Shown here piece after piece: positions 1-64,000 of a DNA stretch of 64,000 nt (the stretch's first letter is position 1; each line of letters begins with the position of its first letter). The notes beneath the pieces are model-generated. The model was given only the letters and a program-made list of their open reading frames with translations. It made no database searches and was not told the origin of the DNA. This DNA comes from Chloroflexota bacterium (GTDB lineage: Bacteria > Chloroflexota > Anaerolineae > Anaerolineales > E44-bin32): assembly GCA_022561385.1 (NCBI GenBank), contig JADFRG010000001.1, forward strand, positions 1-64,000, in the 5' to 3' direction. A program made the position numbers and the translations under genes.

Positions 1-238
1 GTGCAAGCTCCAAACTGGCAAAGTCAGTGAGTGGGGGCTGCGTATTAGGCATGGCGAGCACCGCGGTGAATCCTCCCGCCAATGCGGCGACGGTGCCCGT
101 GCCGAAGTCTTCTTTGTGGGTGCCTCCCGGCTCTCTCAAGTGAACATGCGGGTCGATGAGGCCGGGCAATTCAAGCATGGATCGTGAGCTGTCCCGATCG
201 CGCGGGTCCGTCCGTACGACAAGCACGGCCGGGCTCAT
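1..238 (-). CDS. pyrC: Dihydroorotase, N-terminal part (runs off the window)
   Basis: Only about the first 79 codons are in the window. The reading contains the N-terminal metal-site block of CAD-type dihydroorotases, [20 protein letters not shown], followed by the [19 protein letters not shown] stretch. The HxH pair binds the active-site zinc of the enzyme that closes carbamoyl-aspartate to dihydroorotate in pyrimidine synthesis. I used the ATG at 238; a second ATG at 178 lies just before the conserved block and is equally possible, since neither has a clear ribosome binding site. The start at 238 directly abuts a hairpin plus T-run (see the terminator entry at 240-262). Product recognition is firm; the start is not. 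Confidence 0.85.
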
Positions 239-239
239 G

Positions 240-262
240 AAAAAAGAGCCTTGCGGCTCTTT
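240..262 (-). terminator. Hairpin with T-run abutting the dihydroorotase start
   Basis: On the minus strand an 8-bp stem (AAAGAGCC / GGCTCTTT, loop GCAA) is followed by a T-run that touches the ATG at 238. It has the form of an intrinsic terminator placed in the leader of the dihydroorotase gene, so it could act as an attenuator or as a second terminator for the gene upstream. Confidence 0.65.
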
Positions 263-271
263 GTCGAGTGA

Positions 272-315
272 GAAAAAAAGACGCCTGCCTGGAGGCCGGG
301 GCCTCATGACAGGCG
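272..315 (-). terminator. Intrinsic terminator after the VOC gene
   Basis: Minus-strand hairpin with outer arms CGCCTG (315-310) and CAGGCG (287-282), inner arms GAGGCC/GGCCTC, then a run of seven T. It lies about 65 nt after the stop codon of the VOC-family gene and would end that transcript. Confidence 0.75.
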
Positions 316-380
316 ACACGTGCATCTAGTTTAGCTTGCATCAACTAACCCGCAGAATTGTAGGCGATGTCGGGCGTCTG

Positions 381-797
381 TCAAGAGAGGCCCGGAATAT
401 TTTTCGTCTGGATTCCCCAGACTTCCGCGGTCGCCAGCTCCAAACTGTTGCCGGCGGGATCACGGAAGTAGAGCGATCGACCACCGCTCGGCCAGTTCAG
501 TTCCAGCTCGATCTCCACACCCAGGTCTGACAGATGCTTCCGCCAGCTATCAACTTCGTCATCTTCGATTCGGAAGGCAACGTGGCCCGGGCCATGCGCC
601 CCATGGGTTGGCACGTCGCCACCGGTCACCGCGGTTGCATTGGGATTGAAAATCAGGAATACGCCCTCTCCGAAACGGAAAAATAGATGCCGGCCCTCCT
701 CCTTCGCGAAAGGCACCAGCCCAAGCACCCGACCGTAGAATTCTTCCGCCGCCTCCAGCTTCTCGGCGTAGAGGCAGGTCTCCAGGATGCCCTTCAA
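381..797 (-). CDS. VOC-superfamily (glyoxalase/bleomycin-resistance fold) protein
   Basis: A single vicinal-oxygen-chelate domain of about 138 residues. It opens with an ILETCLYAEKLEAAEEFY block, has the RFGEGVFLIFNP strand and the HVAFRI strand, and ends in the family signature LYFRDPAGNSLELAT, where the Glu and the earlier His are the usual metal ligands. The substrate cannot be read from the sequence; glyoxalase-like lyase or dioxygenase-like roles are both possible. The open frame extends up to 953, but that part overlaps the PspC-domain gene and lacks family similarity, so I chose the TTG at 797. The start is uncertain, because the best purine-rich tract (GGAGGAG near 822-828) is too far upstream for this codon. 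Confidence 0.8.
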   Translation of the reverse strand: MKGILETCLYAEKLEAAEEFYGRVLGLVPFAKEEGRHLFFRFGEGVFLIFNPNATAVTGGDVPTHGAHGPGHVAFRIEDDEVDSWRKHLSDLGVEIELELNWPSGGRSLYFRDPAGNSLELATAEVWGIQTKNIPGLS

Positions 798-808
798 TTT
801 GGGACGGA

Positions 809-1012
809 CTATCCTGACTCCTCCTCCGGAATGACCAACCAAAGTATGAGATAGGGGACGATGCCCGGCAATCCACCCGGAATGCCCAGGATCACGAATA
901 CGATGCGGAACCAAATGGGCTTGAGCCCGAAGAATTCTCCCAGTCCGCCGCATACGCCACCGAATACTCGATTTCTGCTCGAGCGACGAAGCGGTGCTCG
1001 TGTTTCACTCAT
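809..1012 (-). CDS. PspC-domain small membrane protein
   Basis: 67 residues. The basic N-terminus is followed by RVFGGVCGGLGEFFGL, the typical PspC opening, then a hydrophobic membrane segment (about residues 32-60) with the conserved Pro-Gly and Tyr-Leu-x-Leu-Trp pattern. PspC domains occur in envelope-stress proteins that sit in the inner membrane; small stand-alone copies are common and mostly uncharacterised. It lies directly upstream of the VOC gene, and the two probably share a transcript because the VOC start falls within about 12 nt of this stop. Confidence 0.85.
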   Translation of the reverse strand: MSETRAPLRRSSRNRVFGGVCGGLGEFFGLKPIWFRIVFVILGIPGGLPGIVPYLILWLVIPEEESG

Positions 1013-1116
1013 TTTTCACTCTCCGTTGTATCGGTCCGGTCTTGAGGCCCGGAACATGGTCTGTAACCCGATTAACGTAAAACCCCGGAGGAAAGTCGCG
1101 CGCTCAAGATCGGTGC

Positions 1117-1686
1117 TCACCGATCACGATATCTAAAACACCCGATCATGTGGTCATCCACCATGCCTATCGCCTGCATAAAGGCATAACAAATTGTGCC
1201 TCCCACAAACTTGAAACCGTGCGCCTTCAAATCGGCCGACATCGCCTCAGATTCGGGACTGGTGCTGGGCAGATCCTGCCAGTCAGCGACTGGCTCGCGG
1301 CGCAAGGTTTTATGCCCGGTAAATCCCCAGATGTACTTGTCGAAGGAACCCAGCTCCACCTGTATTTCCAGCACTCGCTGACCATTGTTGATTGTGGCCT
1401 CGATCTTCTGACGGTTGCGAACGATGCCGGCATCGGCCAGCAGTCGCTCCCGATCCGCCTCGTCGAAGCTCGCAACCATCTTTGGATCGAACTCAGCAAA
1501 GGCTCTGCGAAAATTCTCTCGCTTGTTGAGGATCGTTCGCCAGGAGAGGCCGGCTTGAAAGCTGTCGAGTGCCAAATGCTCGAACAACTTGCGATCCTCG
1601 TGCTCCGGCCTGCCCCACTCGTTGTCGTGGTAGTCCGCCATCAGCGGGTCCTCGTCGCCCCAACAACGTGAGATATGCTCGCTCAC
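1117..1686 (-). CDS. tag: DNA-3-methyladenine glycosylase I
   Basis: 189 residues, close to the 187 of the E. coli enzyme. It carries the family N-terminus RCWGDEDPLMADYHDNEWG and the C-terminal CYAFMQAIGMVDDHMIGC block. The Cys and His in these two blocks (Cys near residue 8, His near 20, then HMIGC) are the zinc-snap ligands of Tag. The helix-hairpin-helix core excises 3-methyladenine from alkylated DNA as the first step of base-excision repair. It is a stand-alone gene; the neighbouring mutS2 is also DNA-related but is separated by about 60 nt on the downstream side. Confidence 0.93.
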   Translation of the reverse strand: MSEHISRCWGDEDPLMADYHDNEWGRPEHEDRKLFEHLALDSFQAGLSWRTILNKRENFRRAFAEFDPKMVASFDEADRERLLADAGIVRNRQKIEATINNGQRVLEIQVELGSFDKYIWGFTGHKTLRREPVADWQDLPSTSPESEAMSADLKAHGFKFVGGTICYAFMQAIGMVDDHMIGCFRYRDR

Positions 1687-1746
1687 GTTCGCTCCTCTAT
1701 GCTCTCTTCGAAAAGCCCGGCGGCCTGCTCAGTGGCTTCGGATCGA

Positions 1747-4101
1747 TCAGTTCCCCTCCAACTCCGCAAGAGTTACTCCCTCCCCGCCTTCGGAGGGCTC
1801 GCCCGGGCGGAAAGACGACACATATGGACTGCGGCTCAGCTCCTCACGGATGGCTCGCCGCAGCTTGCCAGTGCCCTTGCCATGCACCACCTTGAGCGAG
1901 GACATTCCTGCCAAGAAGGCCGCGTCAAGCCGGCGCTCCAGTGCCTCTAGTGCCTCGTCCACGGTTTGTCCTCGCACATGAAGTTCCATGGAGGGGATCT
2001 CGACGGAGCCCTGGAATCCACCCGGGTCACTTTCCGCCTGTTCTCGCAGGGGGAGTTCGGTGGGAGGTCCCAATTCCGAGATCCGAGCCTGCACCCTGAG
2101 CCTCCCCACCTGAATTTCTGCCTTTCTTCCCCGGAGCGCCGTTACGACTCCTTCTGCATCGATGGTTCGAAGACGTACGTAGTCACCTACCTTCAAATCC
2201 TCCAACTCTTCGACGTCCTGACCCCGCTCCGTGACGACCGGCTCTAAGGTAGTTTCCACTTCGTCGAGCTCCAGGTCGACTTCGTTAACCGGGTCCAGAG
2301 CCGCTCCGGCCGCGGTCAATTTCAGCCGAAGACGATCCACCTCTCTTGAGAGTTCTTCGGTCTGTGTTTGTGCCTGCTTGCGTGCGACCTCCAAGATCTC
2401 CAGACGTTCCTCTTCGATTCCGGCCAGGCGCTCCCGAAGCTCGTCCCGAAGCAGTCTCGCTTCCGAGCTAGCCTCCTGCGCGGTGGCGCTTGCCTCTTGT
2501 GCTTCATCACGCTGGTGCCGGATCTCCTCCAGCAGGCTGTCCCCCTGTTGGTCTTCCAGCGAAATCCGTTCACGGGCCCGACCGATCAATCTCGAATCGA
2601 GGCCCAGTCGTTCTGCGATCGCCAGGGCATTCGAGCGACCCGGCAGGCCAATATTTAACCGGAAGGTCGGCCGGAGGCTCTCGACGTCAAACTCCACGCT
2701 TGCGTTACGCACGCGAGCTTCCTGATGTGCGTAAAGTTTCAGCTCCGGAAAGTGGGTCGCCACGAGCGTCACCGCGCCCCGCGCAACAAACTCGGCCAGC
2801 AGCGCCTGGGCCAGTGCGGCTCCCTCTCCCGGGTCGGTCCCCGCTCCCAATTCATCGAGCAGCACCAGCGACGTCCCGTCTGCGGAGCTCAGGATGCGCA
2901 CGATGTTTGAGATATGGGAGGAAAAGGTAGAGAGGGATTGTTCGAGCGACTGTTCGTCTCCGATGTCGGCGAAGATGGCCCGAAACATGCTGAGCTCCGC
3001 GCCGGGCGCGGTCGGCAGATGCATTCCGCATTGAGCCATGGCCGACAACAGCCCGGCCGTCTTGAGGGTCACCGTTTTGCCGCCGGTGTTCGGCCCGGTG
3101 ATTACCAGCGCCTGTATCTCTGGCTCCAACACCAGGTCTATCGGCACCACGGTCTCTGGGTCCAGGAGCGGGTGCCGCGCACTCCCAAGCCGCAGCCGGG
3201 ATCCTGCATGATCGAAATTGTGTAGGGCCGGCTCCGTGGCATCAATCGCCTCCGCGTAGCGCGCTTTGGCGAAAGCGAGGTCCAACTTTGCGAGGGCCTC
3301 GACCGAGATGACCACTTCATCGCGTTTGTTACCGACTGCCGCCGACAATTCTTTCAGGATTCGACGGACCTCTGCCTTCTCCTCCAACTCAAGCTCCCGT
3401 ACCTCGTTGTTCAGTTGAACAATCGCCAGCGGTTCGACAAACAAGGTCGCTCCGGAAGTGGATTGATCGTGGATCACCGCCTCCATTTTTCCCTTGAACT
3501 CCGCTTTCAGGGGAAGCACCGAGCGGCCCTCGCGCTGCGTGATGATCGGTTCTTGTAACATCGATACCACTTTCGGGTCACTCACCATGCCTTGTAATTT
3601 CTTGTTGACCCGCTCGCGCGCGCGGCGCAAGTTTCGACGGACGGAGCTGAGCTTCCTTGAGGCCTGGTCTCGGACCCGGCCATGATCGTCTATCGTGCGT
3701 GAAATCGAATCGATGAGTTCGGTTTCTAGGCTGAGATCGGCCGCGATCCGACTCAAGACAGGATAACTTTTATCGTCGCTCTTGAATCGGCGGGCCAGTG
3801 TGCGCGCTGAAATCAGCGTGGATTGGATATCCAGTAGTTCCTGCGGTTCCAACACGGAACCCCGCGCGGCGGCTTGTACCCTGGACCGGACATCCCGCGC
3901 TCCACCTACCGTTAACTTCCCGTCGCCCGCAAGCAATTGGCGCGCCTCAGTCGTCTCTGCCTGTAATCGCTGTGCAATTTCGAGATAAGTGGAAGGAACC
4001 AGGTCCAACGCGAGCTGACGCGAGGCGGAAAAGTCGGTCAGCTGCGCAAGCCGCTGCAATACAGCCGGAAGTTCAAGTGTTCGGAGGTCTTTAGGATCCA
4101 T
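1747..4101 (-). CDS. mutS2: Endonuclease MutS2 (ribosome-rescue / recombination factor)
   Basis: 784 residues, the full length of the family. The N-terminal core/lever (1-320) lacks the mismatch-binding domain of MutS1. The ABC-type ATPase has Walker A GPNTGGKT at 336-343 and the Walker B/signature region LVLLDELGAGTDPGEGA. A long coiled coil (about 510-610) follows. The C-terminal Smr nuclease domain (about 700-782) has the MELHVRG and VHGKGTGKLR motifs. Family members bind branched DNA or collided ribosomes and use the Smr domain for cleavage. The start ATG at 4101 matches the usual MutS2 N-terminus. Confidence 0.95.
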   Translation of the reverse strand: MDPKDLRTLELPAVLQRLAQLTDFSASRQLALDLVPSTYLEIAQRLQAETTEARQLLAGDGKLTVGGARDVRSRVQAAARGSVLEPQELLDIQSTLISARTLARRFKSDDKSYPVLSRIAADLSLETELIDSISRTIDDHGRVRDQASRKLSSVRRNLRRARERVNKKLQGMVSDPKVVSMLQEPIITQREGRSVLPLKAEFKGKMEAVIHDQSTSGATLFVEPLAIVQLNNEVRELELEEKAEVRRILKELSAAVGNKRDEVVISVEALAKLDLAFAKARYAEAIDATEPALHNFDHAGSRLRLGSARHPLLDPETVVPIDLVLEPEIQALVITGPNTGGKTVTLKTAGLLSAMAQCGMHLPTAPGAELSMFRAIFADIGDEQSLEQSLSTFSSHISNIVRILSSADGTSLVLLDELGAGTDPGEGAALAQALLAEFVARGAVTLVATHFPELKLYAHQEARVRNASVEFDVESLRPTFRLNIGLPGRSNALAIAERLGLDSRLIGRARERISLEDQQGDSLLEEIRHQRDEAQEASATAQEASSEARLLRDELRERLAGIEEERLEILEVARKQAQTQTEELSREVDRLRLKLTAAGAALDPVNEVDLELDEVETTLEPVVTERGQDVEELEDLKVGDYVRLRTIDAEGVVTALRGRKAEIQVGRLRVQARISELGPPTELPLREQAESDPGGFQGSVEIPSMELHVRGQTVDEALEALERRLDAAFLAGMSSLKVVHGKGTGKLRRAIREELSRSPYVSSFRPGEPSEGGEGVTLAELEGN

Positions 4102-4188
4102 GCGGCCGCGAGTGTAACATCTCAGAAAACCGGGAGAACCTATGCGATGGGGGCGATCCTATTTGGCGTGCCGTCTGGTCGCTCGTTA

Positions 4189-4215
4189 ATAAAAACGGCG
4201 GGTCGGCTGACCCGT
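4189..4215 (-). terminator. Intrinsic terminator after the deacetylase gene
   Basis: Minus-strand stem CGGGT/ACCCG with loop CAGCCG, extended by a weak pair, followed by TTTTT at 4195-4191. It lies 32 nt after the polysaccharide deacetylase stop codon. Confidence 0.6.
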
Positions 4216-4246
4216 CAAACGCATTCAACATGGGGCGGCGTGCAAA

Positions 4247-4891
4247 TTATTCTGCGAGGTCCACCAGCTCAGAGAGCGTAACAACTTGATAACCCCGGTC
4301 GCTCAGCTCCGGAAGCACCCGGCGGAGGGTATCGGCGGTTCGCTCCCCCCGCCCGCGGTGGTCGTGCAGCAGAATTACATCTCCGGGCCGGACACGCCAC
4401 AAAATGAATTCGGAGGCAAACCAGGGGGAAGGGATCAGATGGTCGAAAGGATAAACCGACCCGAGCGCCATCCGATAGCCGCGCGACTCCACCGTATCGA
4501 TCATTTTGGCTGTGAACCATCCCGATCCCGGCCTGAACCACCGAATCTCATCGAATTCGGTGAGAGCTGAGTCGGCTGCGATGAGATCGTCGGCGAACCC
4601 TTCACTGCTCAACCGGATGCTGGGCTCCTCGTTCGTCATGTGATTGCCGAGCTCGTGACCTTCCTCGATAATCCGCTTCATCAATTGCTCGTTGCCGGGA
4701 ATGCGCTCTGTAACAACGAAGAAGGTCGCCTTCGACCCATATTCCTTGAGTAGATTCAAAATAGCGGGGGTGGTTGAAGCGTCTGGGCCGTCGTCGATGG
4801 TGAGCGCCACCACCGGCTCCTCGGTTTTCACTGAATAGGTCACCCGTTTTGACAGCGATCTCAGCAGCCAGTCGGGTTGGATCATGAGCAA
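4247..4891 (-). CDS. Membrane-anchored polysaccharide deacetylase (NodB homology)
   Basis: 214 residues from the TTG at 4891. NodB motifs: LTIDDGPD (catalytic and metal Asp), then GHELGNHMTNE where the first metal His is kept but the usual second His of HxxxH is replaced, FRPGSGWFT (motif 3) and ILLHD (motif 5). The family removes acetyl groups from cell-wall or capsular glycans outside the cell. In the same frame, between 4954 and 4892, lies a basic stretch followed by a hydrophobic helix that would form a signal anchor, but it contains no ATG, GTG or TTG. The true N-terminus is therefore unresolved (see findings). It directly follows the hydrolase-ligase gene. The missing His means activity may be altered. 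Confidence 0.85.
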   Translation of the reverse strand: MLMIQPDWLLRSLSKRVTYSVKTEEPVVALTIDDGPDASTTPAILNLLKEYGSKATFFVVTERIPGNEQLMKRIIEEGHELGNHMTNEEPSIRLSSEGFADDLIAADSALTEFDEIRWFRPGSGWFTAKMIDTVESRGYRMALGSVYPFDHLIPSPWFASEFILWRVRPGDVILLHDHRGRGERTADTLRRVLPELSDRGYQVVTLSELVDLAE

Positions 4892-4954
4892 CGCGAGCAG
4901 AAAAAGGGCCAGCGCGGCAGCAGAACGTCGCTTGCTGATTTCTCGCAGCCTTCG

Positions 4955-7441
4955 CTAGGCACGGTCTTCAACCAACATTCGCCGCAGCACCTTCCCTACG
5001 AACGATTTTGGCAAGTCCTGCCTGAACTCGATTTCCCAGGGCACCGCATAAGGTTCCAGACGGCGACGACACGTCTCCAGCAGTTCGTCCGCTGAGAGGT
5101 CCGATCCCGGCCGGGGCACAACAAACGCCTTCACGTGCTGATCTCCATCTTCCGCCTTGAACCCTGCGACCGCAACCTCCATTACCTTCCCGTTTTCGTA
5201 GAGTACTTCTTCCACATCTCGGGGGTAGACGCTGTATTCACCGGCCATGATCGTATCCCGCACACGGCTGATGATGGTGAAAAAACCATCCGCATCCATT
5301 GCGGCCACGTCGCCGGTGTGGAGCCAGCCGTCCCGCAAGGCCGATTCTCCATCGTTATCGCCGCCAAGATAACCCTGCATGACCTGTGGGCCCCTCACGA
5401 CCAATTCGCCGATGCTGCCGATCGGTAATTCGGAGCCCGAGATCAGGTCCACAACTTTGGCCTCCGTATTCGGAAGCGGGACACCAATGGAGCCCTCTTT
5501 CCCTGTGGATCCGAAAGGTTTCGCGTGTGTGACCGGGGAGGCTTCCGTCAGTCCGTATCCCTCCACCAGCCGACCCCTGGTTAATTTCTCGAACTTCTCC
5601 TGCACCTCGATCGGGAGCGGCGCGGCGCCGCTGATACAGAAGCGGATGGCCCCCAGGCCGTACGATCGGACCTTCGGGGCATTGTTCAGTGCCATATGGA
5701 TGGTGGGCACACCCGGAAACAGCGTGGGTTTATGCTCTTTGATGTGGTCCAGCACCTGCTGCAGTTCGAAGACCGGCAGCAGAACCATGGTGGCCCCAAT
5801 TGCAATCGGAAGATTCATGGCGGCCGTCATCGCGTAGCTGTGCGAGAAGGGGAGCACACAAAGGAACGTCTCACGGCCGGTTGCCATCTCGGGCACCCAG
5901 TGCCGCAGCTGAAGGGCATTCGCGACCAGATTCGCATGGCTGAGCCGCACCCCCTTGGGCTCGTCCGTGGTGCCGCTCGTAAATAAGATGACAGCAAGAT
6001 CGTCCCCGGCAACTTCCACCTCGGGCGCCTGTCGGGAGGCGTCCATCATCAGCTGTTCCATGTTCAGCGCGGCGGAGACAGTAACCTTATTCTTGCCGAG
6101 CCCGGCCGTTTGCCAACGTTCCATGAGTTGTTGATAGACCCGCCTTGATACCGCTTCCCGAATATCCGTCAGCACAACTGTGAGCCGGTCTCCCGCCGCC
6201 TTCGCCAGTTCCGCGAATTCGGTTAAGGTCACCAGAACTCTGGCCTCTGCCCGCAGCAGCTGGGCCGCGATCTGCTGCGCGTTGGCCTCCGGATTGGCCA
6301 GAACCACAACCGCTCCGATCTTCAGCGCGGCATAATAAGCGATGATCATTTGTGGCATATTCGGCAGCACGATCATCACCCGGTCGCCGGGACCGACACC
6401 GAGTCCATGCAGCGCGTGCGAAAATTGATTAACGTGCCGGTCGAGCTGCTTGTAAGTGAGGCGAGAGCCGTAAAATAAGGTGGCGGTCCGGTTTGGCATC
6501 CAGTCCGCGGTCGTCTCCAGGAATTTGTGGAGCGGTTGTCGCGGGACCGGTATCGTGTGCGGAACATGTTCGTCGTAGCTCGCCAGCCAGGGTCGCTCGA
6601 CTTCTGGACCGGTTTTCACGCCTCGATCTCTCCACGTGAATCGCCGATCTTCTCCCCCTATGAAACGCTCGATGGCCCGGTCTACTGCGGCATGCCGCTC
6701 CAGCTGCACCTTGTGTTTTGAGGCCCCCACGTCGACGATTTCCGCGCCAAGAATCGCTTTCCCGACGTCTTCAAAGACGCGGCGCGGGAAGTACCGATCT
6801 CGCTCACCGGTGATCACCATCGTCGGAGTGGAGAGCTCAGCAAGCATCTTCCACCCGTTCCACTGACGCATGTTGTTGATCAACATACGCTTCATCACGT
6901 GCACTTCGGCGTTCCAGCGCGGCCTGTAACGCCAGAGGAGAATCAAGGCCGCGGTTGGAATGCGCGCGATCAGCGCAGTGAGTCGTGGCAACGGGTATTC
7001 GCCGGCGGTGGCCACCAATATGAGTTTCTCCAACCGCTCCGGATGGGCTCTGGCGAACTCCACACAAATAGACCCGCCAAATGAGTGACCCGCCAGGATA
7101 AACCGTTCCGGGAGCTTGAGCGTGTCAGCTATGTTGAGGATGTCGTCGACGAGCTCCGGCATGGTGTAGCGAGTGTAGGGCGCGTCGCTTTGCCCGTGCC
7201 CGCGCAGGTCGGCTGCGACCACTCGATAGTCACGCGAGAAGTAATTGAGCTGATGCTCCCAGGTCTCCGCTACTCCCGCGTACCCGTGTACGAACACTAT
7301 GGTGCGTTCGACACCCTCGGGCCACAGGTCGATAACGCTCAAGTTTGAATCGGACACGTCCCGAATGGGGACGTTCACTCGATAGAGGTTGAAATCGACT
7401 TGGATCGCGCTGCGGCTGAAGCCGCGGAGCTTGCGCTTCAT
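4955..7441 (-). CDS. Fusion: alpha/beta hydrolase plus AMP-forming acyl-CoA ligase
   Basis: 828 residues with two complete domains. Residues about 20-265 form an alpha/beta hydrolase: oxyanion region FVHGYAG, nucleophile elbow GHSFGG with Ser120, an acidic residue in GERDRYFP, and a His near 243-250. Residues about 300-828 form an ANL-superfamily ligase: P-loop LFTSGTTDEPKG (487-498), GYGLTEASP, LHTGDVAAMD, and the C-terminal catalytic Lys in KSFVGKVLRR. A plausible reading is that the hydrolase releases a carboxylic acid from an ester and the ligase activates it to acyl-CoA, but the substrate cannot be read. The frame is uninterrupted across the joint, so this is one polypeptide. It ends at a TAG in frame with the deacetylase that follows. 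Confidence 0.9.
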   Translation of the reverse strand: MKRKLRGFSRSAIQVDFNLYRVNVPIRDVSDSNLSVIDLWPEGVERTIVFVHGYAGVAETWEHQLNYFSRDYRVVAADLRGHGQSDAPYTRYTMPELVDDILNIADTLKLPERFILAGHSFGGSICVEFARAHPERLEKLILVATAGEYPLPRLTALIARIPTAALILLWRYRPRWNAEVHVMKRMLINNMRQWNGWKMLAELSTPTMVITGERDRYFPRRVFEDVGKAILGAEIVDVGASKHKVQLERHAAVDRAIERFIGGEDRRFTWRDRGVKTGPEVERPWLASYDEHVPHTIPVPRQPLHKFLETTADWMPNRTATLFYGSRLTYKQLDRHVNQFSHALHGLGVGPGDRVMIVLPNMPQMIIAYYAALKIGAVVVLANPEANAQQIAAQLLRAEARVLVTLTEFAELAKAAGDRLTVVLTDIREAVSRRVYQQLMERWQTAGLGKNKVTVSAALNMEQLMMDASRQAPEVEVAGDDLAVILFTSGTTDEPKGVRLSHANLVANALQLRHWVPEMATGRETFLCVLPFSHSYAMTAAMNLPIAIGATMVLLPVFELQQVLDHIKEHKPTLFPGVPTIHMALNNAPKVRSYGLGAIRFCISGAAPLPIEVQEKFEKLTRGRLVEGYGLTEASPVTHAKPFGSTGKEGSIGVPLPNTEAKVVDLISGSELPIGSIGELVVRGPQVMQGYLGGDNDGESALRDGWLHTGDVAAMDADGFFTIISRVRDTIMAGEYSVYPRDVEEVLYENGKVMEVAVAGFKAEDGDQHVKAFVVPRPGSDLSADELLETCRRRLEPYAVPWEIEFRQDLPKSFVGKVLRRMLVEDRA

Positions 7442-7480
7442 TGGGCTATTTTACATTGTGGGACGGTAACGAAGGGATAG

Positions 7481-7509
7481 CGCCTTAACGATCTTGAAGG
7501 ATTAAGGCG
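7481..7509. repeat. 8-bp inverted repeat between propeller lipoprotein and hydrolase-ligase genes
   Basis: CGCCTTAA (7481-7488) and TTAAGGCG (7502-7509) are perfect inverted arms around a 13-nt loop. There is no T-run on either side, so it is a weak terminator or processing hairpin at best. Confidence 0.5.
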
Positions 7510-7533
7510 TGCGATTGGGTCGCTTGCCTTGTG

Positions 7534-8814
7534 TCAGGGACTGATCGAGGGCTTGAGCAGATTCCAGGTCCTGCCGCCGTTGGTGGTAGACACCAGTGCC
7601 AGCGCCTCGCCCTGGCGCGCCACCGCCCAGCCCACCTGGTCCGACACGAAACTAAACTGACCATCCCACTGAACGGTCTTGACAAAGTCCCAGGACCGGC
7701 CTCCGTCCACGGTCTGGTGAATTTGTCGACCAAAGGCGTAGGTAATCCTGGGATTTAGCAGAGCCAGCTCGCCCCCCGGGTAGAGGTAGCTTTCCCAGCT
7801 CGCGCCGCCGTCCTCCGTGGTGTAAATGTAGTTTAGTTTCAAGCCCGTTCGACAACTCACTGCAACCACTCCAATGAGCTCGGAAACGAGCTGAGGCGAA
7901 TGGCCCTCGCAGAGTTCAGTTTCGAAAAGCGCGGGCCGATTCTCCGGAGCAGGAAGCATGATAGGTTCCCAGCTCCGTCCGCCGTCGCGGGTGACCGCCA
8001 CTTCGGGCGCCACAATTGGGCAATCCGCCACGGTCGCCCACCCCACCATCAAACTGCCGAAATCTACACCGGTCTTGCGGCAGCTTTGCAGGCCGCCCTC
8101 CGCAGGTGTGATGGCCACCTCCCAGCGCTTTCCGCCATCCGCAGTGCGGAGCAGGTATATAGGGTATTTGAACATTCCTGCCGGTCCATAACGGGCAATC
8201 AACCAGCCGTTATTCGCGTCCTCAAATCCGAGCAACGGCGGAAAGTCTGGGGTCCCCAGGAACTCGAGCTCGATGGCTCTGCTTGGGCTCCAGGTCTCCC
8301 CTCCATCCGTTGTTCCCCATACTCGAAATCGAACGGGGCTCGGATCGATCGATTCTTCATAATACGCAACCCACCCGGTCATCGGGTTGATGAAATAGCC
8401 CACGGCAGATTTGGAGGGATCGGTCTCTTCAGGCGCCGGCTCCGCCGGCGTCACATCCATCCAGCTCTGGCCTCCATCGTTTGTTCTGAACACGTGGTCG
8501 GAATTACCACCCAGGCCACCGATGCCCCATCCTCGCTCGGCAGTGATCATCTGAATGTAGGTGATTAAGATCAGCGTGTCCGGTTCGAGACGCGTGATGG
8601 GCGTGCCACGCGCCTCATCGATATCTGCTTCCGCTGCTTCGGTCGGCAAGGAAATGACATCGGAATCCGGCTTGTTGTCTTGCTCGGAAGGCGCCGCCGT
8701 TGATAGCACCTGAGCTTCGGGTTCGGTTGGCTCTCCGGCGAATGGCAGGTTGCAGGCCGCCGCCAGCAACGACCCCAGGATCAAAACGGTTCCGATCGCG
8801 ATGCGCTTGTTCAT
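7534..8814 (-). CDS. Lipoprotein with seven Asp-box (BNR) repeats, Ycf48-like propeller
   Basis: 426 residues. A signal peptide ends in the lipobox LAAAC (Cys21), followed by an acidic/Thr-Glu-rich linker to about residue 70. The rest is a beta-propeller with seven regularly spaced Asp-box motifs: TNDGGQSW, TTDGGETW, TADGGKRW, TRDGGRSW, TEDGGASW, TVDGGRSW and TTNGGRTW. This matches the sialidase-like or Ycf48/HCF136-like propeller architecture. No sialidase active-site arginine pattern is evident, so I do not call it an enzyme. It is expected on the outer face of the cytoplasmic membrane. The ATG at 8814 follows a CTCAGGAGAA ribosome binding site. Confidence 0.88.
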   Translation of the reverse strand: MNKRIAIGTVLILGSLLAAACNLPFAGEPTEPEAQVLSTAAPSEQDNKPDSDVISLPTEAAEADIDEARGTPITRLEPDTLILITYIQMITAERGWGIGGLGGNSDHVFRTNDGGQSWMDVTPAEPAPEETDPSKSAVGYFINPMTGWVAYYEESIDPSPVRFRVWGTTDGGETWSPSRAIELEFLGTPDFPPLLGFEDANNGWLIARYGPAGMFKYPIYLLRTADGGKRWEVAITPAEGGLQSCRKTGVDFGSLMVGWATVADCPIVAPEVAVTRDGGRSWEPIMLPAPENRPALFETELCEGHSPQLVSELIGVVAVSCRTGLKLNYIYTTEDGGASWESYLYPGGELALLNPRITYAFGRQIHQTVDGGRSWDFVKTVQWDGQFSFVSDQVGWAVARQGEALALVSTTNGGRTWNLLKPSISP

Positions 8815-9036
8815 GGTGTTCTCCTGAGGGTCCAGTTTAGGAGCGATCCACGAACGACGGAACCAACCCGTGAGTACTTAGTTTTGTTTGCAGCGTAGGG
8901 GATTCAGCTGCCCATCGCCCGGCGGGCACGTCGAGTCCTGAAAGGGGCGTGGCCCAGCGATTCGCTGATTTTCTGAAGAAGCACCGGCTCCTTTATTGCC
9001 AGTCGCCTCGCGCTACCTTCGTTCTGTAATAAAGGC

Positions 9037-10890
9037 TCAATCGGCAGCCGGTGCGGCCTCGGCCGGAGCCGTGGTAACCGATTCATACCGCGGACTGGTC
9101 CAGCTCAGCAGGGCCCAACCGATCCCGCCGGCAAGAATTGAGCCCGCCAGGATACCGATCTTGGCGTTTGCGAGCAGCCCAGGATCCTGGAAGGCCGCTT
9201 GCGCGATGAAAATGGAGATCGTGAATCCGATGCCCGCCAGAACACTGGCGCTGAAAAACTGACGCCACCGAATGTCCGGCGGCTTCTCAGCCACTCCGAA
9301 CCTGGCGGCCAGGTAGGCAAAGATCCCCACGCCGATCGGTTTTCCTAATAGCAGGGCAAAGATTATTCCCAGGCTGACCGGATTAATGAGTCCGTCCCCT
9401 CCTCCCAGCGGCACTCCCGCGTTGGCCAGCGCAAAAATCGGCAGAATCAAATAGGTGACCCATGGCTGCAGCCTGTGTTCGAGCCGCTGGGCCGGCGGCT
9501 CCATGCGATCCAGGATCGTCTTCAGGGCTCGAACCAGCGCCTGCTCCCGCCTTTCTGAGTCGTCGTATTCGTAACGATTGAGCACCGTATCGGTCTGGGC
9601 CATGAGGCGCTTGACATTGGGCGGGCTGCGGGTCGGGATAATGGCCGCCAGCAGTACGCCGGCGATGGTGGGATGAACTCCAGAATTCAAGAAAGCCAGC
9701 CACAATCCGATCCCGAGCAGCGAATAGGGCAGTGGAGAGAATACGCGCCAACGGTTCAGAATCAGCAGGCCGGCAAAGAAGATGGCCGCCACCAACAAGG
9801 CGGTAACGTTGATCCCAGAGGTATAGAAGAGGGCGATGACCAGAATACCGCCCACGTCATCGGCGATGGCCATAGCGGTGAAAAATATCTTCAGGGAGAG
9901 CGGAACGCGCCCTCCGAGCAGGGCCAAGACGCCCAGCGTGAACGCGATATCGGTGGCCACCGGGATCGCCCAGCCTTGTATCGCGATCGGATTTGAGAAG
10001 TTAAATGCCACATAGATCAGTGCCGGCACAATCATTCCGCCTGCGGCTGCGGCAATTGGAAGGGCCGCCTTCCGCGGGCTCGCCAATTCACCGGCGGTGA
10101 CCTCGCGCTTGATCTCCAATCCCAAGACAAAGAAGAAGATCACCATCAGGCCTTCGTTGACCCACTCCAGAAGGGATCTCTCGAGATGGAGATTGCCCAT
10201 GGAGATCCCCAATTCGGTCTGCCAGAAACTAGTGTACGAGTCTGCAAATGGGGAATTGGCCCAGAAGAGTGCGAGTGCGCTGAAAATCAGGAGCATCAGC
10301 CCGCCGGAGGCCGCGAGGCGAGTGAACTCTTGCGTCAGCGCACTGATGCGTACCCCCATCGGTTTGCGGACGGCTTCCATCAGGGACTCCGGATCCCATG
10401 CACCGTCGTAGCGCTTGCCGTTGATGTACCAGGTCGGGGTGCCGTGCACCCCGCTCTCTCTGCCGCTTTGGAAATCCTCGCGGATCTTCTCTGAGTGCGT
10501 GTGCGCATCGAGCTCGGTGCGAAACCTTTCTTCGTCGATACCGATCTCGCGTGCGTATTCGATCAAGTCGCTTTCTTCTAGATGATCCTGATGCTGAAAC
10601 AACAGGTCGTGCATTTCCCAGAACTTGCCCTGCGCGCCTGCCGCCTCCGCCGCCTCTGCTGCGAGTTTGGCATGTGGATGGACCGTTCGATTGGGGAAGT
10701 GGCGGAAGATCATGCGCACCGCATTTCCGGTGCGCTCCTGGATCTCGTGCACCGAGTTCTCCGCCTGCCCGCAGTAGGGGCATTCGTAATCGCCGTACTC
10801 GACGAGCGTTACGGGAGAGTCGTCGGGCCCCTTCGTGTGGTCCCGATCAGAAATGGGCGGGGTCAACCTCGCCGGAAGTTCAGCGGACAT
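9037..10890 (-). CDS. nhaA: DsbA-like thioredoxin domain fused to Na+/H+ antiporter NhaA
   Basis: 617 residues. Residues 20-175 are a DsbA-family thioredoxin domain with the redox motif CPYC (37-40) and the cis-Pro loop HGTPTWYING (150-158). Residues about 180-610 are a complete NhaA: the FVLGLEIKRE segment, PVATDIAF (Asp314, matching E. coli Asp133) and AMAIADDVGG with the paired Asp344/Asp345 that carry ions. The antiporter exchanges H+ for Na+ across the cytoplasmic membrane. No signal peptide or membrane helix precedes the thioredoxin part. If NhaA keeps its usual cytoplasmic N-terminus, the CPYC domain faces the cytoplasm. The joint is in a single uninterrupted frame. Confidence 0.93.
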   Translation of the reverse strand: MSAELPARLTPPISDRDHTKGPDDSPVTLVEYGDYECPYCGQAENSVHEIQERTGNAVRMIFRHFPNRTVHPHAKLAAEAAEAAGAQGKFWEMHDLLFQHQDHLEESDLIEYAREIGIDEERFRTELDAHTHSEKIREDFQSGRESGVHGTPTWYINGKRYDGAWDPESLMEAVRKPMGVRISALTQEFTRLAASGGLMLLIFSALALFWANSPFADSYTSFWQTELGISMGNLHLERSLLEWVNEGLMVIFFFVLGLEIKREVTAGELASPRKAALPIAAAAGGMIVPALIYVAFNFSNPIAIQGWAIPVATDIAFTLGVLALLGGRVPLSLKIFFTAMAIADDVGGILVIALFYTSGINVTALLVAAIFFAGLLILNRWRVFSPLPYSLLGIGLWLAFLNSGVHPTIAGVLLAAIIPTRSPPNVKRLMAQTDTVLNRYEYDDSERREQALVRALKTILDRMEPPAQRLEHRLQPWVTYLILPIFALANAGVPLGGGDGLINPVSLGIIFALLLGKPIGVGIFAYLAARFGVAEKPPDIRWRQFFSASVLAGIGFTISIFIAQAAFQDPGLLANAKIGILAGSILAGGIGWALLSWTSPRYESVTTAPAEAAPAAD

Positions 10891-10920
10891 TCTTATCCAT
10901 CGATCGAAATGGGCCTTAGC

Positions 10921-11385
10921 TTAGATATCGGAGATGAGAAGTTCCATGTATTCGCGCATGTTGGTCAGGCTGTCGAGTCGCCAGGTCGCCTCAATCACTT
11001 CATCCATCCGCTCGGAGCTAAGTACTCCGCGGACGTTGGCTCGGAATTTGGCAACAATATCCTCGTCGCTCATAGGATCCGCTGGATCGCCCTTGGCCGC
11101 GTCGGTCTGCGCGGTATAACTTTGGCCGTCGGTGGTCGTGATCGTCACTCGCGCGCGCTTGATCCTGGGGAAAAGCTCGTCAATCTCAGGATCGGAGACC
11201 ACCTTAATCTTCGGCAGCAGCTCCCGGATTCGTGGATCCTTCAGCTTCTCGTCGCTGAAACTTTCTGGCAGCACATTGCCGTCCACCAGCGCGGCCGCGA
11301 TCACATAGGGAAGGCTGTGGTCGGCGGTTTCCTTCGTCTTTGGCTTGAGCGCCTTGAGCAGCACCTTTCCTTGATATTCGTGCAA
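10921..11385 (-). pseudogene. Truncated MmgE/PrpD-family protein, C-terminal third only
   Basis: 154 codons. The reading begins shortly before KTKETADHSLPYVIAAALVDG, which is the start of the C-terminal domain of MmgE/PrpD proteins (2-methylcitrate dehydratase, cis-aconitate decarboxylase and relatives, normally about 450 residues). The remainder (the IKVVSDPEIDELFP and KGDPADPMSDEDI regions) follows the family to its end. The larger N-terminal domain is absent: 11386-11692 has no continuation in any frame that I could recognise. The catalytic residues of the family lie mostly in the missing domain, so I read it as a remnant rather than a working enzyme. Confidence 0.8.
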
Positions 11386-11692
11386 GCGCGCTAATTCAGT
11401 TCCCTAAATATGAGAATGCGAGTAAAAAGACTGCTCCCTGGTGCCGAACAAGGATGCTTTTTCGCGCCATGATTGTAGTCTAGATGAGCCATCGAGAAGA
11501 GCATTAAATGGATGAGCTCCCCGGCCACACTCAATTGGAAAGCGAGGGTGCACACGGTCCCCACCGGTCTCGGGCCTCGGCCAACCCGGTTAGAGACGAT
11601 GATAAACTCATCCTGTAGAACTGGGTACTAAAACGGTTGCCAGCCACTATGATGCTTGGGATCCAAGCATCATTTTCTACTCGCCAACACAC
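11386..11692. other. 307-bp intergenic region before the kinase/phosphatase operon
   Basis: No coding region recognised. It holds a small inverted repeat GATGA/TCATC near 11600 and the strong 11-bp palindrome described in the next entry. It separates the minus-strand PrpD remnant from the plus-strand signalling operon and must contain that operon's promoter, but no convincing -35/-10 pair is visible. Confidence 0.5.
11649..11673. promoter_or_regulatory. Perfect 11-bp inverted repeat just upstream of the signalling operon
   Basis: ATGATGCTTGG (11649-11659) and CCAAGCATCAT (11663-11673) are perfect inverted arms with a 3-nt centre GAT, followed by TTTT. The repeat ends 19 nt before the GTG start at 11693. 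It could be an operator for a dimeric regulator or a leader hairpin with a short T-run that limits transcription into the operon. Confidence 0.55.
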
Positions 11693-12955
11693 GTGACGGA
11701 AGACTCCTCCCAGCCCGATACCGGTCGTCTAGAGTTGGTGTACCAACTCTCCAAGACCTTTAATTCGTCCCTTGATCTAACGGATGTGCTGAACACCGTG
11801 ATGGACGAGGTGATTTTGGCCGTCCACGCCGAACGTGGCTTCGTGGTGCTGAAAGAGCCGGATGAACAATTGGTCTTCCGGGCCGCGCGCGGCGTGGAGA
11901 AAGAGACCATTGAAAATCCGGAATTCGAGATTTCTCGCGGTGTTGTCGAAGAAGTAATCCGTGACGGCCAGGGTGTTCTCACCAGCGACGCCCAACACGA
12001 TGAACGATTCATGGGCCGGCACAGCGTGATGAGCCTCGGTCTGCGGTCCATCCTTTGCTCCCCGCTGCAGGTCAAGGATTTAATCCTTGGCGCGATCTAT
12101 GTGGACAACCGCCTGCACGCGGGCATCTTTACTAACGACGATCTCGAGCTACTGAACGCCATCGCCTCGAGTGCGGCCACCGCCATTGAAAATGCGCGTT
12201 TGTATCAGGTGGCGGTCGAAAAGGGCCGTATGGAGCGTGAGCTCTCTATGGCGCGCACGGTCCAAAGTGGATTGATTCCGGAGGCAATCCCTGAGCTCAA
12301 GGGCTGGCAGTTTGCCGCAAGCTGGTTGCCGGCGCGGGAAGTGGCAGGAGACTTCTACGACTTCATCCCCACGGATGACGAGCGAATGGGCCTGGTGATC
12401 GCCGATGTCACCGACAAGGGTATGGGAGCTGCACTCTTCATGGCGCTGACGCGCAGCATGGTGCGGGCCAGCCTTGAAATGGCCGACTCACCGGCGGAAG
12501 CCATCACCAAAGCCAATCGCCTCGTGTGCGCGAACTCAAGCTCCGCGATGCCGGTGACGCTTTTCTACGGGTTAATAGGACCCGAAGATGGAGGAATTGT
12601 TTACGTCAATGCTGGTCACAACCCGCCGTTGATCTACCGGAGCGCCTCAAAATCGTTTGAGGAATTGAGCCGCACCGGCATCTTGCTGGGGGTGGATGAA
12701 TCGCTCGTACTCGAGCAGGGGACCGCTGAGCTCGAGCCCGACGATTTCCTCATCATGTACACCGACGGCGTCCCGGACGCATTGAATTCGGCTGAGGAAA
12801 GTTTTGGTGAGGATCGCATGCGGGAGTCGATCCTGGATGCCGTATCCGGCTCCGCTCAGGATATGTCCTTGAGTCTACTGCAGGCATTGCAGAAATTCAT
12901 TGGTGATGCCCTACCCTTCGACGACATCACCCTACTCGTAGCTAAGCGCGAATGA
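11693..12955 (+). CDS. GAF-domain PP2C-type (SpoIIE/RsbU) serine phosphatase
   Basis: 420 residues. A GAF sensor domain spans about 12-165 and ends in the usual SAATAIENARLYQ helix. A short coiled-coil linker follows, then a SpoIIE/PP2C phosphatase domain (about 185-418) with GDFYDFI, ADVTDKGMGAALFMA, NAGHNPPL and the terminal FDDITLLV, where the Asp residues bind the metal pair. Proteins of this layout dephosphorylate anti-sigma-antagonists or Ser/Thr kinase substrates in response to a bound small ligand. The stop overlaps the ATG of the first kinase by 4 nt, so it is translationally coupled to it and may be its direct opponent. GTG start; no clear ribosome binding site. Confidence 0.9.
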   Translation: MTEDSSQPDTGRLELVYQLSKTFNSSLDLTDVLNTVMDEVILAVHAERGFVVLKEPDEQLVFRAARGVEKETIENPEFEISRGVVEEVIRDGQGVLTSDAQHDERFMGRHSVMSLGLRSILCSPLQVKDLILGAIYVDNRLHAGIFTNDDLELLNAIASSAATAIENARLYQVAVEKGRMERELSMARTVQSGLIPEAIPELKGWQFAASWLPAREVAGDFYDFIPTDDERMGLVIADVTDKGMGAALFMALTRSMVRASLEMADSPAEAITKANRLVCANSSSAMPVTLFYGLIGPEDGGIVYVNAGHNPPLIYRSASKSFEELSRTGILLGVDESLVLEQGTAELEPDDFLIMYTDGVPDALNSAEESFGEDRMRESILDAVSGSAQDMSLSLLQALQKFIGDALPFDDITLLVAKRE

Positions 12956-15900
12956 CTCGATTCGCACCGGGCACCGTGCTCAACAATCGCTATCGGCTCG
13001 AAGCTGAGTTGGGTAGAGGCGGCACCGGGACGGTGTTCCGAGCCCACGATCCCGAGCTAGATCGGGAGGTGGCGGTCAAAATCCTGACCAATCTCGAGCT
13101 CGGGACGGACGGGCGGGAGCGTCTGCAACGAGAAGCGCAGGCCATCGCCAAGCTCAACCATCCCAATATTGTTGCTGTATACGACGTAGGCGAGCTGGAC
13201 AATGTGCCCTTCATCGTGATGGAGTATGTGGAGGGGTTGGATCTTCATCGCCGTCCTCCGAAGGACGCGGCCCAAATCGTAGATGTGGCCCGTCAGGTAT
13301 CTTTAGCGCTTCAGCATGCCCACGAATTCGGCGTCATTCATCGCGATCTCAAACCCGAAAATGTATTGGTCCAATCGGATGGCACAGCGAAGCTGGTAGA
13401 TTTCGGCATCGCCCGTTCGGTTGCTTCCCGCATGACCACCGAGGGCCAGATTTCCGGTACCGTCTTCTACCTTGCGCCCGAGTTGGCCCTCGGCCAGGAC
13501 TATGACGGTCGGGCCGATCTGTATGCCCTGGGAGTAATGTTGTATGAGTTTTCGGTCGGATCGCTCCCGTTCGATCAGGGAGATGCATTGGCGGTTGTCT
13601 CCCAGCACATCAACGCCACTCCCATCTCGCCCCGCGCGCGAAATCCGAATGTCGCGCCTCGCCTTGAAGCACTCATTCTCCAGCTTTTGAGCAAGGACCA
13701 GGGCCAGCGGCCGCCGTCAGCGGCGGCGGTGATAGAAGCGCTGGATGATCCAGATCTGTTGGATCCGGCCGCCGCGACCGACCCCGAAATGGCGGTCCTC
13801 GATCGGATTGCGCGCGGCCGCTTCGTGGGTCGCCAGAAGGAACTCAAACAAGCCCGCGCGATCTGGATGCAGACCATGGCCGGCGCGGGCCAGACCTTGT
13901 TGATCAGCGGCGAGCCGGGGATCGGTAAGTCGAGCCTGACGCGCGAGCTGGCCACCCAGGCCGAAATCAGCGGCGGCAGAGCGTTGATCGGCGAATGTTA
14001 CGCGGAGGGTGGCGCACCCTACTCGCCTTTCTCGCAAATTCTGCGGAGCGTACTGCCGAAGGGGAACCACAGCCGGTCCCGCCTGCCCTCCTTCGTCATC
14101 GCCGATCTGATGAGCCTGACCCCCGAGCTGCGCCCTTATTACTCTGATTTGCCCGAGGTCCCGCCGTTGGACCCCGAATCGGAGCAACGTCGTTTATTCG
14201 AAAGCATGGTGTCGTTCTGTACGAGCCTCAGCGAGCAATCTCCTCTCATGCTCGTAATCGAAGATGCACACTGGGCGGACAGCGGCTCTTTGTCCATGCT
14301 GCGTTATATCGCGCGGCGAACGAAGGGTCAGCCCATCATGTTGGTTGCAACCTACCGCGAAGTGGAACTGGACGAGTCTCGTCCGCTCCAGGAAATGCTT
14401 GTGGAACTAAACCGGGAGCGCTTAGCAAGCCGCATGAAGCTCAGCCGATTCGGAAAAGACGGTACCCGGGAGCTCCTGGCCGCCATCTTTCAAGATGAGA
14501 TTTCACCGGAATTCCTGGAAGGTATTTACGGCGAGACGGAAGGCAACCCGTTCTTCATTGAAGAGATATGTAAGTCTCTGGTCGAGGAGGGCAAGCTCTA
14601 TTATGAGGACGGCCATTGGCATCGTCCAGACATGGTCGACCTCGATCTCCCGCAGAGCGTTCGGGTGGCCATCCAGTCTCGCCTTGCCAAACTACCGGAT
14701 GAGGTCCTGGACGGGCTACGCATGGCCGCCGTCCTGGGCCACGAGTTCGATTTCGACACACTCGTTTCAGCTTCAGACCTCAACGAGGAGGCGCTGATTG
14801 ATGCCTTGGAGTCCGCCGAACGTGCTCAGCTGGTTAAGGAGATCAGCGGAGAACGAAGTGGGACTTTCCGATTTGCGCACGCGCTGATCGCAACCACGCT
14901 GCTAGCGGGCCTCAGCGGACTGCGACGCCGACGCATGCATCACCATGTCGCGGCGGCGATCGAAAAACTGCGCTCCGACGACTTTGAGGCCCTGGCCCAT
15001 CATTATTACGAGAGCGGAGACGTAGATGGCGGGCTGAAGTATTCGCTCCGTGCCGGAGACCGCGCGCTGGGCCTCTCAGCCCACAGTGAGGCCCGGCGTC
15101 ACTTCAACCGAGCGCTCGAGATAGCCTCAGTTGAGGGGCACACCGATGAGCTGGCTACCATCCACCTGGCCATGGGCGATATCGAGAGCACCGGGGATTT
15201 TAACCTCGCTCTTGAATCTTATGAGCAGGCATTGACTTTGACACAAGATTCCGTCCAGCAATCGATTATCAAGGTCAAGATCGGGAGGTTACATGCAGCC
15301 ACCGGCAACGTGCAGGGAGTGCCACTGTTGCAGGAGGCCGTGGAGACGCTTGATCCTGATACGCATGGGAATGAGCTTGCACTTGCAATCGCATCCCTTG
15401 GTCGCTTCCATCACAATCGCGGTCAAGATAGTTTAGCCTTGGAACAGCTGGAAAAGGCTCGAGTGATCGCGGAACCCCTGAAGGATATTGAGACTCTCAG
15501 CTACATCTATATCTTTCTGGCGGGTGCCTATCAGCACTTGGCCAACTTCGAACGCAGCAACGAATGGGGGCGACGTCAGATTGAGTTAGGAAGTGAAGCC
15601 AAGTATGCGTTCATGGAGGCTGTGGGCCACGAGTATTTAGCTGAAAATAACGCTTTCATGGGGCGGTGGGAGGAAGCGCTTGAGCACGCGGAGCGGGACG
15701 AAGAGATCGGTCAACAAAACGGATTGTCCGATCGGGTGCGCTGGGCCAAAATGGTCAAGCTGTGGGCGCTGCATGGCATGGGCCGGCCCGAGTTGGCCAT
15801 CGAAGAAGGCTCACTTTCGCTGGAGCAAGCGGAAACCTATGGAGATCGTAGGCTCGCAGTGCTTAGTGGAGCTCAGTTGGCCCGCGCTTATGCCGACTGC

Positions 15901-16514
15901 AATGACTTTGACACTGCGCGGCAGCATGCCGAACTTTCTACGGAGCGCGCGGTTGAGCTTGATCAGGCTTATATGATCGGCACCGCGCAGGATAGCCTGG
16001 CATACGTACAGGGGCTCCAGGGGGAGTGGCAGCAGGCCCTTACCAGTCGCGAGCTAACCACGAAGGCCCTTGAGGGATCCGACAATCAATTGATACCCAT
16101 GGCGAATGGCCCCGGCCTGGCAGAGGCGCTGCTGGAAACGGGGCGAGTTGATGAGGCGGGAGAGCTTGTCCAGGATGTCATACAGATTGACCGAGAATCC
16201 GAGTCGCCGATTCCTGAGGCCAGAGCCTTAAGAATCCTGGGGCGTATCCACGCGCATCGAGGAGATACTGAGCTTGCAACCAAAGCCTTCGCTAATGCGG
16301 TGAAACTCTGCGAAGAATGGGATAGCCAATTGCTGGCGGGAAGAATCCTGATCGATTGGGCTTCGCTTCAGGCCACACACGAATCCAAGCAGACGGCGGC
16401 GGCCACACTTCAGCGATCGCTCGAGATCTTCGAGGCTGCGGGCGCAAAGTACTGGATCGATCGAGCCCGTGCAGCGCTTGACCAGCTCACGCTCCAAGGG
16501 GTACCTCGCGACGG

Positions 16515-16518
<4 letters not shown>
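12952..16518 (+). CDS. PknK-like Ser/Thr kinase - AAA ATPase - TPR protein, copy 1
   Basis: 1188 residues, no membrane segment. An N-terminal Hanks kinase (10-265) is complete: glycine loop GRGGTGTV, Lys43 in VAVK, HRDLKPEN with Asp132, DFG at 150-152, APE. An FVGRQKEL boundary at 291-298 starts a STAND/AAA_16-type ATPase with Walker A GEPGIGKSS (320-328) and Walker B LMLVIEDAHWAD (432-443). From about 690 to the end are tetratricopeptide-type helical repeats. The layout matches mycobacterial PknK and MalT-like regulators, in which the repeats sense a ligand and the NTPase gates the output; here no C-terminal DNA-binding domain is seen, so the kinase is the likely output. It overlaps its neighbours by 4 nt on both sides. 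Confidence 0.92.
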
Positions 16519-20078
<3,560 letters not shown>

Positions 20079-20115
20079 ACCCGGCCGTTCGGGATGATTC
20101 CAGCTAAACATACAC

Positions 20116-20361
20116 ATGTCTAGTATCTCCGAGCAAACCGTACTCAATGACCGCTGCCCACTAGACGAGAAGCTCGGCCGCGGCGGAATGGGCGTGGTCA
20201 ACCGTGCCCACGATTTGATGCTGGCCTGGGATGTGGCCGTTCAAGGCAGCCTGCATCATTACGCTTTCGGGCCTCGAGGCCGTATCTCAGGCCTGTGGTT
20301 CTTCTCTGGAATCTCTGCCCTCAATTGTGAATTTCTCAGTTTCGGCCAGGAGCGTCTCTAA
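20116..20361 (+). pseudogene. Stump of a third kinase copy (first ~45 residues)
   Basis: 81 codons. Residues 7-42 repeat the start of copy 2: VLNDR, LDEKLGRGGMGVV, RAHD, WDVAV. The similarity stops at the invariant ATP-binding Lys, which is Gln here (VAVQ), and the last 35 residues match nothing in the paralogues. The glycine loop alone cannot make a kinase. I read this as the residue of a third tandem gene after deletion. It sits 37 nt after copy 2 and is followed by a strong hairpin at 20374-20409. Confidence 0.85.
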
Positions 20362-20373
20362 ATCGCCTGGGAA

Positions 20374-20409
20374 GCAGGGCGGGCGGCCCGTCTGAGCCGC
20401 CCGCCCTGC
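20374..20409. terminator. 14-bp GC-rich hairpin closing the kinase operon
   Basis: GCAGGGCGGGCGGC (20374-20387) and GCCGCCCGCCCTGC (20396-20409) form a perfect 14-bp stem with an 8-nt loop. No T-run follows on the plus strand, so it is either a factor-dependent stop or a stabilising 3' end for the kinase transcript. Confidence 0.6.
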
Positions 20410-20627
20410 TATCTTGCTGCCTACGTCATGCGCGCTCCCTTCAGTTCGGTCGCTCCTCAAACATAAGCCCATTTCAAGCGAAGTCATGTCTGGCGGATCG
20501 CGATCGCATACATGATGCCCGGTTTCCTAAGTCATAGAGCGAGCTGCTCCACGGCTTCTCATTCCACCTGCGAGAAAACCGGCGATTCCGGTTAGGCCAT
20601 AACCTGCGAGCCGGCGGCCTCCGCTTC

Positions 20628-20765
20628 CTAATTGCCGCCAGCCAGTAACCTCAGGATCATGGTTACCACGCCTAGCAGCACACCAATTTCCATGAGGATG
20701 GAACCCAGGTGCGAGCCCGTTGCAATCTTCAGCCCAAAAAACATCAGCAGGCCCAGATTCACCAC
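20628..20765 (-). CDS. Possible small membrane protein
   Basis: A 45-codon reading from GTG 20765 to TAG 20628 that is almost entirely two hydrophobic helices: NLGLLMFFGLKIATG, a short SHLG turn, then a second helix through MEIGVLLGVVTMIL to LLAGGN. The open frame continues upstream to about 20844 without a good start codon, and the upstream residues (DAWHVLSWGEPTGRW) look protein-like, so the true N-terminus may be longer. I do not recognise a family. No ribosome binding site is obvious. The amphipathic, well-segmented composition argues for a real gene, but the call is tentative. Confidence 0.4.
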   Translation of the reverse strand: MVNLGLLMFFGLKIATGSHLGSILMEIGVLLGVVTMILRLLAGGN

Positions 20766-20896
20766 CCATCTGCCGGTAGGCTCGCCCCAGGACAGGACGT
20801 GCCAGGCATCGAGTGTGCGCGTCGAGTAGACCCCTAACAGCCGAATCGATCATCGGTCGCCCTGTTACATTAGGTGCATCCTGGAGGTGGCGAGCA

Positions 20897-21580
20897 GTGA
20901 CAACGAGTGTCGAGGCGGTGTTGGAGCAGCTCAAATTAAGGGGCGACCCCGAGAACATCAAGGGTATGAGCAGGTTTGGCATGGCCACCGATCAGAGATT
21001 GAGTGTACCGGTGCCCGAAATGAGAAAGATTGCCAAGCGCGTCGGCAAGGACCACGCCCTGGCCGTGGCGCTGTGGAAGACCGGAGTGCAGGAGGCCCGC
21101 ATCGTGGCCGCTCTGATCGACGTGCCGGAGGAAGTGACCGAATATCAGATGGAAACTTGGGTCGTAGATTTAAACTCCTGGGACATCTGCGACCAGGTCT
21201 GCCTCAACCTGTTTGGCAAAACTCCGTACGCGCAACAGAAGATTTCCGAGTGGTCGAGGCGAGAGGGGGAATTCGTCAAACGCGCGGCTTATGCCATCAT
21301 CGCCGGCCTGGCCTGGCATGACAAGAAGGCGGCAGACGACCAGTTCATTGGGTACTTTCCAGTGATCAAGAGCGGGGCTACCGATGAGCGAAATTTCGTC
21401 AAGAAGGCCGTAAGCTGGGCCTTGAGGACCATCGGGAAGCGGAATCTCGAGCTCAATAAGGCCGCCATTCAGGTTGCCAGGGAGATTCAGGAATTCGATT
21501 CGAGGGCCGCCCGTTGGATCGCCTCCGACACCCTACGGGAACTCGAAGGCGAGAAGGTTCAGGCCAGGCTGGCAGGGTAA
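20897..21580 (+). CDS. DNA alkylation repair protein, AlkD/AlkC-like HEAT repeat glycosylase
   Basis: 227 residues from GTG 20897, which has GGAGG at 20884-20888 with 8-nt spacing; the frame is open further upstream but without similarity. The protein is all-helical HEAT-like: GMSRFGMATDQRLSVPVPEMRKIAK, then ALIDVPEEVT, then WVVDLNSWDICDQVC, which carries the Trp, Asp and Trp of the AlkD active cleft, then RAAYAIIAGLAWHDKKA. AlkD enzymes remove bulky or cationic N3/N7-alkyl bases without base flipping. It stands alone, and together with tag at the left end gives the window two alkylation-repair glycosylases. Confidence 0.88.
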   Translation: MTTSVEAVLEQLKLRGDPENIKGMSRFGMATDQRLSVPVPEMRKIAKRVGKDHALAVALWKTGVQEARIVAALIDVPEEVTEYQMETWVVDLNSWDICDQVCLNLFGKTPYAQQKISEWSRREGEFVKRAAYAIIAGLAWHDKKAADDQFIGYFPVIKSGATDERNFVKKAVSWALRTIGKRNLELNKAAIQVAREIQEFDSRAARWIASDTLRELEGEKVQARLAG

Positions 21581-21757
21581 CAAATTAACCTGCAACGTTG
21601 GAATCTCACCCGGCGGCTCCAATTGTGAAATATCCCCTTACGGCCTGGATATGCGGAGGTCAAAATAGCGAGGAAAAGCGCCCCCAGCTTGACCCGTGGG
21701 AGAAAGCTCAACCGAAGGGGGACTCGTCCGTAGCCGGGCCGGTAGCAGTTAAAGAAG

Positions 21758-21955
21758 CTATCGGGTCGCGTCGCTAGAGTTCTCAATCGAAGGCTCCGCC
21801 TTCGCACTGAGCTCGTCGAGCAGCTCCTTATCCCGCTCTAAATTTCGGAAACGGCTTATCAAGCTCAGCACATACAAACCCATAATGCTCAGGATCACGC
21901 TGTACCCGAAGGCCATGTAGTTGAACGTTTCTGCCGGGGCATCTTGTAGCAACAT
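21758..21955 (-). CDS. ccmD: CcmD-like small membrane protein of cytochrome c maturation
   Basis: 65 residues with one membrane helix (about 12-33, ending in LYVLSLISRF) followed by a charged cytoplasmic tail with ERDKELLDELSAK. Size, topology and the position directly after ccmC fit CcmD, which in System I links CcmABC to haem-loaded CcmE. Sequence similarity in this family is always low, so the position is the main support. It is the last gene of the ccm cluster on the minus strand. Confidence 0.75.
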   Translation of the reverse strand: MLLQDAPAETFNYMAFGYSVILSIMGLYVLSLISRFRNLERDKELLDELSAKAEPSIENSSDATR

Positions 21956-21989
21956 TTATTACCTCTCCTGACGGCCACACTTGGGAGGC

Positions 21990-22703
21990 CTAGAGCGATA
22001 TCAGCTCCATCTTACGCTTCTCTACCTCCTCCGTCCCGCGTCCCAGTCGAATGCGATACCGGAGCAGGGTGGCGTAGACGAACGTGAAGGTCAGCACGCT
22101 GAACATCAAAGCTTGCACCATGCGAGCCGTCATATCGAAGGCGCCCTCTGCAGCGGGATCGCTGCTGCCTATTACCACCGGATGGATGGTCCGGAACACG
22201 CGAATGGACAGGAAGGTTATCGGCACGCTGATGAAGGCCGCGATGCCATACACGGAACCAAAACGCGCCCGACGGTCTGGATCCTCGATACCTTGCCGCA
22301 GCATCAAATATGCGAAATACAACAGCAGCATGATGGTGGCGGTCACCAGGCGCGGATCCCAGGTCCACCACGTGTTCCAGATCGGCCGAGCCCAGATCGA
22401 GCCACTGCTGATGTTGATGATAGTGAACACGACGCCGATCTCAACCGATGACTCGGCCAGGCGATCCCACTTTGGCTCGCGCTTGGCCAGATACACTCCA
22501 CCGGCGATCGCCGTGACTAGAAAAGCCAAGGCTCCCACCCAGCCCGCCGCCACGTGGAAATAGAACACGCGCTGAACGTCGCCCATTATCGCTTCGCGGG
22601 GCGCGTAGATGAACACCATATAAAGGGCGGTCAAGAATAGTACGATCGTGATACCGGTCAGGATCTTCAGGTTGCGAGGTACGGGTTCCATTTTCTCCTC
22701 CAC
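21990..22703 (-). CDS. ccmC: Haem-handling protein CcmC
   Basis: 237 residues with six membrane segments and the WWD domain: SGSIWARPIWNTWWTWDPRL at about residues 95-115. His residues in FYFHVAAGW and in the later IHPVV loop flank it and are the expected axial haem ligands. CcmC moves haem to the periplasmic face and loads it onto CcmE. The ATG at 22703 abuts the stop of ccmB, so translation is probably coupled. Confidence 0.92.
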   Translation of the reverse strand: MEEKMEPVPRNLKILTGITIVLFLTALYMVFIYAPREAIMGDVQRVFYFHVAAGWVGALAFLVTAIAGGVYLAKREPKWDRLAESSVEIGVVFTIINISSGSIWARPIWNTWWTWDPRLVTATIMLLLYFAYLMLRQGIEDPDRRARFGSVYGIAAFISVPITFLSIRVFRTIHPVVIGSSDPAAEGAFDMTARMVQALMFSVLTFTFVYATLLRYRIRLGRGTEEVEKRKMELISL

Positions 22704-23426
22704 TCACTCTTCCACGACATAGTCGAACAAAACAATCGCGACTCCTAAGAATATCCCATCGTATGCAATTAACAGGCTCAACCAGGCCTGGTATTCCTCA
22801 AATGGAAGCCCTTCAAGGATGCCGGTCGTAGCCTTGACCGCCGCCACCAGCACCGGCAATACAACCGGAAACAGCAGGATCGGCAGCAGGATATCTCGTG
22901 TCCGCGCTTGGATTGCCATGGCCGACAGCAACGTCCCGATCACTACGTATCCTATCGAACCCAGCAAGACGACCCCGATTAGGCCGGGATGGAGCAGGTT
23001 CACATTGTAGAGCAGGCTGTAGAGCGGCAAGATGATGGCTTCCACGATCAGCATGAAGAGCAGATTGCTGAACACCTTACCGAAATACAGCGCTGAGCGG
23101 TCGACCGGAGCCAGCAGAAGCCCGTCCAGGCAGCCGCGATCTTTCTCGATGGCCATCGAGCGATTGAGACCGAGCGTCCCGGCGAACGCGAAGGTCACCC
23201 ACAACACCCCAGCCGTGACCGTCTGGCGAGTGCGCAGATCGAGTTCCAGCGCGAAATTGAAGATGAGGATCACCAGCAGCGAGAATATCAACATGCTGCC
23301 GAGCAGCTCCCTGCTGCGCAGCTCGGCCGCGATGTCCTTCGATACGATGGCCCCTACCACGCGTAAATAACCTACCAGCGCCGATCTGCGTCCGACGCCG
23401 CTCACCGCGCCAACCCCCTCAGCCAC
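22704..23426 (-). CDS. ccmB: Haem exporter membrane subunit CcmB
   Basis: 240 residues with six predicted membrane helices. The sequence carries family blocks: KDIAAELRSRELL at the N-terminus, ILWVTFAFAG-type helix text GVLWVTFAFAGTLGLNRSM, and the EKDRGCLDGLLLAPVDRS loop typical of CcmB. It is the permease partner of CcmA in the ABC complex that drives release of holo-CcmE. The start overlaps the end of ccmA by 8 nt. Confidence 0.92.
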   Translation of the reverse strand: MAEGVGAVSGVGRRSALVGYLRVVGAIVSKDIAAELRSRELLGSMLIFSLLVILIFNFALELDLRTRQTVTAGVLWVTFAFAGTLGLNRSMAIEKDRGCLDGLLLAPVDRSALYFGKVFSNLLFMLIVEAIILPLYSLLYNVNLLHPGLIGVVLLGSIGYVVIGTLLSAMAIQARTRDILLPILLFPVVLPVLVAAVKATTGILEGLPFEEYQAWLSLLIAYDGIFLGVAIVLFDYVVEE

Positions 23427-24117
23427 GCGTGACCTCGTAATAAAGTTTGCTCAATTCGCCGGGTTTCAGTTCGCCCCGCTTCAAGCTACGGGCAATTTTC
23501 CCGCCGCTCAGGATGTCCACTCGGGAGGCAAGTTTGGCAGTCCGCGTTAGATCGTGGGAGGTCATTACCACCGTGCGGCCCTCACGCGTCACTTTCTCCA
23601 GCAAATTATCCAGCATGTCGGCCGCGTCCGGATCCAGGCCCGTGTGCGGCTCGTCAAAGAGAAGCAACTCCGGCCGATGGAGGATGCCGCGACCGATGGC
23701 CAGGCGCTGCTGCATGCCCCGCGAGTATTTTCGCACCAGATCATTCCGCCGAGCCCTCAACCCGACGATGCTCAGGACCTCCGCAATCCGATCGCCTAAA
23801 TCCACTACACCATATATACGGCCGAAGAAGCGAAGGTTCTGATCTGCGGTGAGGTCACCGTACAGCATCGGCTGATGGGATACCACACCCACGATCTTGC
23901 GCGCCGCTTCGGCCTGCGCGGGAAGCCGGTACCCCGCCAGCGTCACTTCTCCCATGGTCGGTCTGGTCAGAGAGGCCAGAATGCGCAGCAACGTCGTTTT
24001 GCCGGCCCCATTCGGACCGACCACCGCCACGAACTCTCCCTCCGCAACACGAAAATTCAGGCCGCGCAACACAGGCATTACACCAAAAGCCTTGACGAGA
24101 TTCCGGACCTCAATCAA
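23419..24117 (-). CDS. ccmA: Haem exporter ATP-binding protein CcmA
   Basis: 232 residues, a compact ABC ATPase. Walker A GPNGAGKTT lies near residues 34-42, the Q-loop follows, the signature is YSRGMQQRLAIGR, Walker B is LLLFDEPHTGLD, and the H-loop is in TSHDLT. CcmA with CcmB uses ATP to release haem-bound CcmE from the CcmC complex. Position next to ccmB, and the absence of any substrate-binding gene, support this over a generic transporter. Confidence 0.9.
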   Translation of the reverse strand: MIEVRNLVKAFGVMPVLRGLNFRVAEGEFVAVVGPNGAGKTTLLRILASLTRPTMGEVTLAGYRLPAQAEAARKIVGVVSHQPMLYGDLTADQNLRFFGRIYGVVDLGDRIAEVLSIVGLRARRNDLVRKYSRGMQQRLAIGRGILHRPELLLFDEPHTGLDPDAADMLDNLLEKVTREGRTVVMTSHDLTRTAKLASRVDILSGGKIARSLKRGELKPGELSKLYYEVTRG

Positions 24118-24191
24118 TTAACCTGTGCCCTCGTTTCGAAATGTTTTTGAGCCTGGTGCGTCAGCGGCCCACAATGACACAGGTTTTCAGC

Positions 24192-24299
24192 CATCGGATT
24201 TACCCATTCGATCCAGGACCTGGCGCTTCAGCCATCCAGCGTTGAGGCCGGATCTCAATCATCGGTTTTACCCATTTGATCCAGTGCCTGGCGCTTCAG
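24192..24299 (-). repeat. 40-bp direct repeat: duplicated 3' end of the cytochrome c gene
   Basis: 24260-24299 encodes the last residues (LKRQALDQMGKTD) of the cytochrome c lipoprotein. 24192-24231 repeats it with 36 of 40 bases identical and would read LKRQVLDRMGKSD followed by Gly and a stop. The copies are offset by 68 nt, so they are out of frame with each other. The amino-acid changes are conservative, which suggests the tail of a deleted paralogue. Confidence 0.8.
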
Positions 24300-25754
24300 T
24301 GGCTCTCGTTTGCGTCTCCATTTCACTTCAGAGAGCTTACCGTCCTCGTATTCATCGTCAAGGCGCGCGATCTTCTGCAGCAGTTCTTCCCAGTCCAATT
24401 TCCCGGGCCGCGCCCCGACCCAGAGGCGGGCCGCCGACAGGCCTGACACCAAAAGGGCGGCCGCCCCGATCATCACGGTGGCCGATAATCTAAATCGGCG
24501 GGATGGAGCGAATACTTGAAAGGACAATAAGTCTTCAGCAGCCAGGTTTCCTTCGGAGAAATTCTGCATACGCAAGCCGCCGATGTCCTGGATGCCTCGA
24601 TCCTGTAATCCCGTCACGCGCGGGCCGTCAGCCGGAATGAGCACACTTACGGCATCCACCGGGTGCCGCATGAGCTGATCGAACTGCGTCGATCGAGAGC
24701 CAGGCAGGTCGAATCCAAAAATCAGATGGTCGAGGCCCGACCCGGGCAGGATAGGCTCAAGGTCCACAAATCCATCACGCGTGAGTTCGAAACGGTCGCC
24801 GACAGATCCACTTTCAAAGGTCAGATTAAACGCGCCTTCAGGCAGGGGGACCTGGAGCGGTGCGGTGATGACTCGGTCGGAGGTATTGGACAGCACCCAT
24901 ACCTCCAGCACGGTCAAGGTATCTTCAGCCGAGAAATCGAGGATCAGATGCAGGCGCTCCACTCGCAGGGCACCCGGGTCGTCGGACGTATCGTAGATTG
25001 TTATCGGAAGATCGAGCGCCGTACCGTCGGACGTAACGTGAGCTACATCGGAACGGAAGGTCAGCCCATCATAAATGACGGTTGCAAAGAACAGCCTGCC
25101 GGGAACATATTCCAGGCCCTCAAACCTGAAACTCCCGTCGGCCTCGACAATCGTGGTCTCGCTTACGACCTGCCGGTCGCCATCGTAACCGAGGAGTGCC
25201 AATTCAAGATCGGCAGGGAGTGCCCCGCCCTCGCTGCCGTTGGAGACCCGGCCCACCACGGTTCCGGACTCGAGCTCCGCCTCCGGCGAACGACCTTCCT
25301 CGGCCGCGCCTAGAGGCAACAAACCTTCACTGAGACTGAGCGCGTATCCCACTACGTCCCAGCGTTGTTGATCGGTCAGGCTCACGAATCCCGGCATCAG
25401 GCGATCCAGGTTTCCTATCGTTACCACCTGATACCACTCAGCGGGATCTGCCTGGCGAGCAAATTCAGGATCTCCTAGAGGCGCGGGCTCAAACGCCAGG
25501 CCCTCCGCAAGTTCACCGTCGCCCAGTCCTTGGAGCCCATGACACGCGGCGCACTTTTCGGCATAAATAATCGCTCCGGCCGCCAGGTCAGGTTGGGTTG
25601 CGGGCGGGATCAGGGGGGCAGGCGTTTGGAGCTCGGCTGACAAAGCCATCTGGGCCGTTGCCAATGCGGGAGGTGGAGTAATGTCGCCCGCCAGCGAACA
25701 TCCGCTGATGAGCAGGCCGGCGGCAAAGATTCCGGCCCCCAGGCCACGGTTCAA
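24255..25754 (-). CDS. Cytochrome c lipoprotein with Ig-like and C-terminal membrane segments
   Basis: 499 residues from TTG 25754, whose first bases overlap the stop of the previous gene (TTGA) and which has GGAGGAG shortly upstream. A signal peptide ends in the lipobox LISGC (Cys19). A single c-type haem domain has CAACH at 68-72 and a likely axial Met in LMPGFVSL. A carboxypeptidase-regulatory-like beta domain (starting GTVVGRVSNGSEGG) and a second beta-rich region follow. One membrane helix (ATVMIGAAALLVSGLSAA) and a charged cytoplasmic tail close the protein. It lies inside the ccm cluster, so it is either a client cytochrome or an accessory part of the machinery. Confidence 0.85.
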   Translation of the reverse strand: MNRGLGAGIFAAGLLISGCSLAGDITPPPALATAQMALSAELQTPAPLIPPATQPDLAAGAIIYAEKCAACHGLQGLGDGELAEGLAFEPAPLGDPEFARQADPAEWYQVVTIGNLDRLMPGFVSLTDQQRWDVVGYALSLSEGLLPLGAAEEGRSPEAELESGTVVGRVSNGSEGGALPADLELALLGYDGDRQVVSETTIVEADGSFRFEGLEYVPGRLFFATVIYDGLTFRSDVAHVTSDGTALDLPITIYDTSDDPGALRVERLHLILDFSAEDTLTVLEVWVLSNTSDRVITAPLQVPLPEGAFNLTFESGSVGDRFELTRDGFVDLEPILPGSGLDHLIFGFDLPGSRSTQFDQLMRHPVDAVSVLIPADGPRVTGLQDRGIQDIGGLRMQNFSEGNLAAEDLLSFQVFAPSRRFRLSATVMIGAAALLVSGLSAARLWVGARPGKLDWEELLQKIARLDDEYEDGKLSEVKWRRKREPLKRQALDQMGKTDD

Positions 25755-26263
25755 GCCACCTGCTCCTCCAAGGACGCGCCGCATTCGGCGCAGTAGCGAT
25801 CGGCATGGAAGATCACTTGGCCACAGTCTGGGCACAATTCGGTTTTGGGACCAGAGACCTCAAGTTTCTCCCGCGAGGCAGCATTGGGGCCCTTACCCCG
25901 CAGCTGGGCGATGGCCGCTTCCAGCTCGATCTCTCTTGTCGCCAGGACTTCTTCTGCCCGCTGGGCCTCCGGCCCGCTATCCTGATTCTGTGACTCATCG
26001 ATCTTGCGAAGGATCTCAGCCCCTTCCCGCGCCAGGGCTTGCCGAAGGCGATGGTAGTCTTCCTCCGGCACCTTTCCCATAACATGGTCCATGTCGATCT
26101 CTTGAATCGAATCCAGGACGCGATCTCGTTCTGCCTGAAGGGCCGAGAGTCGTTGGGCGGATCCGTTGTCTCCGCTGGGTGCCGAGCCGGCAAGCGGCCG
26201 GAGGACATAGGCCAAAACGAACACCACCATGGCGAGCGAGAGGAGGAGCGTCCCTATATCCAC
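25751..26263 (-). CDS. CcmI-like membrane protein with C-terminal zinc ribbon
   Basis: 170 residues. One N-terminal membrane helix (4-24) is followed by a helical region with ALQAERDRVLDSIQEIDMDHVMGKVPEEDYHRLR, split here as ERDRVLDSIQ and GKVPEEDYHRLR, which is the recognisable CcmI N-terminal pattern. A coiled coil runs to about 125. The C-terminus is a zinc ribbon with Cys144, Cys147, Cys158 and Cys161 (CPDC and CAEC). Classical CcmI carries TPR repeats after the first domain; here the ribbon stands in their place. CcmI helps deliver apocytochrome c, so this gene between ccmH and the cytochrome fits such a role. Function inferred from context. Confidence 0.7.
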   Translation of the reverse strand: MDIGTLLLSLAMVVFVLAYVLRPLAGSAPSGDNGSAQRLSALQAERDRVLDSIQEIDMDHVMGKVPEEDYHRLRQALAREGAEILRKIDESQNQDSGPEAQRAEEVLATREIELEAAIAQLRGKGPNAASREKLEVSGPKTELCPDCGQVIFHADRYCAECGASLEEQVA

Positions 26264-26486
26264 GAGGGAATCACGGCCTGATCAGGCGGAAGCACTGGCC
26301 GGGAAACGCCCAGGCCGCATTATTGACTCTCATTCGGCTCGACGAATTCCACGATCGGATCCAATCATGCGGGCGCCCGATTTGGACCGCGTTAGGCGGA
26401 TGTCCCGGTGAGGCCACGAACGTTCCTTACCGCTGGCCATCTTCCCGACCTCATGGGCACGATCGACTTCGGGCCGCGGCTCTCGG
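26264..26486. other. Non-coding gap inside the ccm cluster
   Basis: 223 bp between ccmH and the CcmI-like gene. Readings here are shadows without family similarity. I see no hairpin with a T-run and no promoter, which is unusual in an otherwise packed cluster. Confidence 0.4.
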
Positions 26487-26963
26487 TCAGGATGAGCCAC
26501 GGCGGCGAAGTTCCTCCTCTACCCGTTCGAGGTAAGCAGGGTCGGCCGGTGCAGCTGTGCTTTGGGGATCGGAACCTGACGGCTTGCGCCAGCTTCGCAG
26601 CGCTCCAGCCAGGATGAGCGCGCCTGCGACGAACCCCACTGGCGGGAGCAAGTAAACTAGCCAATTCAGTCCAGTAGCGGGCGGTGTAGCGAGCACTCGA
26701 TCGCCATATTGGCTGACGAAAAACTGCTCAATTTGCCCTTGCGACCACCCCTGCGCAAGCTTCTCGCGAATCGATTCTCGCCACTGCTTGCAGGCGGTTG
26801 TTTCGCACACATCCAGAGGTGTGTTCGGGCAAACGGGGCAGTAGAGCCCTTTGGCTACGGCATTTACCTCGTCGTCCGTCGGCTGCTCACCCTGCGCCTG
26901 AACGGTGCCAAAGGCCAGCGCCGACAGCAACATAGCTATCAGCAGCCCCGAGAATCGCCTCAC
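26487..26963 (-). CDS. ccmH: Cytochrome c maturation thiol protein CcmH
   Basis: 158 residues. A signal peptide (1-24) is followed by the CcmH domain with the redox motif CPVC (Cys42, Cys45) in the family block KGLYCPVCPNTPLDVC. Two further cysteines (53 and 58) follow, which is more than usual. The REKLAQGWSQGQIEQFFVSQYG helix region matches the family. A membrane helix (about 104-124) and a cytoplasmic tail close it. CcmH reduces or holds the apocytochrome CXXCH thiols before haem ligation by CcmF. It starts 6 nt after the ccmF stop. Confidence 0.9.
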   Translation of the reverse strand: MRRFSGLLIAMLLSALAFGTVQAQGEQPTDDEVNAVAKGLYCPVCPNTPLDVCETTACKQWRESIREKLAQGWSQGQIEQFFVSQYGDRVLATPPATGLNWLVYLLPPVGFVAGALILAGALRSWRKPSGSDPQSTAAPADPAYLERVEEELRRRGSS

Positions 26964-26969
26964 TCCGGC

Positions 26970-29027
26970 TCAATCTCCTGCTGGCATCGCCTGTGCGTGA
27001 GCGGCTCGCCGCCGCACCGGCACCTGCTCTCGTTCTGGCCAGGCGGCTACTAACGTGCCAAGGATAAATACCACCCCACCCAGCCATACGAAATTCACAA
27101 GCGGATTGAGGTATACCTTAAAGGTCGCTCCATCCCGCCCAATGGGCTCCCAGCCGACCAGCAAGACATAAAAGTCTTCTTCCAAGGTCGAGCGGACGCC
27201 CGGAATGGTCATGGGCTGATTCGATACTATGTAGTAGTCCGATCGTGGGAACAGTTGGCCCACGGATCTTCCATCCTTGAATACCGAAAGCTCCGCCCGA
27301 GATATCTCGCGCCCGTCGGAGGTGTTGAAACGCGTCAGTCCTTCATAAACCATTTCGTATCGTCCCAGGAGGAGCCGTTCGCCCCGCGCGAGCGTTCCCT
27401 GCGTCTCGATCTGGAAGATTTCGATCCCGATGATGCCGAAGGCCATGAGCACCACACCCAGGTGGATCACGTACCCGCCGTAGCGCCGACGGTTGCGCCC
27501 CGCTAACCTCACCAACGCCACCGGCAGAATCTCACCATGCCTCCGGCGTCGGGCGGAGGCCCCGCGCCAGAATTCATAGAGGGTTACCACCCCCACCAGG
27601 CTCGCCAGCCAGTAGCCGAGCAACGCGGCCGAACTTCGCATTCCGGTTATTAACAACACGGCCGGCACCGCCAACGAGATCGCGACCGGCAGCCACAGCT
27701 GCCTTCTCAGAGCGCGCCAGGAGGAAATGCCAAAGACGCTAAGAGGCGCCACTCCCATCAGCAGCAGCAATCCGGCGAACAAGGGGGCCGTGATGCGCTC
27801 ATACCACTCGGGGCCTACAGTCACGGTCTGGCCGGTGAACAATTCTGATACCAGGGGGAAAATCACTCCCAGGAAACACACGGCCAGGATCATGATGAAT
27901 AGAAAATTATTGACCATGAACAGCGACTCGCGTGACAATATCGAGTCGATCTGGTTGACGCCTCGAAGATCTCCCCAACGCTTGAGCAGAAACCAGATCG
28001 AGATGACAAAGGTCAGGCCTATGAAGGCGAAGAACATCGGACCAATGGCGGACTGTGCGAATGCGTGCACCGAGGACAACACGCCGGACCGGGTAAGAAA
28101 TGTCCCAAAGAGCACCAGTAGGTAGGTCAGGATGATGAGCAACATGTTCCAATGTTTCATCATGCCCTTCTTTTCCTGGATTATCACTGAGTGCAGGAAG
28201 GCGGTGCCGGTAAGCCAGGGCATGAAGGCCGCGATTTCAACCGGATCCCATCCCCAGTACCCCCCCCATCCGAGAACGTCATAGGCCCAGCGTCCGCCCA
28301 CGATGAGCCCCAGCGAGAGGAAGAGCCACGCCACGAGAGTCCAGCGGCGAGTGACCCGGATCCAACCATCGTCGCTGCGTCCGACGATCAGCGCAGCCAT
28401 GGCGAAGGCGTACGGAATCACGAATGATACAAATCCCAGGTACAGCAACGGGGGATGGACGATCATTCCCGGATGGCGCAGCAGGGGATTAAGACCCTGG
28501 CCATCGGAAGGTATCACGGCGCGCGCGCCTTCTGGCTGAAAGAAGGCGGTCAGCTGCGCGCCCTCTGGCGTGATCCAGAGGCGGGAGAACGGATTCTCAA
28601 CGAAGACCACCAGCGCGAGGAAGAAGGCCAGCGTGACCATGCACACCACGGTGACCCAGGGGAGCAGGTCGCGATCGCGGTCCCATTTCCGCATGCTGAC
28701 CGCGCTGGCGAAGGCCGCCAGGAGCCAGGACCAGAAAACTAGCGAGCCGGCTTGCCCTCCCCAGAGCGCGGTCACCCTTAAGTAGGGAGGCATGGCGTTG
28801 TTGGTTACCTTGGCTACGTACGCGATGTCGTATCGGCTACCCAATAACAAAGCGATAATTGCCAGGGCGGATATGCTGATCGTCGGCCAGGAAAACAGCA
28901 TCGCGCGCCGGGCGCTTTCGATTAGCTCCGGACGATCGGTTCGGGCGCCGTACGCCGCGGCTCCGGCGCCATAAAGTGCCAGGCCGAAGGTAAGCATTAG
29001 CGCTGCGAAACCGATCCCCTCGATCAA
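26970..29027 (-). CDS. ccmF: Cytochrome c haem lyase subunit CcmF
   Basis: 685 residues, full length, with about 15 membrane helices. Family landmarks are the ALWGGQAGSLVFW block, the WWD-type haem-handling segment GWGGYWGWDPVE, and the conserved LTRSGVLSSVHAFA loop with its His. CcmF, together with CcmH, moves haem from CcmE to apocytochrome c on the outer face of the membrane. It follows ccmE with a 97-nt gap that holds a 10-bp hairpin. The ATG at 29027 gives the usual N-terminus of a first membrane helix. Confidence 0.95.
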   Translation of the reverse strand: MIEGIGFAALMLTFGLALYGAGAAAYGARTDRPELIESARRAMLFSWPTISISALAIIALLLGSRYDIAYVAKVTNNAMPPYLRVTALWGGQAGSLVFWSWLLAAFASAVSMRKWDRDRDLLPWVTVVCMVTLAFFLALVVFVENPFSRLWITPEGAQLTAFFQPEGARAVIPSDGQGLNPLLRHPGMIVHPPLLYLGFVSFVIPYAFAMAALIVGRSDDGWIRVTRRWTLVAWLFLSLGLIVGGRWAYDVLGWGGYWGWDPVEIAAFMPWLTGTAFLHSVIIQEKKGMMKHWNMLLIILTYLLVLFGTFLTRSGVLSSVHAFAQSAIGPMFFAFIGLTFVISIWFLLKRWGDLRGVNQIDSILSRESLFMVNNFLFIMILAVCFLGVIFPLVSELFTGQTVTVGPEWYERITAPLFAGLLLLMGVAPLSVFGISSWRALRRQLWLPVAISLAVPAVLLITGMRSSAALLGYWLASLVGVVTLYEFWRGASARRRRHGEILPVALVRLAGRNRRRYGGYVIHLGVVLMAFGIIGIEIFQIETQGTLARGERLLLGRYEMVYEGLTRFNTSDGREISRAELSVFKDGRSVGQLFPRSDYYIVSNQPMTIPGVRSTLEEDFYVLLVGWEPIGRDGATFKVYLNPLVNFVWLGGVVFILGTLVAAWPEREQVPVRRRAAHAQAMPAGD

Positions 29028-29064
29028 GAATTCAGCCCCCTGATTTTCACGTAAGCTCGCGCAA

Positions 29065-29097
29065 CGCCGACGGCGGGGTACGAAATTGCCGTCGGCG
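29065..29097. repeat. 10-bp hairpin between ccmE and ccmF
   Basis: CGCCGACGGC (29065-29074) and GCCGTCGGCG (29088-29097) are perfect inverted arms around 13 nt. There is no T-run on the minus strand. It may tune the ratio of CcmE to downstream proteins. Confidence 0.55.
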
Positions 29098-29124
29098 ATT
29101 TATGCAGCAAATCCCGGCCGTTAC

Positions 29125-29643
29125 TCAAGTTTGACCCTCCAGAGCCTGGAGGGGCACCTCCCCATCATATCGCGTTGGGCACTTGAGCAGAAGTTCGTCC
29201 GCATAGAACTTCCCATCTTCGCCCATCTGGCCGGTTACGATCGCCTGGGCTTCGTGGCGAAGTAGATCGGGTTTGGGGCCCACATAAACAACCTGCACGC
29301 GTGCGGCATTGGGGTCTCGCAATGCGTCGTAGAGTACCTTGGCCAACCCGCCGCCGGCTTCGATCTCGCGCAGATTCGCAGGCACATTTGCCAGCGAAAA
29401 CTCAAGGGTCAGCGTTTCGGTTTCGTAGGTCACGGTGTCGCCGTCCACCGCGCCAGACAGTTTGATGGCTCGGCCGGAGATCTCATCCCCACGCGCGAGC
29501 ATCTCGTCGATGGTGAGGTAGAACTGGGCGCTGGCCTGGGTGGCGGACACAATCAAATACACTACTGCGGCCACGATAAGCAATCCCCCGATAATAAATT
29601 TGGATCGGCTGCTGGAGCCGGGTGGGGCGGTGGACATTGTCAT
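29125..29643 (-). CDS. ccmE: Haem chaperone CcmE, Cys-type (CxxxY) variant
   Basis: 172 residues. One N-terminal membrane helix (15-35) precedes the OB-fold domain: QFYLTIDEMLARGDEI, the RAIKLSGAV strand, and the VVYVGPKPDLLRHEAQAIVTGQM block. The haem-binding segment reads LLLKCPTRYDGE, so the residue that normally is the covalent haem ligand His (HxxxY) is Cys155, with Tyr159 kept. This CxxxY form is known from archaea and from Desulfovibrio. CcmE receives haem from CcmC and passes it to CcmF. It is the first gene of the ccm cluster, divergent from a two-component system. Confidence 0.93.
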   Translation of the reverse strand: MTMSTAPPGSSSRSKFIIGGLLIVAAVVYLIVSATQASAQFYLTIDEMLARGDEISGRAIKLSGAVDGDTVTYETETLTLEFSLANVPANLREIEAGGGLAKVLYDALRDPNAARVQVVYVGPKPDLLRHEAQAIVTGQMGEDGKFYADELLLKCPTRYDGEVPLQALEGQT

Positions 29644-29736
29644 ACAGTTTCTCCGCGGGTTTCGGCGATTCTATCACTCCGACTTTCGCCGAATGTAATC
29701 AGATCGCGGGGTTTATTCCGAAATCATCTTGATCGT

Positions 29737-29776
29737 CTGTCAGGGCGCTATTAGCCCAGACAGTATACTTTTTGAC
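29737..29776 (+). promoter_or_regulatory. Promoter and overlapping palindrome of a probably leaderless mRNA
   Basis: CTGTCAGGGC (29737-29746) and GCCCAGACAG (29754-29763) are near-perfect inverted arms (one mismatch) around 7 nt. A TATACT -10 element (29764-29769) follows at once, and the ATG of the response regulator is at 29777, 8 nt after the -10. Transcription would begin at or within a base of the start codon. The palindrome covers the -35 region and is a natural operator site, possibly for the regulator itself. Confidence 0.6.
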
Positions 29777-30439
29777 ATGCCGCACATACGAATACTGCTG
29801 GTGGATGATCACGAGGTCGTGCGCCATGGACTGAAGAGTCTGCTCAACGCCCAGCCCGAGATTGAGGTGGTGGATGATGTGGGCACCGCGGACGAGGCGC
29901 TGCGGAAGGCACACGCCCACCACCCGGATGTGGTGTTGATGGATATCCGACTTCCAGGCGGCAGCGGAATCGAGGCCACTGAGCGGATCGTCAGGGAACT
30001 GCCCGACACAAAGGTGATTATGCTCACCTCCTATGCAGAGGACGAGATGTTATTTGGCGCAATACGCGCCGGCGCCGTGGGATACGTGCTGAAGCGGGTA
30101 GGCACGGAGGACTTGATCCACACCATCGAGGCGGTCGTGAGGGGTGAAGGATCTTTAGATCCAGCACTCACCCAGCGCGTCTTCTCCGAGATTCGGAAGT
30201 CCATCCGGCTCCAGGATGCGAAGGCATTTGCGGAATTGACGAGCCAAGAACTTCGCATCCTGGCTCTGGTCACCGAGGGGAAAACCAATCGCCAAATCGC
30301 CGATGTACTGTATCTCGGGGAAGGGACCGTGCGCAACTACGTGAGCAAGATCCTCTCCAAGCTGGACGTTTCAAACCGGGCCGAAGCCGCGGTTTATGCC
30401 GTGAAACACAACATTCAGCAGGTGATCGGTGAAGGCTGA
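29777..30439 (+). CDS. NarL/FixJ-family response regulator
   Basis: 220 residues from ATG 29777, chosen over an in-frame ATG at 29729 because the family N-terminus is [13 protein letters not shown] and the -10 element lies between the two. The receiver domain (3-120) has the acidic pair Asp10/Asp11, phosphoacceptor Asp56 in VLMDIRLPG, Thr/Ser in MLTSYAED, and Lys in YVLKRVG. The LuxR-type helix-turn-helix domain (about 150-212) has [22 protein letters not shown] as two blocks LTSQELRIL and [10 protein letters not shown]. It binds DNA as a dimer after phosphorylation. The paired kinase gene overlaps its end. Confidence 0.93.
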
Positions 30440-31586
30440 GACCGTCTCCACGCCCGACCGATCCCAATCCCAGGCACTGGCAGCTCTCAACAAGGCTGCT
30501 CTAGCCATCGGTCAGGATCTGGAGCTCGATCAGACACTGCAACATATCGTCGATTCAGCGCGGGAGTTGGTATCCGCCCGCTACGCCGCGCTTGGTGTCT
30601 TCAACGACGAACGTGAGCTCGAAACTTTCGTGTTCTCAGGTCTGACATCCGAACAGGCGGCTGAAATTCAGTCTTATCCCAAAGGGCGCGGACTGCTGGG
30701 TGCGGTTTTGGACGGCCCAGACCCGATACGCGTATCTGACGTGAGCAGCGACCCGCGGTCGGAAGGCATCCCCCCTGGCCATCCGCCGCTGACCAGCTTT
30801 CTGGGGGTCCCATTTACAGCAGGAGATGAAATTCAGGGCAATCTATATCTCACCAACAAGCAGGGCGGGGAAGAGTTCACCGACGCGGACGTAGAACTCA
30901 TCACGATCTTCGCTTCTCAATCCGCGGTGGCCATCAAGAACGCCCGACTGTACGAGGAAGTTGGACGGCTGGCTATTATCGAGGAGCGATCGCGCATCGG
31001 TATGGACCTTCATGATGGCGTGATCCAATCCATTTACGGTGTCGGCCTCACGCTGGAAACGGTTCAAATGGTCGTCGAGGACAAACCGGATGAAGCTCGC
31101 CGACTTCTCAAGCAGTCCATTGCCGCACTCAATGACGCCATCCAGGATATTCGCAATTTCATCCTTGACCTTCGCCCGCGCCGATTTGAGGGAGACCTGG
31201 CGGCTGGCATCGCACGGATAATTCGCGAATTTGAGGCCAACGCGATGGTTGAAGTCGAAGTTCGGCTGCCGGAAGACCTTTCCCATTCGCTACCTGCCTC
31301 GGTCAGTCAGGCGGTCTACCTGACCGCGCAGGAGGCCCTGGCCAACATCGCCCGCCATTCGCGCGCCGCCAGCGTGTCGCTTGGGCTAGAGCAGGACCCG
31401 GATTCCATCCGGCTCAGCGTATCGGATGACGGAGTCGGCTTTGACCTCCAGCAACAAGATCAGATTGTAGGGCATGGCCTGGCCAACATGCGCGCCCGAG
31501 CCGAAGAGCTCGGGGGTGACTTCACGATCGAATCCGAAACCGGCCGAGGAACTTCCATCCGCCTGCAGCTTCCTCTACGGGAATAG
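30429..31586 (+). CDS. GAF-domain sensor histidine kinase (HisKA_3 type)
   Basis: 385 residues, soluble. A GAF domain spans about 15-175 and ends with [13 protein letters not shown]. The dimerisation and phosphoacceptor helix is of the NarX/DegS/LiaS class, with His195 in [11 protein letters not shown]. The HATPase domain has the N-box in [14 protein letters not shown], the G1 box SDDGVGFD and the G2 box [16 protein letters not shown]. It should phosphorylate Asp56 of the regulator encoded just before it. The GTG at 30429 overlaps the regulator's end by 11 nt. The signal is presumably cytoplasmic (ligand or redox via GAF); no metal or haem site is obvious. Confidence 0.93.
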
Positions 31587-31629
31587 CTTCGACTAGCTCG
31601 ACTCGTGCGCCGCATGTAGGGTGTGGCGC

Positions 31630-31653
31630 GCCCGACATCGGGCAACCTTTCCT
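31630..31653 (+). terminator. Weak terminator after the sensor kinase
   Basis: GCCCG/CGGGC stem (31630-31634, 31639-31643) with a 4-nt loop followed by AACCTTTCCTT, 44 nt after the kinase stop. Short, so only a tentative call. The rest of 31587-31847 holds nothing I recognise. Confidence 0.4.
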
Positions 31654-31847
31654 TGGCTCCGATCCATCAATTTCCTCTTCGGACGAATGTCCCATGAAGT
31701 CGAGGCGAATTGTGCCGTCCGCCTCATAACACGCTTGCTGAGGTTTATTGGTCTACGGCGTGGCGTGCGGCCCTTCCCACATACCTGAACGTGGATGGCA
31801 TTCGCCTATTTATCGTCGAACGGAATTCCCACTTTCGCCGATTGTCG

Positions 31848-32756
31848 TCACCTGCGCAGTTTTTCGCCGCACTGCCTGCAATAAACATCGCGGTTCCGGG
31901 CGGCCGTGCCACACTGATAACAATACACGGTCGAGGCCTGCAGTACGAGATCCGTCGTACGATTCCTGCGCCGCCGCGTGAAGGCCAGGTAGTAGACTCC
32001 GCCTCCGAGGATCGCGATCCCAGCCGCATAAACCAGCAAGGGGAGCAGGTCAAGATTCCCCGCCTGCGCGTCCACCTGAGCCACCCCAAGCGGCTGGAGG
32101 GCTTCAACGGATAACGTGCCAGCCGCATTTTTATAGGTCACGCTGATCGCGAGCGCCCTGTCGCCCGCCTGTGGGCCAAGTATGGCGGTCAGGTAGTTCA
32201 GGCCAAAATCGCCGGGGCCCGCATGATCCGGCGCGGGATTCACGATTAGCTCTGTGGCCGCGACCGGTTCCTGCACTTCATAGGCCATCTCCCTCAGTTC
32301 AAATCCGGGCGGCCACTCGAAGAGGAAGCTTCGGATGGTGCCCGAAATATCCATGGCAGCGTAATACTCCAGTTGGCCGGTCCGAGTGTCGGACATCTCA
32401 ACCTGCACTACCGACCAGTCGCCTGCCGGCTGAAGGATAAATGCTGCGTCGTAAAGCACGCCGTCGGTTCCAAGCCAGGCGACCGCGTTCGGCCGCCCGA
32501 CGTCGGCCGGAATGGGCAGGGCCACACGGGCAGGAAGCGATGTATCCGGGGCAAGTTCGAAACGGTAGATTACCAACATCGCCGGCCGGTCGTATTCCGG
32601 CCATAGAGCTACTTCAAGATGTTTGACGAAGGCGGTCGCCTCCTGGGCCTGCCCATACGTCGATCCCATGACCAGCATTGATAGCCCCAGGAATGCGGCC
32701 AGCGCGATCCGTGGGTGATTAATGCGCGGTGGGAGACTACAGCTCATTACGCACAA
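31848..32756 (-). CDS. Exported beta-rich protein with membrane helix and C-terminal zinc ribbon
   Basis: 302 residues. A signal peptide (to about residue 38, after STYGQAQ) is followed by a beta-rich extracytoplasmic domain with LPARVALPIPADVGRP and the FEWPPGFELREMAYEVQEP region. One membrane helix lies at about 236-258 (LPLLVYAAGIAILGGGVYYLA), then a basic cytoplasmic stretch and a ribbon with CYQCG and CRQCG at the very end. The family is not one I can name. The ribbon on the cytoplasmic side resembles the one on the CcmI-like protein in the ccm cluster. It is separated from the cytochrome genes upstream by a terminator hairpin. Confidence 0.75.
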   Translation of the reverse strand: MCVMSCSLPPRINHPRIALAAFLGLSMLVMGSTYGQAQEATAFVKHLEVALWPEYDRPAMLVIYRFELAPDTSLPARVALPIPADVGRPNAVAWLGTDGVLYDAAFILQPAGDWSVVQVEMSDTRTGQLEYYAAMDISGTIRSFLFEWPPGFELREMAYEVQEPVAATELIVNPAPDHAGPGDFGLNYLTAILGPQAGDRALAISVTYKNAAGTLSVEALQPLGVAQVDAQAGNLDLLPLLVYAAGIAILGGGVYYLAFTRRRRNRTTDLVLQASTVYCYQCGTAARNRDVYCRQCGEKLRR

Positions 32757-32875
32757 GGTGAGGAAGTGGGCTATCAGATCCGGCTCCCATACAGCTGCTA
32801 GACGGATGAACCGATGACTCGGATTGATGGGGGCTTAGTTATTGGAAGCCTTTGAGGATGATCCCCACCCGTAAT

Positions 32876-32907
32876 TACGAAAGCCGCCGCCTTTGCCGGG
32901 GCGGCGG
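32876..32907 (-). terminator. Hairpin after the di-haem cytochrome gene
   Basis: CCGCCGCC (32884-32891) pairs with GGCGGCGG (32900-32907) around 8 nt. On the minus strand the stem is followed by a short TTT. It lies about 35 nt past the cytochrome c stop and probably ends the bc-complex operon. Confidence 0.55.
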
Positions 32908-32941
32908 GACGAAGCTACAGCATGAATTCTGCGAGCTAACT

Positions 32942-33772
32942 CTATTCGAAGGTCTTGATGTACGCCAGCAGATGTGCCATATCCTGCAGGGTGATCCGTT
33001 CGCTGAAATTGGTGGGCATGATGTCAGGTTGGAAACCCTCGACCACATGCGCGTTGGTTTCGACAACCGCCTCGATCAGGTACTCATCACCGGAAGTTGC
33101 GTTTCCACCGTAGTTGTCCTGCTGAATGCGGATATCGCCGCGTATCGCCATGCCGGGCAATCCACCGGTGGCCTCCCACGGGGGACCCACCGTTGAGAGA
33201 ATGTGGCAAGCCGCGCACCCAAGCTCGCCTGCCGCCAAGCTCTCCCCGACTTCAGCGTCCCCTTCTGGAAGTTCGATGAAGATATCGCTGCCCATCATCA
33301 CGTCGCCGGTAATTTCGGTTGGCTCAGCCCCGGCACTGGCTCGTTCGCCCCAGTTCATGACGTAAGCGACGACGTTCTCGATTTGGTCGGGGCGGAATGG
33401 CCCGCCGAAGTTTTCGCTCCAGGTCGGCATCCGCTGCGGGAAGTTTGTACCTTCGGTGGGAACGGCCCGGCCGGCCGAGATAGTGGATCTCAAGAAGTCA
33501 CCTAGCGTACCCGACCACCCGATGGCGGTTAGGTACTCGCCGTTGAACAGGTCGGCGCGGTTCAGTGGCGGGCCCAGAGGGGTACCCCCTCCTTGCGGCC
33601 CATGGCAGGGGAGGCAGCTGCTCTCGAAAATCAGCGCGCCTTGTTCGATCTGGCGCGACTCGTAAGACCGAGTAAAGGATTCCATGCGCGCCGGCTCCAT
33701 AGCGGTCATCACGATCAGGAGCGCGACCGCACCGATGAAAGCCAGGGTTCCACCCACGACGTAATACTTCAC
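32942..33772 (-). CDS. Membrane-anchored di-haem cytochrome c of the quinol-oxidising complex
   Basis: 276 residues. An N-terminal membrane helix (5-25) anchors two c-type haem domains with CLPCH (53-57) and CAACH (186-190). The first domain has the PPLNRADLF block seen in cytochrome c subunits; the second is followed by LLAYIKTFE at the C-terminus. It takes the place of cytochrome c1 or f as electron acceptor from the Rieske centre. It follows cytochrome b by 3 nt and so belongs to the same operon. The haems would be attached by the neighbouring Ccm proteins. Confidence 0.9.
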   Translation of the reverse strand: MKYYVVGGTLAFIGAVALLIVMTAMEPARMESFTRSYESRQIEQGALIFESSCLPCHGPQGGGTPLGPPLNRADLFNGEYLTAIGWSGTLGDFLRSTISAGRAVPTEGTNFPQRMPTWSENFGGPFRPDQIENVVAYVMNWGERASAGAEPTEITGDVMMGSDIFIELPEGDAEVGESLAAGELGCAACHILSTVGPPWEATGGLPGMAIRGDIRIQQDNYGGNATSGDEYLIEAVVETNAHVVEGFQPDIMPTNFSERITLQDMAHLLAYIKTFE

Positions 33773-33775
33773 AGG

Positions 33776-35380
33776 TTATTCTCCCTGGCCATAGTCACTG
33801 TTGCGGTGGAAGAAAAAGACCTCGTTAAACTCAGCGGGCTCACCGGTCTCTGTATTGTCCCAACCCACGCGCAACGTGATCTTCTTCAGATTGGACTGCC
33901 AATCCTCCACAATCATGAAACCTTCAAGGTTCCCATAAATGGAGATTTCTCTCCCTCGCTCGAGTGCATTGTCGAACAGCTTGAGCAGCTTCGATGTCGT
34001 CCGGGTCGGCGCGGCCTCCCATTCACTGGCGACAAGCGTGCCGAAGGGGATGTCTTCCCAGTCCGCCAGGCGAAGGGGGCCCGGCGACGTTTGGGGCAGT
34101 AGCACGGCCACCGCCTCTTGATCGGGAGAGGTTTCCACGGCGAACCACGGGGTGCCCATGTAGGTCAGGATGGCGGTCAAGACCAGGCTGCCGGCCGCGA
34201 TCGAGAGGCCGATGCGTCGCGCCCCGTAGCGTCGGTTGCGCCCGACTTCGATGTACGGCCACACGACGAGCGTACCAAATACGATCCCGAACGGGATCAG
34301 GGCGCCAAAGATGAATTTGTCGCCCAGTTTCATCAGGCCCTGGACCCACAGGAAGTACCAGGGCGAAGTGGTATGTAATGGCGTGATCAGATTATCCGCG
34401 TGCGGCTCGAGCGGGGCATGATAGCCAAATGTGAAAGCGGAGGCCGCGAGCAGGATCAGCGTCAGGGCCGCGACGTAGACCAACTCGCGGGTCAGGATCT
34501 TGGGCATGAAATAGGTGCGCACATTCATGGGCACCTTTCGGGCGGTGTCCACGCCGGCATCCTCCGCTTCCGGAGGCAGGCTGTGGCCATGGATGATCAC
34601 TTTGTAGTAGTGCACGCTCAACAGGACGATTAAAATTAGGGGAAACACGATCACGTGTAACAGGTAGGCGCGCAACAGCCCATTTGCGCCGATTTCGGGA
34701 CCGCCGCGCATCAGCAAGTCCGCCTCACGCCCAATAAACGGCGTCGCCTCGGCGGTCGAGGCTCCGATGGTCACCGCCCACAAACTGAGCTGATCCCAGG
34801 GAAGCAAGTATCCAAAAAACGAAACGAAAAGCGTAAAGATCAGCAGGAGTGCACCGGTCGCCCAGGTAAACTGCCGCGGCCGCTTGTAGGAACCAGTGAT
34901 GAAGGTCCGCACCATATGGAACGCGACCACCAGCACCATCAGCTCCCCGCCCAGCTTATGGGTGTCCCGCATCCATCGGCCGAAGGGCACGTTGCTCAAG
35001 ATGTCGAGCATATTCTCGTAAGCTACGATCGGCGAGGGCGTATAAAAAATCATCAAATAAATTCCGGTCAGGGTCTCCCAGGCGAAGAAGAAGGTCGCCA
35101 GCCAACCGAGCCGAAAGGTGGGGTACAGACCGTCCATCAAATTGCTGTAGTAGCCCGGCCGGACGTGAAACCAAAAGCCGTCGGCGTGGGGGGTCAGCCG
35201 AGGGTTTGGTCGGGCGGGCGGGTCGCCGCGCAGGACGGCACGCACATCGGAAATGTTGAGGCCGGCCGTGACGCGCGTCACGACATCGTCCGCCAAATCG
35301 GTGGAGGCCTTGAGCACTCCCTTTTCTTCGATATCGTCAAGGAATGGAAGGCTGAGAATCTTGGGGCGTGGAATTCGCAT
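33776..35380 (-). CDS. Cytochrome b of a Rieske/cytochrome b complex (b6-type, fused, extended)
   Basis: 534 residues. The N-terminal half has haem histidines spaced H-x13-H in HKLGGELMVLVVAFH and H-x14-H in LLHVIVFPLILIVLLSVH; the 14-residue spacing is the b6f type. LLPWDQ marks the Qo helix. The C-terminal half resembles subunit IV, but the usual PEWY motif reads TTSPWYFL. After the last membrane helix (about 390-410) comes an extra soluble domain of about 115 residues, which is not part of standard cytochrome b. The protein oxidises quinol, probably menaquinol, and passes electrons to Rieske and low-potential haems. Confidence 0.92.
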   Translation of the reverse strand: MRIPRPKILSLPFLDDIEEKGVLKASTDLADDVVTRVTAGLNISDVRAVLRGDPPARPNPRLTPHADGFWFHVRPGYYSNLMDGLYPTFRLGWLATFFFAWETLTGIYLMIFYTPSPIVAYENMLDILSNVPFGRWMRDTHKLGGELMVLVVAFHMVRTFITGSYKRPRQFTWATGALLLIFTLFVSFFGYLLPWDQLSLWAVTIGASTAEATPFIGREADLLMRGGPEIGANGLLRAYLLHVIVFPLILIVLLSVHYYKVIIHGHSLPPEAEDAGVDTARKVPMNVRTYFMPKILTRELVYVAALTLILLAASAFTFGYHAPLEPHADNLITPLHTTSPWYFLWVQGLMKLGDKFIFGALIPFGIVFGTLVVWPYIEVGRNRRYGARRIGLSIAAGSLVLTAILTYMGTPWFAVETSPDQEAVAVLLPQTSPGPLRLADWEDIPFGTLVASEWEAAPTRTTSKLLKLFDNALERGREISIYGNLEGFMIVEDWQSNLKKITLRVGWDNTETGEPAEFNEVFFFHRNSDYGQGE

Positions 35381-35395
35381 CGCGGATCTCCGTCG

Positions 35396-36085
35396 CTATC
35401 TGCTACCGGTGGCCGCCGTGCCGCCGCCGGGCTTGGTGTTCGGCGCACCCTTCATGCGCTGTCCGGTATCAATACGAAGGGCCACCGATCCGGCTGGGAT
35501 GGGAAGCGTGGCACCTTCCCGGTTCCCTTGCCAGGTCGCTTCGGTCTGAACCAGAACGTTCCCGGCCGCGTCCAAAACCTCCACGAGAAACTGATCAAGA
35601 TTCCGGTTGGCGGGGCCACCTATGCGGGCGTTGCTCTTGAGATATTTGGATCCATGACAGGGGCACTCGAAGCGATCATTAACGCTCACCCATTTGTATA
35701 GGCAGCCCAGGTGCACACAGACCTTAAATAGGACCCGGATACCGGGATCCAGTTCATAATCTTTTGGTTGCAGAGGGTCGTTAATGGTTTTTTCTCCGAT
35801 GTTTACCACCCAGAACCGGCCTTCAGCAAACTCTTTCGGAGGCGAGTCCGGCGCGGGAATTTCCTCAATGGGGACGATGAAGGTTCCCCCAAACTCGCCT
35901 TCTCGAAAGCGCGGCAGGGCGAACCAAATCGAGACCCCACCGGCTCCGGCCAGGAACACGGCCATCGATGAGCCCCACAAGTAATAAAGAAATTCCCTGC
36001 GCGTTAATGGTGGGGTTGATACTCCCACCTCTTCCAAAACCTGCGTGAGCCCTTTTGCTGCGGGCTGCTCCTCCGCATCCGTCAT
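35396..36085 (-). CDS. Rieske [2Fe-2S] protein
   Basis: 229 residues. The N-terminus has a twin-arginine-like LTRREFLYYL motif and one membrane helix (about 33-56). The cluster ligands are Cys123 and His125 in CVHLGC, and Cys141 and His144 in CPCHGSKY; Cys128 and Cys143 form the disulphide. The rest is the beta-sheet Rieske fold. It is the first gene of the operon with cytochrome b and cytochrome c and moves electrons between them. The ATG at 36085 has AGGAGG upstream at good spacing. Confidence 0.93.
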   Translation of the reverse strand: MTDAEEQPAAKGLTQVLEEVGVSTPPLTRREFLYYLWGSSMAVFLAGAGGVSIWFALPRFREGEFGGTFIVPIEEIPAPDSPPKEFAEGRFWVVNIGEKTINDPLQPKDYELDPGIRVLFKVCVHLGCLYKWVSVNDRFECPCHGSKYLKSNARIGGPANRNLDQFLVEVLDAAGNVLVQTEATWQGNREGATLPIPAGSVALRIDTGQRMKGAPNTKPGGGTAATGSR

Positions 36086-36122
36086 CGAGGCGGACCTCCT
36101 GTGGTTGTCTCGCTCAAATGGA

Positions 36123-36136
36123 AAAGGTGCACCTTT
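36123..36136. promoter_or_regulatory. 14-bp perfect palindrome upstream of the Rieske gene
   Basis: AAAGGTGCACCTTT is fully self-complementary and lies 38 nt before the Rieske ATG, within the expected promoter/leader region of the bc-complex operon. It is a candidate operator. Confidence 0.45.
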
Positions 36137-36248
36137 GAGAATGCACCGGCGCTATTTGTGGTATTTGTAACATACCTAAGATAGCCAAGCAAGTTATCGA
36201 ATTTAGCGCTCGGTGTGACTGCCCCGGGGGCCAAGATCCGGCGCGTTC

Positions 36249-36276
36249 TTGAGGGTGCGTGGCACAAAGTTATAAT
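36249..36276 (+). promoter_or_regulatory. Promoter of tRNA-Ser
   Basis: TTGAGG (36249-36254), 16-nt spacer, TATAAT (36271-36276); transcription would start at about 36283, just before the tRNA. Confidence 0.8.
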
Positions 36277-36283
36277 GCGAGGT

Positions 36284-36373
36284 GGAGAGGTGCCGGAGTC
36301 TGGCTGATCGGGACGGTCTCGAAAACCGTTGTAGCCTTCGTGGCTACCGTGGGTTCGAATCCCACCCTCTCCG
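36284..36373 (+). tRNA. tRNA-Ser (anticodon CGA)
   Basis: A 90-nt class II tRNA. The acceptor stem pairs GGAGAGG with CCTCTCC, with discriminator G at 36373. The anticodon loop CTCGAAA lies between the arms ACGGT and ACCGT and gives anticodon CGA, reading UCG. A long variable arm (GTAGCC/GGCTAC) and the T loop GGTTCGAAT are present. CCA is not encoded. Confidence 0.95.
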
Positions 36374-36421
36374 CTCCCAAGAATTCGCATCAACCGATGG
36401 AGATCGTCCCGAAGATCGGGA

Positions 36422-38206
36422 TCAGGAATGGTTTTGAGCCTCAAGCTCCTCGAGAGTCGATTCGATGAGGGATACTGATGCACGCAAGGTCTCCGCATCA
36501 AAGGCCAGTTTTGCCCCCGCGCGCTGGTATAGCTCAGTCAGAGAGGCGGTTCCGCCCAGGGCCAAGGCCCTCCGATACTGACTCACAGCTTTCTCCTGGT
36601 CATCCATTGCATTTCTCCAGACTTGAATTGCGGCAAGTCGAGCCAAGCCGTAGTCAACATAATAAAACGGATCGAGGAAGATATGCAGCTTGCGATGCCA
36701 GCCGGTCTCCTTCTCCTGTTCCAAACCACTCCAATCTACGCCCGTCATGAAACGGTCCCAGAGCTGCGCCCATTTCGCGTCGCAGACATCGGGGTCTTCG
36801 GCCGCCTCCCCATTTCGATAGACCCAATGTTGGAAGGCATCCACAACCGCCATGTAGGGCCAGAACAAAACGATATCCTCCAAATGTTTGATGCGGGTGC
36901 GCGCGGCGTCCGCCTCCGAATAAAAACCGCCGTTGTCCATACTTAAGTAAGGCGCGGCCAGCAGCTCCATGGACATAGAGGCCACTTCTGCGAATTCAGC
37001 GGGGATCGTGAGCTGCTGGACATAGGGAAGGTTGGCGCATTCGAACACATGAAAGGCGTGCCCGCCCTCGTGAAGCAGGGTTTCCACGTCCCCTGCAGTG
37101 CCGACCGCATTCATGAAGATGAATGGCCGCCGCGCAGCGAGGAAATACTCAGCGTAGCCACCGGGAGCCTTTCCAGCTCGGTTATCGAGGTCGAGCAGCC
37201 CTTCGGATTCCATCGTATCGAAGTAATCTCCGATCACTGGATCCACCGCGTGAAAAATGTTCGATGTTTTGAGGATCAGTTCCTCGACCGAGGAAAACGG
37301 CTCGAGTTCTTTTCTTCCAAATTTGTCCGCCTCCAGATCCCAGGGGCGTAGTCCTTCGAGTTGAAGGGCCGCGCGCCTTCTCTCGAGGATTCTCGCCGCC
37401 GCGGGAACAACGACCGATTCGATCGCACCGTGGAACTCCATGCAATCATCGGGCGTATATTCCAGGCGCAGCAGCTGTTGCCAACGGTAGGCACGATAGT
37501 CCGGCAGGTCGGCATTGGCCGCGATCTCTTTACGTAGCCTCAGCAGGCTTACCCATACTTCGTTTATCGCCGACCGATCGGCCTGGTAGCGGCCCATCGC
37601 GAGCCTCCAGGCCTTTTCCCTCCCACTCCGGTCCGCCTTCTCTAACTCACGATAGAGCAGCGGGAGCGTGATCGTCTTGCCCTCCCATTCGACGGATTGG
37701 GCGCCGATGATCTTGTTGTACTCTGAGCCTAACTTCATTTCGTTCTCTAAGAGAGGTAGGTTGGCCCCCCGGAACAGTTGGGCCTGAGTCCGAAGGTTGC
37801 GCAGGGGAATTTCGAAGCCACCCGGTTCTAACCCAGAATCCAGGAGCATCTCCTTCAGTTTTTGTTCGTGTTCTTCTGAGGGCGTGAAGATCTGCTCCAG
37901 GTAGGCGTTGTAGCGGTCCTCGCGCTTCTCATCCGCAGTGTCGAGTGTCTTTGCCACGGAGAGCCGGTCGAGCGCCTCCTGGACCCGCTCTTTGAGGCGA
38001 GACCAAGCCGTCAGCCACTCATCAACCGTCCCGGCATCGAGCGTTCGGCCTTCAAGATCCAGATAATGCGCCTCGACCTCCTGCCATTCCCAATCCGCAA
38101 GGTCGATGGCGGAGTCCGGAAGTGCTCTGAGGGATTCGATGTTTTTCCTTTTCGTGAGGTCGAGTCCTTCCTCACGGTCTGCACGGGGAGCAGTTTTCGA
38201 CATCAC
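36422..38206 (-). CDS. M3-family oligoendopeptidase, copy B
   Basis: 594 residues. The zinc site is HEGGH in ETLLHEGGHAFHVFE (about residue 385), and the third ligand Glu follows some 25 residues later in EFAEVASMSMELL. The all-helical M3 fold is evident along the whole length, and the FYYVDYGLARLAAIQ helix near the C-terminus is typical of oligoendopeptidase F relatives. Family members cut short peptides in the cytoplasm. The ATG overlaps the stop of copy A, so both are made from one transcript. Confidence 0.92.
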   Translation of the reverse strand: MMSKTAPRADREEGLDLTKRKNIESLRALPDSAIDLADWEWQEVEAHYLDLEGRTLDAGTVDEWLTAWSRLKERVQEALDRLSVAKTLDTADEKREDRYNAYLEQIFTPSEEHEQKLKEMLLDSGLEPGGFEIPLRNLRTQAQLFRGANLPLLENEMKLGSEYNKIIGAQSVEWEGKTITLPLLYRELEKADRSGREKAWRLAMGRYQADRSAINEVWVSLLRLRKEIAANADLPDYRAYRWQQLLRLEYTPDDCMEFHGAIESVVVPAAARILERRRAALQLEGLRPWDLEADKFGRKELEPFSSVEELILKTSNIFHAVDPVIGDYFDTMESEGLLDLDNRAGKAPGGYAEYFLAARRPFIFMNAVGTAGDVETLLHEGGHAFHVFECANLPYVQQLTIPAEFAEVASMSMELLAAPYLSMDNGGFYSEADAARTRIKHLEDIVLFWPYMAVVDAFQHWVYRNGEAAEDPDVCDAKWAQLWDRFMTGVDWSGLEQEKETGWHRKLHIFLDPFYYVDYGLARLAAIQVWRNAMDDQEKAVSQYRRALALGGTASLTELYQRAGAKLAFDAETLRASVSLIESTLEELEAQNHS

Positions 38207-39984
38207 GCTTCGACGGGCATCGCTTCCAGCTGCTTCAGGGCCATCTCCACGACCTGGAATCCTCCATTCCAGAAATCGGGCGACCTCACATCGATGCCCG
38301 CTCGCTTCAGGATCCGAACGGGCGATTCCGATCCTCCCGCCGATAGAATCTCCAGATATCGAGGCTTAAACGAATCTCCCTCTTCTCGAAATTGTTTGTA
38401 CAGAGACAACACCAGCAACTGCCCGAATGCGTAAGCGTATACATAGAAGGGATAGTGAAGGAAGTGCGGGATCATGCTCCATTCGTACCTGAATTCTTCG
38501 TTTAGCTCGAGCGAATCTCCGAACTGGGCCTCGAGATTTTCCCAGTAGGCAGCCGTGAGGTCGTCGACCGATGCCCCACCCTCGATAAGCTCGAAGGCGG
38601 TCTTCTCAAACATGGCGAAGAATGCCTGGCGTTGTATCGTTGCGTAGGTGCCATCCATCTGGCGGAACAGCAGGTCGCGCTGCACCTCCGGGTCCGGATC
38701 CCGCTCCAACAACTCATCGATCAGCAACATCTCACTAAACATGGAGGCCGTCTCGGCCAATGGCAAGGAGGAACTCTGGGTCAGAGCGGAATGATCGGCG
38801 GCCAGGAGTGAATGGATGGCGTGGCCCAGTTCGTGGGCCATGGTTGCTACATCTTCCGGGCGCCCCTGAAAATTTTGCATGACCCATGGGGTCAGGTTCG
38901 GTTCGACCGTCAAACAGTAGCCCCCCGTCATCTTTCCGGCCCTCACCTCGCTGTCGATATGGTGTTCATCAAACAGCTTGCGAGCCAGCTTCGCTACCTT
39001 GGGATCGAACTTGTTCAAACTCTCCAATACAATCTCGGCCGCCTCCGCAAATGAATAGCTCTTTTCTGTTTTCCCCACCGGCGCGTAGACATCGTACCGC
39101 CGCAATTTTTCCATCCCAACCCACCTGGCCTTGAGCCGAAAGTATCGTTGGTACAAGGGCGCGTTTGCTTTGCATATATCCAACATTAAATCGATTAGGT
39201 CGCCGGGCAGGTCGTTGCTTAGATTCCGGACTGCGATGGGGGAAGAATACTCTCGGAGACGAACGTTTTCACTGGACCAATCCCGGGCGCGATATTGGTA
39301 GATCTGGCCGAGGATGGGAACGTCCTTCTCATAAACTTTGAACAGCGACTGGTAGGCTGCCGCGCGCACTTCCGCCTCCGGGCTCTTGACGTGGACCATG
39401 AGCTCGCCTCTGGTAAGCTCCTTGATCTCCCCGTTTACATCCAGCGGGAAGGTATAACGATTGGTGATGGAGTCGTAGAGGGTGACCAATGCTGCCGGGC
39501 CGTTCACATCTTTGATGTTGATTATCTTTTCTTCCGGCTCGCTCAGGGTATGGGGTTTTTGAAGTCGCAGGGCCTCCAGCCAATAACGATAGTCACCTGT
39601 GGACTCTAACAACCGCTCGGCTTCCTCGTCCTCCAGGCCCTTCCACCACAACTTGAAGAACATAGTGCGGTTGTCCATTTCCGCCCCAAGTTGATTCGCG
39701 CGGGCCTGGAAGGCTTGTGCGGCCTGGTCCTGGGTATTTTCGGTAAATTTCATTTGACCGTAGGCCCCTATGCGAGAAATCGATCTCACCATCTGGTCGT
39801 ACTTATCCAGGCCCTCAACAAAAGCCGCGGGGGCCATGTCGGCTGACAGACGGTCACGAAGCTCTTCAAAGTCGGCGATCTGAGCCTCCAGGTCCTTGAT
39901 CGCGTCTTCGATTTCCTTCGAATCGAGCTCTGGGAACAGCTCTTCCAGGCTCCAACGTTCTTGTGCGTAATCTTCGCTCGGCAT
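38203..39984 (-). CDS. pepF: Oligoendopeptidase F-type M3 peptidase, copy A
   Basis: 593 residues. N-terminal WSLEELFPELDSKEIE is the usual PepF opening. The zinc motif is HELGH in MAHELGHAIHSLLA (about residue 388), with the Glu ligand in ETASMFSEMLL. The C-terminal MIPHFLHYPFYVYAYAFGQL block has the substrate-binding His and Tyr residues of the family. It hydrolyses oligopeptides of about 7-17 residues in related bacteria. The two peptidases share size and fold but differ strongly in sequence, so the duplication is old. Confidence 0.93.
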   Translation of the reverse strand: MPSEDYAQERWSLEELFPELDSKEIEDAIKDLEAQIADFEELRDRLSADMAPAAFVEGLDKYDQMVRSISRIGAYGQMKFTENTQDQAAQAFQARANQLGAEMDNRTMFFKLWWKGLEDEEAERLLESTGDYRYWLEALRLQKPHTLSEPEEKIINIKDVNGPAALVTLYDSITNRYTFPLDVNGEIKELTRGELMVHVKSPEAEVRAAAYQSLFKVYEKDVPILGQIYQYRARDWSSENVRLREYSSPIAVRNLSNDLPGDLIDLMLDICKANAPLYQRYFRLKARWVGMEKLRRYDVYAPVGKTEKSYSFAEAAEIVLESLNKFDPKVAKLARKLFDEHHIDSEVRAGKMTGGYCLTVEPNLTPWVMQNFQGRPEDVATMAHELGHAIHSLLAADHSALTQSSSLPLAETASMFSEMLLIDELLERDPDPEVQRDLLFRQMDGTYATIQRQAFFAMFEKTAFELIEGGASVDDLTAAYWENLEAQFGDSLELNEEFRYEWSMIPHFLHYPFYVYAYAFGQLLVLSLYKQFREEGDSFKPRYLEILSAGGSESPVRILKRAGIDVRSPDFWNGGFQVVEMALKQLEAMPVEA

Positions 39985-40043
39985 TAGTTCGCTCCTCGTT
40001 CGATCTCTCTACCGACTCCGGTCTATTAAATTTTCGTTATCGG

Positions 40044-41084
40044 TTACACATTGAAGCGGATATGAATGACTTCGCCGTCGATCGGCGCGTATTCTTTTCC
40101 TTCGACTCGCAATTTTCCGGCTGCGCGTGCTTCGGATAACCCGCCAAGTTGAATCAAATCATCCCATTGGATCACTTCGGCACGGATGAAACCTCGGGCC
40201 ATATCGCTGTGGATCGTGCCGGCGGCTTGCAAGACCGTTCCGCCCTTTGGGAGCAGCCACGCCCTGACCTCCGACGCGCTCACTGTATAGAACCGAATCT
40301 GCCCCAATAGACTGAGGCAGGCGCTCATGAGGCCCTCATTTCCGGCCTCCGCAATTTCAAATTCCTTCCGGAATCCTACCGCTTCATCGGCAGGAAGCTG
40401 AGCGAGTTCCGCCTCCAATTTTCCGTATAAGGCGAAGGATGGCAGGTCGCTGGCCAGCGGCCGGGGATCCTTCCCCTCCTCAAGATTCTGCACGAGCAGC
40501 AGCGGCTTGGAGCTTATCAACCCATAACCTTGCAAAAGCTCGCGCTCCGCATCTTCAAGAGTTTGACCCCGCAAGGGTCGCTCCGCCTGGAGGGCCTTGG
40601 TCAGGCGCTGGAAGAGGTTGAGCTCACGTTCCAGCTCCGCACGATCGCGCGCACCTATCTGGCGATCGTCCGCCAGGCGCTCAAGGTGCGCCTCGATTCG
40701 CAGCATGTCATTGAGCAAGAACTCCGCCTCCATTACCTGAACGTCCTGCTCCGGAGTCGGAGGTGCCGCGGTAAGCGGATCTTCGAATGCACGCAAAACT
40801 GCAACGAATCCGTCCCACTGCGCGAGCTGATTGACCAGATCTCCAGACAGGCTCCCATCCTCTCCCATTCCTGCCACGTCGCCGAAGGTAATCTGAGCGT
40901 AAGTGGTCTTGCGTGGCTCATAAAGCGCGATTAAGCTCTCCAGCTGTGGGTCGGGAACGTTTGCGACCCCGGTATGAATTTTTACGTGGGAGAGGTGGTT
41001 GCCTACGGGGAGGTCAGAACCTGTGAGAGCGTTGAAAATGGAGGTTTTGCCGGCACCCGGGAGCCCAATGATCCCCAAACGCAT
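40044..41084 (-). CDS. ychF: YchF/OLA1-family P-loop ATPase
   Basis: 346 residues. Walker A GLPGAGKTS (7-15), switch region VPDPQLESL and DVAGM match the family. The specificity segment reads VQNLEE where many YchF proteins have NVNE, consistent with ATP preference over GTP. A coiled-coil region spans about 125-175. The C-terminal TGS domain (QAAGTIHSDMARGFIRAEV through DGEVIHIRFNV) is complete. YchF binds ribosomes and is involved in stress responses. It is divergent from the tRNA-Leu gene. Confidence 0.93.
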   Translation of the reverse strand: MRLGIIGLPGAGKTSIFNALTGSDLPVGNHLSHVKIHTGVANVPDPQLESLIALYEPRKTTYAQITFGDVAGMGEDGSLSGDLVNQLAQWDGFVAVLRAFEDPLTAAPPTPEQDVQVMEAEFLLNDMLRIEAHLERLADDRQIGARDRAELERELNLFQRLTKALQAERPLRGQTLEDAERELLQGYGLISSKPLLLVQNLEEGKDPRPLASDLPSFALYGKLEAELAQLPADEAVGFRKEFEIAEAGNEGLMSACLSLLGQIRFYTVSASEVRAWLLPKGGTVLQAAGTIHSDMARGFIRAEVIQWDDLIQLGGLSEARAAGKLRVEGKEYAPIDGEVIHIRFNV

Positions 41085-41197
41085 CTCATTAATAATAAAT
41101 CGCCAGCAGGCTCATTCTTCGAAATTCCAAGCCCATACATGTACGCATTGGGGAGGGCAGACTAATACACTCTTGGGCGCTCGAGCAGCGGAGAATA

Positions 41198-41226
41198 TTG
41201 ACCGGTGGAGGGCCATTGAATATACT
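41198..41226 (+). promoter_or_regulatory. Promoter of tRNA-Leu
   Basis: TTGACC (41198-41203), 17-nt spacer, TATACT (41221-41226), then the tRNA 8 nt later. A near-consensus housekeeping sigma site. Confidence 0.85.
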
Positions 41227-41234
41227 GCCCGGAG

Positions 41235-41316
41235 GCCGAAGTGGCGGAACTGGCAGACGCGCGCGACTCAAAATCGCGTTCCTTCGGGAGTGTGGGTTCG
41301 ACTCCCACCTTCGGCA
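41235..41316 (+). tRNA. tRNA-Leu (anticodon CAA)
   Basis: An 82-nt class II tRNA. Acceptor arms GCCGAAG and CTTCGGC, discriminator A at 41316. The anticodon loop CTCAAAA between CGCGA and TCGCG gives anticodon CAA, reading UUG. D loop AACTGGCAGA and T loop GGTTCGACT are present. CCA is not encoded. Confidence 0.95.
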
Positions 41317-41395
41317 TCGGGCGATTATAGCATAGGCGACCCTGGCCCCTTTTCACCGCAGTTTGGAGGGGACGGGGTCGTTCGCGTTTGAGCGG

Positions 41396-41755
41396 ATGCG
41401 AAACAAACTACCTTCTCTGATCCTCGGTTTCATAATTGGCGCAGTGATCGCCATTTTGTTCGGCTGGCTTGTGCGCCCGGTCGAATATATCGACACCAGC
41501 CCCGATTCGCTCCGCATTGACTTCCGCACCGACTACGCGCTGATGGTGGCCGAATCATACGCTGAGGATCAGGACCTGACGTTGGCGCAGGTCCGGTTGG
41601 CGGCGCTCGGCCCCCTGCCGGTTGACGAATACGTGACACAGGCCATCAACTATGCCCTCGAACAATCTTTTGGACGGCCCGATTTGGAACGCCTCAATGT
41701 TTTGGCCATCGCCCTGCGTACGCTGCCGCAGCCGGGAGGGATCGGGCCCCCATGA
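41396..41755 (+). CDS. Small membrane-anchored protein, paralogue 1
   Basis: 119 residues from ATG 41396; an in-frame TTG 33 nt earlier is less likely. One membrane helix (7-26, LILGFIIGAVIAILFGWLV) is followed by RPVEYIDTSPDSLRIDFRTDYALMVAE, split here as RPVEYIDTSPDSLR and FRTDYALMVAE, and a helical tail. I do not recognise a named family. The next gene repeats the same first 70 residues, so the pair arose by duplication. Its stop overlaps the next ATG by 4 nt. Confidence 0.8.
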   Translation: MRNKLPSLILGFIIGAVIAILFGWLVRPVEYIDTSPDSLRIDFRTDYALMVAESYAEDQDLTLAQVRLAALGPLPVDEYVTQAINYALEQSFGRPDLERLNVLAIALRTLPQPGGIGPP

Positions 41756-42510
41756 GCCGCCGACTCTTCCTCATTCTGGGATTCGGGCTGGGGGTGGCGG
41801 GGGGGCTGTATTATGCCTGGCTGGTAAGCCCGGTTGAGTATGTCGATACTGCACCCGAATCCTTGCGTGCCGATTTTCGGGCCGACTATTTGGCCCTCAT
41901 TGCCTCGGCTTATGCCGGCGACGAAGACCTGGTACGTGCCCGGATCCGGTTGGCCCTTTTTCCCGACCTCGATCCTACGACCGATTTGGCCGCTCTCGCT
42001 CAGCAACGGCTTGCGGCCGGTTTTGCGGACACAGAGGCCAGCGCACTCGCGCAACTTGCAAGCGCTCTAAGCCGGGGGCCGTCTCGCACTCTTGTCCCCA
42101 CCCCGTCGGTTTCCCCAACTCCTTCCAACACCCCACGTCCGACTCCGACCCGTAGGCCCACCGCCACTCCCGGGGCGGCCTTCCTGCTGGCCTCGCGCCA
42201 AAAGATCTGCGATCCACTGTTATCGCAGCCGCTAATTCAAGTGGTCGTGATGGATGCGGCTCAGGAACCGGTCCCGGGCCGGGAGATCTCCGTTGTGTGG
42301 AACACAGGCCAGGATCACTTCTTCACCGGCTTAAAGCCGGAATTGGGTCTCGGGTACGGCGATTTTGCGATGACCGAGGCAGTTTCTTACACGTTGCAGC
42401 TGGCCGACTCTCTACAGCCGGTCACGGATCTTGCCACGCATGAATGCGAAGCAGAGGGAGAGGACCCGTACCTGGGCTCATGGCTGCTGGAGTTTGAACA
42501 GTCTCCCTAG
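41752..42510 (+). CDS. Membrane-anchored protein with Thr/Pro linker, paralogue 2
   Basis: 252 residues. Residues 1-110 parallel the gene before it: membrane helix, SPVEYVDTAPESLRADFRADY, then a helical region. Then comes a proline/threonine-rich linker (PTPSVSPTPSNTPRPTPTRR) and an extracytoplasmic beta domain (about 145-252) with two cysteines near ICDPLL and THECEAEGED that may pair. Such TPTP linkers are common in surface proteins of Chloroflexota. The function is not known; the context gives no partner other than its shorter paralogue. Confidence 0.8.
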   Translation: MSRRLFLILGFGLGVAGGLYYAWLVSPVEYVDTAPESLRADFRADYLALIASAYAGDEDLVRARIRLALFPDLDPTTDLAALAQQRLAAGFADTEASALAQLASALSRGPSRTLVPTPSVSPTPSNTPRPTPTRRPTATPGAAFLLASRQKICDPLLSQPLIQVVVMDAAQEPVPGREISVVWNTGQDHFFTGLKPELGLGYGDFAMTEAVSYTLQLADSLQPVTDLATHECEAEGEDPYLGSWLLEFEQSP

Positions 42511-42546
42511 CCCCTTGTCATAGGGCCCCTGGCCTACTTAGTTATA

Positions 42547-42570
42547 GAAAGAGCCAGGGCGTGGCCTGGC
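42547..42570 (-). terminator. Terminator after the bactofilin gene
   Basis: Minus-strand stem GCCAGG (42570-42565) / CCTGGC (42558-42553) with a 6-nt loop, followed by TCTTTCT. It lies between the convergent bactofilin and membrane-protein genes. Confidence 0.6.
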
Positions 42571-42586
42571 CCCTTCTTCCCCGGGC

Positions 42587-43015
42587 CTATTCTTCCTGCT
42601 CACCTTCCCCTTCCGCCTTTGCTGAAGGGCCCAGTCCCAAGTCGACCTCATCTTCCATAGTGATTCTTCCGCGCAGGAACGCCCCCTCTTCGGTAGAAAA
42701 GCTGGCGGTCACAACATCCCCCCATACTCGGCCCGTTTTCGCGATTTCGACTTTTCCGGCCGTGATGTCGCCCTTCACCGAGCCGGCGACAATAACGGTG
42801 GCGGCACGAATGTGTTTACAGGTGACTCGCCCTTGCTCGCCAATGATCACCAGTCCGCGCAGTGCGATCTCTCCATCGAAGGCGCCGTCAATTCTGATCC
42901 CCCCTGTCCCGGTCAGCGTCCCTTGCCAGGCCACGCCGGAACCCAGAATCGAATCGACCTGGTGTGTGACTTCGCGTATTTCCGTGGCTCGTTTGCCGGG
43001 ACGCCTGAATACCAC
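42587..43015 (-). CDS. Bactofilin (polymer-forming cytoskeletal protein)
   Basis: 142 residues. The central DUF583 right-handed beta-helix (about 20-115) shows the regular G-x-(I/V)-x-G periodicity: GSGVAWQGTLTGTGGIRIDG, then GEIALRGLVIIGE, then AGSVKGDITAGKVEIAKTGRVWGDV. The N-terminus is short and basic and the C-terminus is acidic (AEGEGEQEE). Bactofilins polymerise without nucleotide at the membrane and organise wall or polarity factors. The ATG directly abuts the stop of the adenosine-specific kinase gene. Confidence 0.92.
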   Translation of the reverse strand: MVFRRPGKRATEIREVTHQVDSILGSGVAWQGTLTGTGGIRIDGAFDGEIALRGLVIIGEQGRVTCKHIRAATVIVAGSVKGDITAGKVEIAKTGRVWGDVVTASFSTEEGAFLRGRITMEDEVDLGLGPSAKAEGEGEQEE

Positions 43016-43501
43016 TTACCCTACCTTGTAGCCGATCTGCCGCAGAAAGGCGCGCCGTTGTTTGGCGTCGTCTTCGGTTTCAATCCCCTTCGGCTGCTGT
43101 CCGTCCACCACTCCCAGCACGCCGCGACCCTGCTCTGTCTCCACCACAATCACCTCCACCGGGTTGGCCGTAGCGCAATAGATTCGGCAGACCTCGGGCA
43201 CGTTCTTGATCGCGTTGAGGACGTTGATGGGAAAGGCGTTGCCCAAGAAGATGATAAATATGTGACCCGCTGAGAGCGCAAACGCGTTGGCCACCGCCAG
43301 TTCGGTGAGCTCTTCGGAAGTTCCTGCGGCGCGGACCAGTGCGGGCCCCGAGGCCTCACAGAAGGCCAGCCCAAACTCGATGCCGGGCACCGCGGTGACC
43401 AGGGCCTCCTGGAGATCCTCGACGGTTTTAATGAAGTGCGATTGCCCCAGGATCAAATTAATTTCATCGGGCTTTTCGATCTTGACGGTGTGTAGCTCCA
43501 T
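43016..43501 (-). CDS. Adenosine-specific kinase family protein (PF04008 type)
   Basis: 161 residues, the length of the family. It carries the block [20 protein letters not shown], the [18 protein letters not shown] segment with its conserved Cys and Ser, [21 protein letters not shown], and the [16 protein letters not shown] strand. Proteins of this type were first studied in archaea, where they bind AMP/adenosine; the cellular role in bacteria is unclear. It lies upstream of bactofilin with no gap, so the two are co-transcribed. Confidence 0.88.
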
Positions 43502-43515
43502 TTCTATTCCTCTAA

Positions 43516-43548
43516 GGAAAATGCGGAGCAGTCGGAACGCTCCGCATT
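43516..43548 (-). terminator. Terminator after the GYD-domain gene
   Basis: AATGCGGAGC (43548-43539 read on the minus strand) and GCTCCGCATT form a 10-bp stem with a 9-nt loop, followed by TTTCC. It separates the GYD gene from the downstream kinase-bactofilin pair. Confidence 0.75.
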
Positions 43549-43601
43549 AAAGTCTATTCCGCTTGCGCGCCGGGCGCCAAAATGGGATTTGTGCCCTGCG
43601 G

Positions 43602-43889
43602 CTATTCGGCCAGCGAGTCGATGAATTCATCCATGTCGACCGCCGCCAGCGTGGTGATCTTGACCGATCCTCGAGCAGCGAGCCTGAGTGAGGCTGCGGC
43701 GATGGTGGAGTTACTGTCCGCCTCGACGACGTTCACGAAATCGTAGGGGCCCAGCGTAACGTACTGCGCGACGACCGTTACTCCGGCTTTCTCCAACTCC
43801 GAATTGACTTCTTGGATTCGCTTGGGCTTCTTCGAAACTGTCTTGGCTCCGGCCTCTGTCAGATTGCTGAGCATGATGTAAGTGGGCAT
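43602..43889 (-). CDS. GYD-domain protein
   Basis: 95 residues. The opening MPTYIMLSNLTEAGAKTV, the LEKAGVTVVAQYVTLGPYDFV strand with the Gly-Pro-Tyr-Asp signature that names the family, and ASLRLAARGSVKITTLAAVD match the GYD domain, a small ferredoxin-like fold. No catalytic role is established for the family. It has its own terminator. Confidence 0.9.
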   Translation of the reverse strand: MPTYIMLSNLTEAGAKTVSKKPKRIQEVNSELEKAGVTVVAQYVTLGPYDFVNVVEADSNSTIAAASLRLAARGSVKITTLAAVDMDEFIDSLAE

Positions 43890-43932
43890 GACTTCTCCTT
43901 TTCCAGTTTGAGTGGACCGCCCTCATTGTAAA

Positions 43933-44703
43933 TCAGGCAGGGTGGAGCTCGTATCCAAGCATCTCCGCGAACTGGCGCACGCTGGCCGGGCTGTGGCCTG
44001 CAAAATGGTTGTTGAAATAACCATACACATCGACCCCGTCATCCAGGAAGCGCGAGACCCGCTTGGCCCAGCCACCGAGGGTTTCAGATTTATCGATCTG
44101 GATACGGCCAAACTGGCTGATATCCTTGCGACGGCCGAGCCACCGCACAACGGTGAAGTCCGCCGTGATCCAATCCAGCTTTGGCATATAGTGCAGGTCC
44201 TGCAGCACCAGCGCCACGTTGTGTTGCGAGAGCATCTCTCCCAGGTTTGGTTTCAGCCATTTTCGATTGCGGACCTCGACCGCGTAACGCGGCCCGGCGG
44301 GCAGGGCTCCAAGAAAGGCCTCCAGGCGATTAAACTGGTCGGGGGTGAAATCGTAGGCAAACTGAAGCGTCAGGACCCCCAACTTTTCCCCGAGCGCCTG
44401 CATCGTCCCTACAAACGCCTCCGCGTCGCCACCTGCCCCCTGCAATTGCTTCTCGTGTGTGATTAGTTTGGGAAATTTGGCCGCGAATCGAAAATCGGCG
44501 GGCGTGCGCTCGCGCCAGCCCTCCACCACGCTGGTCCTAGGAGTCGCATAGAAGGTGGCGTCGATTTCGACGGAAGGAAAGTGTCTTGAGTACTCCTCTA
44601 AGTACCGTTTCTTGGGTGTGCCTTCAGGGTAGAAGGGTCCTACCCAATCGTCAAAGGAGAAGCCTTGAGTACCCAGAATTAGGTCTCCTGCCGGTCTGCC
44701 CAT
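43933..44703 (-). CDS. DUF72 TIM-barrel protein (YecE-like)
   Basis: 256 residues from ATG 44703; a longer in-frame reading overlaps the next gene and has no similarity. Blocks ILGTQGFSFDDWVGPFYPEG, the EYSRHFPSVEIDATFYATP strand, PADFRFAAKFPKLITHEK and YAVEVRNRKWL are those of the DUF72 family, which folds as a TIM barrel. The YGYFNNHFAGHSPASVRQF block near the end holds conserved Asn and His residues. The biochemical function is not established. It follows the YfhO-like gene by 8 nt on the minus strand. Confidence 0.9.
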   Translation of the reverse strand: MGRPAGDLILGTQGFSFDDWVGPFYPEGTPKKRYLEEYSRHFPSVEIDATFYATPRTSVVEGWRERTPADFRFAAKFPKLITHEKQLQGAGGDAEAFVGTMQALGEKLGVLTLQFAYDFTPDQFNRLEAFLGALPAGPRYAVEVRNRKWLKPNLGEMLSQHNVALVLQDLHYMPKLDWITADFTVVRWLGRRKDISQFGRIQIDKSETLGGWAKRVSRFLDDGVDVYGYFNNHFAGHSPASVRQFAEMLGYELHPA

Positions 44704-44711
44704 AACTTCGC

Positions 44712-47015
44712 TCACCCCTTCACACGTCGTCTGTCCCAGACTTGAAAGCTCACAAATGTAAATCCGATGGCACTGACGATAAATGCCAACCCTCTCACCC
44801 ATTTTCCTAACAAGTAGGAGTCAGGTGAATATTCGAACTGAAGAATCGTTTTACCCGCCGGAACGTAAGAGCCCATAAGAGCCATCTGAGCTCGGTAAAC
44901 CGGCAGTTCATTCCCCACTTGATCGAACGCCTTCCATCCAGGCATGTACGGAACACTCGCTACGACAAATCCGGGGGCTGAGGAAGTTATCTCGAGCTCG
45001 AATAGATCGGAAGTTAGCCACCGGGTATTAACGCTCGAGGATCCATCGCTGCCTCCGGTGATTTCGTGTCCTCCCACCACCAGCAGCGGGTCACTGGGAG
45101 AGCTCTCGACCAGGCGGTCAAATGGGTACTCATCACTCACCGTCGGTTGAGTCTCGTAGATTACGAATGCCAGTGGCCTGACGTCGTTATTCCGGTACAC
45201 CTTGCCGCCCTCGATCGATCCTTCAAGGATCCAGCCCGGGCCTTTCTGATCCTCGGAGGTAACTGCACGGCGTACACCCAGCAGACCCAGCAAATAGCTA
45301 TCAATCTGGCGGTCCGGGCAGGCAGCTGCCGCCTCCGCGCTGGCCACGAAGCCAGGCACAGAGATCGAGTAAACCTGCGGCCGACAATTTGTAGCAGCCT
45401 CCATATAGGATACATAGTGCTTTAATTGAACTGGATCAATTCCCTCCACGATCCACAATCCCTCGTTCTCGGTCGCGTATGGCGAGAGGCGGCCTTCCGT
45501 GTACACTCTCTCGGTTCCAGTGACCGACAACTGATCCAGCCATTCCGGCCCTGGCGAGCCCTTTCCAGGTTGCCAAAAGGACCAGCCAACCGCGGAAAGC
45601 TCGAGAATCAGCGCAAACCCGATCGCCAGGCCAACCCGATTTCGACTCTTCAACGTCCAACTCAATTGGCTCAGAATCAATATCATTGCGCCGCTGACCG
45701 CTGCGGCGGCCAATGCGGCCCATTGCCACGGATTCTGAGGCCGCGAGATGCCGAACGCGGAGACAATCAGGAGAAACAGGCCAAGTGCCGCTGCCGCTCG
45801 AAAGCCCCGTCCTCCCTGCACAAATCCCTGAACGCCCGCACCACAGAATATCGCCAATATCAGGCTAACGAAGAACCACGACCGCGAGGGGACTCGAAGG
45901 AACTCGAAGCCTGGCACGACCCTAAAGGCCCATGCGAACAGGGGCGTCGAAGTTCCCAAGGCAAATAGAACCGAAACAATGCCGAGGGTGAGCCAGAACG
46001 CCTTGCCCCAGACCTGGTCGCGGAAGATCGCATGCGAAGCAAAGATGAAGATCCCAATGCCAATGTATACGATCCACTCCGGAAAAGGCACGCTCGGGAT
46101 GGCGAGGAACAGCGCCAAAAGACTCGGAGGCAGAGCATATGCGGCCGAATCGGCCAGCGAAAGATCCGACCGATTGAGATATGGAATTAGCTCCAGCATG
46201 GGTGCTAGATGCGCACCTGCGGAGAGTAGGAACCCAATAGCAGCCGCCAGCCCGGTCGCAAACGTCCTTCGGACCAATAGGGATCGCCGAAGGCTCGAGA
46301 AGGCCGCTGGCCGGTGACGGATAACCAAATAGAGCGCATAGGCGATCAGGACGATGAAACTGATGAATACCATTGGAGGGTGAGCCACAAATGATAGGCC
46401 AAATAAAAGTCCCGCAAGCCATCCCCAGATTGGGGAAAGGTTCACCAGAGCCCGATCGAGCGCCAAAAGGACCCAGGGCAGCCAGGCGAGCACAATGACG
46501 ACACCGAGTTGCCCCCCGCTTACATGGGCGAGCAATTTTGGCGCAAGCATGTACGCGATTGCACTGCTGAATGCGCCGAGGCCGGAAAAGGCCAATCGAA
46601 TCCTGGTAAAGGCATAAATGCCTGCCCCGGCCAGCCCGATATGCAGGGCAAAAAGCAGATTCAGGGCCCAAGTGGCTGGTAGGACAAGGGTCAACAAGTA
46701 AGGCGGATACGCTATGAGGTATGAGGGATTCCCAACGATCGGAATACCGCTCATGGTTTCTGGTCGCCAGGTAGGCAGCCTCCCAGTCTCAATCCATGCT
46801 CTTTGAAGGAATAGCGTATTGGGAAGATGCATGGCGACATAATCCGTTCCCAATTCGGAGCGGGAGAGCAAAAGCGTTTCATTGTTCCATAGAAACGGAA
46901 GCAGAAGCAGGAGGGGGATTGCAAGCAAAAGTACACAGTTCCTCAGATCGGAACGCAGCGCGTTTAACTCCTCACCTTTAGACAAATCCCTCAACCCTTC
47001 AACTATGAAGTGCAA
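44712..47015 (-). CDS. YfhO-like polytopic membrane protein
   Basis: 767 residues. About 12-13 membrane helices occupy residues 25-450, starting after a basic N-terminus. The first extracytoplasmic loop has the LGTDYVAMHLPNTLFLQRAW and LPTWRPETMSGIPIVGNP pattern of GT-C-like YfhO proteins, with acidic residues after helix 1. A large extracytoplasmic domain (about 470-740) and a last membrane helix (near 745) follow. YfhO-type proteins are implicated in glycosylation of lipoteichoic acid or surface glycans. The start is TTG 47015 and uncertain. It faces a decayed glycan locus across a 245-bp gap. Confidence 0.82.
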   Translation of the reverse strand: MHFIVEGLRDLSKGEELNALRSDLRNCVLLLAIPLLLLLPFLWNNETLLLSRSELGTDYVAMHLPNTLFLQRAWIETGRLPTWRPETMSGIPIVGNPSYLIAYPPYLLTLVLPATWALNLLFALHIGLAGAGIYAFTRIRLAFSGLGAFSSAIAYMLAPKLLAHVSGGQLGVVIVLAWLPWVLLALDRALVNLSPIWGWLAGLLFGLSFVAHPPMVFISFIVLIAYALYLVIRHRPAAFSSLRRSLLVRRTFATGLAAAIGFLLSAGAHLAPMLELIPYLNRSDLSLADSAAYALPPSLLALFLAIPSVPFPEWIVYIGIGIFIFASHAIFRDQVWGKAFWLTLGIVSVLFALGTSTPLFAWAFRVVPGFEFLRVPSRSWFFVSLILAIFCGAGVQGFVQGGRGFRAAAALGLFLLIVSAFGISRPQNPWQWAALAAAAVSGAMILILSQLSWTLKSRNRVGLAIGFALILELSAVGWSFWQPGKGSPGPEWLDQLSVTGTERVYTEGRLSPYATENEGLWIVEGIDPVQLKHYVSYMEAATNCRPQVYSISVPGFVASAEAAAACPDRQIDSYLLGLLGVRRAVTSEDQKGPGWILEGSIEGGKVYRNNDVRPLAFVIYETQPTVSDEYPFDRLVESSPSDPLLVVGGHEITGGSDGSSSVNTRWLTSDLFELEITSSAPGFVVASVPYMPGWKAFDQVGNELPVYRAQMALMGSYVPAGKTILQFEYSPDSYLLGKWVRGLAFIVSAIGFTFVSFQVWDRRRVKG

Positions 47016-47260
47016 GACGGAGGTGCATATCGAGCGTTAGACCATCACAGCTCGACCAAGACGACATCGTGCCATCCGAGCGCAGCGCTCCAGTATCGGC
47101 CCCAGGACTATTCAACACCATCTGTAGTTTCCGTAAACATTATTAGCGATGCGCCGACAAAGATACTGTGCTTGGCGCGCTTATCTCCAGTTAGGCTGGA
47201 CTTCAGTGAAAGACCCTATCTCTCACCTGACAGAGCAGCCAAGATCTGAGACCGTGAAAG

Positions 47261-48717
47261 TTGGCTGCTACTCAACTAGCTTTGCTGGGGGTAGGTGTCC
47301 TCACACCCTGGCTGGGTTTGCTCGGCGACGATTGGTGATTCTTTTCTCAACTGGAAGATGGCAATTTCCCGGAAGCACAACTCTACGAGAATCCTGCCCG
47401 TCCAGGAGTAGCCTATCTCTGGCTGCTGTTCGGGCTTCGGCTTTGGGCCTATTACTTGCTGAATGTCCTGCTTCAGTGGTCGGGCGCTTTGCTTGTATTC
47501 ATCATTCTCAGGCGAATATTGCTCTTGAACCTCGGTCTCGCCGCAATTGCAGCGGCGTTGGCGCTGCTCTACCCTGCTGACACCACTCGCGTTTACCTAT
47601 CTGCTCGATACTTCCGGGATACCTGGCGTTCCGGCTCGGCACGGCGATCGTCGTGACGCGCGCTCGCGAGACTTACTACGCAGCCTTACAGCTGGAACCC
47701 GAATGGTCGTTTACGCAGCTGCAAAGTGCGTTTAGTGGTACTTCATGGAAAGGATGGCCCTATGCGCCGAAGTCCATTCTGGATTGGTCGCCCATGGGAT
47801 CGCTCGTACCCTTTATCCTAGCTCTTATTCTGCTGCTTGCCGCACTCGTGTGGCTTAGCCGGACTGGCGGCGATTCCCCGATCGATCGAAGTCATGGTGT
47901 GGCATTGATCGGAATCGGTGCTGTCCTGTCCTTTGCGGCCGTAGCACCAGTAATCGTATCCAATTTCACACTAATGAATGCGGTTGGAACTTTGGACGGC
48001 CGCCTGCTGCATGGCGCCGCAATAGGCCACGGACTTGTAGTCATAGGGCTCGTCACACTCATATCCTGTGCGGCGCCCACAAGATCCCTTCAAATAGCCG
48101 CCCCCAACACAATCTTTGCCGCGCTAATTGCGGTTGCTTTAGTGGGCGGGGTTGGGGTTCAAAGGATGTATGCCAATGCATGGTCGGCTCAGTTGCGTAT
48201 CGTGGATGCCCTTCGAACTCAAGCTCCATCTATTCTAAAGGGGACGGTCCTGGCGGTACTTAACGTGCCTTCGGGGCCTTTTGACATCCGCTTCTACTAT
48301 CCCTTTACTCAGCTGGTGAGGCGCTACTACAACATTCCGACCCTGCACGCACTTCCCTACCAGCGAGATTTTCCTCCCGACGAACAGACCGTGGTTTTTC
48401 GAGAGCAGAAAGCATACGGATTGGTTGAGTTGGTTAGGCAGGAGATTGGGGAATTTCCCTACGATCAAATGCTGGCATTTGAGCTAAATTCGTACGATGA
48501 AGTTACACCCGTTTCTGAAATCGGTGAGGCCTATCTGTGTGACGATTCCTGTTTAAGCATTCCGTTCCTGCAAGCCGAGGATTGGGCACCTGCGCCCGGT
48601 CCAGTTCCGCTGAATGACATTAAACATTTCCGGCTGGATCAGGAGCCGCCCAAAACCGCTTGGCGTCGTCTGCTCGATGGGGCCGCGGAATTCAACAGAC
48701 GGTTTCCCTCACCATGA
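47261..48717 (+). pseudogene. Broken polytopic membrane protein (nonsense plus frameshift)
   Basis: Reconstructed from two frames. From TTG 47261 the reading ATQLALLGVGVLTPWLGLLG runs into an in-frame TGA at 47336-47338 (GDDW-stop-FFSQLEDG) and continues as a membrane protein (GVAYLWLLFGLRLWAYYLL). Coding then shifts frame between about 47590 and 47650 into the 354-codon frame ending at 48717 (GTAIVVTRARETYYAALQLE onward), which has five membrane helices and an extracytoplasmic C-terminus. The layout resembles GT-C-type membrane glycosyltransferases, but the family is not certain. The two lesions make it a pseudogene unless the sequence contains errors. Confidence 0.7.
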
Positions 48718-48989
48718 GCAGAGGAGGAGTCATGGTGATAAGCATTGTCGTCCAGATCGATAATGAGGCACACAAGCTTATCCAGTTTCATCGGTTGTTG
48801 CGCGACTCGATTGACGTCCTGCGTCATACCTTCGAGATCTGGTACGTTAACGATGGATCGACTGACGATACGGGTGAAGTGGTGCGAGGAATCATCCGTG
48901 ACGATCATAGAGTGCACTTGATCAACCTAAGCCGGAATTATGGGCATCAGGCCGCGCGCCTGACCATGACCTCCTCTGGGTACTCTTGA
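48714..48989 (+). pseudogene. Family-2 glycosyltransferase, N-terminal fragment
   Basis: 91 codons from ATG 48714, overlapping the previous stop by 4 nt. It matches the beginning of polyprenyl-phosphate sugar transferases of the GtrB/DPM1 type: ISIVVQIDNEAHKL for the usual VVVPVYNEE, YVNDGSTDDTGEVV with the nucleotide-binding Asp residues, and INLSRNYGHQAA. The frame ends just after GHQAA, where the family continues for at least 200 residues including the DxD metal site. It is a truncated remnant. Confidence 0.85.
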
Positions 48990-49004
48990 AACCCCGAAAG
49001 GGGG
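48983..49004 (-). terminator. Weak terminator after coaBC
   Basis: Minus-strand CCCC/GGGG stem with loop CTTTC followed by TTTCAAG, about 55 nt past the coaBC stop. Short and only tentatively functional. Confidence 0.4.
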
Positions 49005-49057
49005 ACATATACGGGCTCAGACCCCACCAGCGTATACCTCCAGTTTTCGAGCCATGT

Positions 49058-50281
49058 TCAATTAATCATATCCGGCAGGAGCTGCTCGATGCGCTCCATC
49101 ACCACTTCTGCTACCTTGGATTTCGCCATCAGCGGAAGTTCCTCGCGGTCACCTCCAGCCTTGAGCAGCGTGACTCGATTCGTGTTCGCGGCGAAGCCGG
49201 CGTCCTTGGCAGAAATGTCGTTGGCAACAATTAGATCCAGCTGCTTGTGTTTAAGTTTATCGGTGGCGTTCCTGATCAGGTCCTCGCTCTCGGCCGCAAA
49301 GCCAACTACCACTGGAGGACGTCGCTTCGCGACCTCCCCTAAAATGTCCTCTGTGGGTTCGAGAGGCATTTCGGGAACGCCGCCGGCGCGCTTGAGCTTG
49401 TGTTCGCTCACCGCTCGCGGACGAAAATCGGCGACTGCGGCAGCCATAACGAGTACATCCGCCCCCTGCACGGCCTGCAGCACGACCTCAGACATCTCCT
49501 TGGCGGTCGCCACATCCCTACGTACCGCGCCCGTTGGAGTTACCAAATGACTCGGAGCGCTGATCAGCGTCACCTCCGCCCCTCGATCGAGCGCGGCCTG
49601 TGCCAAAGCGAAGCCCTGCTTACCTGAGGATCGGTTGGCGAGAAAACGCACAGGATCCAGCGGTTCCTGGGTGCCGCCGGCCGTGACTACGACCTTGCGC
49701 CCGGTCAGCGGACCTCCCCTCCCAAGGACGAGACGAATAGTCCCCACGATTTCAGTCGGCTCCGACATGCGCCCCCACCCGATGAGACCGGAGGCCATGC
49801 GACCCTCAACGGGGCCGACGATTGTCACTCCCCGCCCCCGCAGAACTTCCAGATTGGCCTGTGTCGCAGGATGTTCAAACATGCCCGCGTCCATGGCCGG
49901 CGCCACAATCACCGGGCAGGTGGCGGCGAGGGCGGTGAGGGTGAGCAAGGTATTGGCCCTGCCGTGGACTAACTTAGCGATGGTGTCGGCGGTGGCAGGC
50001 GCAATCACCAGCAGCGCCGCGGTTTGGGCCAGGCCCACATGTAAAATATGGCCTTCATCGGCCCAGAGATCCTGCTCGACATAGGCTCGTCTTCCGGTAA
50101 GCGATTGGAAGGTCAGCCCGGTGACGAAACGTTCCGCGCTGGCGGTGAGGATACAGTCCACTTCGGCTCCGGCTTGGGTCAATTTGGAGGCGAGATCGGC
50201 CGCCTTGAAAGCGGCGATCGATCCGGTCACACCCAGCAGGATCCGGCGGCCGCTCAACAGCGAGATTTCGCCTTCATTCAT
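49058..50281 (-). CDS. coaBC: Phosphopantothenoylcysteine synthetase/decarboxylase
   Basis: 407 residues from ATG 50281, which overlaps the end of the aconitase-X small subunit gene; a longer frame adds only non-similar residues. CoaC flavoprotein domain (1-180): LLGVTGSIAAFKAADL, the conserved His in EGHILHVGLA, PAMDAGMFEHPA. CoaB domain (190-400): VVVTAGGTQEPLDPVRFLANRSSGKQG, given here as VTAGGTQEPLDPVRFLAN, DVLVMAAAVADFRP, and the KHKQLDLIVANDIS block. It turns 4'-phosphopantothenate into 4'-phosphopantetheine in two steps. It is the last gene of the pantothenate/CoA operon. Confidence 0.95.
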   Translation of the reverse strand: MNEGEISLLSGRRILLGVTGSIAAFKAADLASKLTQAGAEVDCILTASAERFVTGLTFQSLTGRRAYVEQDLWADEGHILHVGLAQTAALLVIAPATADTIAKLVHGRANTLLTLTALAATCPVIVAPAMDAGMFEHPATQANLEVLRGRGVTIVGPVEGRMASGLIGWGRMSEPTEIVGTIRLVLGRGGPLTGRKVVVTAGGTQEPLDPVRFLANRSSGKQGFALAQAALDRGAEVTLISAPSHLVTPTGAVRRDVATAKEMSEVVLQAVQGADVLVMAAAVADFRPRAVSEHKLKRAGGVPEMPLEPTEDILGEVAKRRPPVVVGFAAESEDLIRNATDKLKHKQLDLIVANDISAKDAGFAANTNRVTLLKAGGDREELPLMAKSKVAEVVMERIEQLLPDMIN

Positions 50282-50693
50282 CAAGGCGTACGGTCCCATC
50301 CGCATCGATGTCGATCCACTGTCCGGTCTCAATCCGTTCAAAATCCACCCAATCTATGGCGAGGATCGGGATTCCGTTTCCATACATCTCCTCCGCCACG
50401 ATACCGGCTAGCGCAAAGAAGGCATCCGCCGCCGTAGTGAGGATGGCCGCCGGAGCAGTGCCGGCCCTCAAGGCCTCCAGTAAAACCGCGGTTGCTGTGC
50501 TGGAGCCTCGGCTGTAGGGAAGCACCAGAACGCGTCCGGCGGCTATTTGGCCCGAGAGCGGGTGTCGGCGATCGATTATCTCACCCGTCGCTTGATCGTA
50601 GCCACCCCACAGGCTAAGAGGCTCTTGGCTGACCAATGCCTTCCCCCGTGCGGTACCGGCAACGATCGGCTTGGCCTGGATCAATTCTGCCAA
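50274..50693 (-). CDS. Aconitase X swivel (small) subunit
   Basis: 139 residues from TTG 50693, which has AGGAGG 7 nt upstream; the open frame continues upstream only as a shadow of the large-subunit gene. The domain matches the DUF126/AcnX swivel family: AGTARGKALVSQEPLSLWGG, the DQATGEIIDRRHPLSGQ stretch, RVLVLPYSRGSSTATAVLLE with the conserved SRGS turn, and GNGIPILAID. Together with the large subunit it forms a hydro-lyase. It starts inside the large-subunit gene. Confidence 0.88.
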   Translation of the reverse strand: MAELIQAKPIVAGTARGKALVSQEPLSLWGGYDQATGEIIDRRHPLSGQIAAGRVLVLPYSRGSSTATAVLLEALRAGTAPAAILTTAADAFFALAGIVAEEMYGNGIPILAIDWVDFERIETGQWIDIDADGTVRLDE

Positions 50694-51976
50694 ATCCCAT
50701 CCTCCTGCATGATCTTGCCGTGTACCGCTGAACGCACACATTCCGCCAGGCCCCCGTAGGCCACGTTGACGTTCAACAGCCCCGGCGAATAGTAGGCATA
50801 TTTGGCCGAATTCGTCATCAAGCTGCGGACGTGATCCGACAACATGGGGGTGGTCAGGATACACGTGTCAAGAGTGATTCGACCGCCGAATTCTCGAATC
50901 GGATCCAGCAGGCCGGCTTTTTCCGCCAGTGCAGCCATCGCACGGCTGGTTGTGATCAAGAACTGAACCTTGGGATGTTTGGAAACGCCCTCCAGCAGCG
51001 GCGTCAGAGACTGAAATTCGGCCAGAGAGAAATGAGGACTTCCGAGCACCACCATGTCCAGCTCGGTCCCTGGCGCGGTAGTCAGCTCCTTCCGGGCCGC
51101 GCGCAGGTGATCCATGGAAATCGGGATCCGCTCTTCGGGCTCACGCCCTTGAAAGGCCGCTTCCACGGACGGCGCCTCGGGCGTCACTCCGGGAATGTGG
51201 AAGAGCGCTACCGCACCGGAGGAGGCCGCCGCGGCACCAAACGCCTTCAGCTGGTCCTCATCCGGCTCAACCGCAAAGCCGGAGATGCAAGCGACGCGAT
51301 CGCCGGCAATTTTCCCGAGCACGTATCCCAGCACCGGATAAAACGAGTCATGCTCCTGCAGTTCCACCGGTATTTCTTGCAGCTGAAGAAGCACCTGAGC
51401 GGCGCGATTCTTGGTGAGGTGCAGCCCTACCGCCGGGACACGACCCGTGATGGCGGCACAGATGTCCAGCAAGTCCGGATAACGCTCCGTCCGCGCTCCA
51501 AGCACTGAATTCGCGAAAATTATGGCATTGGATTCCCCCCACGCCACCTGCTGACCAAACTTCGGTCTCGATTCAAGCTGATACGGCGCACAGGTCCAGG
51601 TGGGAGTGCACCCCATACGTTCATAGGCCATCATCTGCTTGCGAGCTTTCTCCGCCCAGTTGGCCGGGACCTCCCATTCCTGCCAGCCGGCCTCGTCCAC
51701 GCCACTGACGTTCAGGGTAGTCGGCACCTTGACCTGTGCCCCGCGATCGGCCAGCATCTCGGCAAACTCCAGCGTCGCCTCGCCCAAGTAGAGGCTGCTG
51801 TCGATGTGCGCGCCGGTGATATCCATCAGTCGCTCCGCGCCGACCACCGCCGCCATGCGGGTGACGATCCGCATCGCCATCTGATCCGCTGGACCGCGCT
51901 GCCCTTCGAGCATGGCTCGATCGGATTCCGTCAGGCGGAGCTCCGGCGTCAGGTCAACCTCCATAGCGGCTTTCAC
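50681..51976 (-). CDS. Aconitase X catalytic (large) subunit
   Basis: 431 residues. AcnX blocks: LTESDRAMLEGQRGPADQMAMRIV, GAHIDSSLYLGEATLEFAE, NVSGVDEAGW, the MGCTPTWTCAPYQL cysteine segment and WGESNAIIFANSVLGARTERYPD. Characterised members dehydrate cis-3-hydroxy-L-proline in bacteria or mevalonate 5-phosphate in archaea. The gene is split from its swivel domain, as in archaeal phosphomevalonate dehydratase. Its position between a transporter and coaBC, in an operon of pantothenate genes, is unexpected. The substrate cannot be assigned here. Confidence 0.9.
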   Translation of the reverse strand: MKAAMEVDLTPELRLTESDRAMLEGQRGPADQMAMRIVTRMAAVVGAERLMDITGAHIDSSLYLGEATLEFAEMLADRGAQVKVPTTLNVSGVDEAGWQEWEVPANWAEKARKQMMAYERMGCTPTWTCAPYQLESRPKFGQQVAWGESNAIIFANSVLGARTERYPDLLDICAAITGRVPAVGLHLTKNRAAQVLLQLQEIPVELQEHDSFYPVLGYVLGKIAGDRVACISGFAVEPDEDQLKAFGAAAASSGAVALFHIPGVTPEAPSVEAAFQGREPEERIPISMDHLRAARKELTTAPGTELDMVVLGSPHFSLAEFQSLTPLLEGVSKHPKVQFLITTSRAMAALAEKAGLLDPIREFGGRITLDTCILTTPMLSDHVRSLMTNSAKYAYYSPGLLNVNVAYGGLAECVRSAVHGKIMQEDGIWQN

Positions 51977-52065
51977 GAAGAGTCGCCATGTAGCGGCAAT
52001 CGAAGATGACGCCTGTGGCCACGACTACCAGAATCCACCACGCCGCAATCTGCGGCCTCCGGATC

Positions 52066-52983
52066 TTAATCTGCGGCCTCCGCCTCAGCCGCCAGCGTCG
52101 GTCGCGCGCGAAATCGATCCCGAAAAACGCCCACCACCCCGAGCAGCACAAGCACCGTCCCCACCAACGTGTAGACCGTCATCGGTTCCGACAGGAGGAT
52201 GGCTCCCAGCACGATGGCAACCACCGGGTTGACATAGGTGTTGGTAGTGGCCACGGTCAGCGGCAACAAGCGAATGGTTTGTAGGTAGGACGTGAACCCG
52301 ATCAAGGAGCCGAACACGATCAGATAGGCCCAGGCAATCCAGGCTTCCGGGACCGGCGACGGAGCCGGCTCACTCAGGAGCAGCGAGACGGTTAAGATGC
52401 CTAACGCTCCAAACAGGGTCTGATAGGCCGCGTTGGCATAGACCTCCAGCTTCACGGGCCGGCGGCTTTGCAACACTACGCCCGCCGCCCAACTCAAGGC
52501 TGCGAATAGAAGCGTCAGGATTGACAGCGCATCCGCCCTGACCCCGCTGGTCAGGAAGGGCACGCTCAGGACCGCCACGCCTAACAGCGCCACACCAAGC
52601 GAAGTAACCAGTAAGTACGATGGCCTGCGCCGATCGAGATAAGCATCCATCAGGCTCGCCCAGATTGGCACGGTGGCAATTATCAGTGCCGCGGGTCCGG
52701 CATGCACTCGTTGCTCTGACCACGTAACCAGGCCGTTGCCGCCGGTCCAGAGCAGGAGGCCCGCGCCGGCCACGACCAAGAGCTCTCGTCGTGTCGGCCG
52801 CAGCCGCTGCTTGGCAAGCCATGCCAGGATGAACAGGATGGCGCTTGCGGCCAGAATACGCGTGCCGGCCATAATGAAGGGTGGGAATCCCGACCCTTCG
52901 CGAACTGCTACCCGGATAGCCAGAAACGTACTTCCCCAGAGCACATACACGATCCCCAGGTGAACAAACGCTACGCCCCGCAT
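52066..52983 (-). CDS. EamA/DMT-family membrane transporter
   Basis: 305 residues, ten membrane helices in two EamA repeats. The first repeat starts YVLWGSTFLAIRVAVREG and the second follows ALLFAALSWAAGVVLQSRR. The NTYVNPVVAIVLGAILLSEP block of the second repeat is typical of the family. Substrates in this family are metabolites such as amino acids or their derivatives. Placement inside the pantothenate operon suggests a pathway intermediate or pantothenate itself, but this is inference. The stop of coaX overlaps its start. Confidence 0.9.
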   Translation of the reverse strand: MRGVAFVHLGIVYVLWGSTFLAIRVAVREGSGFPPFIMAGTRILAASAILFILAWLAKQRLRPTRRELLVVAGAGLLLWTGGNGLVTWSEQRVHAGPAALIIATVPIWASLMDAYLDRRRPSYLLVTSLGVALLGVAVLSVPFLTSGVRADALSILTLLFAALSWAAGVVLQSRRPVKLEVYANAAYQTLFGALGILTVSLLLSEPAPSPVPEAWIAWAYLIVFGSLIGFTSYLQTIRLLPLTVATTNTYVNPVVAIVLGAILLSEPMTVYTLVGTVLVLLGVVGVFRDRFRARPTLAAEAEAAD

Positions 52984-53753
52984 CAGTCGGTGTTCATGTC
53001 CCAGATCAGCTTGAGGCCATCCAACGTCAGCCAGGGAGCGCGGAATTCGATGACGTCCGTTTCTTCCGCGATGAGATCCAATAATCCCCCGGTTCCGATG
53101 ACCTTAGTCTCCTTCCCCAGTTCGCGTTTGAAGCGCGCCACCATGCCTTCGACCAGCCCCACATAACCGAACACCAGGCCCGATTGGATGGCGGCGACGG
53201 TGTTTCGGCCGATGGCGGCTTCCGGCCGCGCGAGTTCTACGCGTGGCAGTTTCGCCGCCCGCATAAATAGCGACTCGGCGGCCAGATCGATGCCCGGCGC
53301 GATCGCGCCGCCTAGGTACTCTCCCTCCGCTGAAATGGCATCGAAGGTCGTGGCCGTTCCAAAGTCGACTACGCATGCCGGTGTACCGTAGTAGTGCCTC
53401 ACGGCCACCGCGTCTGCCACTCTATCTGCACCGAGAGCATTCTTGGGATCTTCATAACGGATGCTGAGGCCGGTTTTCACTCCTGCATCGATCACCAGCG
53501 GTTCGGTGCCCAGGTAGGCTACGGTGGCTTGAATAAATGTCCCGGTAAGTGAAGGTACCACCGAGGCCAGCGCGCAGCCATCGATCTGATCGGCGGTGCA
53601 GCCGACATGGTCCAGGAGCCCGAGCACTTGCAGTCCGTATTCGTCCGGCATGCGATTGTGCACGGTCGCAAGGCGCCAGGCGCTCTTTCGCTGATCGCCT
53701 TCGTACAAACCCAAAGTGATGTTCGTATTCCCGATGTCGATCATCAAGAGCAT
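52983..53753 (-). CDS. coaX: Type III pantothenate kinase
   Basis: 256 residues. ASKHA-fold motifs: MLLMIDIGNTNITLGL (phosphate loop), the GCALASVVPSLTG segment, GADRVADAVAVRHYYG with the catalytic Asp, and VVDFGTATTFDAIS. Type III enzymes phosphorylate pantothenate in the first step of CoA synthesis, are not inhibited by CoA, and need a monovalent cation. It lies between panC and the EamA transporter gene. The complete length and all motifs argue that it is active. Confidence 0.95.
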   Translation of the reverse strand: MLLMIDIGNTNITLGLYEGDQRKSAWRLATVHNRMPDEYGLQVLGLLDHVGCTADQIDGCALASVVPSLTGTFIQATVAYLGTEPLVIDAGVKTGLSIRYEDPKNALGADRVADAVAVRHYYGTPACVVDFGTATTFDAISAEGEYLGGAIAPGIDLAAESLFMRAAKLPRVELARPEAAIGRNTVAAIQSGLVFGYVGLVEGMVARFKRELGKETKVIGTGGLLDLIAEETDVIEFRAPWLTLDGLKLIWDMNTD

Positions 53754-53760
53754 AAGACCC

Positions 53761-54600
53761 TCACTTGTCTCCCACCATTAGATTGTCGATAAGCCTCGTC
53801 TTGCCGACGAACACCGCCATGGAAAGTAAGGCTTGTTCGATCGGCCCGTGCTGCTCTTCGAGGGTAGCAGGGTCCGCCACCGAGGCGTATTCGGGGCGCG
53901 CGCGCGGTTCGGTGGCCAGCACAGTCTCCATCTCGGCCCTCAACCTGTCGGCCTCTCGTTCTCCGGTGCTGAACAACTGACTTGCCGCGAGCAGTGCTCG
54001 GTAAAGCACAGGCGCTGCCCTCCGCTCCTCCGGAGAGAGGTAGGAATTTCGGCTCGACATCGCCAAACCATCCGCTTCACGCACCGTCGGACACACGATC
54101 ACCTCAATGGGGAAGTTTAGATCCTCCACCATGCGCCGAATTACGATCGATTGCTGAGCGTCCTTCTGCCCAAAATAGGCCCGATCGGGCTGGAAGCTGT
54201 TGAACAGCTTGGTCACAACGGTAGCCACGCCCCTGAAATGCCCCTCCCGGATCTCCCCTTCCAGATATTGAGCCAGCTCTTCCACCTCCACCCAGGTCTG
54301 ATACCCAGAGTCGTACATCTCGGCCGCGGTTGGCGTCCAGACCAGGTCGACGCCTTCTCCTGCGAGAAGATCCAGGTCGCGCTCCAGGTCCATAGGATAG
54401 GCGTCGAGATCCTCCGTCGGCCCGAACTGCGCGGGGTTAACAAAAATGCTCACCCCGACGCTGGCACACTCGCTCTTGGCACGCCGCACCAAGGAGAGAT
54501 GCCCCTCATGTAGGGTACCCATCGTGGGTACCAGACCCACGGGTTTGGTTAGGGATTCCCGTGCTTCGCGCAGCTCGGCCAAACCCTCGACCACCTTCAT
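53761..54600 (-). CDS. panC: Pantothenate synthetase
   Basis: 279 residues. VGLVPTMGTLHEGHLSLV holds the HxGH nucleotide-binding motif, IFVNPAQFGPTEDLDAYP is the pantoate site, FGQKDAQQSIVIRRM and GLAMSSRNSYLSPEER (the KMSKS-like loop) are all present. It joins pantoate and beta-alanine with ATP. The start ATG overlaps the end of panE by 4 nt. No panD (aspartate decarboxylase) is in this operon, so beta-alanine must come from elsewhere. Confidence 0.95.
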   Translation of the reverse strand: MKVVEGLAELREARESLTKPVGLVPTMGTLHEGHLSLVRRAKSECASVGVSIFVNPAQFGPTEDLDAYPMDLERDLDLLAGEGVDLVWTPTAAEMYDSGYQTWVEVEELAQYLEGEIREGHFRGVATVVTKLFNSFQPDRAYFGQKDAQQSIVIRRMVEDLNFPIEVIVCPTVREADGLAMSSRNSYLSPEERRAAPVLYRALLAASQLFSTGEREADRLRAEMETVLATEPRARPEYASVADPATLEEQHGPIEQALLSMAVFVGKTRLIDNLMVGDK

Positions 54601-55529
54601 CCTTGCTCGAGCATGGGCTCAGCGTGCCGATCTACTTTCGCACGCATCAGGTTCCAGAGCGTCCAGTTGACCGGGGTCGGCACCCCGTGGCGGTCTCCTT
54701 CTCTCACCACGGCTCCATTGATGGCGTCCACTTCGGTCGGAACGCTCCTGCGAACATCCTGCAGCATGGAAGACTCGTTCTCGGCGGTCTGCGTGGCGAC
54801 GCGCTCCACCTGTTGGGACGGATCTTTGTATGGAAGCTGGATGTTTTGCGCCTCAGCCACCTGGGCGGTTTCCGAAGCGGCCGCGTTCATGAGTAACCGG
54901 GCATGCGGGCGCTCCAGCAGTTCGCCGTTCCGAACTTCCAACAGCCCGGTAAGCGCGTTGATTCCTGCGTTAACCGCCAGCTTGCCCCACACCAGGCTTA
55001 CCAGATTGGGGTCTTTCCGAACCTCGAAGCCAGCCCTCTTAAGCAGATCCACCAGAGTCTCCAGTCTTGGATGAGGAGCCACGTAGGTTGGTCCCGCGCC
55101 GCCCACCCTCACCGATCCTGGACCTAGTAGCGTGGCGCCGGACATGGTGACCCCGAGCGCGGCGCGTTCGGTGCCGATGGCCGCCTCCAGCACTTCGATA
55201 TTCCCCAGACCGTTCTGCAACGTGAGCGCCACTCCCTCCGGCGCCAGGCATCTTTGAAGCACGTCCGCGGCCGCTTCAGTTTGCCAGGATTTGACCAACA
55301 CCAGCGCGTTCATCGCGCCTTCGCAATCAGATGGGTCGTGGGTCGCCCGCACCCGGAACTTCGTCGCCGCCCCGTTTTCTTGAAGCTGAATTCCACGCTG
55401 ATCCAATGCTTCCAGCCCGTCTGCCCAGGATCCAAAAAACGTCACATCTGCATACGAAGCTAGCCGGCCTCCAAAGAGGCCGGCCATGGCTCCCGTTCCT
55501 ACGATCAGGATCGGCGGCTTATGGCTCAC
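54597..55529 (-). CDS. panE: 2-dehydropantoate 2-reductase
   Basis: 310 residues. An N-terminal Rossmann fold has GTGAMAGLFGGRLA (NADPH site). ALVLVKSWQTEAAADVL carries the conserved Lys and region of substrate contact; ALTLQNGLGNIE has the Asn-Gly pair. The C-terminal helical domain (about 170-300) has the KLAVNAGINALTGLLEVRNGEL block with the catalytic Lys and Asn. It reduces ketopantoate to pantoate. It sits between panB and panC, which supports the pantothenate role over other family members. Confidence 0.93.
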   Translation of the reverse strand: MSHKPPILIVGTGAMAGLFGGRLASYADVTFFGSWADGLEALDQRGIQLQENGAATKFRVRATHDPSDCEGAMNALVLVKSWQTEAAADVLQRCLAPEGVALTLQNGLGNIEVLEAAIGTERAALGVTMSGATLLGPGSVRVGGAGPTYVAPHPRLETLVDLLKRAGFEVRKDPNLVSLVWGKLAVNAGINALTGLLEVRNGELLERPHARLLMNAAASETAQVAEAQNIQLPYKDPSQQVERVATQTAENESSMLQDVRRSVPTEVDAINGAVVREGDRHGVPTPVNWTLWNLMRAKVDRHAEPMLEQG

Positions 55530-55544
55530 GCTGGTTGACCGTCG

Positions 55545-56426
55545 CTAGTGGCCTTTCTCATTCAGCCACTCTTCGACCCGAACCCGCTCCTCTTGCTCCA
55601 TTTCGAGCACGTGTTCTTCCGCGGGGAACTCGCCGGATTCGACCTCCTGTTTGTAGGTTGAGATCGCCCGCGCCATCTCACCGTGGAAGTCGGCGTACTT
55701 CTTCGCAAAGCGAGGTGTAAATCGATCGAATAGACCCAGAATGTCGTAGGTAACTAGAACTTGCCCATCGCAGCCCGGTCCCGCGCCGATCCCGATGGTC
55801 GGGATCTCCAGGCGGCTCGTCACCCACTCTCCAAGCCGTGCGGGGATGTTTTCCAGTACGATCGAAAAACATCCGGCTTGTTCCAGGATTTGTGCGTCTT
55901 CCAGGAGCCGAATGGCGGCCTCGGAATTTTTCGCCTGAGGACCGAATCCTCCTAGCTGGTGTACCGATTGTGGAGTCAGGCCGAGGTGACCCTGCACCGG
56001 AATCCCAGAAGTCACAATGGCGCGTACGGTGTCCGCGCGTTCGCGCCCCCCTTCCAACTTGACCGCGTCCATGCCACCTTCCTTCAGGAAACGCCCCGCG
56101 TTGCGCACCGCTTCTTCCACCGAGGCCTGGTAGGACATAAACGGCATGTCGCCGATAAGGAGCGCATATTCGGACCCGCGTGCCACCGCCCGGGAGTGAT
56201 GGAGCATCTCATCCATGGTTACTGGCAACGTATTTTCATACCCAAGCACAACCATACCCAGCGAATCCCCTACCAGGATGGAGTCAATCCCCGCCCGATC
56301 CACGGCGGCCGCGACCGCATAGTCATAGGCGGTAAGCATGGTGAGCGTTTCTCCACGCGCGGCCTTCAGGCGGAATGTGACCGTTGTGACTTTCTTTCGT
56401 TCCTTGGGGGGTGCTGCGGTTGACAT
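55545..56426 (-). CDS. panB: Ketopantoate hydroxymethyltransferase
   Basis: 293 residues. The TIM-barrel blocks MLTAYDYAVAAAVDRAGID, ILVGDSLGMVVLGYENTLPV (metal and ketoisovalerate site), GDMPFMSYQ, AVKLEGGRE, IPVQGHLGLTPQSV and GAGPGCDGQVLV are all present, with the metal-binding Asp and Glu residues intact. It transfers a hydroxymethyl group from methylene-tetrahydrofolate to 2-ketoisovalerate. It is the first gene of the operon; a ribosome binding site AGGAGGAG precedes ATG 56426. A terminator-like hairpin lies in its leader. Confidence 0.95.
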   Translation of the reverse strand: MSTAAPPKERKKVTTVTFRLKAARGETLTMLTAYDYAVAAAVDRAGIDSILVGDSLGMVVLGYENTLPVTMDEMLHHSRAVARGSEYALLIGDMPFMSYQASVEEAVRNAGRFLKEGGMDAVKLEGGRERADTVRAIVTSGIPVQGHLGLTPQSVHQLGGFGPQAKNSEAAIRLLEDAQILEQAGCFSIVLENIPARLGEWVTSRLEIPTIGIGAGPGCDGQVLVTYDILGLFDRFTPRFAKKYADFHGEMARAISTYKQEVESGEFPAEEHVLEMEQEERVRVEEWLNEKGH

Positions 56427-56460
56427 GGCTATCTCCTCCTTCGAGTGAGACGCTCGGCAG

Positions 56461-56490
56461 AAACAAAAGCCCGCCCGGGCCTGGGGCGGG
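56461..56490 (-). terminator. Terminator or attenuator in the panB leader
   Basis: Minus-strand stem CCCGCCC (56490-56484) / GGGCGGG (56476-56470), 7-nt loop, then TTTTGTTT. It lies 111 nt after the propeller gene's stop and 34 nt before panB. A TATAAT-like -10 (56559-56554 on the minus strand) lies upstream of it, so the hairpin may sit inside the panB leader transcript and act as an attenuator. Confidence 0.65.
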
Positions 56491-56600
56491 ACAGAAACAC
56501 ACCTCTAATTTGTCCTACCGTCTCGGTCGTGGCCCGATCCAAGCGGCGGGAGGATTATACCGTAGAGGGAGCGAGAGCCGAGCCCCCCCAAGGTCCCGTC

Positions 56601-57989
56601 TTACGGGATCCATCGGGGTAGGTACCCTCCCTCCACCAGAAATTCGCGCACTTTGTTGGTCCGGTCCGTCATCCAGATCTCTGGCATCTCGTTGGGGTCG
56701 GCTAGATTCAGCCTCATGTATGCTATCCGGGTTGAATCTGGATTCCAGGTTAGTGAAGCGTGGCTGAAGTCCGGGTCATCGGTGATGGGGCGCGGCTGGG
56801 ATCCATCGGCCCTCATCACCCACACTTGACGTCCCGGGGTCCACCGATCATCCAAGAATTTCCGCCCAAACGCGATCCATTCCCCATCCGGGGAATACAC
56901 CGGGGAAGCATCTTCTACTGAGCCCAGGCTCAAGTCTCTGATAATCAAGGTGGCCGCTTCGACCCGATAGAGATGACTATAAAAATCGGCTGCACCTCCG
57001 CCTTTCAGCTCGGTCACATTTGGAAAGACAATCTCAGGCAAGATGAGATATTTGCCGTCCGGCGACCAAGATCCCAGCAATCCCAACCCGTTTGGCACCG
57101 TATTCGGCGCCTCAAAACTTGCTGGTTCGAGAAGGGTCACCACACCGAGCGAGTGATTGTAGTAAGTGAGGATCCCATCGGGAGACCAATCCGGGGAATT
57201 GGTGGCCTGCTCCTCGGGCTGTACACGCGTTGGTTGTCCCGCGGGATCGAGCGACATCAGCCAAACCTGTCGTGTCCCCGGGATCCGAATGCCGGCAGCG
57301 CTCGTCTCCCAATCGAACTGCTCGAATGCGAGAAGATTCCCATCCGGCGAGAGCACCGGGGCCTGGCAACGACTGGCCGCATCGCACGCGTGTAATAGTT
57401 CGTCCGATCCGGTGGCGAGATCCATGAATCGGATTTCGGAGCTGCCGCCTTCATTCAGCGCGGTGTAAACGATGGAAGCCCCATCGGGCCCAAGCGAATA
57501 ATCCATCACTCCCGCCTCAGTTTTGGTAAGCCGGCTACGTTTTCGATCTGTCAGATCTAACAAGTACAGATCGGAGGCTCCTTCCGACGGCCAGAGATAT
57601 GCCAGTCTGGGATCCCCAACCCGAAAGGACCAGGATAAGGAACGCAACACCGGCAGAAATCGTGTGGACCGCGCCCCTGCTTCAAGACCAACAAGAATAT
57701 CCTGGCCGGTCGGCCAGCTCTGCGCCGGTCGATAAAGCAGGGTGTTTCCCTCCCAGGTAACAACGCCTGAGATGGCAGGTTCCACGGAAAGCCGCGCTTC
57801 GACTGAAATGCGATCCATCGGGCGATCAAATGCGATGCGGATGGGCGCGCGGGCCGGAACGTGAGGCGATCCACTGTCCGGGCCAAAGGATGTGACCTTC
57901 GGCACTGCGAATACACCAGACAAAACGAGGCCGACCAAAAGTCCTAGCGCGCCCAGCAGGGCCGCTCTCTTGCCGCTAAACATCCTCAA
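56601..57989 (-). CDS. Ig-like plus TolB-type beta-propeller protein
   Basis: 462 residues. An N-terminal signal anchor (about 8-28) is followed by a bacterial Ig-like domain (about 30-125: PIRIAFDRPMD, GNTLLYRPAQSWPTG). The remainder is a WD40-like PD40 propeller with repeats such as YSLGPDGASIVYTA, PVLSPDGNLLAFE, PDWSPDGILTYY, GSWSPDGKYLILPE, PVYSPDGEWIAFG and LTWNPDSTRIAYM. Such domains mediate protein or ligand contacts in the periplasm or on the cell surface. The start overlaps the end of the isomerase gene by 4 nt (ATGA). Role unknown. Confidence 0.85.
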   Translation of the reverse strand: MRMFSGKRAALLGALGLLVGLVLSGVFAVPKVTSFGPDSGSPHVPARAPIRIAFDRPMDRISVEARLSVEPAISGVVTWEGNTLLYRPAQSWPTGQDILVGLEAGARSTRFLPVLRSLSWSFRVGDPRLAYLWPSEGASDLYLLDLTDRKRSRLTKTEAGVMDYSLGPDGASIVYTALNEGGSSEIRFMDLATGSDELLHACDAASRCQAPVLSPDGNLLAFEQFDWETSAAGIRIPGTRQVWLMSLDPAGQPTRVQPEEQATNSPDWSPDGILTYYNHSLGVVTLLEPASFEAPNTVPNGLGLLGSWSPDGKYLILPEIVFPNVTELKGGGAADFYSHLYRVEAATLIIRDLSLGSVEDASPVYSPDGEWIAFGRKFLDDRWTPGRQVWVMRADGSQPRPITDDPDFSHASLTWNPDSTRIAYMRLNLADPNEMPEIWMTDRTNKVREFLVEGGYLPRWIP

Positions 57990-59059
57990 CCATCAGACTC
58001 TCGATCTTCCGATAGTCGCCGTTTGAGATCCTGCATGATCGGCACAGGTGTGGGATCGGTTCCATACGCCATCGCAAGGTAGTAGGCGACGTAGTCGCCC
58101 AGATGCAGGCTCGTCCATTGGTGCGCCAGGCGCGACTGACCCTGGGCTTCCAGGATGTCCGTGTTGAAGCCTTCTACCATAAGGATGCTGCGCGTGGCTT
58201 CTATCCGCTTCAGGTTGCGCGGATGATTCAGCGTCGAGCGCAGGAACACCACCATCGTGGGGCCGAAGAGGGATTCCGGATGCTGCACGCCCTCGATCAT
58301 GTTGTGATCTGCCTCTGGTAATTCCTCAAACTGCGCAACGGCCTTGGGAATCTCGGCCAGCTGAGTGCGCCATCTGCGTGCTACCGGGGCCAGGAATTCG
58401 GAACCGATGAGGGTGGGCCAACGGCCCATGAATTGCCCCGCCATACGTTTGGCGAGGTTGCTGCTGACCGGCACCTCAGCCCCAATCTCGCTCATTTGAG
58501 CATACATGGCGGCCGCAGTTTCATTGAGATCTTTGGCGTGAAAATCAATGAAACCCAGTCTGGTCAGGGCTGCGAGCAGCAATCCGAACGAGAATCCTAC
58601 GGCCGAACGGGGTTGGCCATCGTGTTCGAAGCTCCAGACAGGGGCGTTTACTCTGGCCGCGCTTTTTGCCAGGGTGCCGCCTGTAGTCACGGCCATCACC
58701 ACGGCTCCTTGCTCTACCGCCCGATCGAAAGCGGAAAGCGTTTCTTCCGTATTTCCGGAATGCGACGAAGCGATCAGCAGCGTCCGACCGTTGGATACAA
58801 AGCCAGGGAGATCGTAATTTCGCCAGACTAGGATGGGAACCTTTGCCGAAGGCATGGCGTACGAGGCCAACAGGTCGCCTCCAATGGCGGAGCCTCCCAT
58901 GCCGGCGATGACTACCTGGGTCACCTGATCTACATCCGGAAGCGGATATTGCTGCCCAAGCTCCCAGGCCGCCTTAAGTTGGTCCGGTAGATCGTTGATG
59001 TACCCCAGCATGTCCAAGGGATCGAGCTCCTTGAAGCGCTCTGGTTCATCCAGAATCAC
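57986..59059 (-). CDS. Bifunctional phosphoglucose/phosphomannose isomerase
   Basis: 357 residues from GTG 59059, which overlaps the stop of rsmI (GTGA). Two SIS-type subdomains: VIAGMGGSAIGGDLLAS (phosphate loop), SSHSGNTEETLSAFDRA, and the family-specific GFSFGLLLAAL segment. The C-terminal part has the HNMIEGVQHP block with the catalytic His and Glu. These enzymes interconvert fructose-6-phosphate with glucose-6- or mannose-6-phosphate. A longer frame up to 59209 lies over rsmI and is spurious. Confidence 0.92.
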   Translation of the reverse strand: MILDEPERFKELDPLDMLGYINDLPDQLKAAWELGQQYPLPDVDQVTQVVIAGMGGSAIGGDLLASYAMPSAKVPILVWRNYDLPGFVSNGRTLLIASSHSGNTEETLSAFDRAVEQGAVVMAVTTGGTLAKSAARVNAPVWSFEHDGQPRSAVGFSFGLLLAALTRLGFIDFHAKDLNETAAAMYAQMSEIGAEVPVSSNLAKRMAGQFMGRWPTLIGSEFLAPVARRWRTQLAEIPKAVAQFEELPEADHNMIEGVQHPESLFGPTMVVFLRSTLNHPRNLKRIEATRSILMVEGFNTDILEAQGQSRLAHQWTSLHLGDYVAYYLAMAYGTDPTPVPIMQDLKRRLSEDRESDG

Positions 59060-59877
59060 TCTTCCTCCTCTGCGAGCCGATAAACCGCGCGCCGCGGCCA
59101 GCCGGTTTCGGCTGCCACCTGGCGTGCAGCTTCGGATCGCCGCATTCCCTCGGAGATTCGACGCGAGACGACCTCTCGGACGCTCTCTTCGTCCCATTCC
59201 GACATCCAATCCGCGCCTCCGATCACCAGGGTGATCTCACCGCGCGGCTGCTCTCGTTCAAACTGCAGGCGCACTTCCGACAACGTGCCTCGGACAATCT
59301 CCTCGAACTTCTTGGTCAACTCTCGGCAGACCGCGATTTGCCGATCTGGACCGAACACTGCCTCCAGGTCCTGAAGCGTATCGCGCAGCCGGTGGGGGGC
59401 CTCCAGCGCCAGCATCGTGCGACGTTCTGAAGCCAGTTCCTGGATCGCTTTCTGCCTTCGACCCGCCTTACGCGGCAGCCAACCCAGGAATACAAAAGAA
59501 TCGGTGGGAAGCCCGGAGGCGACTATGGCCGCCATGGGCGCGGAGGGTCCCGGAATAGGACTTACTTCGTGACCCGCGGCCGCGGCTGCGCGCACCAACT
59601 TGAAGCCGGGATCCGACACCAGCGGGGTTCCCGCATCCGAGACAAGTGCCACCGATCCGCTTGAGAGGTGATCGAGCATTAGTTGCAAACGAACTGCTTC
59701 ATTGTGATCGTGGTAACTGAGCAGGGGCGTCTTGATCTCATAACGGTCGAGAAGTTTTCGAGTGTGCCGCGTGTCTTCTGCCGCTATGATGTCCACTTCG
59801 CGCAGCACCCGCAGTGCCCGAAGCGTGACGTCTTCCAGGTTGCCGATGGGCGTAGATACCAGGTAAAGAGTTCCCAC
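59056..59877 (-). CDS. rsmI: 16S rRNA (cytidine-1402 2'-O) methyltransferase RsmI
   Basis: 273 residues. MGTLYLVSTPIGNLEDVTLRAL, the IAAEDTRHTRKLLD stretch, ALVSDAGTPLVSDPG (SAM site), VSPIPGPSAPMAAIVASGLP and FLGWLPRK are all hallmarks of RsmI, a tetrapyrrole-methylase-fold enzyme. The C-terminal helical domain with SRRISEGMRRSEAARQVA is complete. It methylates the ribose of C1402 in the decoding centre. The next gene, the sugar isomerase, begins inside its stop. Confidence 0.95.
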   Translation of the reverse strand: MGTLYLVSTPIGNLEDVTLRALRVLREVDIIAAEDTRHTRKLLDRYEIKTPLLSYHDHNEAVRLQLMLDHLSSGSVALVSDAGTPLVSDPGFKLVRAAAAAGHEVSPIPGPSAPMAAIVASGLPTDSFVFLGWLPRKAGRRQKAIQELASERRTMLALEAPHRLRDTLQDLEAVFGPDRQIAVCRELTKKFEEIVRGTLSEVRLQFEREQPRGEITLVIGGADWMSEWDEESVREVVSRRISEGMRRSEAARQVAAETGWPRRAVYRLAEEEE

Positions 59878-59973
59878 ACGCGTATTTTAGCAGAGCAGAC
59901 TAAGGTCGACTTTGCGGGCCGGCCCGTGGGGCGGGGCTCCAATGGATAAGGTGATCGGTGTGAGGGCAGAGAA

Positions 59974-59999
59974 TAAAAGAGCCCGGCCTATGGCCGGGC
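59974..59999 (-). terminator. Terminator after the cold-shock gene
   Basis: GCCCGGCC (59999-59992 on the minus strand) pairs with GGCCGGGC (59988-59981) around a 3-nt loop, followed by TCTTTTATT. It lies 33 nt past the stop codon of the cold-shock protein gene. Confidence 0.85.
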
Positions 60000-60031
60000 T
60001 TCTGGCTAAAACTGTCGCGGGCTTCTAATTC

Positions 60032-60763
60032 TTAGGCCACTAAATCTGGGGGGTTGTCTCCGGACGCCTCGTCGGACTCGGAAGAATCGTTCTCCGCCTC
60101 CGCAGATTCATCGGAGGTCTCGTCTTCGGACCCGGAAGCTTCGTCCATATCCTCCACAAGCTCATCGGAGGTTTCCTCTTCGGACCCGGAAGCTTCTCCC
60201 ATATCCTCCACAAGCTCATCGGAGGTCTCGTCTTCGGACCCGGAAGCTTCTCCCATATCCTCCACAAGCTCATCGGAGGTTTCCTCTTCAGACCCGGCAG
60301 CTTCGTCCATATCCTCCACAAGCTCATCGGAGGTTTCCTCTTCAGACCCGGCAGCTTCGTCCATATCCTCCACAAGCTCATCGGAGGTTTCCTCTTCAGA
60401 CCCGGAAGTTTCTTCCGCCTCGTCCGCAGGCACATCGGAGCTTTGCTCCTCGACCCCGGAAACTTCCTCCGCCCTCCAAGATGTTTCTCCCACCACACCC
60501 TCGGCCGGATCGTCCGTTGGCTCGGCGGTCCAGGATGTCACGTCAAAACCTTCCGCCCGAACTTGCACTGCCTGGGGGCCCTTTTCAGTGTCTTCGATCA
60601 CAAAGGACACCTTCTCGCCCTTCTCCAAGTTTCGGTAACCCTCGCCTTCAATGCCGGTGAAATGCACAAAGACTTCGCTCTCTTCACCGTCAGGCGCGAT
60701 GAAGCCATAGCCCTTGACCCGGCTGAACCACTTCACCGTTCCAGACATTCGTTCGGCTGCCAT
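60032..60763 (-). CDS. Cold-shock-domain protein with acidic tandem-repeat tail
   Basis: 243 residues from ATG 60763, with GGAGGAG 7 nt upstream. Residues 6-72 form a cold-shock domain: SGTVKWFSRVKGYGFI with RNP1-like KGYGFI, and EVFVHFTGI with RNP2-like VFVHF; it should bind single-stranded nucleic acid. A short linker follows. The tail (about 120-243) is almost only Glu, Asp, Ser and Thr and contains five full copies of an 18-residue unit built on EETSDELVEDM. Ordinary Csp proteins are about 70 residues. The acidic tail is likely disordered and could compete with nucleic acid or bind basic partners. Confidence 0.9.
   Translation of the reverse strand: MAAERMSGTVKWFSRVKGYGFIAPDGEESEVFVHFTGIEGEGYRNLEKGEKVSFVIEDTEKGPQAVQVRAEGFDVTSWTAEPTDDPAEGVVGETSWRAEEVSGVEEQSSDVPADEAEETSGSEEETSDELVEDMDEAAGSEEETSDELVEDMDEAAGSEEETSDELVEDMGEASGSEDETSDELVEDMGEASGSEEETSDELVEDMDEASGSEDETSDESAEAENDSSESDEASGDNPPDLVA
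60131..60400 (-). repeat. Five tandem 54-bp coding repeats in the cold-shock gene
   Basis: Five consecutive 54-nt units, each coding for 18 residues (consensus SEEETSDELVEDMDEAAG), with a partial sixth unit down to about 60113. Units differ by a few bases, mainly D/G before EA, A/S before G and E/D after SE. The in-frame period keeps the reading open whatever the copy number. Confidence 0.95.
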
Positions 60764-60920
60764 TCTTGACTCCTCCACGGAACGGACCCCATCTGGGGGT
60801 CCCTTCATTAGAACGGGCGCAGGATAGCACAGGAGGGTTTCTCAGTCAACGCACCCTATCTAAAGGGGGTCTTTTACCTGAGAACCGCTGTACGTAGGGC
60901 TTTGTGGTAGACTGCGTGAA

Positions 60921-61034
60921 CTCATCCAGAGAGGCTGAGGGACCGGCCCTGCGAAGCCTCGGCAACCTCCCGCGAGGAGGTGCCAATTCCGGCAGAAGCG
61001 GCGGAACAGATCCGCCAAATTTCTGGAAGATGAG
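60921..61034 (+). promoter_or_regulatory. SAM-I (S-box) riboswitch upstream of metE
   Basis: P1 is formed by CTCATC (60921-60926) and GATGAG (61029-61034). Between them are the conserved S-box blocks: AGAGAGGCTGAGGGA, GGCCCTGCGAAGCCTCGGCAACC (given here as GCCCTGCGAAGCC and CGGCAACC), GGTGCCAATTCC, and GCAGAAGCGG. The core residues that bind S-adenosylmethionine are in place. A terminator follows 20 nt later, so high SAM should switch metE expression off. Confidence 0.95.
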
Positions 61035-61054
61035 GGATGATCGTGAAGTTTCGC

Positions 61055-61082
61055 GGCCCCTTCGTCCAGAAGGGGCCTTTTT
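61055..61082 (+). terminator. Riboswitch-controlled terminator
   Basis: GGCCCCTT (61055-61062) pairs with AAGGGGCC (61070-61077) around a 7-nt loop, then TTTTT. It is the expression platform of the SAM-I riboswitch, about 60 nt before the metE start. Confidence 0.93.
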
Positions 61083-61143
61083 CCTTGATAGGTGGGGGAA
61101 TGAACCCCCGATATTTATTCGCAGCGAGGATTGGAAGGCAGGT

Positions 61144-63405
61144 ATGGGAAGAATCCTGACCCAGACGCTTGGCTACCCACGTATCGGTACCGATCGTGAG
61201 CTCAAGAGGGCGCTTGAGGCCCATTGGCGAGGCAAGGTTGGAGCGGACAAGTTGCTGGAGACGTTCCGCACGGTGCAGCGCCAGTCGGCGGAGGCTCAAG
61301 CGGACATCGATCGAGTCGGCGCCGGAGATGCTACGCTGTATGACCACGTCCTGGACTGGACCTTGCGTCTGGGACTCATTCCCACCCGATTTAAATCATT
61401 CGACGGCTTGGAACTCTATTTTGCGATGGCCAAGGGCGCGGCGGGCCTGCCGGCTCTTGAGCTAACAAAATGGTACGACACGAATTACCACTATCTCGTT
61501 CCCGAGATCGAAGCCGACATGCAACCCAGCGCAAATTTTAAGGACTTCGTAGAGCAAATCGCACTGGCACAGGAGCTCCTTGGCGAGCGTACGGTACCTG
61601 TCGTGTTAGGACCAGTAACTTTATTGAGCCTGGCCCGCCTGGAGCGGCCGTTTGGTGAGGTACTCGAAGAACTCATTCCGCTCTATGTAGAACTTCTCAG
61701 CACGCTCAAGGAGCTTGGGGTGGCTGAAGTGCAGCTGCACGAACCCAGGCTGGTGCTCGACGATGCGGGAGAATTTGAGAACCACTATCGAGAGGCATAC
61801 CAGGAGTTTGCCAGAGTCCATCTTCCCATCAATCTCGTGACCTATTTCGATGATTTAGGCGACACCTATGCCTGGGCAGTGGACCTACCGGTCGCGGCGC
61901 TCACGCTCGATTTCACCCGCGGCGACAACTTGAGCCTCGTCGAGCAACACGGCTGGCCGAAGGATAAGACGCTCTGTGCCGGATTGGTGGACGGTCGGAG
62001 CATCTGGGCCATCGGGCCTGCCGAAGTGCTTGACACCCTGAACCGCATTCAGCGGCATGGCGGTATCAGATTGAGTGCATCGAGCTCGCTGCAGTTCGTG
62101 CCCTATCGCGCTTCGATAGAGAAACACCTGCCGGAGCCGCTCAAGGGCGTACTGGCCTTTGCCGAGGAGAAACTGGCCGAAATTGTGCTGATTGGACGGA
62201 TGGCCAACGGGGAATCCGCTGTGAGTGAAATCGAGGCCAGCGAACGCGCCTGGTCGGAGTATCGGTCGTTTGCCCAGGCCGAACCGGAGATTCGAGAGCG
62301 GATACGGACGCTGGAAACTGGCTCTTATCAGCGCCATTCTCCCTATTCCGAAAGAAGGCCGAGCCAGATAGAGCTTCCGCGCTTCCCCATCACGACCATT
62401 GGATCCTACCCGCAAACCGCAGAAGTTCGCCGACTGCGCGGCCGTTACAAGCGCGGCGAGATCAGCCAGGAACAGTACGAGGCCGGCGTGGACGCGTGGA
62501 TTGGCTACACTATCGGCATTCAAGAAGGCATGGGCCTGGACGTTTTAGTGCACGGCGAGTTCGAGCGGTCCGATATGGTGGAATTCTTTGCCGAAAAATT
62601 GGATGGCTTCGCCCTTACAGAATCCGGCTGGGTACAAAGCTACGGCAACCGATATGTCCGGCCACCGATCATCTGGGGAGACATTCGGCGCACGGCACCC
62701 ATGACGGTGCGGGAATTTCGTGTCGCACAATCGTTCACAGAGAAGCCGGTCAAGGGGATGCTCACCGGGCCCGTGACGATCTTAAACTGGTCTTACTCAC
62801 GCACCGATGTGCCTCGGAAGGAAGTGGCGTTCCAGCTGGCTCTGGCCCTACGCGAGGAAATCGCGGATCTCGAGGCGGCCGGCGCCCGCGTGATCCAGGT
62901 GGACGAGCCCGCGCTTCGCGAAGGCCTTCCGTTGAAGCGGGCTCGCTGGGAAGAGTACTTGGAATGGGCTGTGGATGCATTTCGACTCACCACCGGAGGC
63001 GCAAGAGACGAGACGCAAGTCCACACCCACATGTGCTATTCCGAATTCGGCGACATTTATGACGCCATTGATGGAATGAATGCGGACGTGATCTCCATTG
63101 AGAATGCGCGCAGCGGCGATGAGACACTGCATGAACTCGCCGAGTTCGGATACAGCCGCGAGGTCGGCCCCGGCGTATACGATATCCACAGTCCTAACAT
63201 CCCGAGCGTGGAAGAGGTGAAGGCCAGACTGAAGGCTTTCTCGGAGAATTTACGGCCGGAGCAGATCTGGGTCAACCCGGATTGCGGTCTCAAGACCCGC
63301 AACTGGGATGAAGTACTGCCCGCTTTGGGGAACATGGCCGAGGCCGCCCGACAGATGCGAGCAGAATTGGAGGCCGTCGCCGAGCCCTCCTTGGCATCGG
63401 ACTGA
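61144..63405 (+). CDS. metE: Cobalamin-independent methionine synthase
   Basis: 753 residues from ATG 61144, which has a GGAAGG ribosome binding site; the frame is open through the riboswitch up to 60904, but that is non-coding. N-terminal barrel: TQTLGYPRIGTDRELKRALE, LTKWYDTNYHYLVPE. C-terminal catalytic barrel: TTIGSYPQTAEVRRLRG, VLVHGEFERSDMVEFFAE, GMLTGPVTILNWSY, IQVDEPALREGLP, HTHMCYSEF with zinc His and Cys, and VNPDCGLKTR with the zinc Cys. It transfers the methyl of methyl-tetrahydrofolate to homocysteine. It is under SAM-riboswitch control. Confidence 0.96.
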   Translation: MGRILTQTLGYPRIGTDRELKRALEAHWRGKVGADKLLETFRTVQRQSAEAQADIDRVGAGDATLYDHVLDWTLRLGLIPTRFKSFDGLELYFAMAKGAAGLPALELTKWYDTNYHYLVPEIEADMQPSANFKDFVEQIALAQELLGERTVPVVLGPVTLLSLARLERPFGEVLEELIPLYVELLSTLKELGVAEVQLHEPRLVLDDAGEFENHYREAYQEFARVHLPINLVTYFDDLGDTYAWAVDLPVAALTLDFTRGDNLSLVEQHGWPKDKTLCAGLVDGRSIWAIGPAEVLDTLNRIQRHGGIRLSASSSLQFVPYRASIEKHLPEPLKGVLAFAEEKLAEIVLIGRMANGESAVSEIEASERAWSEYRSFAQAEPEIRERIRTLETGSYQRHSPYSERRPSQIELPRFPITTIGSYPQTAEVRRLRGRYKRGEISQEQYEAGVDAWIGYTIGIQEGMGLDVLVHGEFERSDMVEFFAEKLDGFALTESGWVQSYGNRYVRPPIIWGDIRRTAPMTVREFRVAQSFTEKPVKGMLTGPVTILNWSYSRTDVPRKEVAFQLALALREEIADLEAAGARVIQVDEPALREGLPLKRARWEEYLEWAVDAFRLTTGGARDETQVHTHMCYSEFGDIYDAIDGMNADVISIENARSGDETLHELAEFGYSREVGPGVYDIHSPNIPSVEEVKARLKAFSENLRPEQIWVNPDCGLKTRNWDEVLPALGNMAEAARQMRAELEAVAEPSLASD

Positions 63406-63410
63406 GGCTT

Positions 63411-64000
63411 ATGAGCAACCGCGTTAAGTTCCTGGATTGGTTGGCGAGTGGGGAGCCCATCCTGGCAGATGGCGCGATGGGTACTCAGCTGCATGCGCGG
63501 GGCATTCCCTTTGAGGCTTGTTTTGACGAATTGAACCTATCGCGGCCCGAATTGATTCTGGATATTCATCAGGAATACTTGCAGGCAGGGGCACGAATTA
63601 TTGAGGCCAATACTTTCGGCGCCAACCGCCATAAGCTCTCTTCGCATGGGCTGGAGCACCAGGTAGAAAAAATTAACGCTGCGGGGGTGGCGTTGGCCAA
63701 GCAGGCTATCGAAGAGACCGGGGCAGATGCACTCGTTGCCGGAAGCGTGGGTCCACTCGGTGTACGCATGGCTCCCTTCGGTCGAGTTAAGCGGGAGGAA
63801 GCGTATGAAGCATTCAAAGAGCAGATCACAGCACTGGAGCAGGCCGGCGCGGACTTGATCTCGCTGGAAACACAAAGCGATCTCTATGAGCTGCGCGAAG
63901 GGATCCAGGCCGCCAAGGTAGTGGGCGACCTGCCCGTAATCGCTTCGGTCACCTACACGCGCGACGACCGTACGTTGCTCGGCGACACACCCGCCCAAGC
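63411..64000 (+). CDS. Homocysteine S-methyltransferase domain protein, N-terminal part (runs off the window)
   Basis: Open from ATG 63411, 5 nt after the metE stop, to the window edge (196 codons). The reading has the pfam02574-type blocks: PILADGAMGTQLHARGIP, CFDELNLSRPELI, HQEYLQAGARIIEANTFGAN, AGSVGPLGVRM and GADLISLETQSDLYELREG. The zinc cysteines lie further on and are not in the window. It could be the N-terminus of MetH, or of a bifunctional homocysteine methyltransferase/MTHFR fusion (YitJ-like). Both would complement metE in the same SAM-regulated operon. Confidence 0.9.
   Translation, partial: MSNRVKFLDWLASGEPILADGAMGTQLHARGIPFEACFDELNLSRPELILDIHQEYLQAGARIIEANTFGANRHKLSSHGLEHQVEKINAAGVALAKQAIEETGADALVAGSVGPLGVRMAPFGRVKREEAYEAFKEQITALEQAGADLISLETQSDLYELREGIQAAKVVGDLPVIASVTYTRDDRTLLGDTPAQ

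What the first reader, a model, noticed from the sequence alone, without database searches (positions are those of the whole stretch)
11693..20361. Self-contained phosphatase plus twin kinase-NTPase-TPR signalling cassette
A GAF-SpoIIE phosphatase and two 1190-residue PknK-like proteins are joined by 4-nt overlaps. The kinase and NTPase halves are conserved between the two copies, while the sensor repeats diverged, as expected if each copy recognises a different ligand and both act on one output controlled by the phosphatase. Large kinases with STAND-type NTPases can act as threat sensors, so defence or stress roles are both open.
Basis: partly seen in the sequence, partly recalled or inferred. 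Interest (0 to 1): 0.65.

Follow-up and report, generated by a model that had tools for sequence, protein, structure and literature searches.

The report
Sensor-swapping tandem kinases with phosphatase
A probable Chloroflexota bacterium carries an operon of one protein phosphatase and two large internal sensor-kinases (plus the remnant of a third) whose engines are alike but whose sensing ends differ, and relatives show that the sensing ends are exchanged independently of the engines, which points to a plug-in sensing circuit of unknown output.

Summary
In detail: GAF-SpoIIE phosphatase (11693-12955), K1 (12952-16518) and K2 (16515-20078), joined by ATGA overlaps.
The reason is more than drift. 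Across 400 genomes of the order the same core carries five sensor classes: three TPR-bearing classes (T1-T3), a short class, and a cytosolic SBP_bac_5 domain. K1 and K2 belong to different classes, and sensor class is uncoupled from core phylogeny. In an independent phosphatase-kinase-kinase operon of another family (G298), the kinase domains are about 95% identical in DNA, the NTPases diverge sharply and the sensors are TPR versus SBP. This looks like kinase-domain gene conversion beside divergent sensors.
Phosphatase linkage is real (13 genomes, 5 families; genome co-occurrence Fisher p about 3e-14) but optional: 18 of 33 assessable kinases lack it nearby.
Best reading: several soluble STAND kinases with different sensors converge on one phosphatase-opposed phospho-output. 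Ligands and substrate are unknown. No support for defence was found.
Verdict: new variant of a known kind (PknK-like STAND kinases).

The parts
11649..11673 (+). Perfect 11-bp dyad ATGATGCTTGG-GAT-CCAAGCATCAT followed by TTTTC, ending 19 nt before the phosphatase start; candidate operator or leader hairpin
   Evidence: stem kept in both other genus members (12 bp in G001, 10 bp in G002) while flanks diverge; RNA fold -19.9 kcal/mol, z -3.05; unique in the genome at <=3 mismatches
11693..12955 (+). GAF-SpoIIE protein phosphatase (PP2C-like), 420 aa, GTG start
   Evidence: start position conserved in G001 (87% identity over the whole length)
11771..12190 (+). GAF domain of the phosphatase
   Evidence: Pfam GAF_2 E 4.7e-17; a similar GAF precedes a class III cyclase elsewhere in the genome (C71)
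12374..12949 (+). SpoIIE catalytic domain
   Evidence: Pfam E 1.8e-47; GDFYD, DVTDKG, NAGHNP, YTDG, DDIT motifs
12952..16518 (+). K1: PknK-like soluble kinase-STAND-TPR protein, 1188 aa, sensor class T1
12991..13719 (+). K1 Ser/Thr kinase domain
   Evidence: Pfam Pkinase E 3e-51
13819..14346 (+). K1 AAA_16 STAND NTPase
   Evidence: Walker A GEPGIGKS, Walker B MLVIEDAHWAD
15022..16515 (+). K1 TPR sensor, class T1 (shared with G097 and G201)
16515..20078 (+). K2: PknK-like soluble kinase-STAND-TPR protein, 1187 aa, sensor class T2
16542..17294 (+). K2 Ser/Thr kinase domain
   Evidence: Pfam Pkinase E 3.3e-51
17382..17918 (+). K2 AAA_16 STAND NTPase
18585..20075 (+). K2 TPR sensor, class T2 (shared with nine other kinases in the set)
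20116..20361 (+). Remnant of a third kinase (K3): 81-aa ORF, only the first ~43 aa kinase-like, catalytic lysine lost
   Evidence: in G002 a contig joins the end of a T2 kinase to the start of a further, open kinase frame at this place

Best explanation
A multi-input, one-output phospho-signalling operon. K1 and K2 are soluble STAND kinases: binding of a protein or small molecule to the C-terminal sensor opens the NTPase switch (ADP to ATP, oligomerisation), which brings N-terminal Hanks kinase domains together for trans-autophosphorylation and substrate phosphorylation. The translationally coupled GAF-SpoIIE phosphatase removes the phosphate and lets a second, small-molecule signal through its GAF domain set the threshold. 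Sensors are exchangeable, whereas kinase domains of tandem copies stay alike (in one relative by apparent gene conversion), which is expected if all copies must act on the same partner set. Shown: gene order, domain anatomy, intact motifs, sensor classes uncoupled from core, kinase homogenisation in G298, phosphatase co-occurrence. Inferred: switch mechanism (from MalT/STAND), shared substrate, phosphatase antagonism, ligands.
For: ATGA-coupled operon and intact catalytic motifs. Five sensor classes on one core. The core tree joins K1, K2 and G002_dn (100/99) against sensor class; AU tests reject every tested sensor class as a core clade, p 0.004 to 3e-59; K1+G097 rejected, p 0.01; sensor class on the core tree needs 17 changes against 18.4 in shuffles, p 0.24. 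In G298 the tandem kinases are 94% identical in the kinase domain, with 100% DNA identity over aa 41-120, and collapse from ~aa 330. Phosphatase-kinase adjacency in 13 genomes of 5 families; genome co-occurrence 15 where 24 and 27 of 400 carry each, Fisher 2.8e-14. No transmembrane segment in any of the kinases scanned. The STAND arm/sensor switch is established for MalT (PMC4381067).
Against: 18 of 33 assessable kinases lack an adjacent phosphatase, and some phosphatases stand beside other genes (amylase-like, a second SpoIIE protein, a NB-ARC-type kinase). No substrate gene is conserved next to the operon. In K1/K2 themselves no recent conversion tract is visible (uniform ~63% core identity), and the NTPase tree alone does not settle whether K1 and K2 are sisters (AU 0.49). 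The AU test does not reject G298 A+B as sisters in the NTPase part (p 0.23). T1 and T2 are distant homologues of equal length (hhalign 98.7%), so for K1/K2 fast divergence plus core conversion cannot be told from a sensor swap.
Confidence: 0.55

Rival explanations
1. Partner-switching input: the phosphatase is an RsbU-like activator that dephosphorylates the genome's single RsbV-like STAS protein (contig C18), releasing a sigma factor from the adjacent RsbW-like kinase; the STAND kinases modulate the phosphatase or the STAS protein.
For: SpoIIE-type phosphatases are the classic RsbU class (established knowledge). The genome has exactly one STAS protein, next to a HATPase_c_2 protein, with no SpoIIE gene within the ~10 kb read there, and only two strong SpoIIE phosphatases, one being this one. 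A distant relative (G030:C232) fuses a STAS domain in front of the kinase-STAND protein. M. tuberculosis Ser/Thr kinases can phosphorylate anti-anti-sigma factors (PknD on Rv0516c; PknK among those assayed; PMC4601284).
Against: STAS/RsbW are on another contig. No STAS or RsbW gene was found beside the operon in the relatives examined, though not every neighbour was scanned. The other SpoIIE protein (C9) is an equal candidate.
Confidence: 0.2
2. Independent sensor kinases: linkage reflects a duplication hot spot; K1, K2 and the phosphatase act in separate pathways, and the phosphatase is a general housekeeping PP2C.
For: Kinases frequently occur without the phosphatase and vice versa.
Against: Translational coupling at both junctions, recurrence of phosphatase-kinase order in 12 genera, strong genome co-occurrence, kinase-domain homogenisation in G298.
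Confidence: 0.15
3. Anti-phage or conflict sensor: the TPR parts recognise invader proteins, as in Avs-type STANDs, and the kinase triggers shutdown, with the phosphatase as safety catch.
For: Tripartite effector-STAND-variable sensor architecture and birth-and-death of tandem copies resemble NLR/Avs systems (PMC10907252).
Against: PADLOC hits cover only the kinase domain, through generic kinase models. No defence genes were identified next to the operon (not surveyed exhaustively). One sensor class is an SBP_bac_5 domain, typical of peptide or small-solute binding. The operon is kept across genera rather than sporadic within them.
Confidence: 0.08

Closest known systems
PknK of Mycobacterium tuberculosis (soluble kinase with C-terminal STAND module)
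   Same: Soluble N-terminal Hanks kinase followed by a STAND module, proposed as a hub for several inputs (PMC4601284).
   Different: Described there as a soluble kinase acting on VirS; here tandem copies coupled to a GAF-SpoIIE phosphatase and exchangeable sensors including a cytosolic SBP_bac_5 domain.
TOMM system kinase/cyclase fusion proteins (TIGR03903)
   Same: Best curated match of the NTPase part: aa 281-723 of K1 match positions 473-919, within an overall 286 bits.
   Different: Whole-protein cut-off 705.75 not reached; no cyclase domain in K1 or K2.
MalT / AfsR-type STAND regulators
   Same: NTPase switch with a C-terminal TPR sensor (MalT mechanism, PMC4381067).
   Different: Output is an N-terminal protein kinase instead of a DNA-binding domain.
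RsbU/RsbP-type SpoIIE phosphatases of partner-switching systems
   Same: N-terminal sensor (GAF) plus SpoIIE catalytic domain with intact motifs.
   Different: Operon partners are STAND kinases, not STAS and RsbW proteins.

Membership tests
PknK-like STAND kinases | N-terminal Hanks kinase with catalytic motifs | tested here: met
PknK-like STAND kinases | Central STAND (AAA_16) NTPase with Walker A and B | tested here: met
PknK-like STAND kinases | Soluble, no transmembrane segment | tested here: met
   19-residue hydropathy maximum 1.35 (K1) and 1.58 (K2)
PknK-like STAND kinases | Orthology to mycobacterial PknK | not tested
   PknK of M. tuberculosis was not compared directly; no PknK model appeared among the NCBIfam matches
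PknK-like STAND kinases | Nucleotide-driven oligomerisation that controls the kinase | not testable with these tools
   needs biochemistry
TOMM kinase/cyclase (TIGR03903) | Curated score cut-off 705.75 bits and a cyclase domain | tested here: not met
   286.5 and 277 bits; no cyclase domain in Pfam scan
PASTA kinases (PknB/Stk1) | PASTA repeats, transmembrane helix, cut-off 450 bits | tested here: not met
   307 and 333 bits over the kinase domain only; no PASTA, no TM
RsbU-type partner-switching phosphatase | Sensor plus SpoIIE domain with catalytic motifs | tested here: met
RsbU-type partner-switching phosphatase | STAS / RsbW genes in the same operon | tested here: not met
   operon holds only kinases; the single STAS+HATPase_c_2 pair is on contig C18
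RsbU-type partner-switching phosphatase | Dephosphorylates a STAS protein | not testable with these tools
   needs assay
Anti-phage STAND (Avs) or kinase defence systems | Match to defence models beyond the generic kinase domain | tested here: not met
   PADLOC matches shown cover the kinase domain only; none for the phosphatase

The most novel reading that the evidence does not exclude
A bacterial plug-in sensing bus: arrays of soluble STAND kinases whose catalytic kinase domains are kept alike by gene conversion so that all copies address the same substrate and phosphatase, while complete sensor modules (several TPR classes or a cytosolic SBP_bac_5 solute-binding domain) are swapped in and out. 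It would be an NLR-like sensor network used for ordinary physiological inputs.
Probability: 0.35. Interest if true: 0.7.

Novelty: new variant of a known kind. Interest (0 to 1): 0.5.

Why it matters
Inputs of PknK-like STAND kinases are unknown. A natural set in which one kinase-NTPase core carries at least five sensor classes, one of them an SBP_bac_5 domain whose relatives bind peptides or small solutes, gives direct handles for finding ligands and for testing how a STAND switch drives a Hanks kinase. The G298 tandem offers a natural experiment on how tandem paralogues keep one output while diversifying inputs. If the phosphatase opposes these kinases, a SpoIIE-type phosphatase would be tied to eukaryote-like kinases in a system other than the classic RsbU/RsbV/RsbW circuit.

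Tried and rejected
Rfam search of 8000-24000 gave nothing, nor did a tandem-repeat search of the region. Promoter- and terminator-like counts did not exceed shuffles, although one listed site is the conserved dyad. Defence reading: PADLOC gave only generic kinase matches. TOMM kinase/cyclase and PASTA-kinase membership fail their cut-offs. Alpha-glucan metabolism as the output (amylase-like and GH57 neighbours in seven genomes of one family) was rejected for the window: no homologue of that amylase was found in its genome (an empty search with no positive control). The claim that low TPR identity alone shows different ligands was rejected, because same-class pairs also drop to 30-35%. Recent conversion in K1/K2 was looked for and not seen. 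Structures of the two TPR parts were predicted without alignment (mean pLDDT 64); they show TPR superhelices (best PDB matches LGN) but do not discriminate ligands. Paper searches found nothing on kinase-STAND-SBP fusions or on SpoIIE-STAND-kinase pairs; only the open-licence library was searched.
Full report
OBSERVATION. The window (contig C13 of a 2.9-Mb, 94-contig genome) holds a three-gene operon on the + strand: GAF-SpoIIE phosphatase 11693-12955 (420 aa), K1 12952-16518 (1188 aa) and K2 16515-20078 (1187 aa). Both junctions are ATGA overlaps. All kinase, Walker and SpoIIE motifs searched for are present. Its first ~43 residues are the remains of a third kinase (75% identity over 100 nt to the start of K2, E 3.6e-14); it has lost the VAxK lysine and the rest of the gene. 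In a second species of the genus (G002) a 3.2-kb contig joins the end of a kinase with a K2-type sensor to the start of a further kinase whose frame is open to the contig end, so the ancestral array may have had at least three kinases.

ORGANISM. A relative of the same family (G007) carries a contig of the same length, with the match at the same place, as a record named Candidatus Aquidulcis, Chloroflexota, class Limnocylindria. The window is therefore probably from an uncultured Chloroflexota bacterium; this is an inference.

K1 versus K2 identity: kinase 64%, AAA_16 64%, rest of NTPase 61%, TPR 27%, with the drop at about residue 700. The prediction is met, but a control is needed: same-class kinases of other genera also lose identity in the TPR part (K2 vs G004: 70, 69, 35%; K2 vs G181: 57, 58, 32%). 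What sets K1/K2 apart is that their TPR parts fall in different classes. The K2 sensor aligns over its whole length with eight other kinases (103-263 bits). The K1 sensor aligns over its whole length only with G201 and G097 (185, 157 bits). K1 and K2 share a detectable match of only 67 residues (39 bits) although their cores are closer. Profile comparison shows T1 and T2 to be distant homologues of the same length (98.7%, 21% identity). Predicted structures of both are helical TPR-like superhelices (low confidence, no alignment).

SENSOR EXCHANGE. In a survey of 400 genomes of the order (regions read; gene tables), the ~690-residue kinase-NTPase core carries five sensor classes: T2 (10 members), SBP_bac_5 (9), T3 (8), T1 (3) and a short class (3). 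The SBP class is a Pfam SBP_bac_5 domain with E-values of about 1e-65 to 1e-79 in the five members scanned, two of them from the window's genus (C80 in its own genome, G002:C175); the other members were placed by sequence similarity. None of the kinases scanned has a transmembrane segment, so this domain, normally extracytoplasmic, is predicted to be cytosolic here. On the core tree K1, K2 and a G002 kinase form a clade (100/99) and so do the two G298 kinases (100/100), in each case across sensor classes. AU tests reject each of the classes T1, T2, T3 and SBP as a core clade (p 0.004, 3e-59, 5e-35, 5e-54). Mapping sensor class on the core tree takes 17 changes, against a mean of 18.4 for shuffled labels (p 0.24). 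Sensor and core therefore have separate histories. Several deep branches of the core tree are weak, and G201's first kinase is frameshifted and long-branched.

HOMOGENISATION. G298, of another family, has phosphatase-kinase-kinase with ATGA overlaps at both junctions. Its two kinases are 94% identical in the kinase domain (100% at DNA level over residues 41-120) and fall to about 50% DNA identity beyond residue ~360, where the NTPases and sensors (T3 TPR versus SBP) differ. In the NTPase tree each copy groups with a kinase of its own sensor class (97/85 and 96/86), although the AU test does not reject the two as sisters (p 0.23). The simplest reading is a recent gene conversion covering the kinase domain. 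K1/K2 show no such recent tract. G072 has a third array, in which the first kinase carries a different NTPase (read directly: Walker A GSGGCGKT), similar in sequence to that of the kinase next to the phosphatase in G369, which matches Pfam NB-ARC.

PHOSPHATASE LINKAGE. Fifteen kinases in 13 genomes (12 genera, 5 families) lie directly downstream of an orthologous phosphatase, singly or in an array. Eighteen assessable kinases do not (own C80; G002:C175; G007 two; G039 two; G042; G159:C369; G201:C64; G131 two; G181; G097; G149 two; G147; G089; G293). At genome level 24 of 400 have the core, 27 of 400 the phosphatase and 15 both (Fisher 2.8e-14, not corrected for phylogeny). Only two kinase candidates per genome were scored in the survey, so arrays are under-counted. 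The association is real and not obligatory. In the phylum at large, matches at the same threshold outside the order are rare and at 35-41% identity.

MECHANISM. From established knowledge of STAND proteins (MalT, PMC4381067) the sensor with its ligand opens the NTPase, which multimerises; that should cluster kinase domains and activate them. PknK of M. tuberculosis is likewise soluble, carries a C-terminal STAND module and has been proposed as a hub for many inputs (PMC4601284). The phosphatase would oppose the kinases and add a GAF-borne input; a similar GAF elsewhere in the genome precedes a class III cyclase (C71), which makes cyclic nucleotides one possible ligand (inference). The most serious rival is that the phosphatase serves the genome's only RsbV/RsbW pair, with a STAS-kinase-STAND fusion in G030 as a hint. 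These two readings could both be true if the STAS protein is the shared substrate.

REGULATORY ELEMENT. An 11-bp perfect dyad ends 19 nt before the phosphatase start. It is conserved in the two other genus members while flanking sequence diverges, no comparable dyad was seen in the other genera, and it occurs nowhere else in the genome at up to 3 mismatches. It could be an operator or a leader hairpin.

VERDICT. The finding is genuine and its interpretation half right. It is a new variant of PknK-like STAND kinases; the novel content is the exchange of whole sensor modules, including a cytosolic SBP domain, on an orthologous core, and kinase-domain homogenisation in a tandem array under one phosphatase. 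Substrate, ligand and physiological role are unknown.

Noticed in passing
window 11649-11673: Genus-conserved perfect dyad with short T run just upstream of the operon, unique in the genome; candidate operator or leader hairpin.
   Followed up: partly
G000:C80 (L093:3456-7286); L096, L097, L084, L095, L149:9017-12838, L153, L154, L168: Soluble kinase-STAND proteins ending in an SBP_bac_5 solute-binding domain, with no transmembrane segment; two are in the window's genus.
   Followed up: partly
L149 (G298) 5286-12838: Tandem kinases with about 95% DNA identity in the kinase domain only; apparent gene-conversion tract ending near residue 330.
   Followed up: yes
L089, L151, L152, L163, L164, L166, L177: In family f14 the phosphatase (with or without the kinase) sits beside a ~1200-aa amylase-like gene (60-66% identity), usually with a GH57/DUF3536 gene.
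   Followed up: partly
L100 (G030:C232) 611-4972: STAS domain fused in front of a kinase-STAND-TPR protein; possible hint at the substrate.
   Followed up: no
L161, L162 (G148, G182): Orthologous phosphatase followed by a ~700-aa protein with a second SpoIIE domain and a long N-terminal part without Pfam match.
   Followed up: no
L085:3173-3784: ECF sigma factor gene directly upstream of the phosphatase-kinase pair in G048.
   Followed up: no
L159:3934-7854: A 1307-aa kinase-cyclase-NTPase-TPR protein next to the phosphatase in G097, transcribed toward it.
   Followed up: no
window 10921-11385: 154-aa MmgE/PrpD C-terminal fragment divergent from the operon; G001 and G002 have a dehydrogenase E1 gene at this place instead.
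   Followed up: partly
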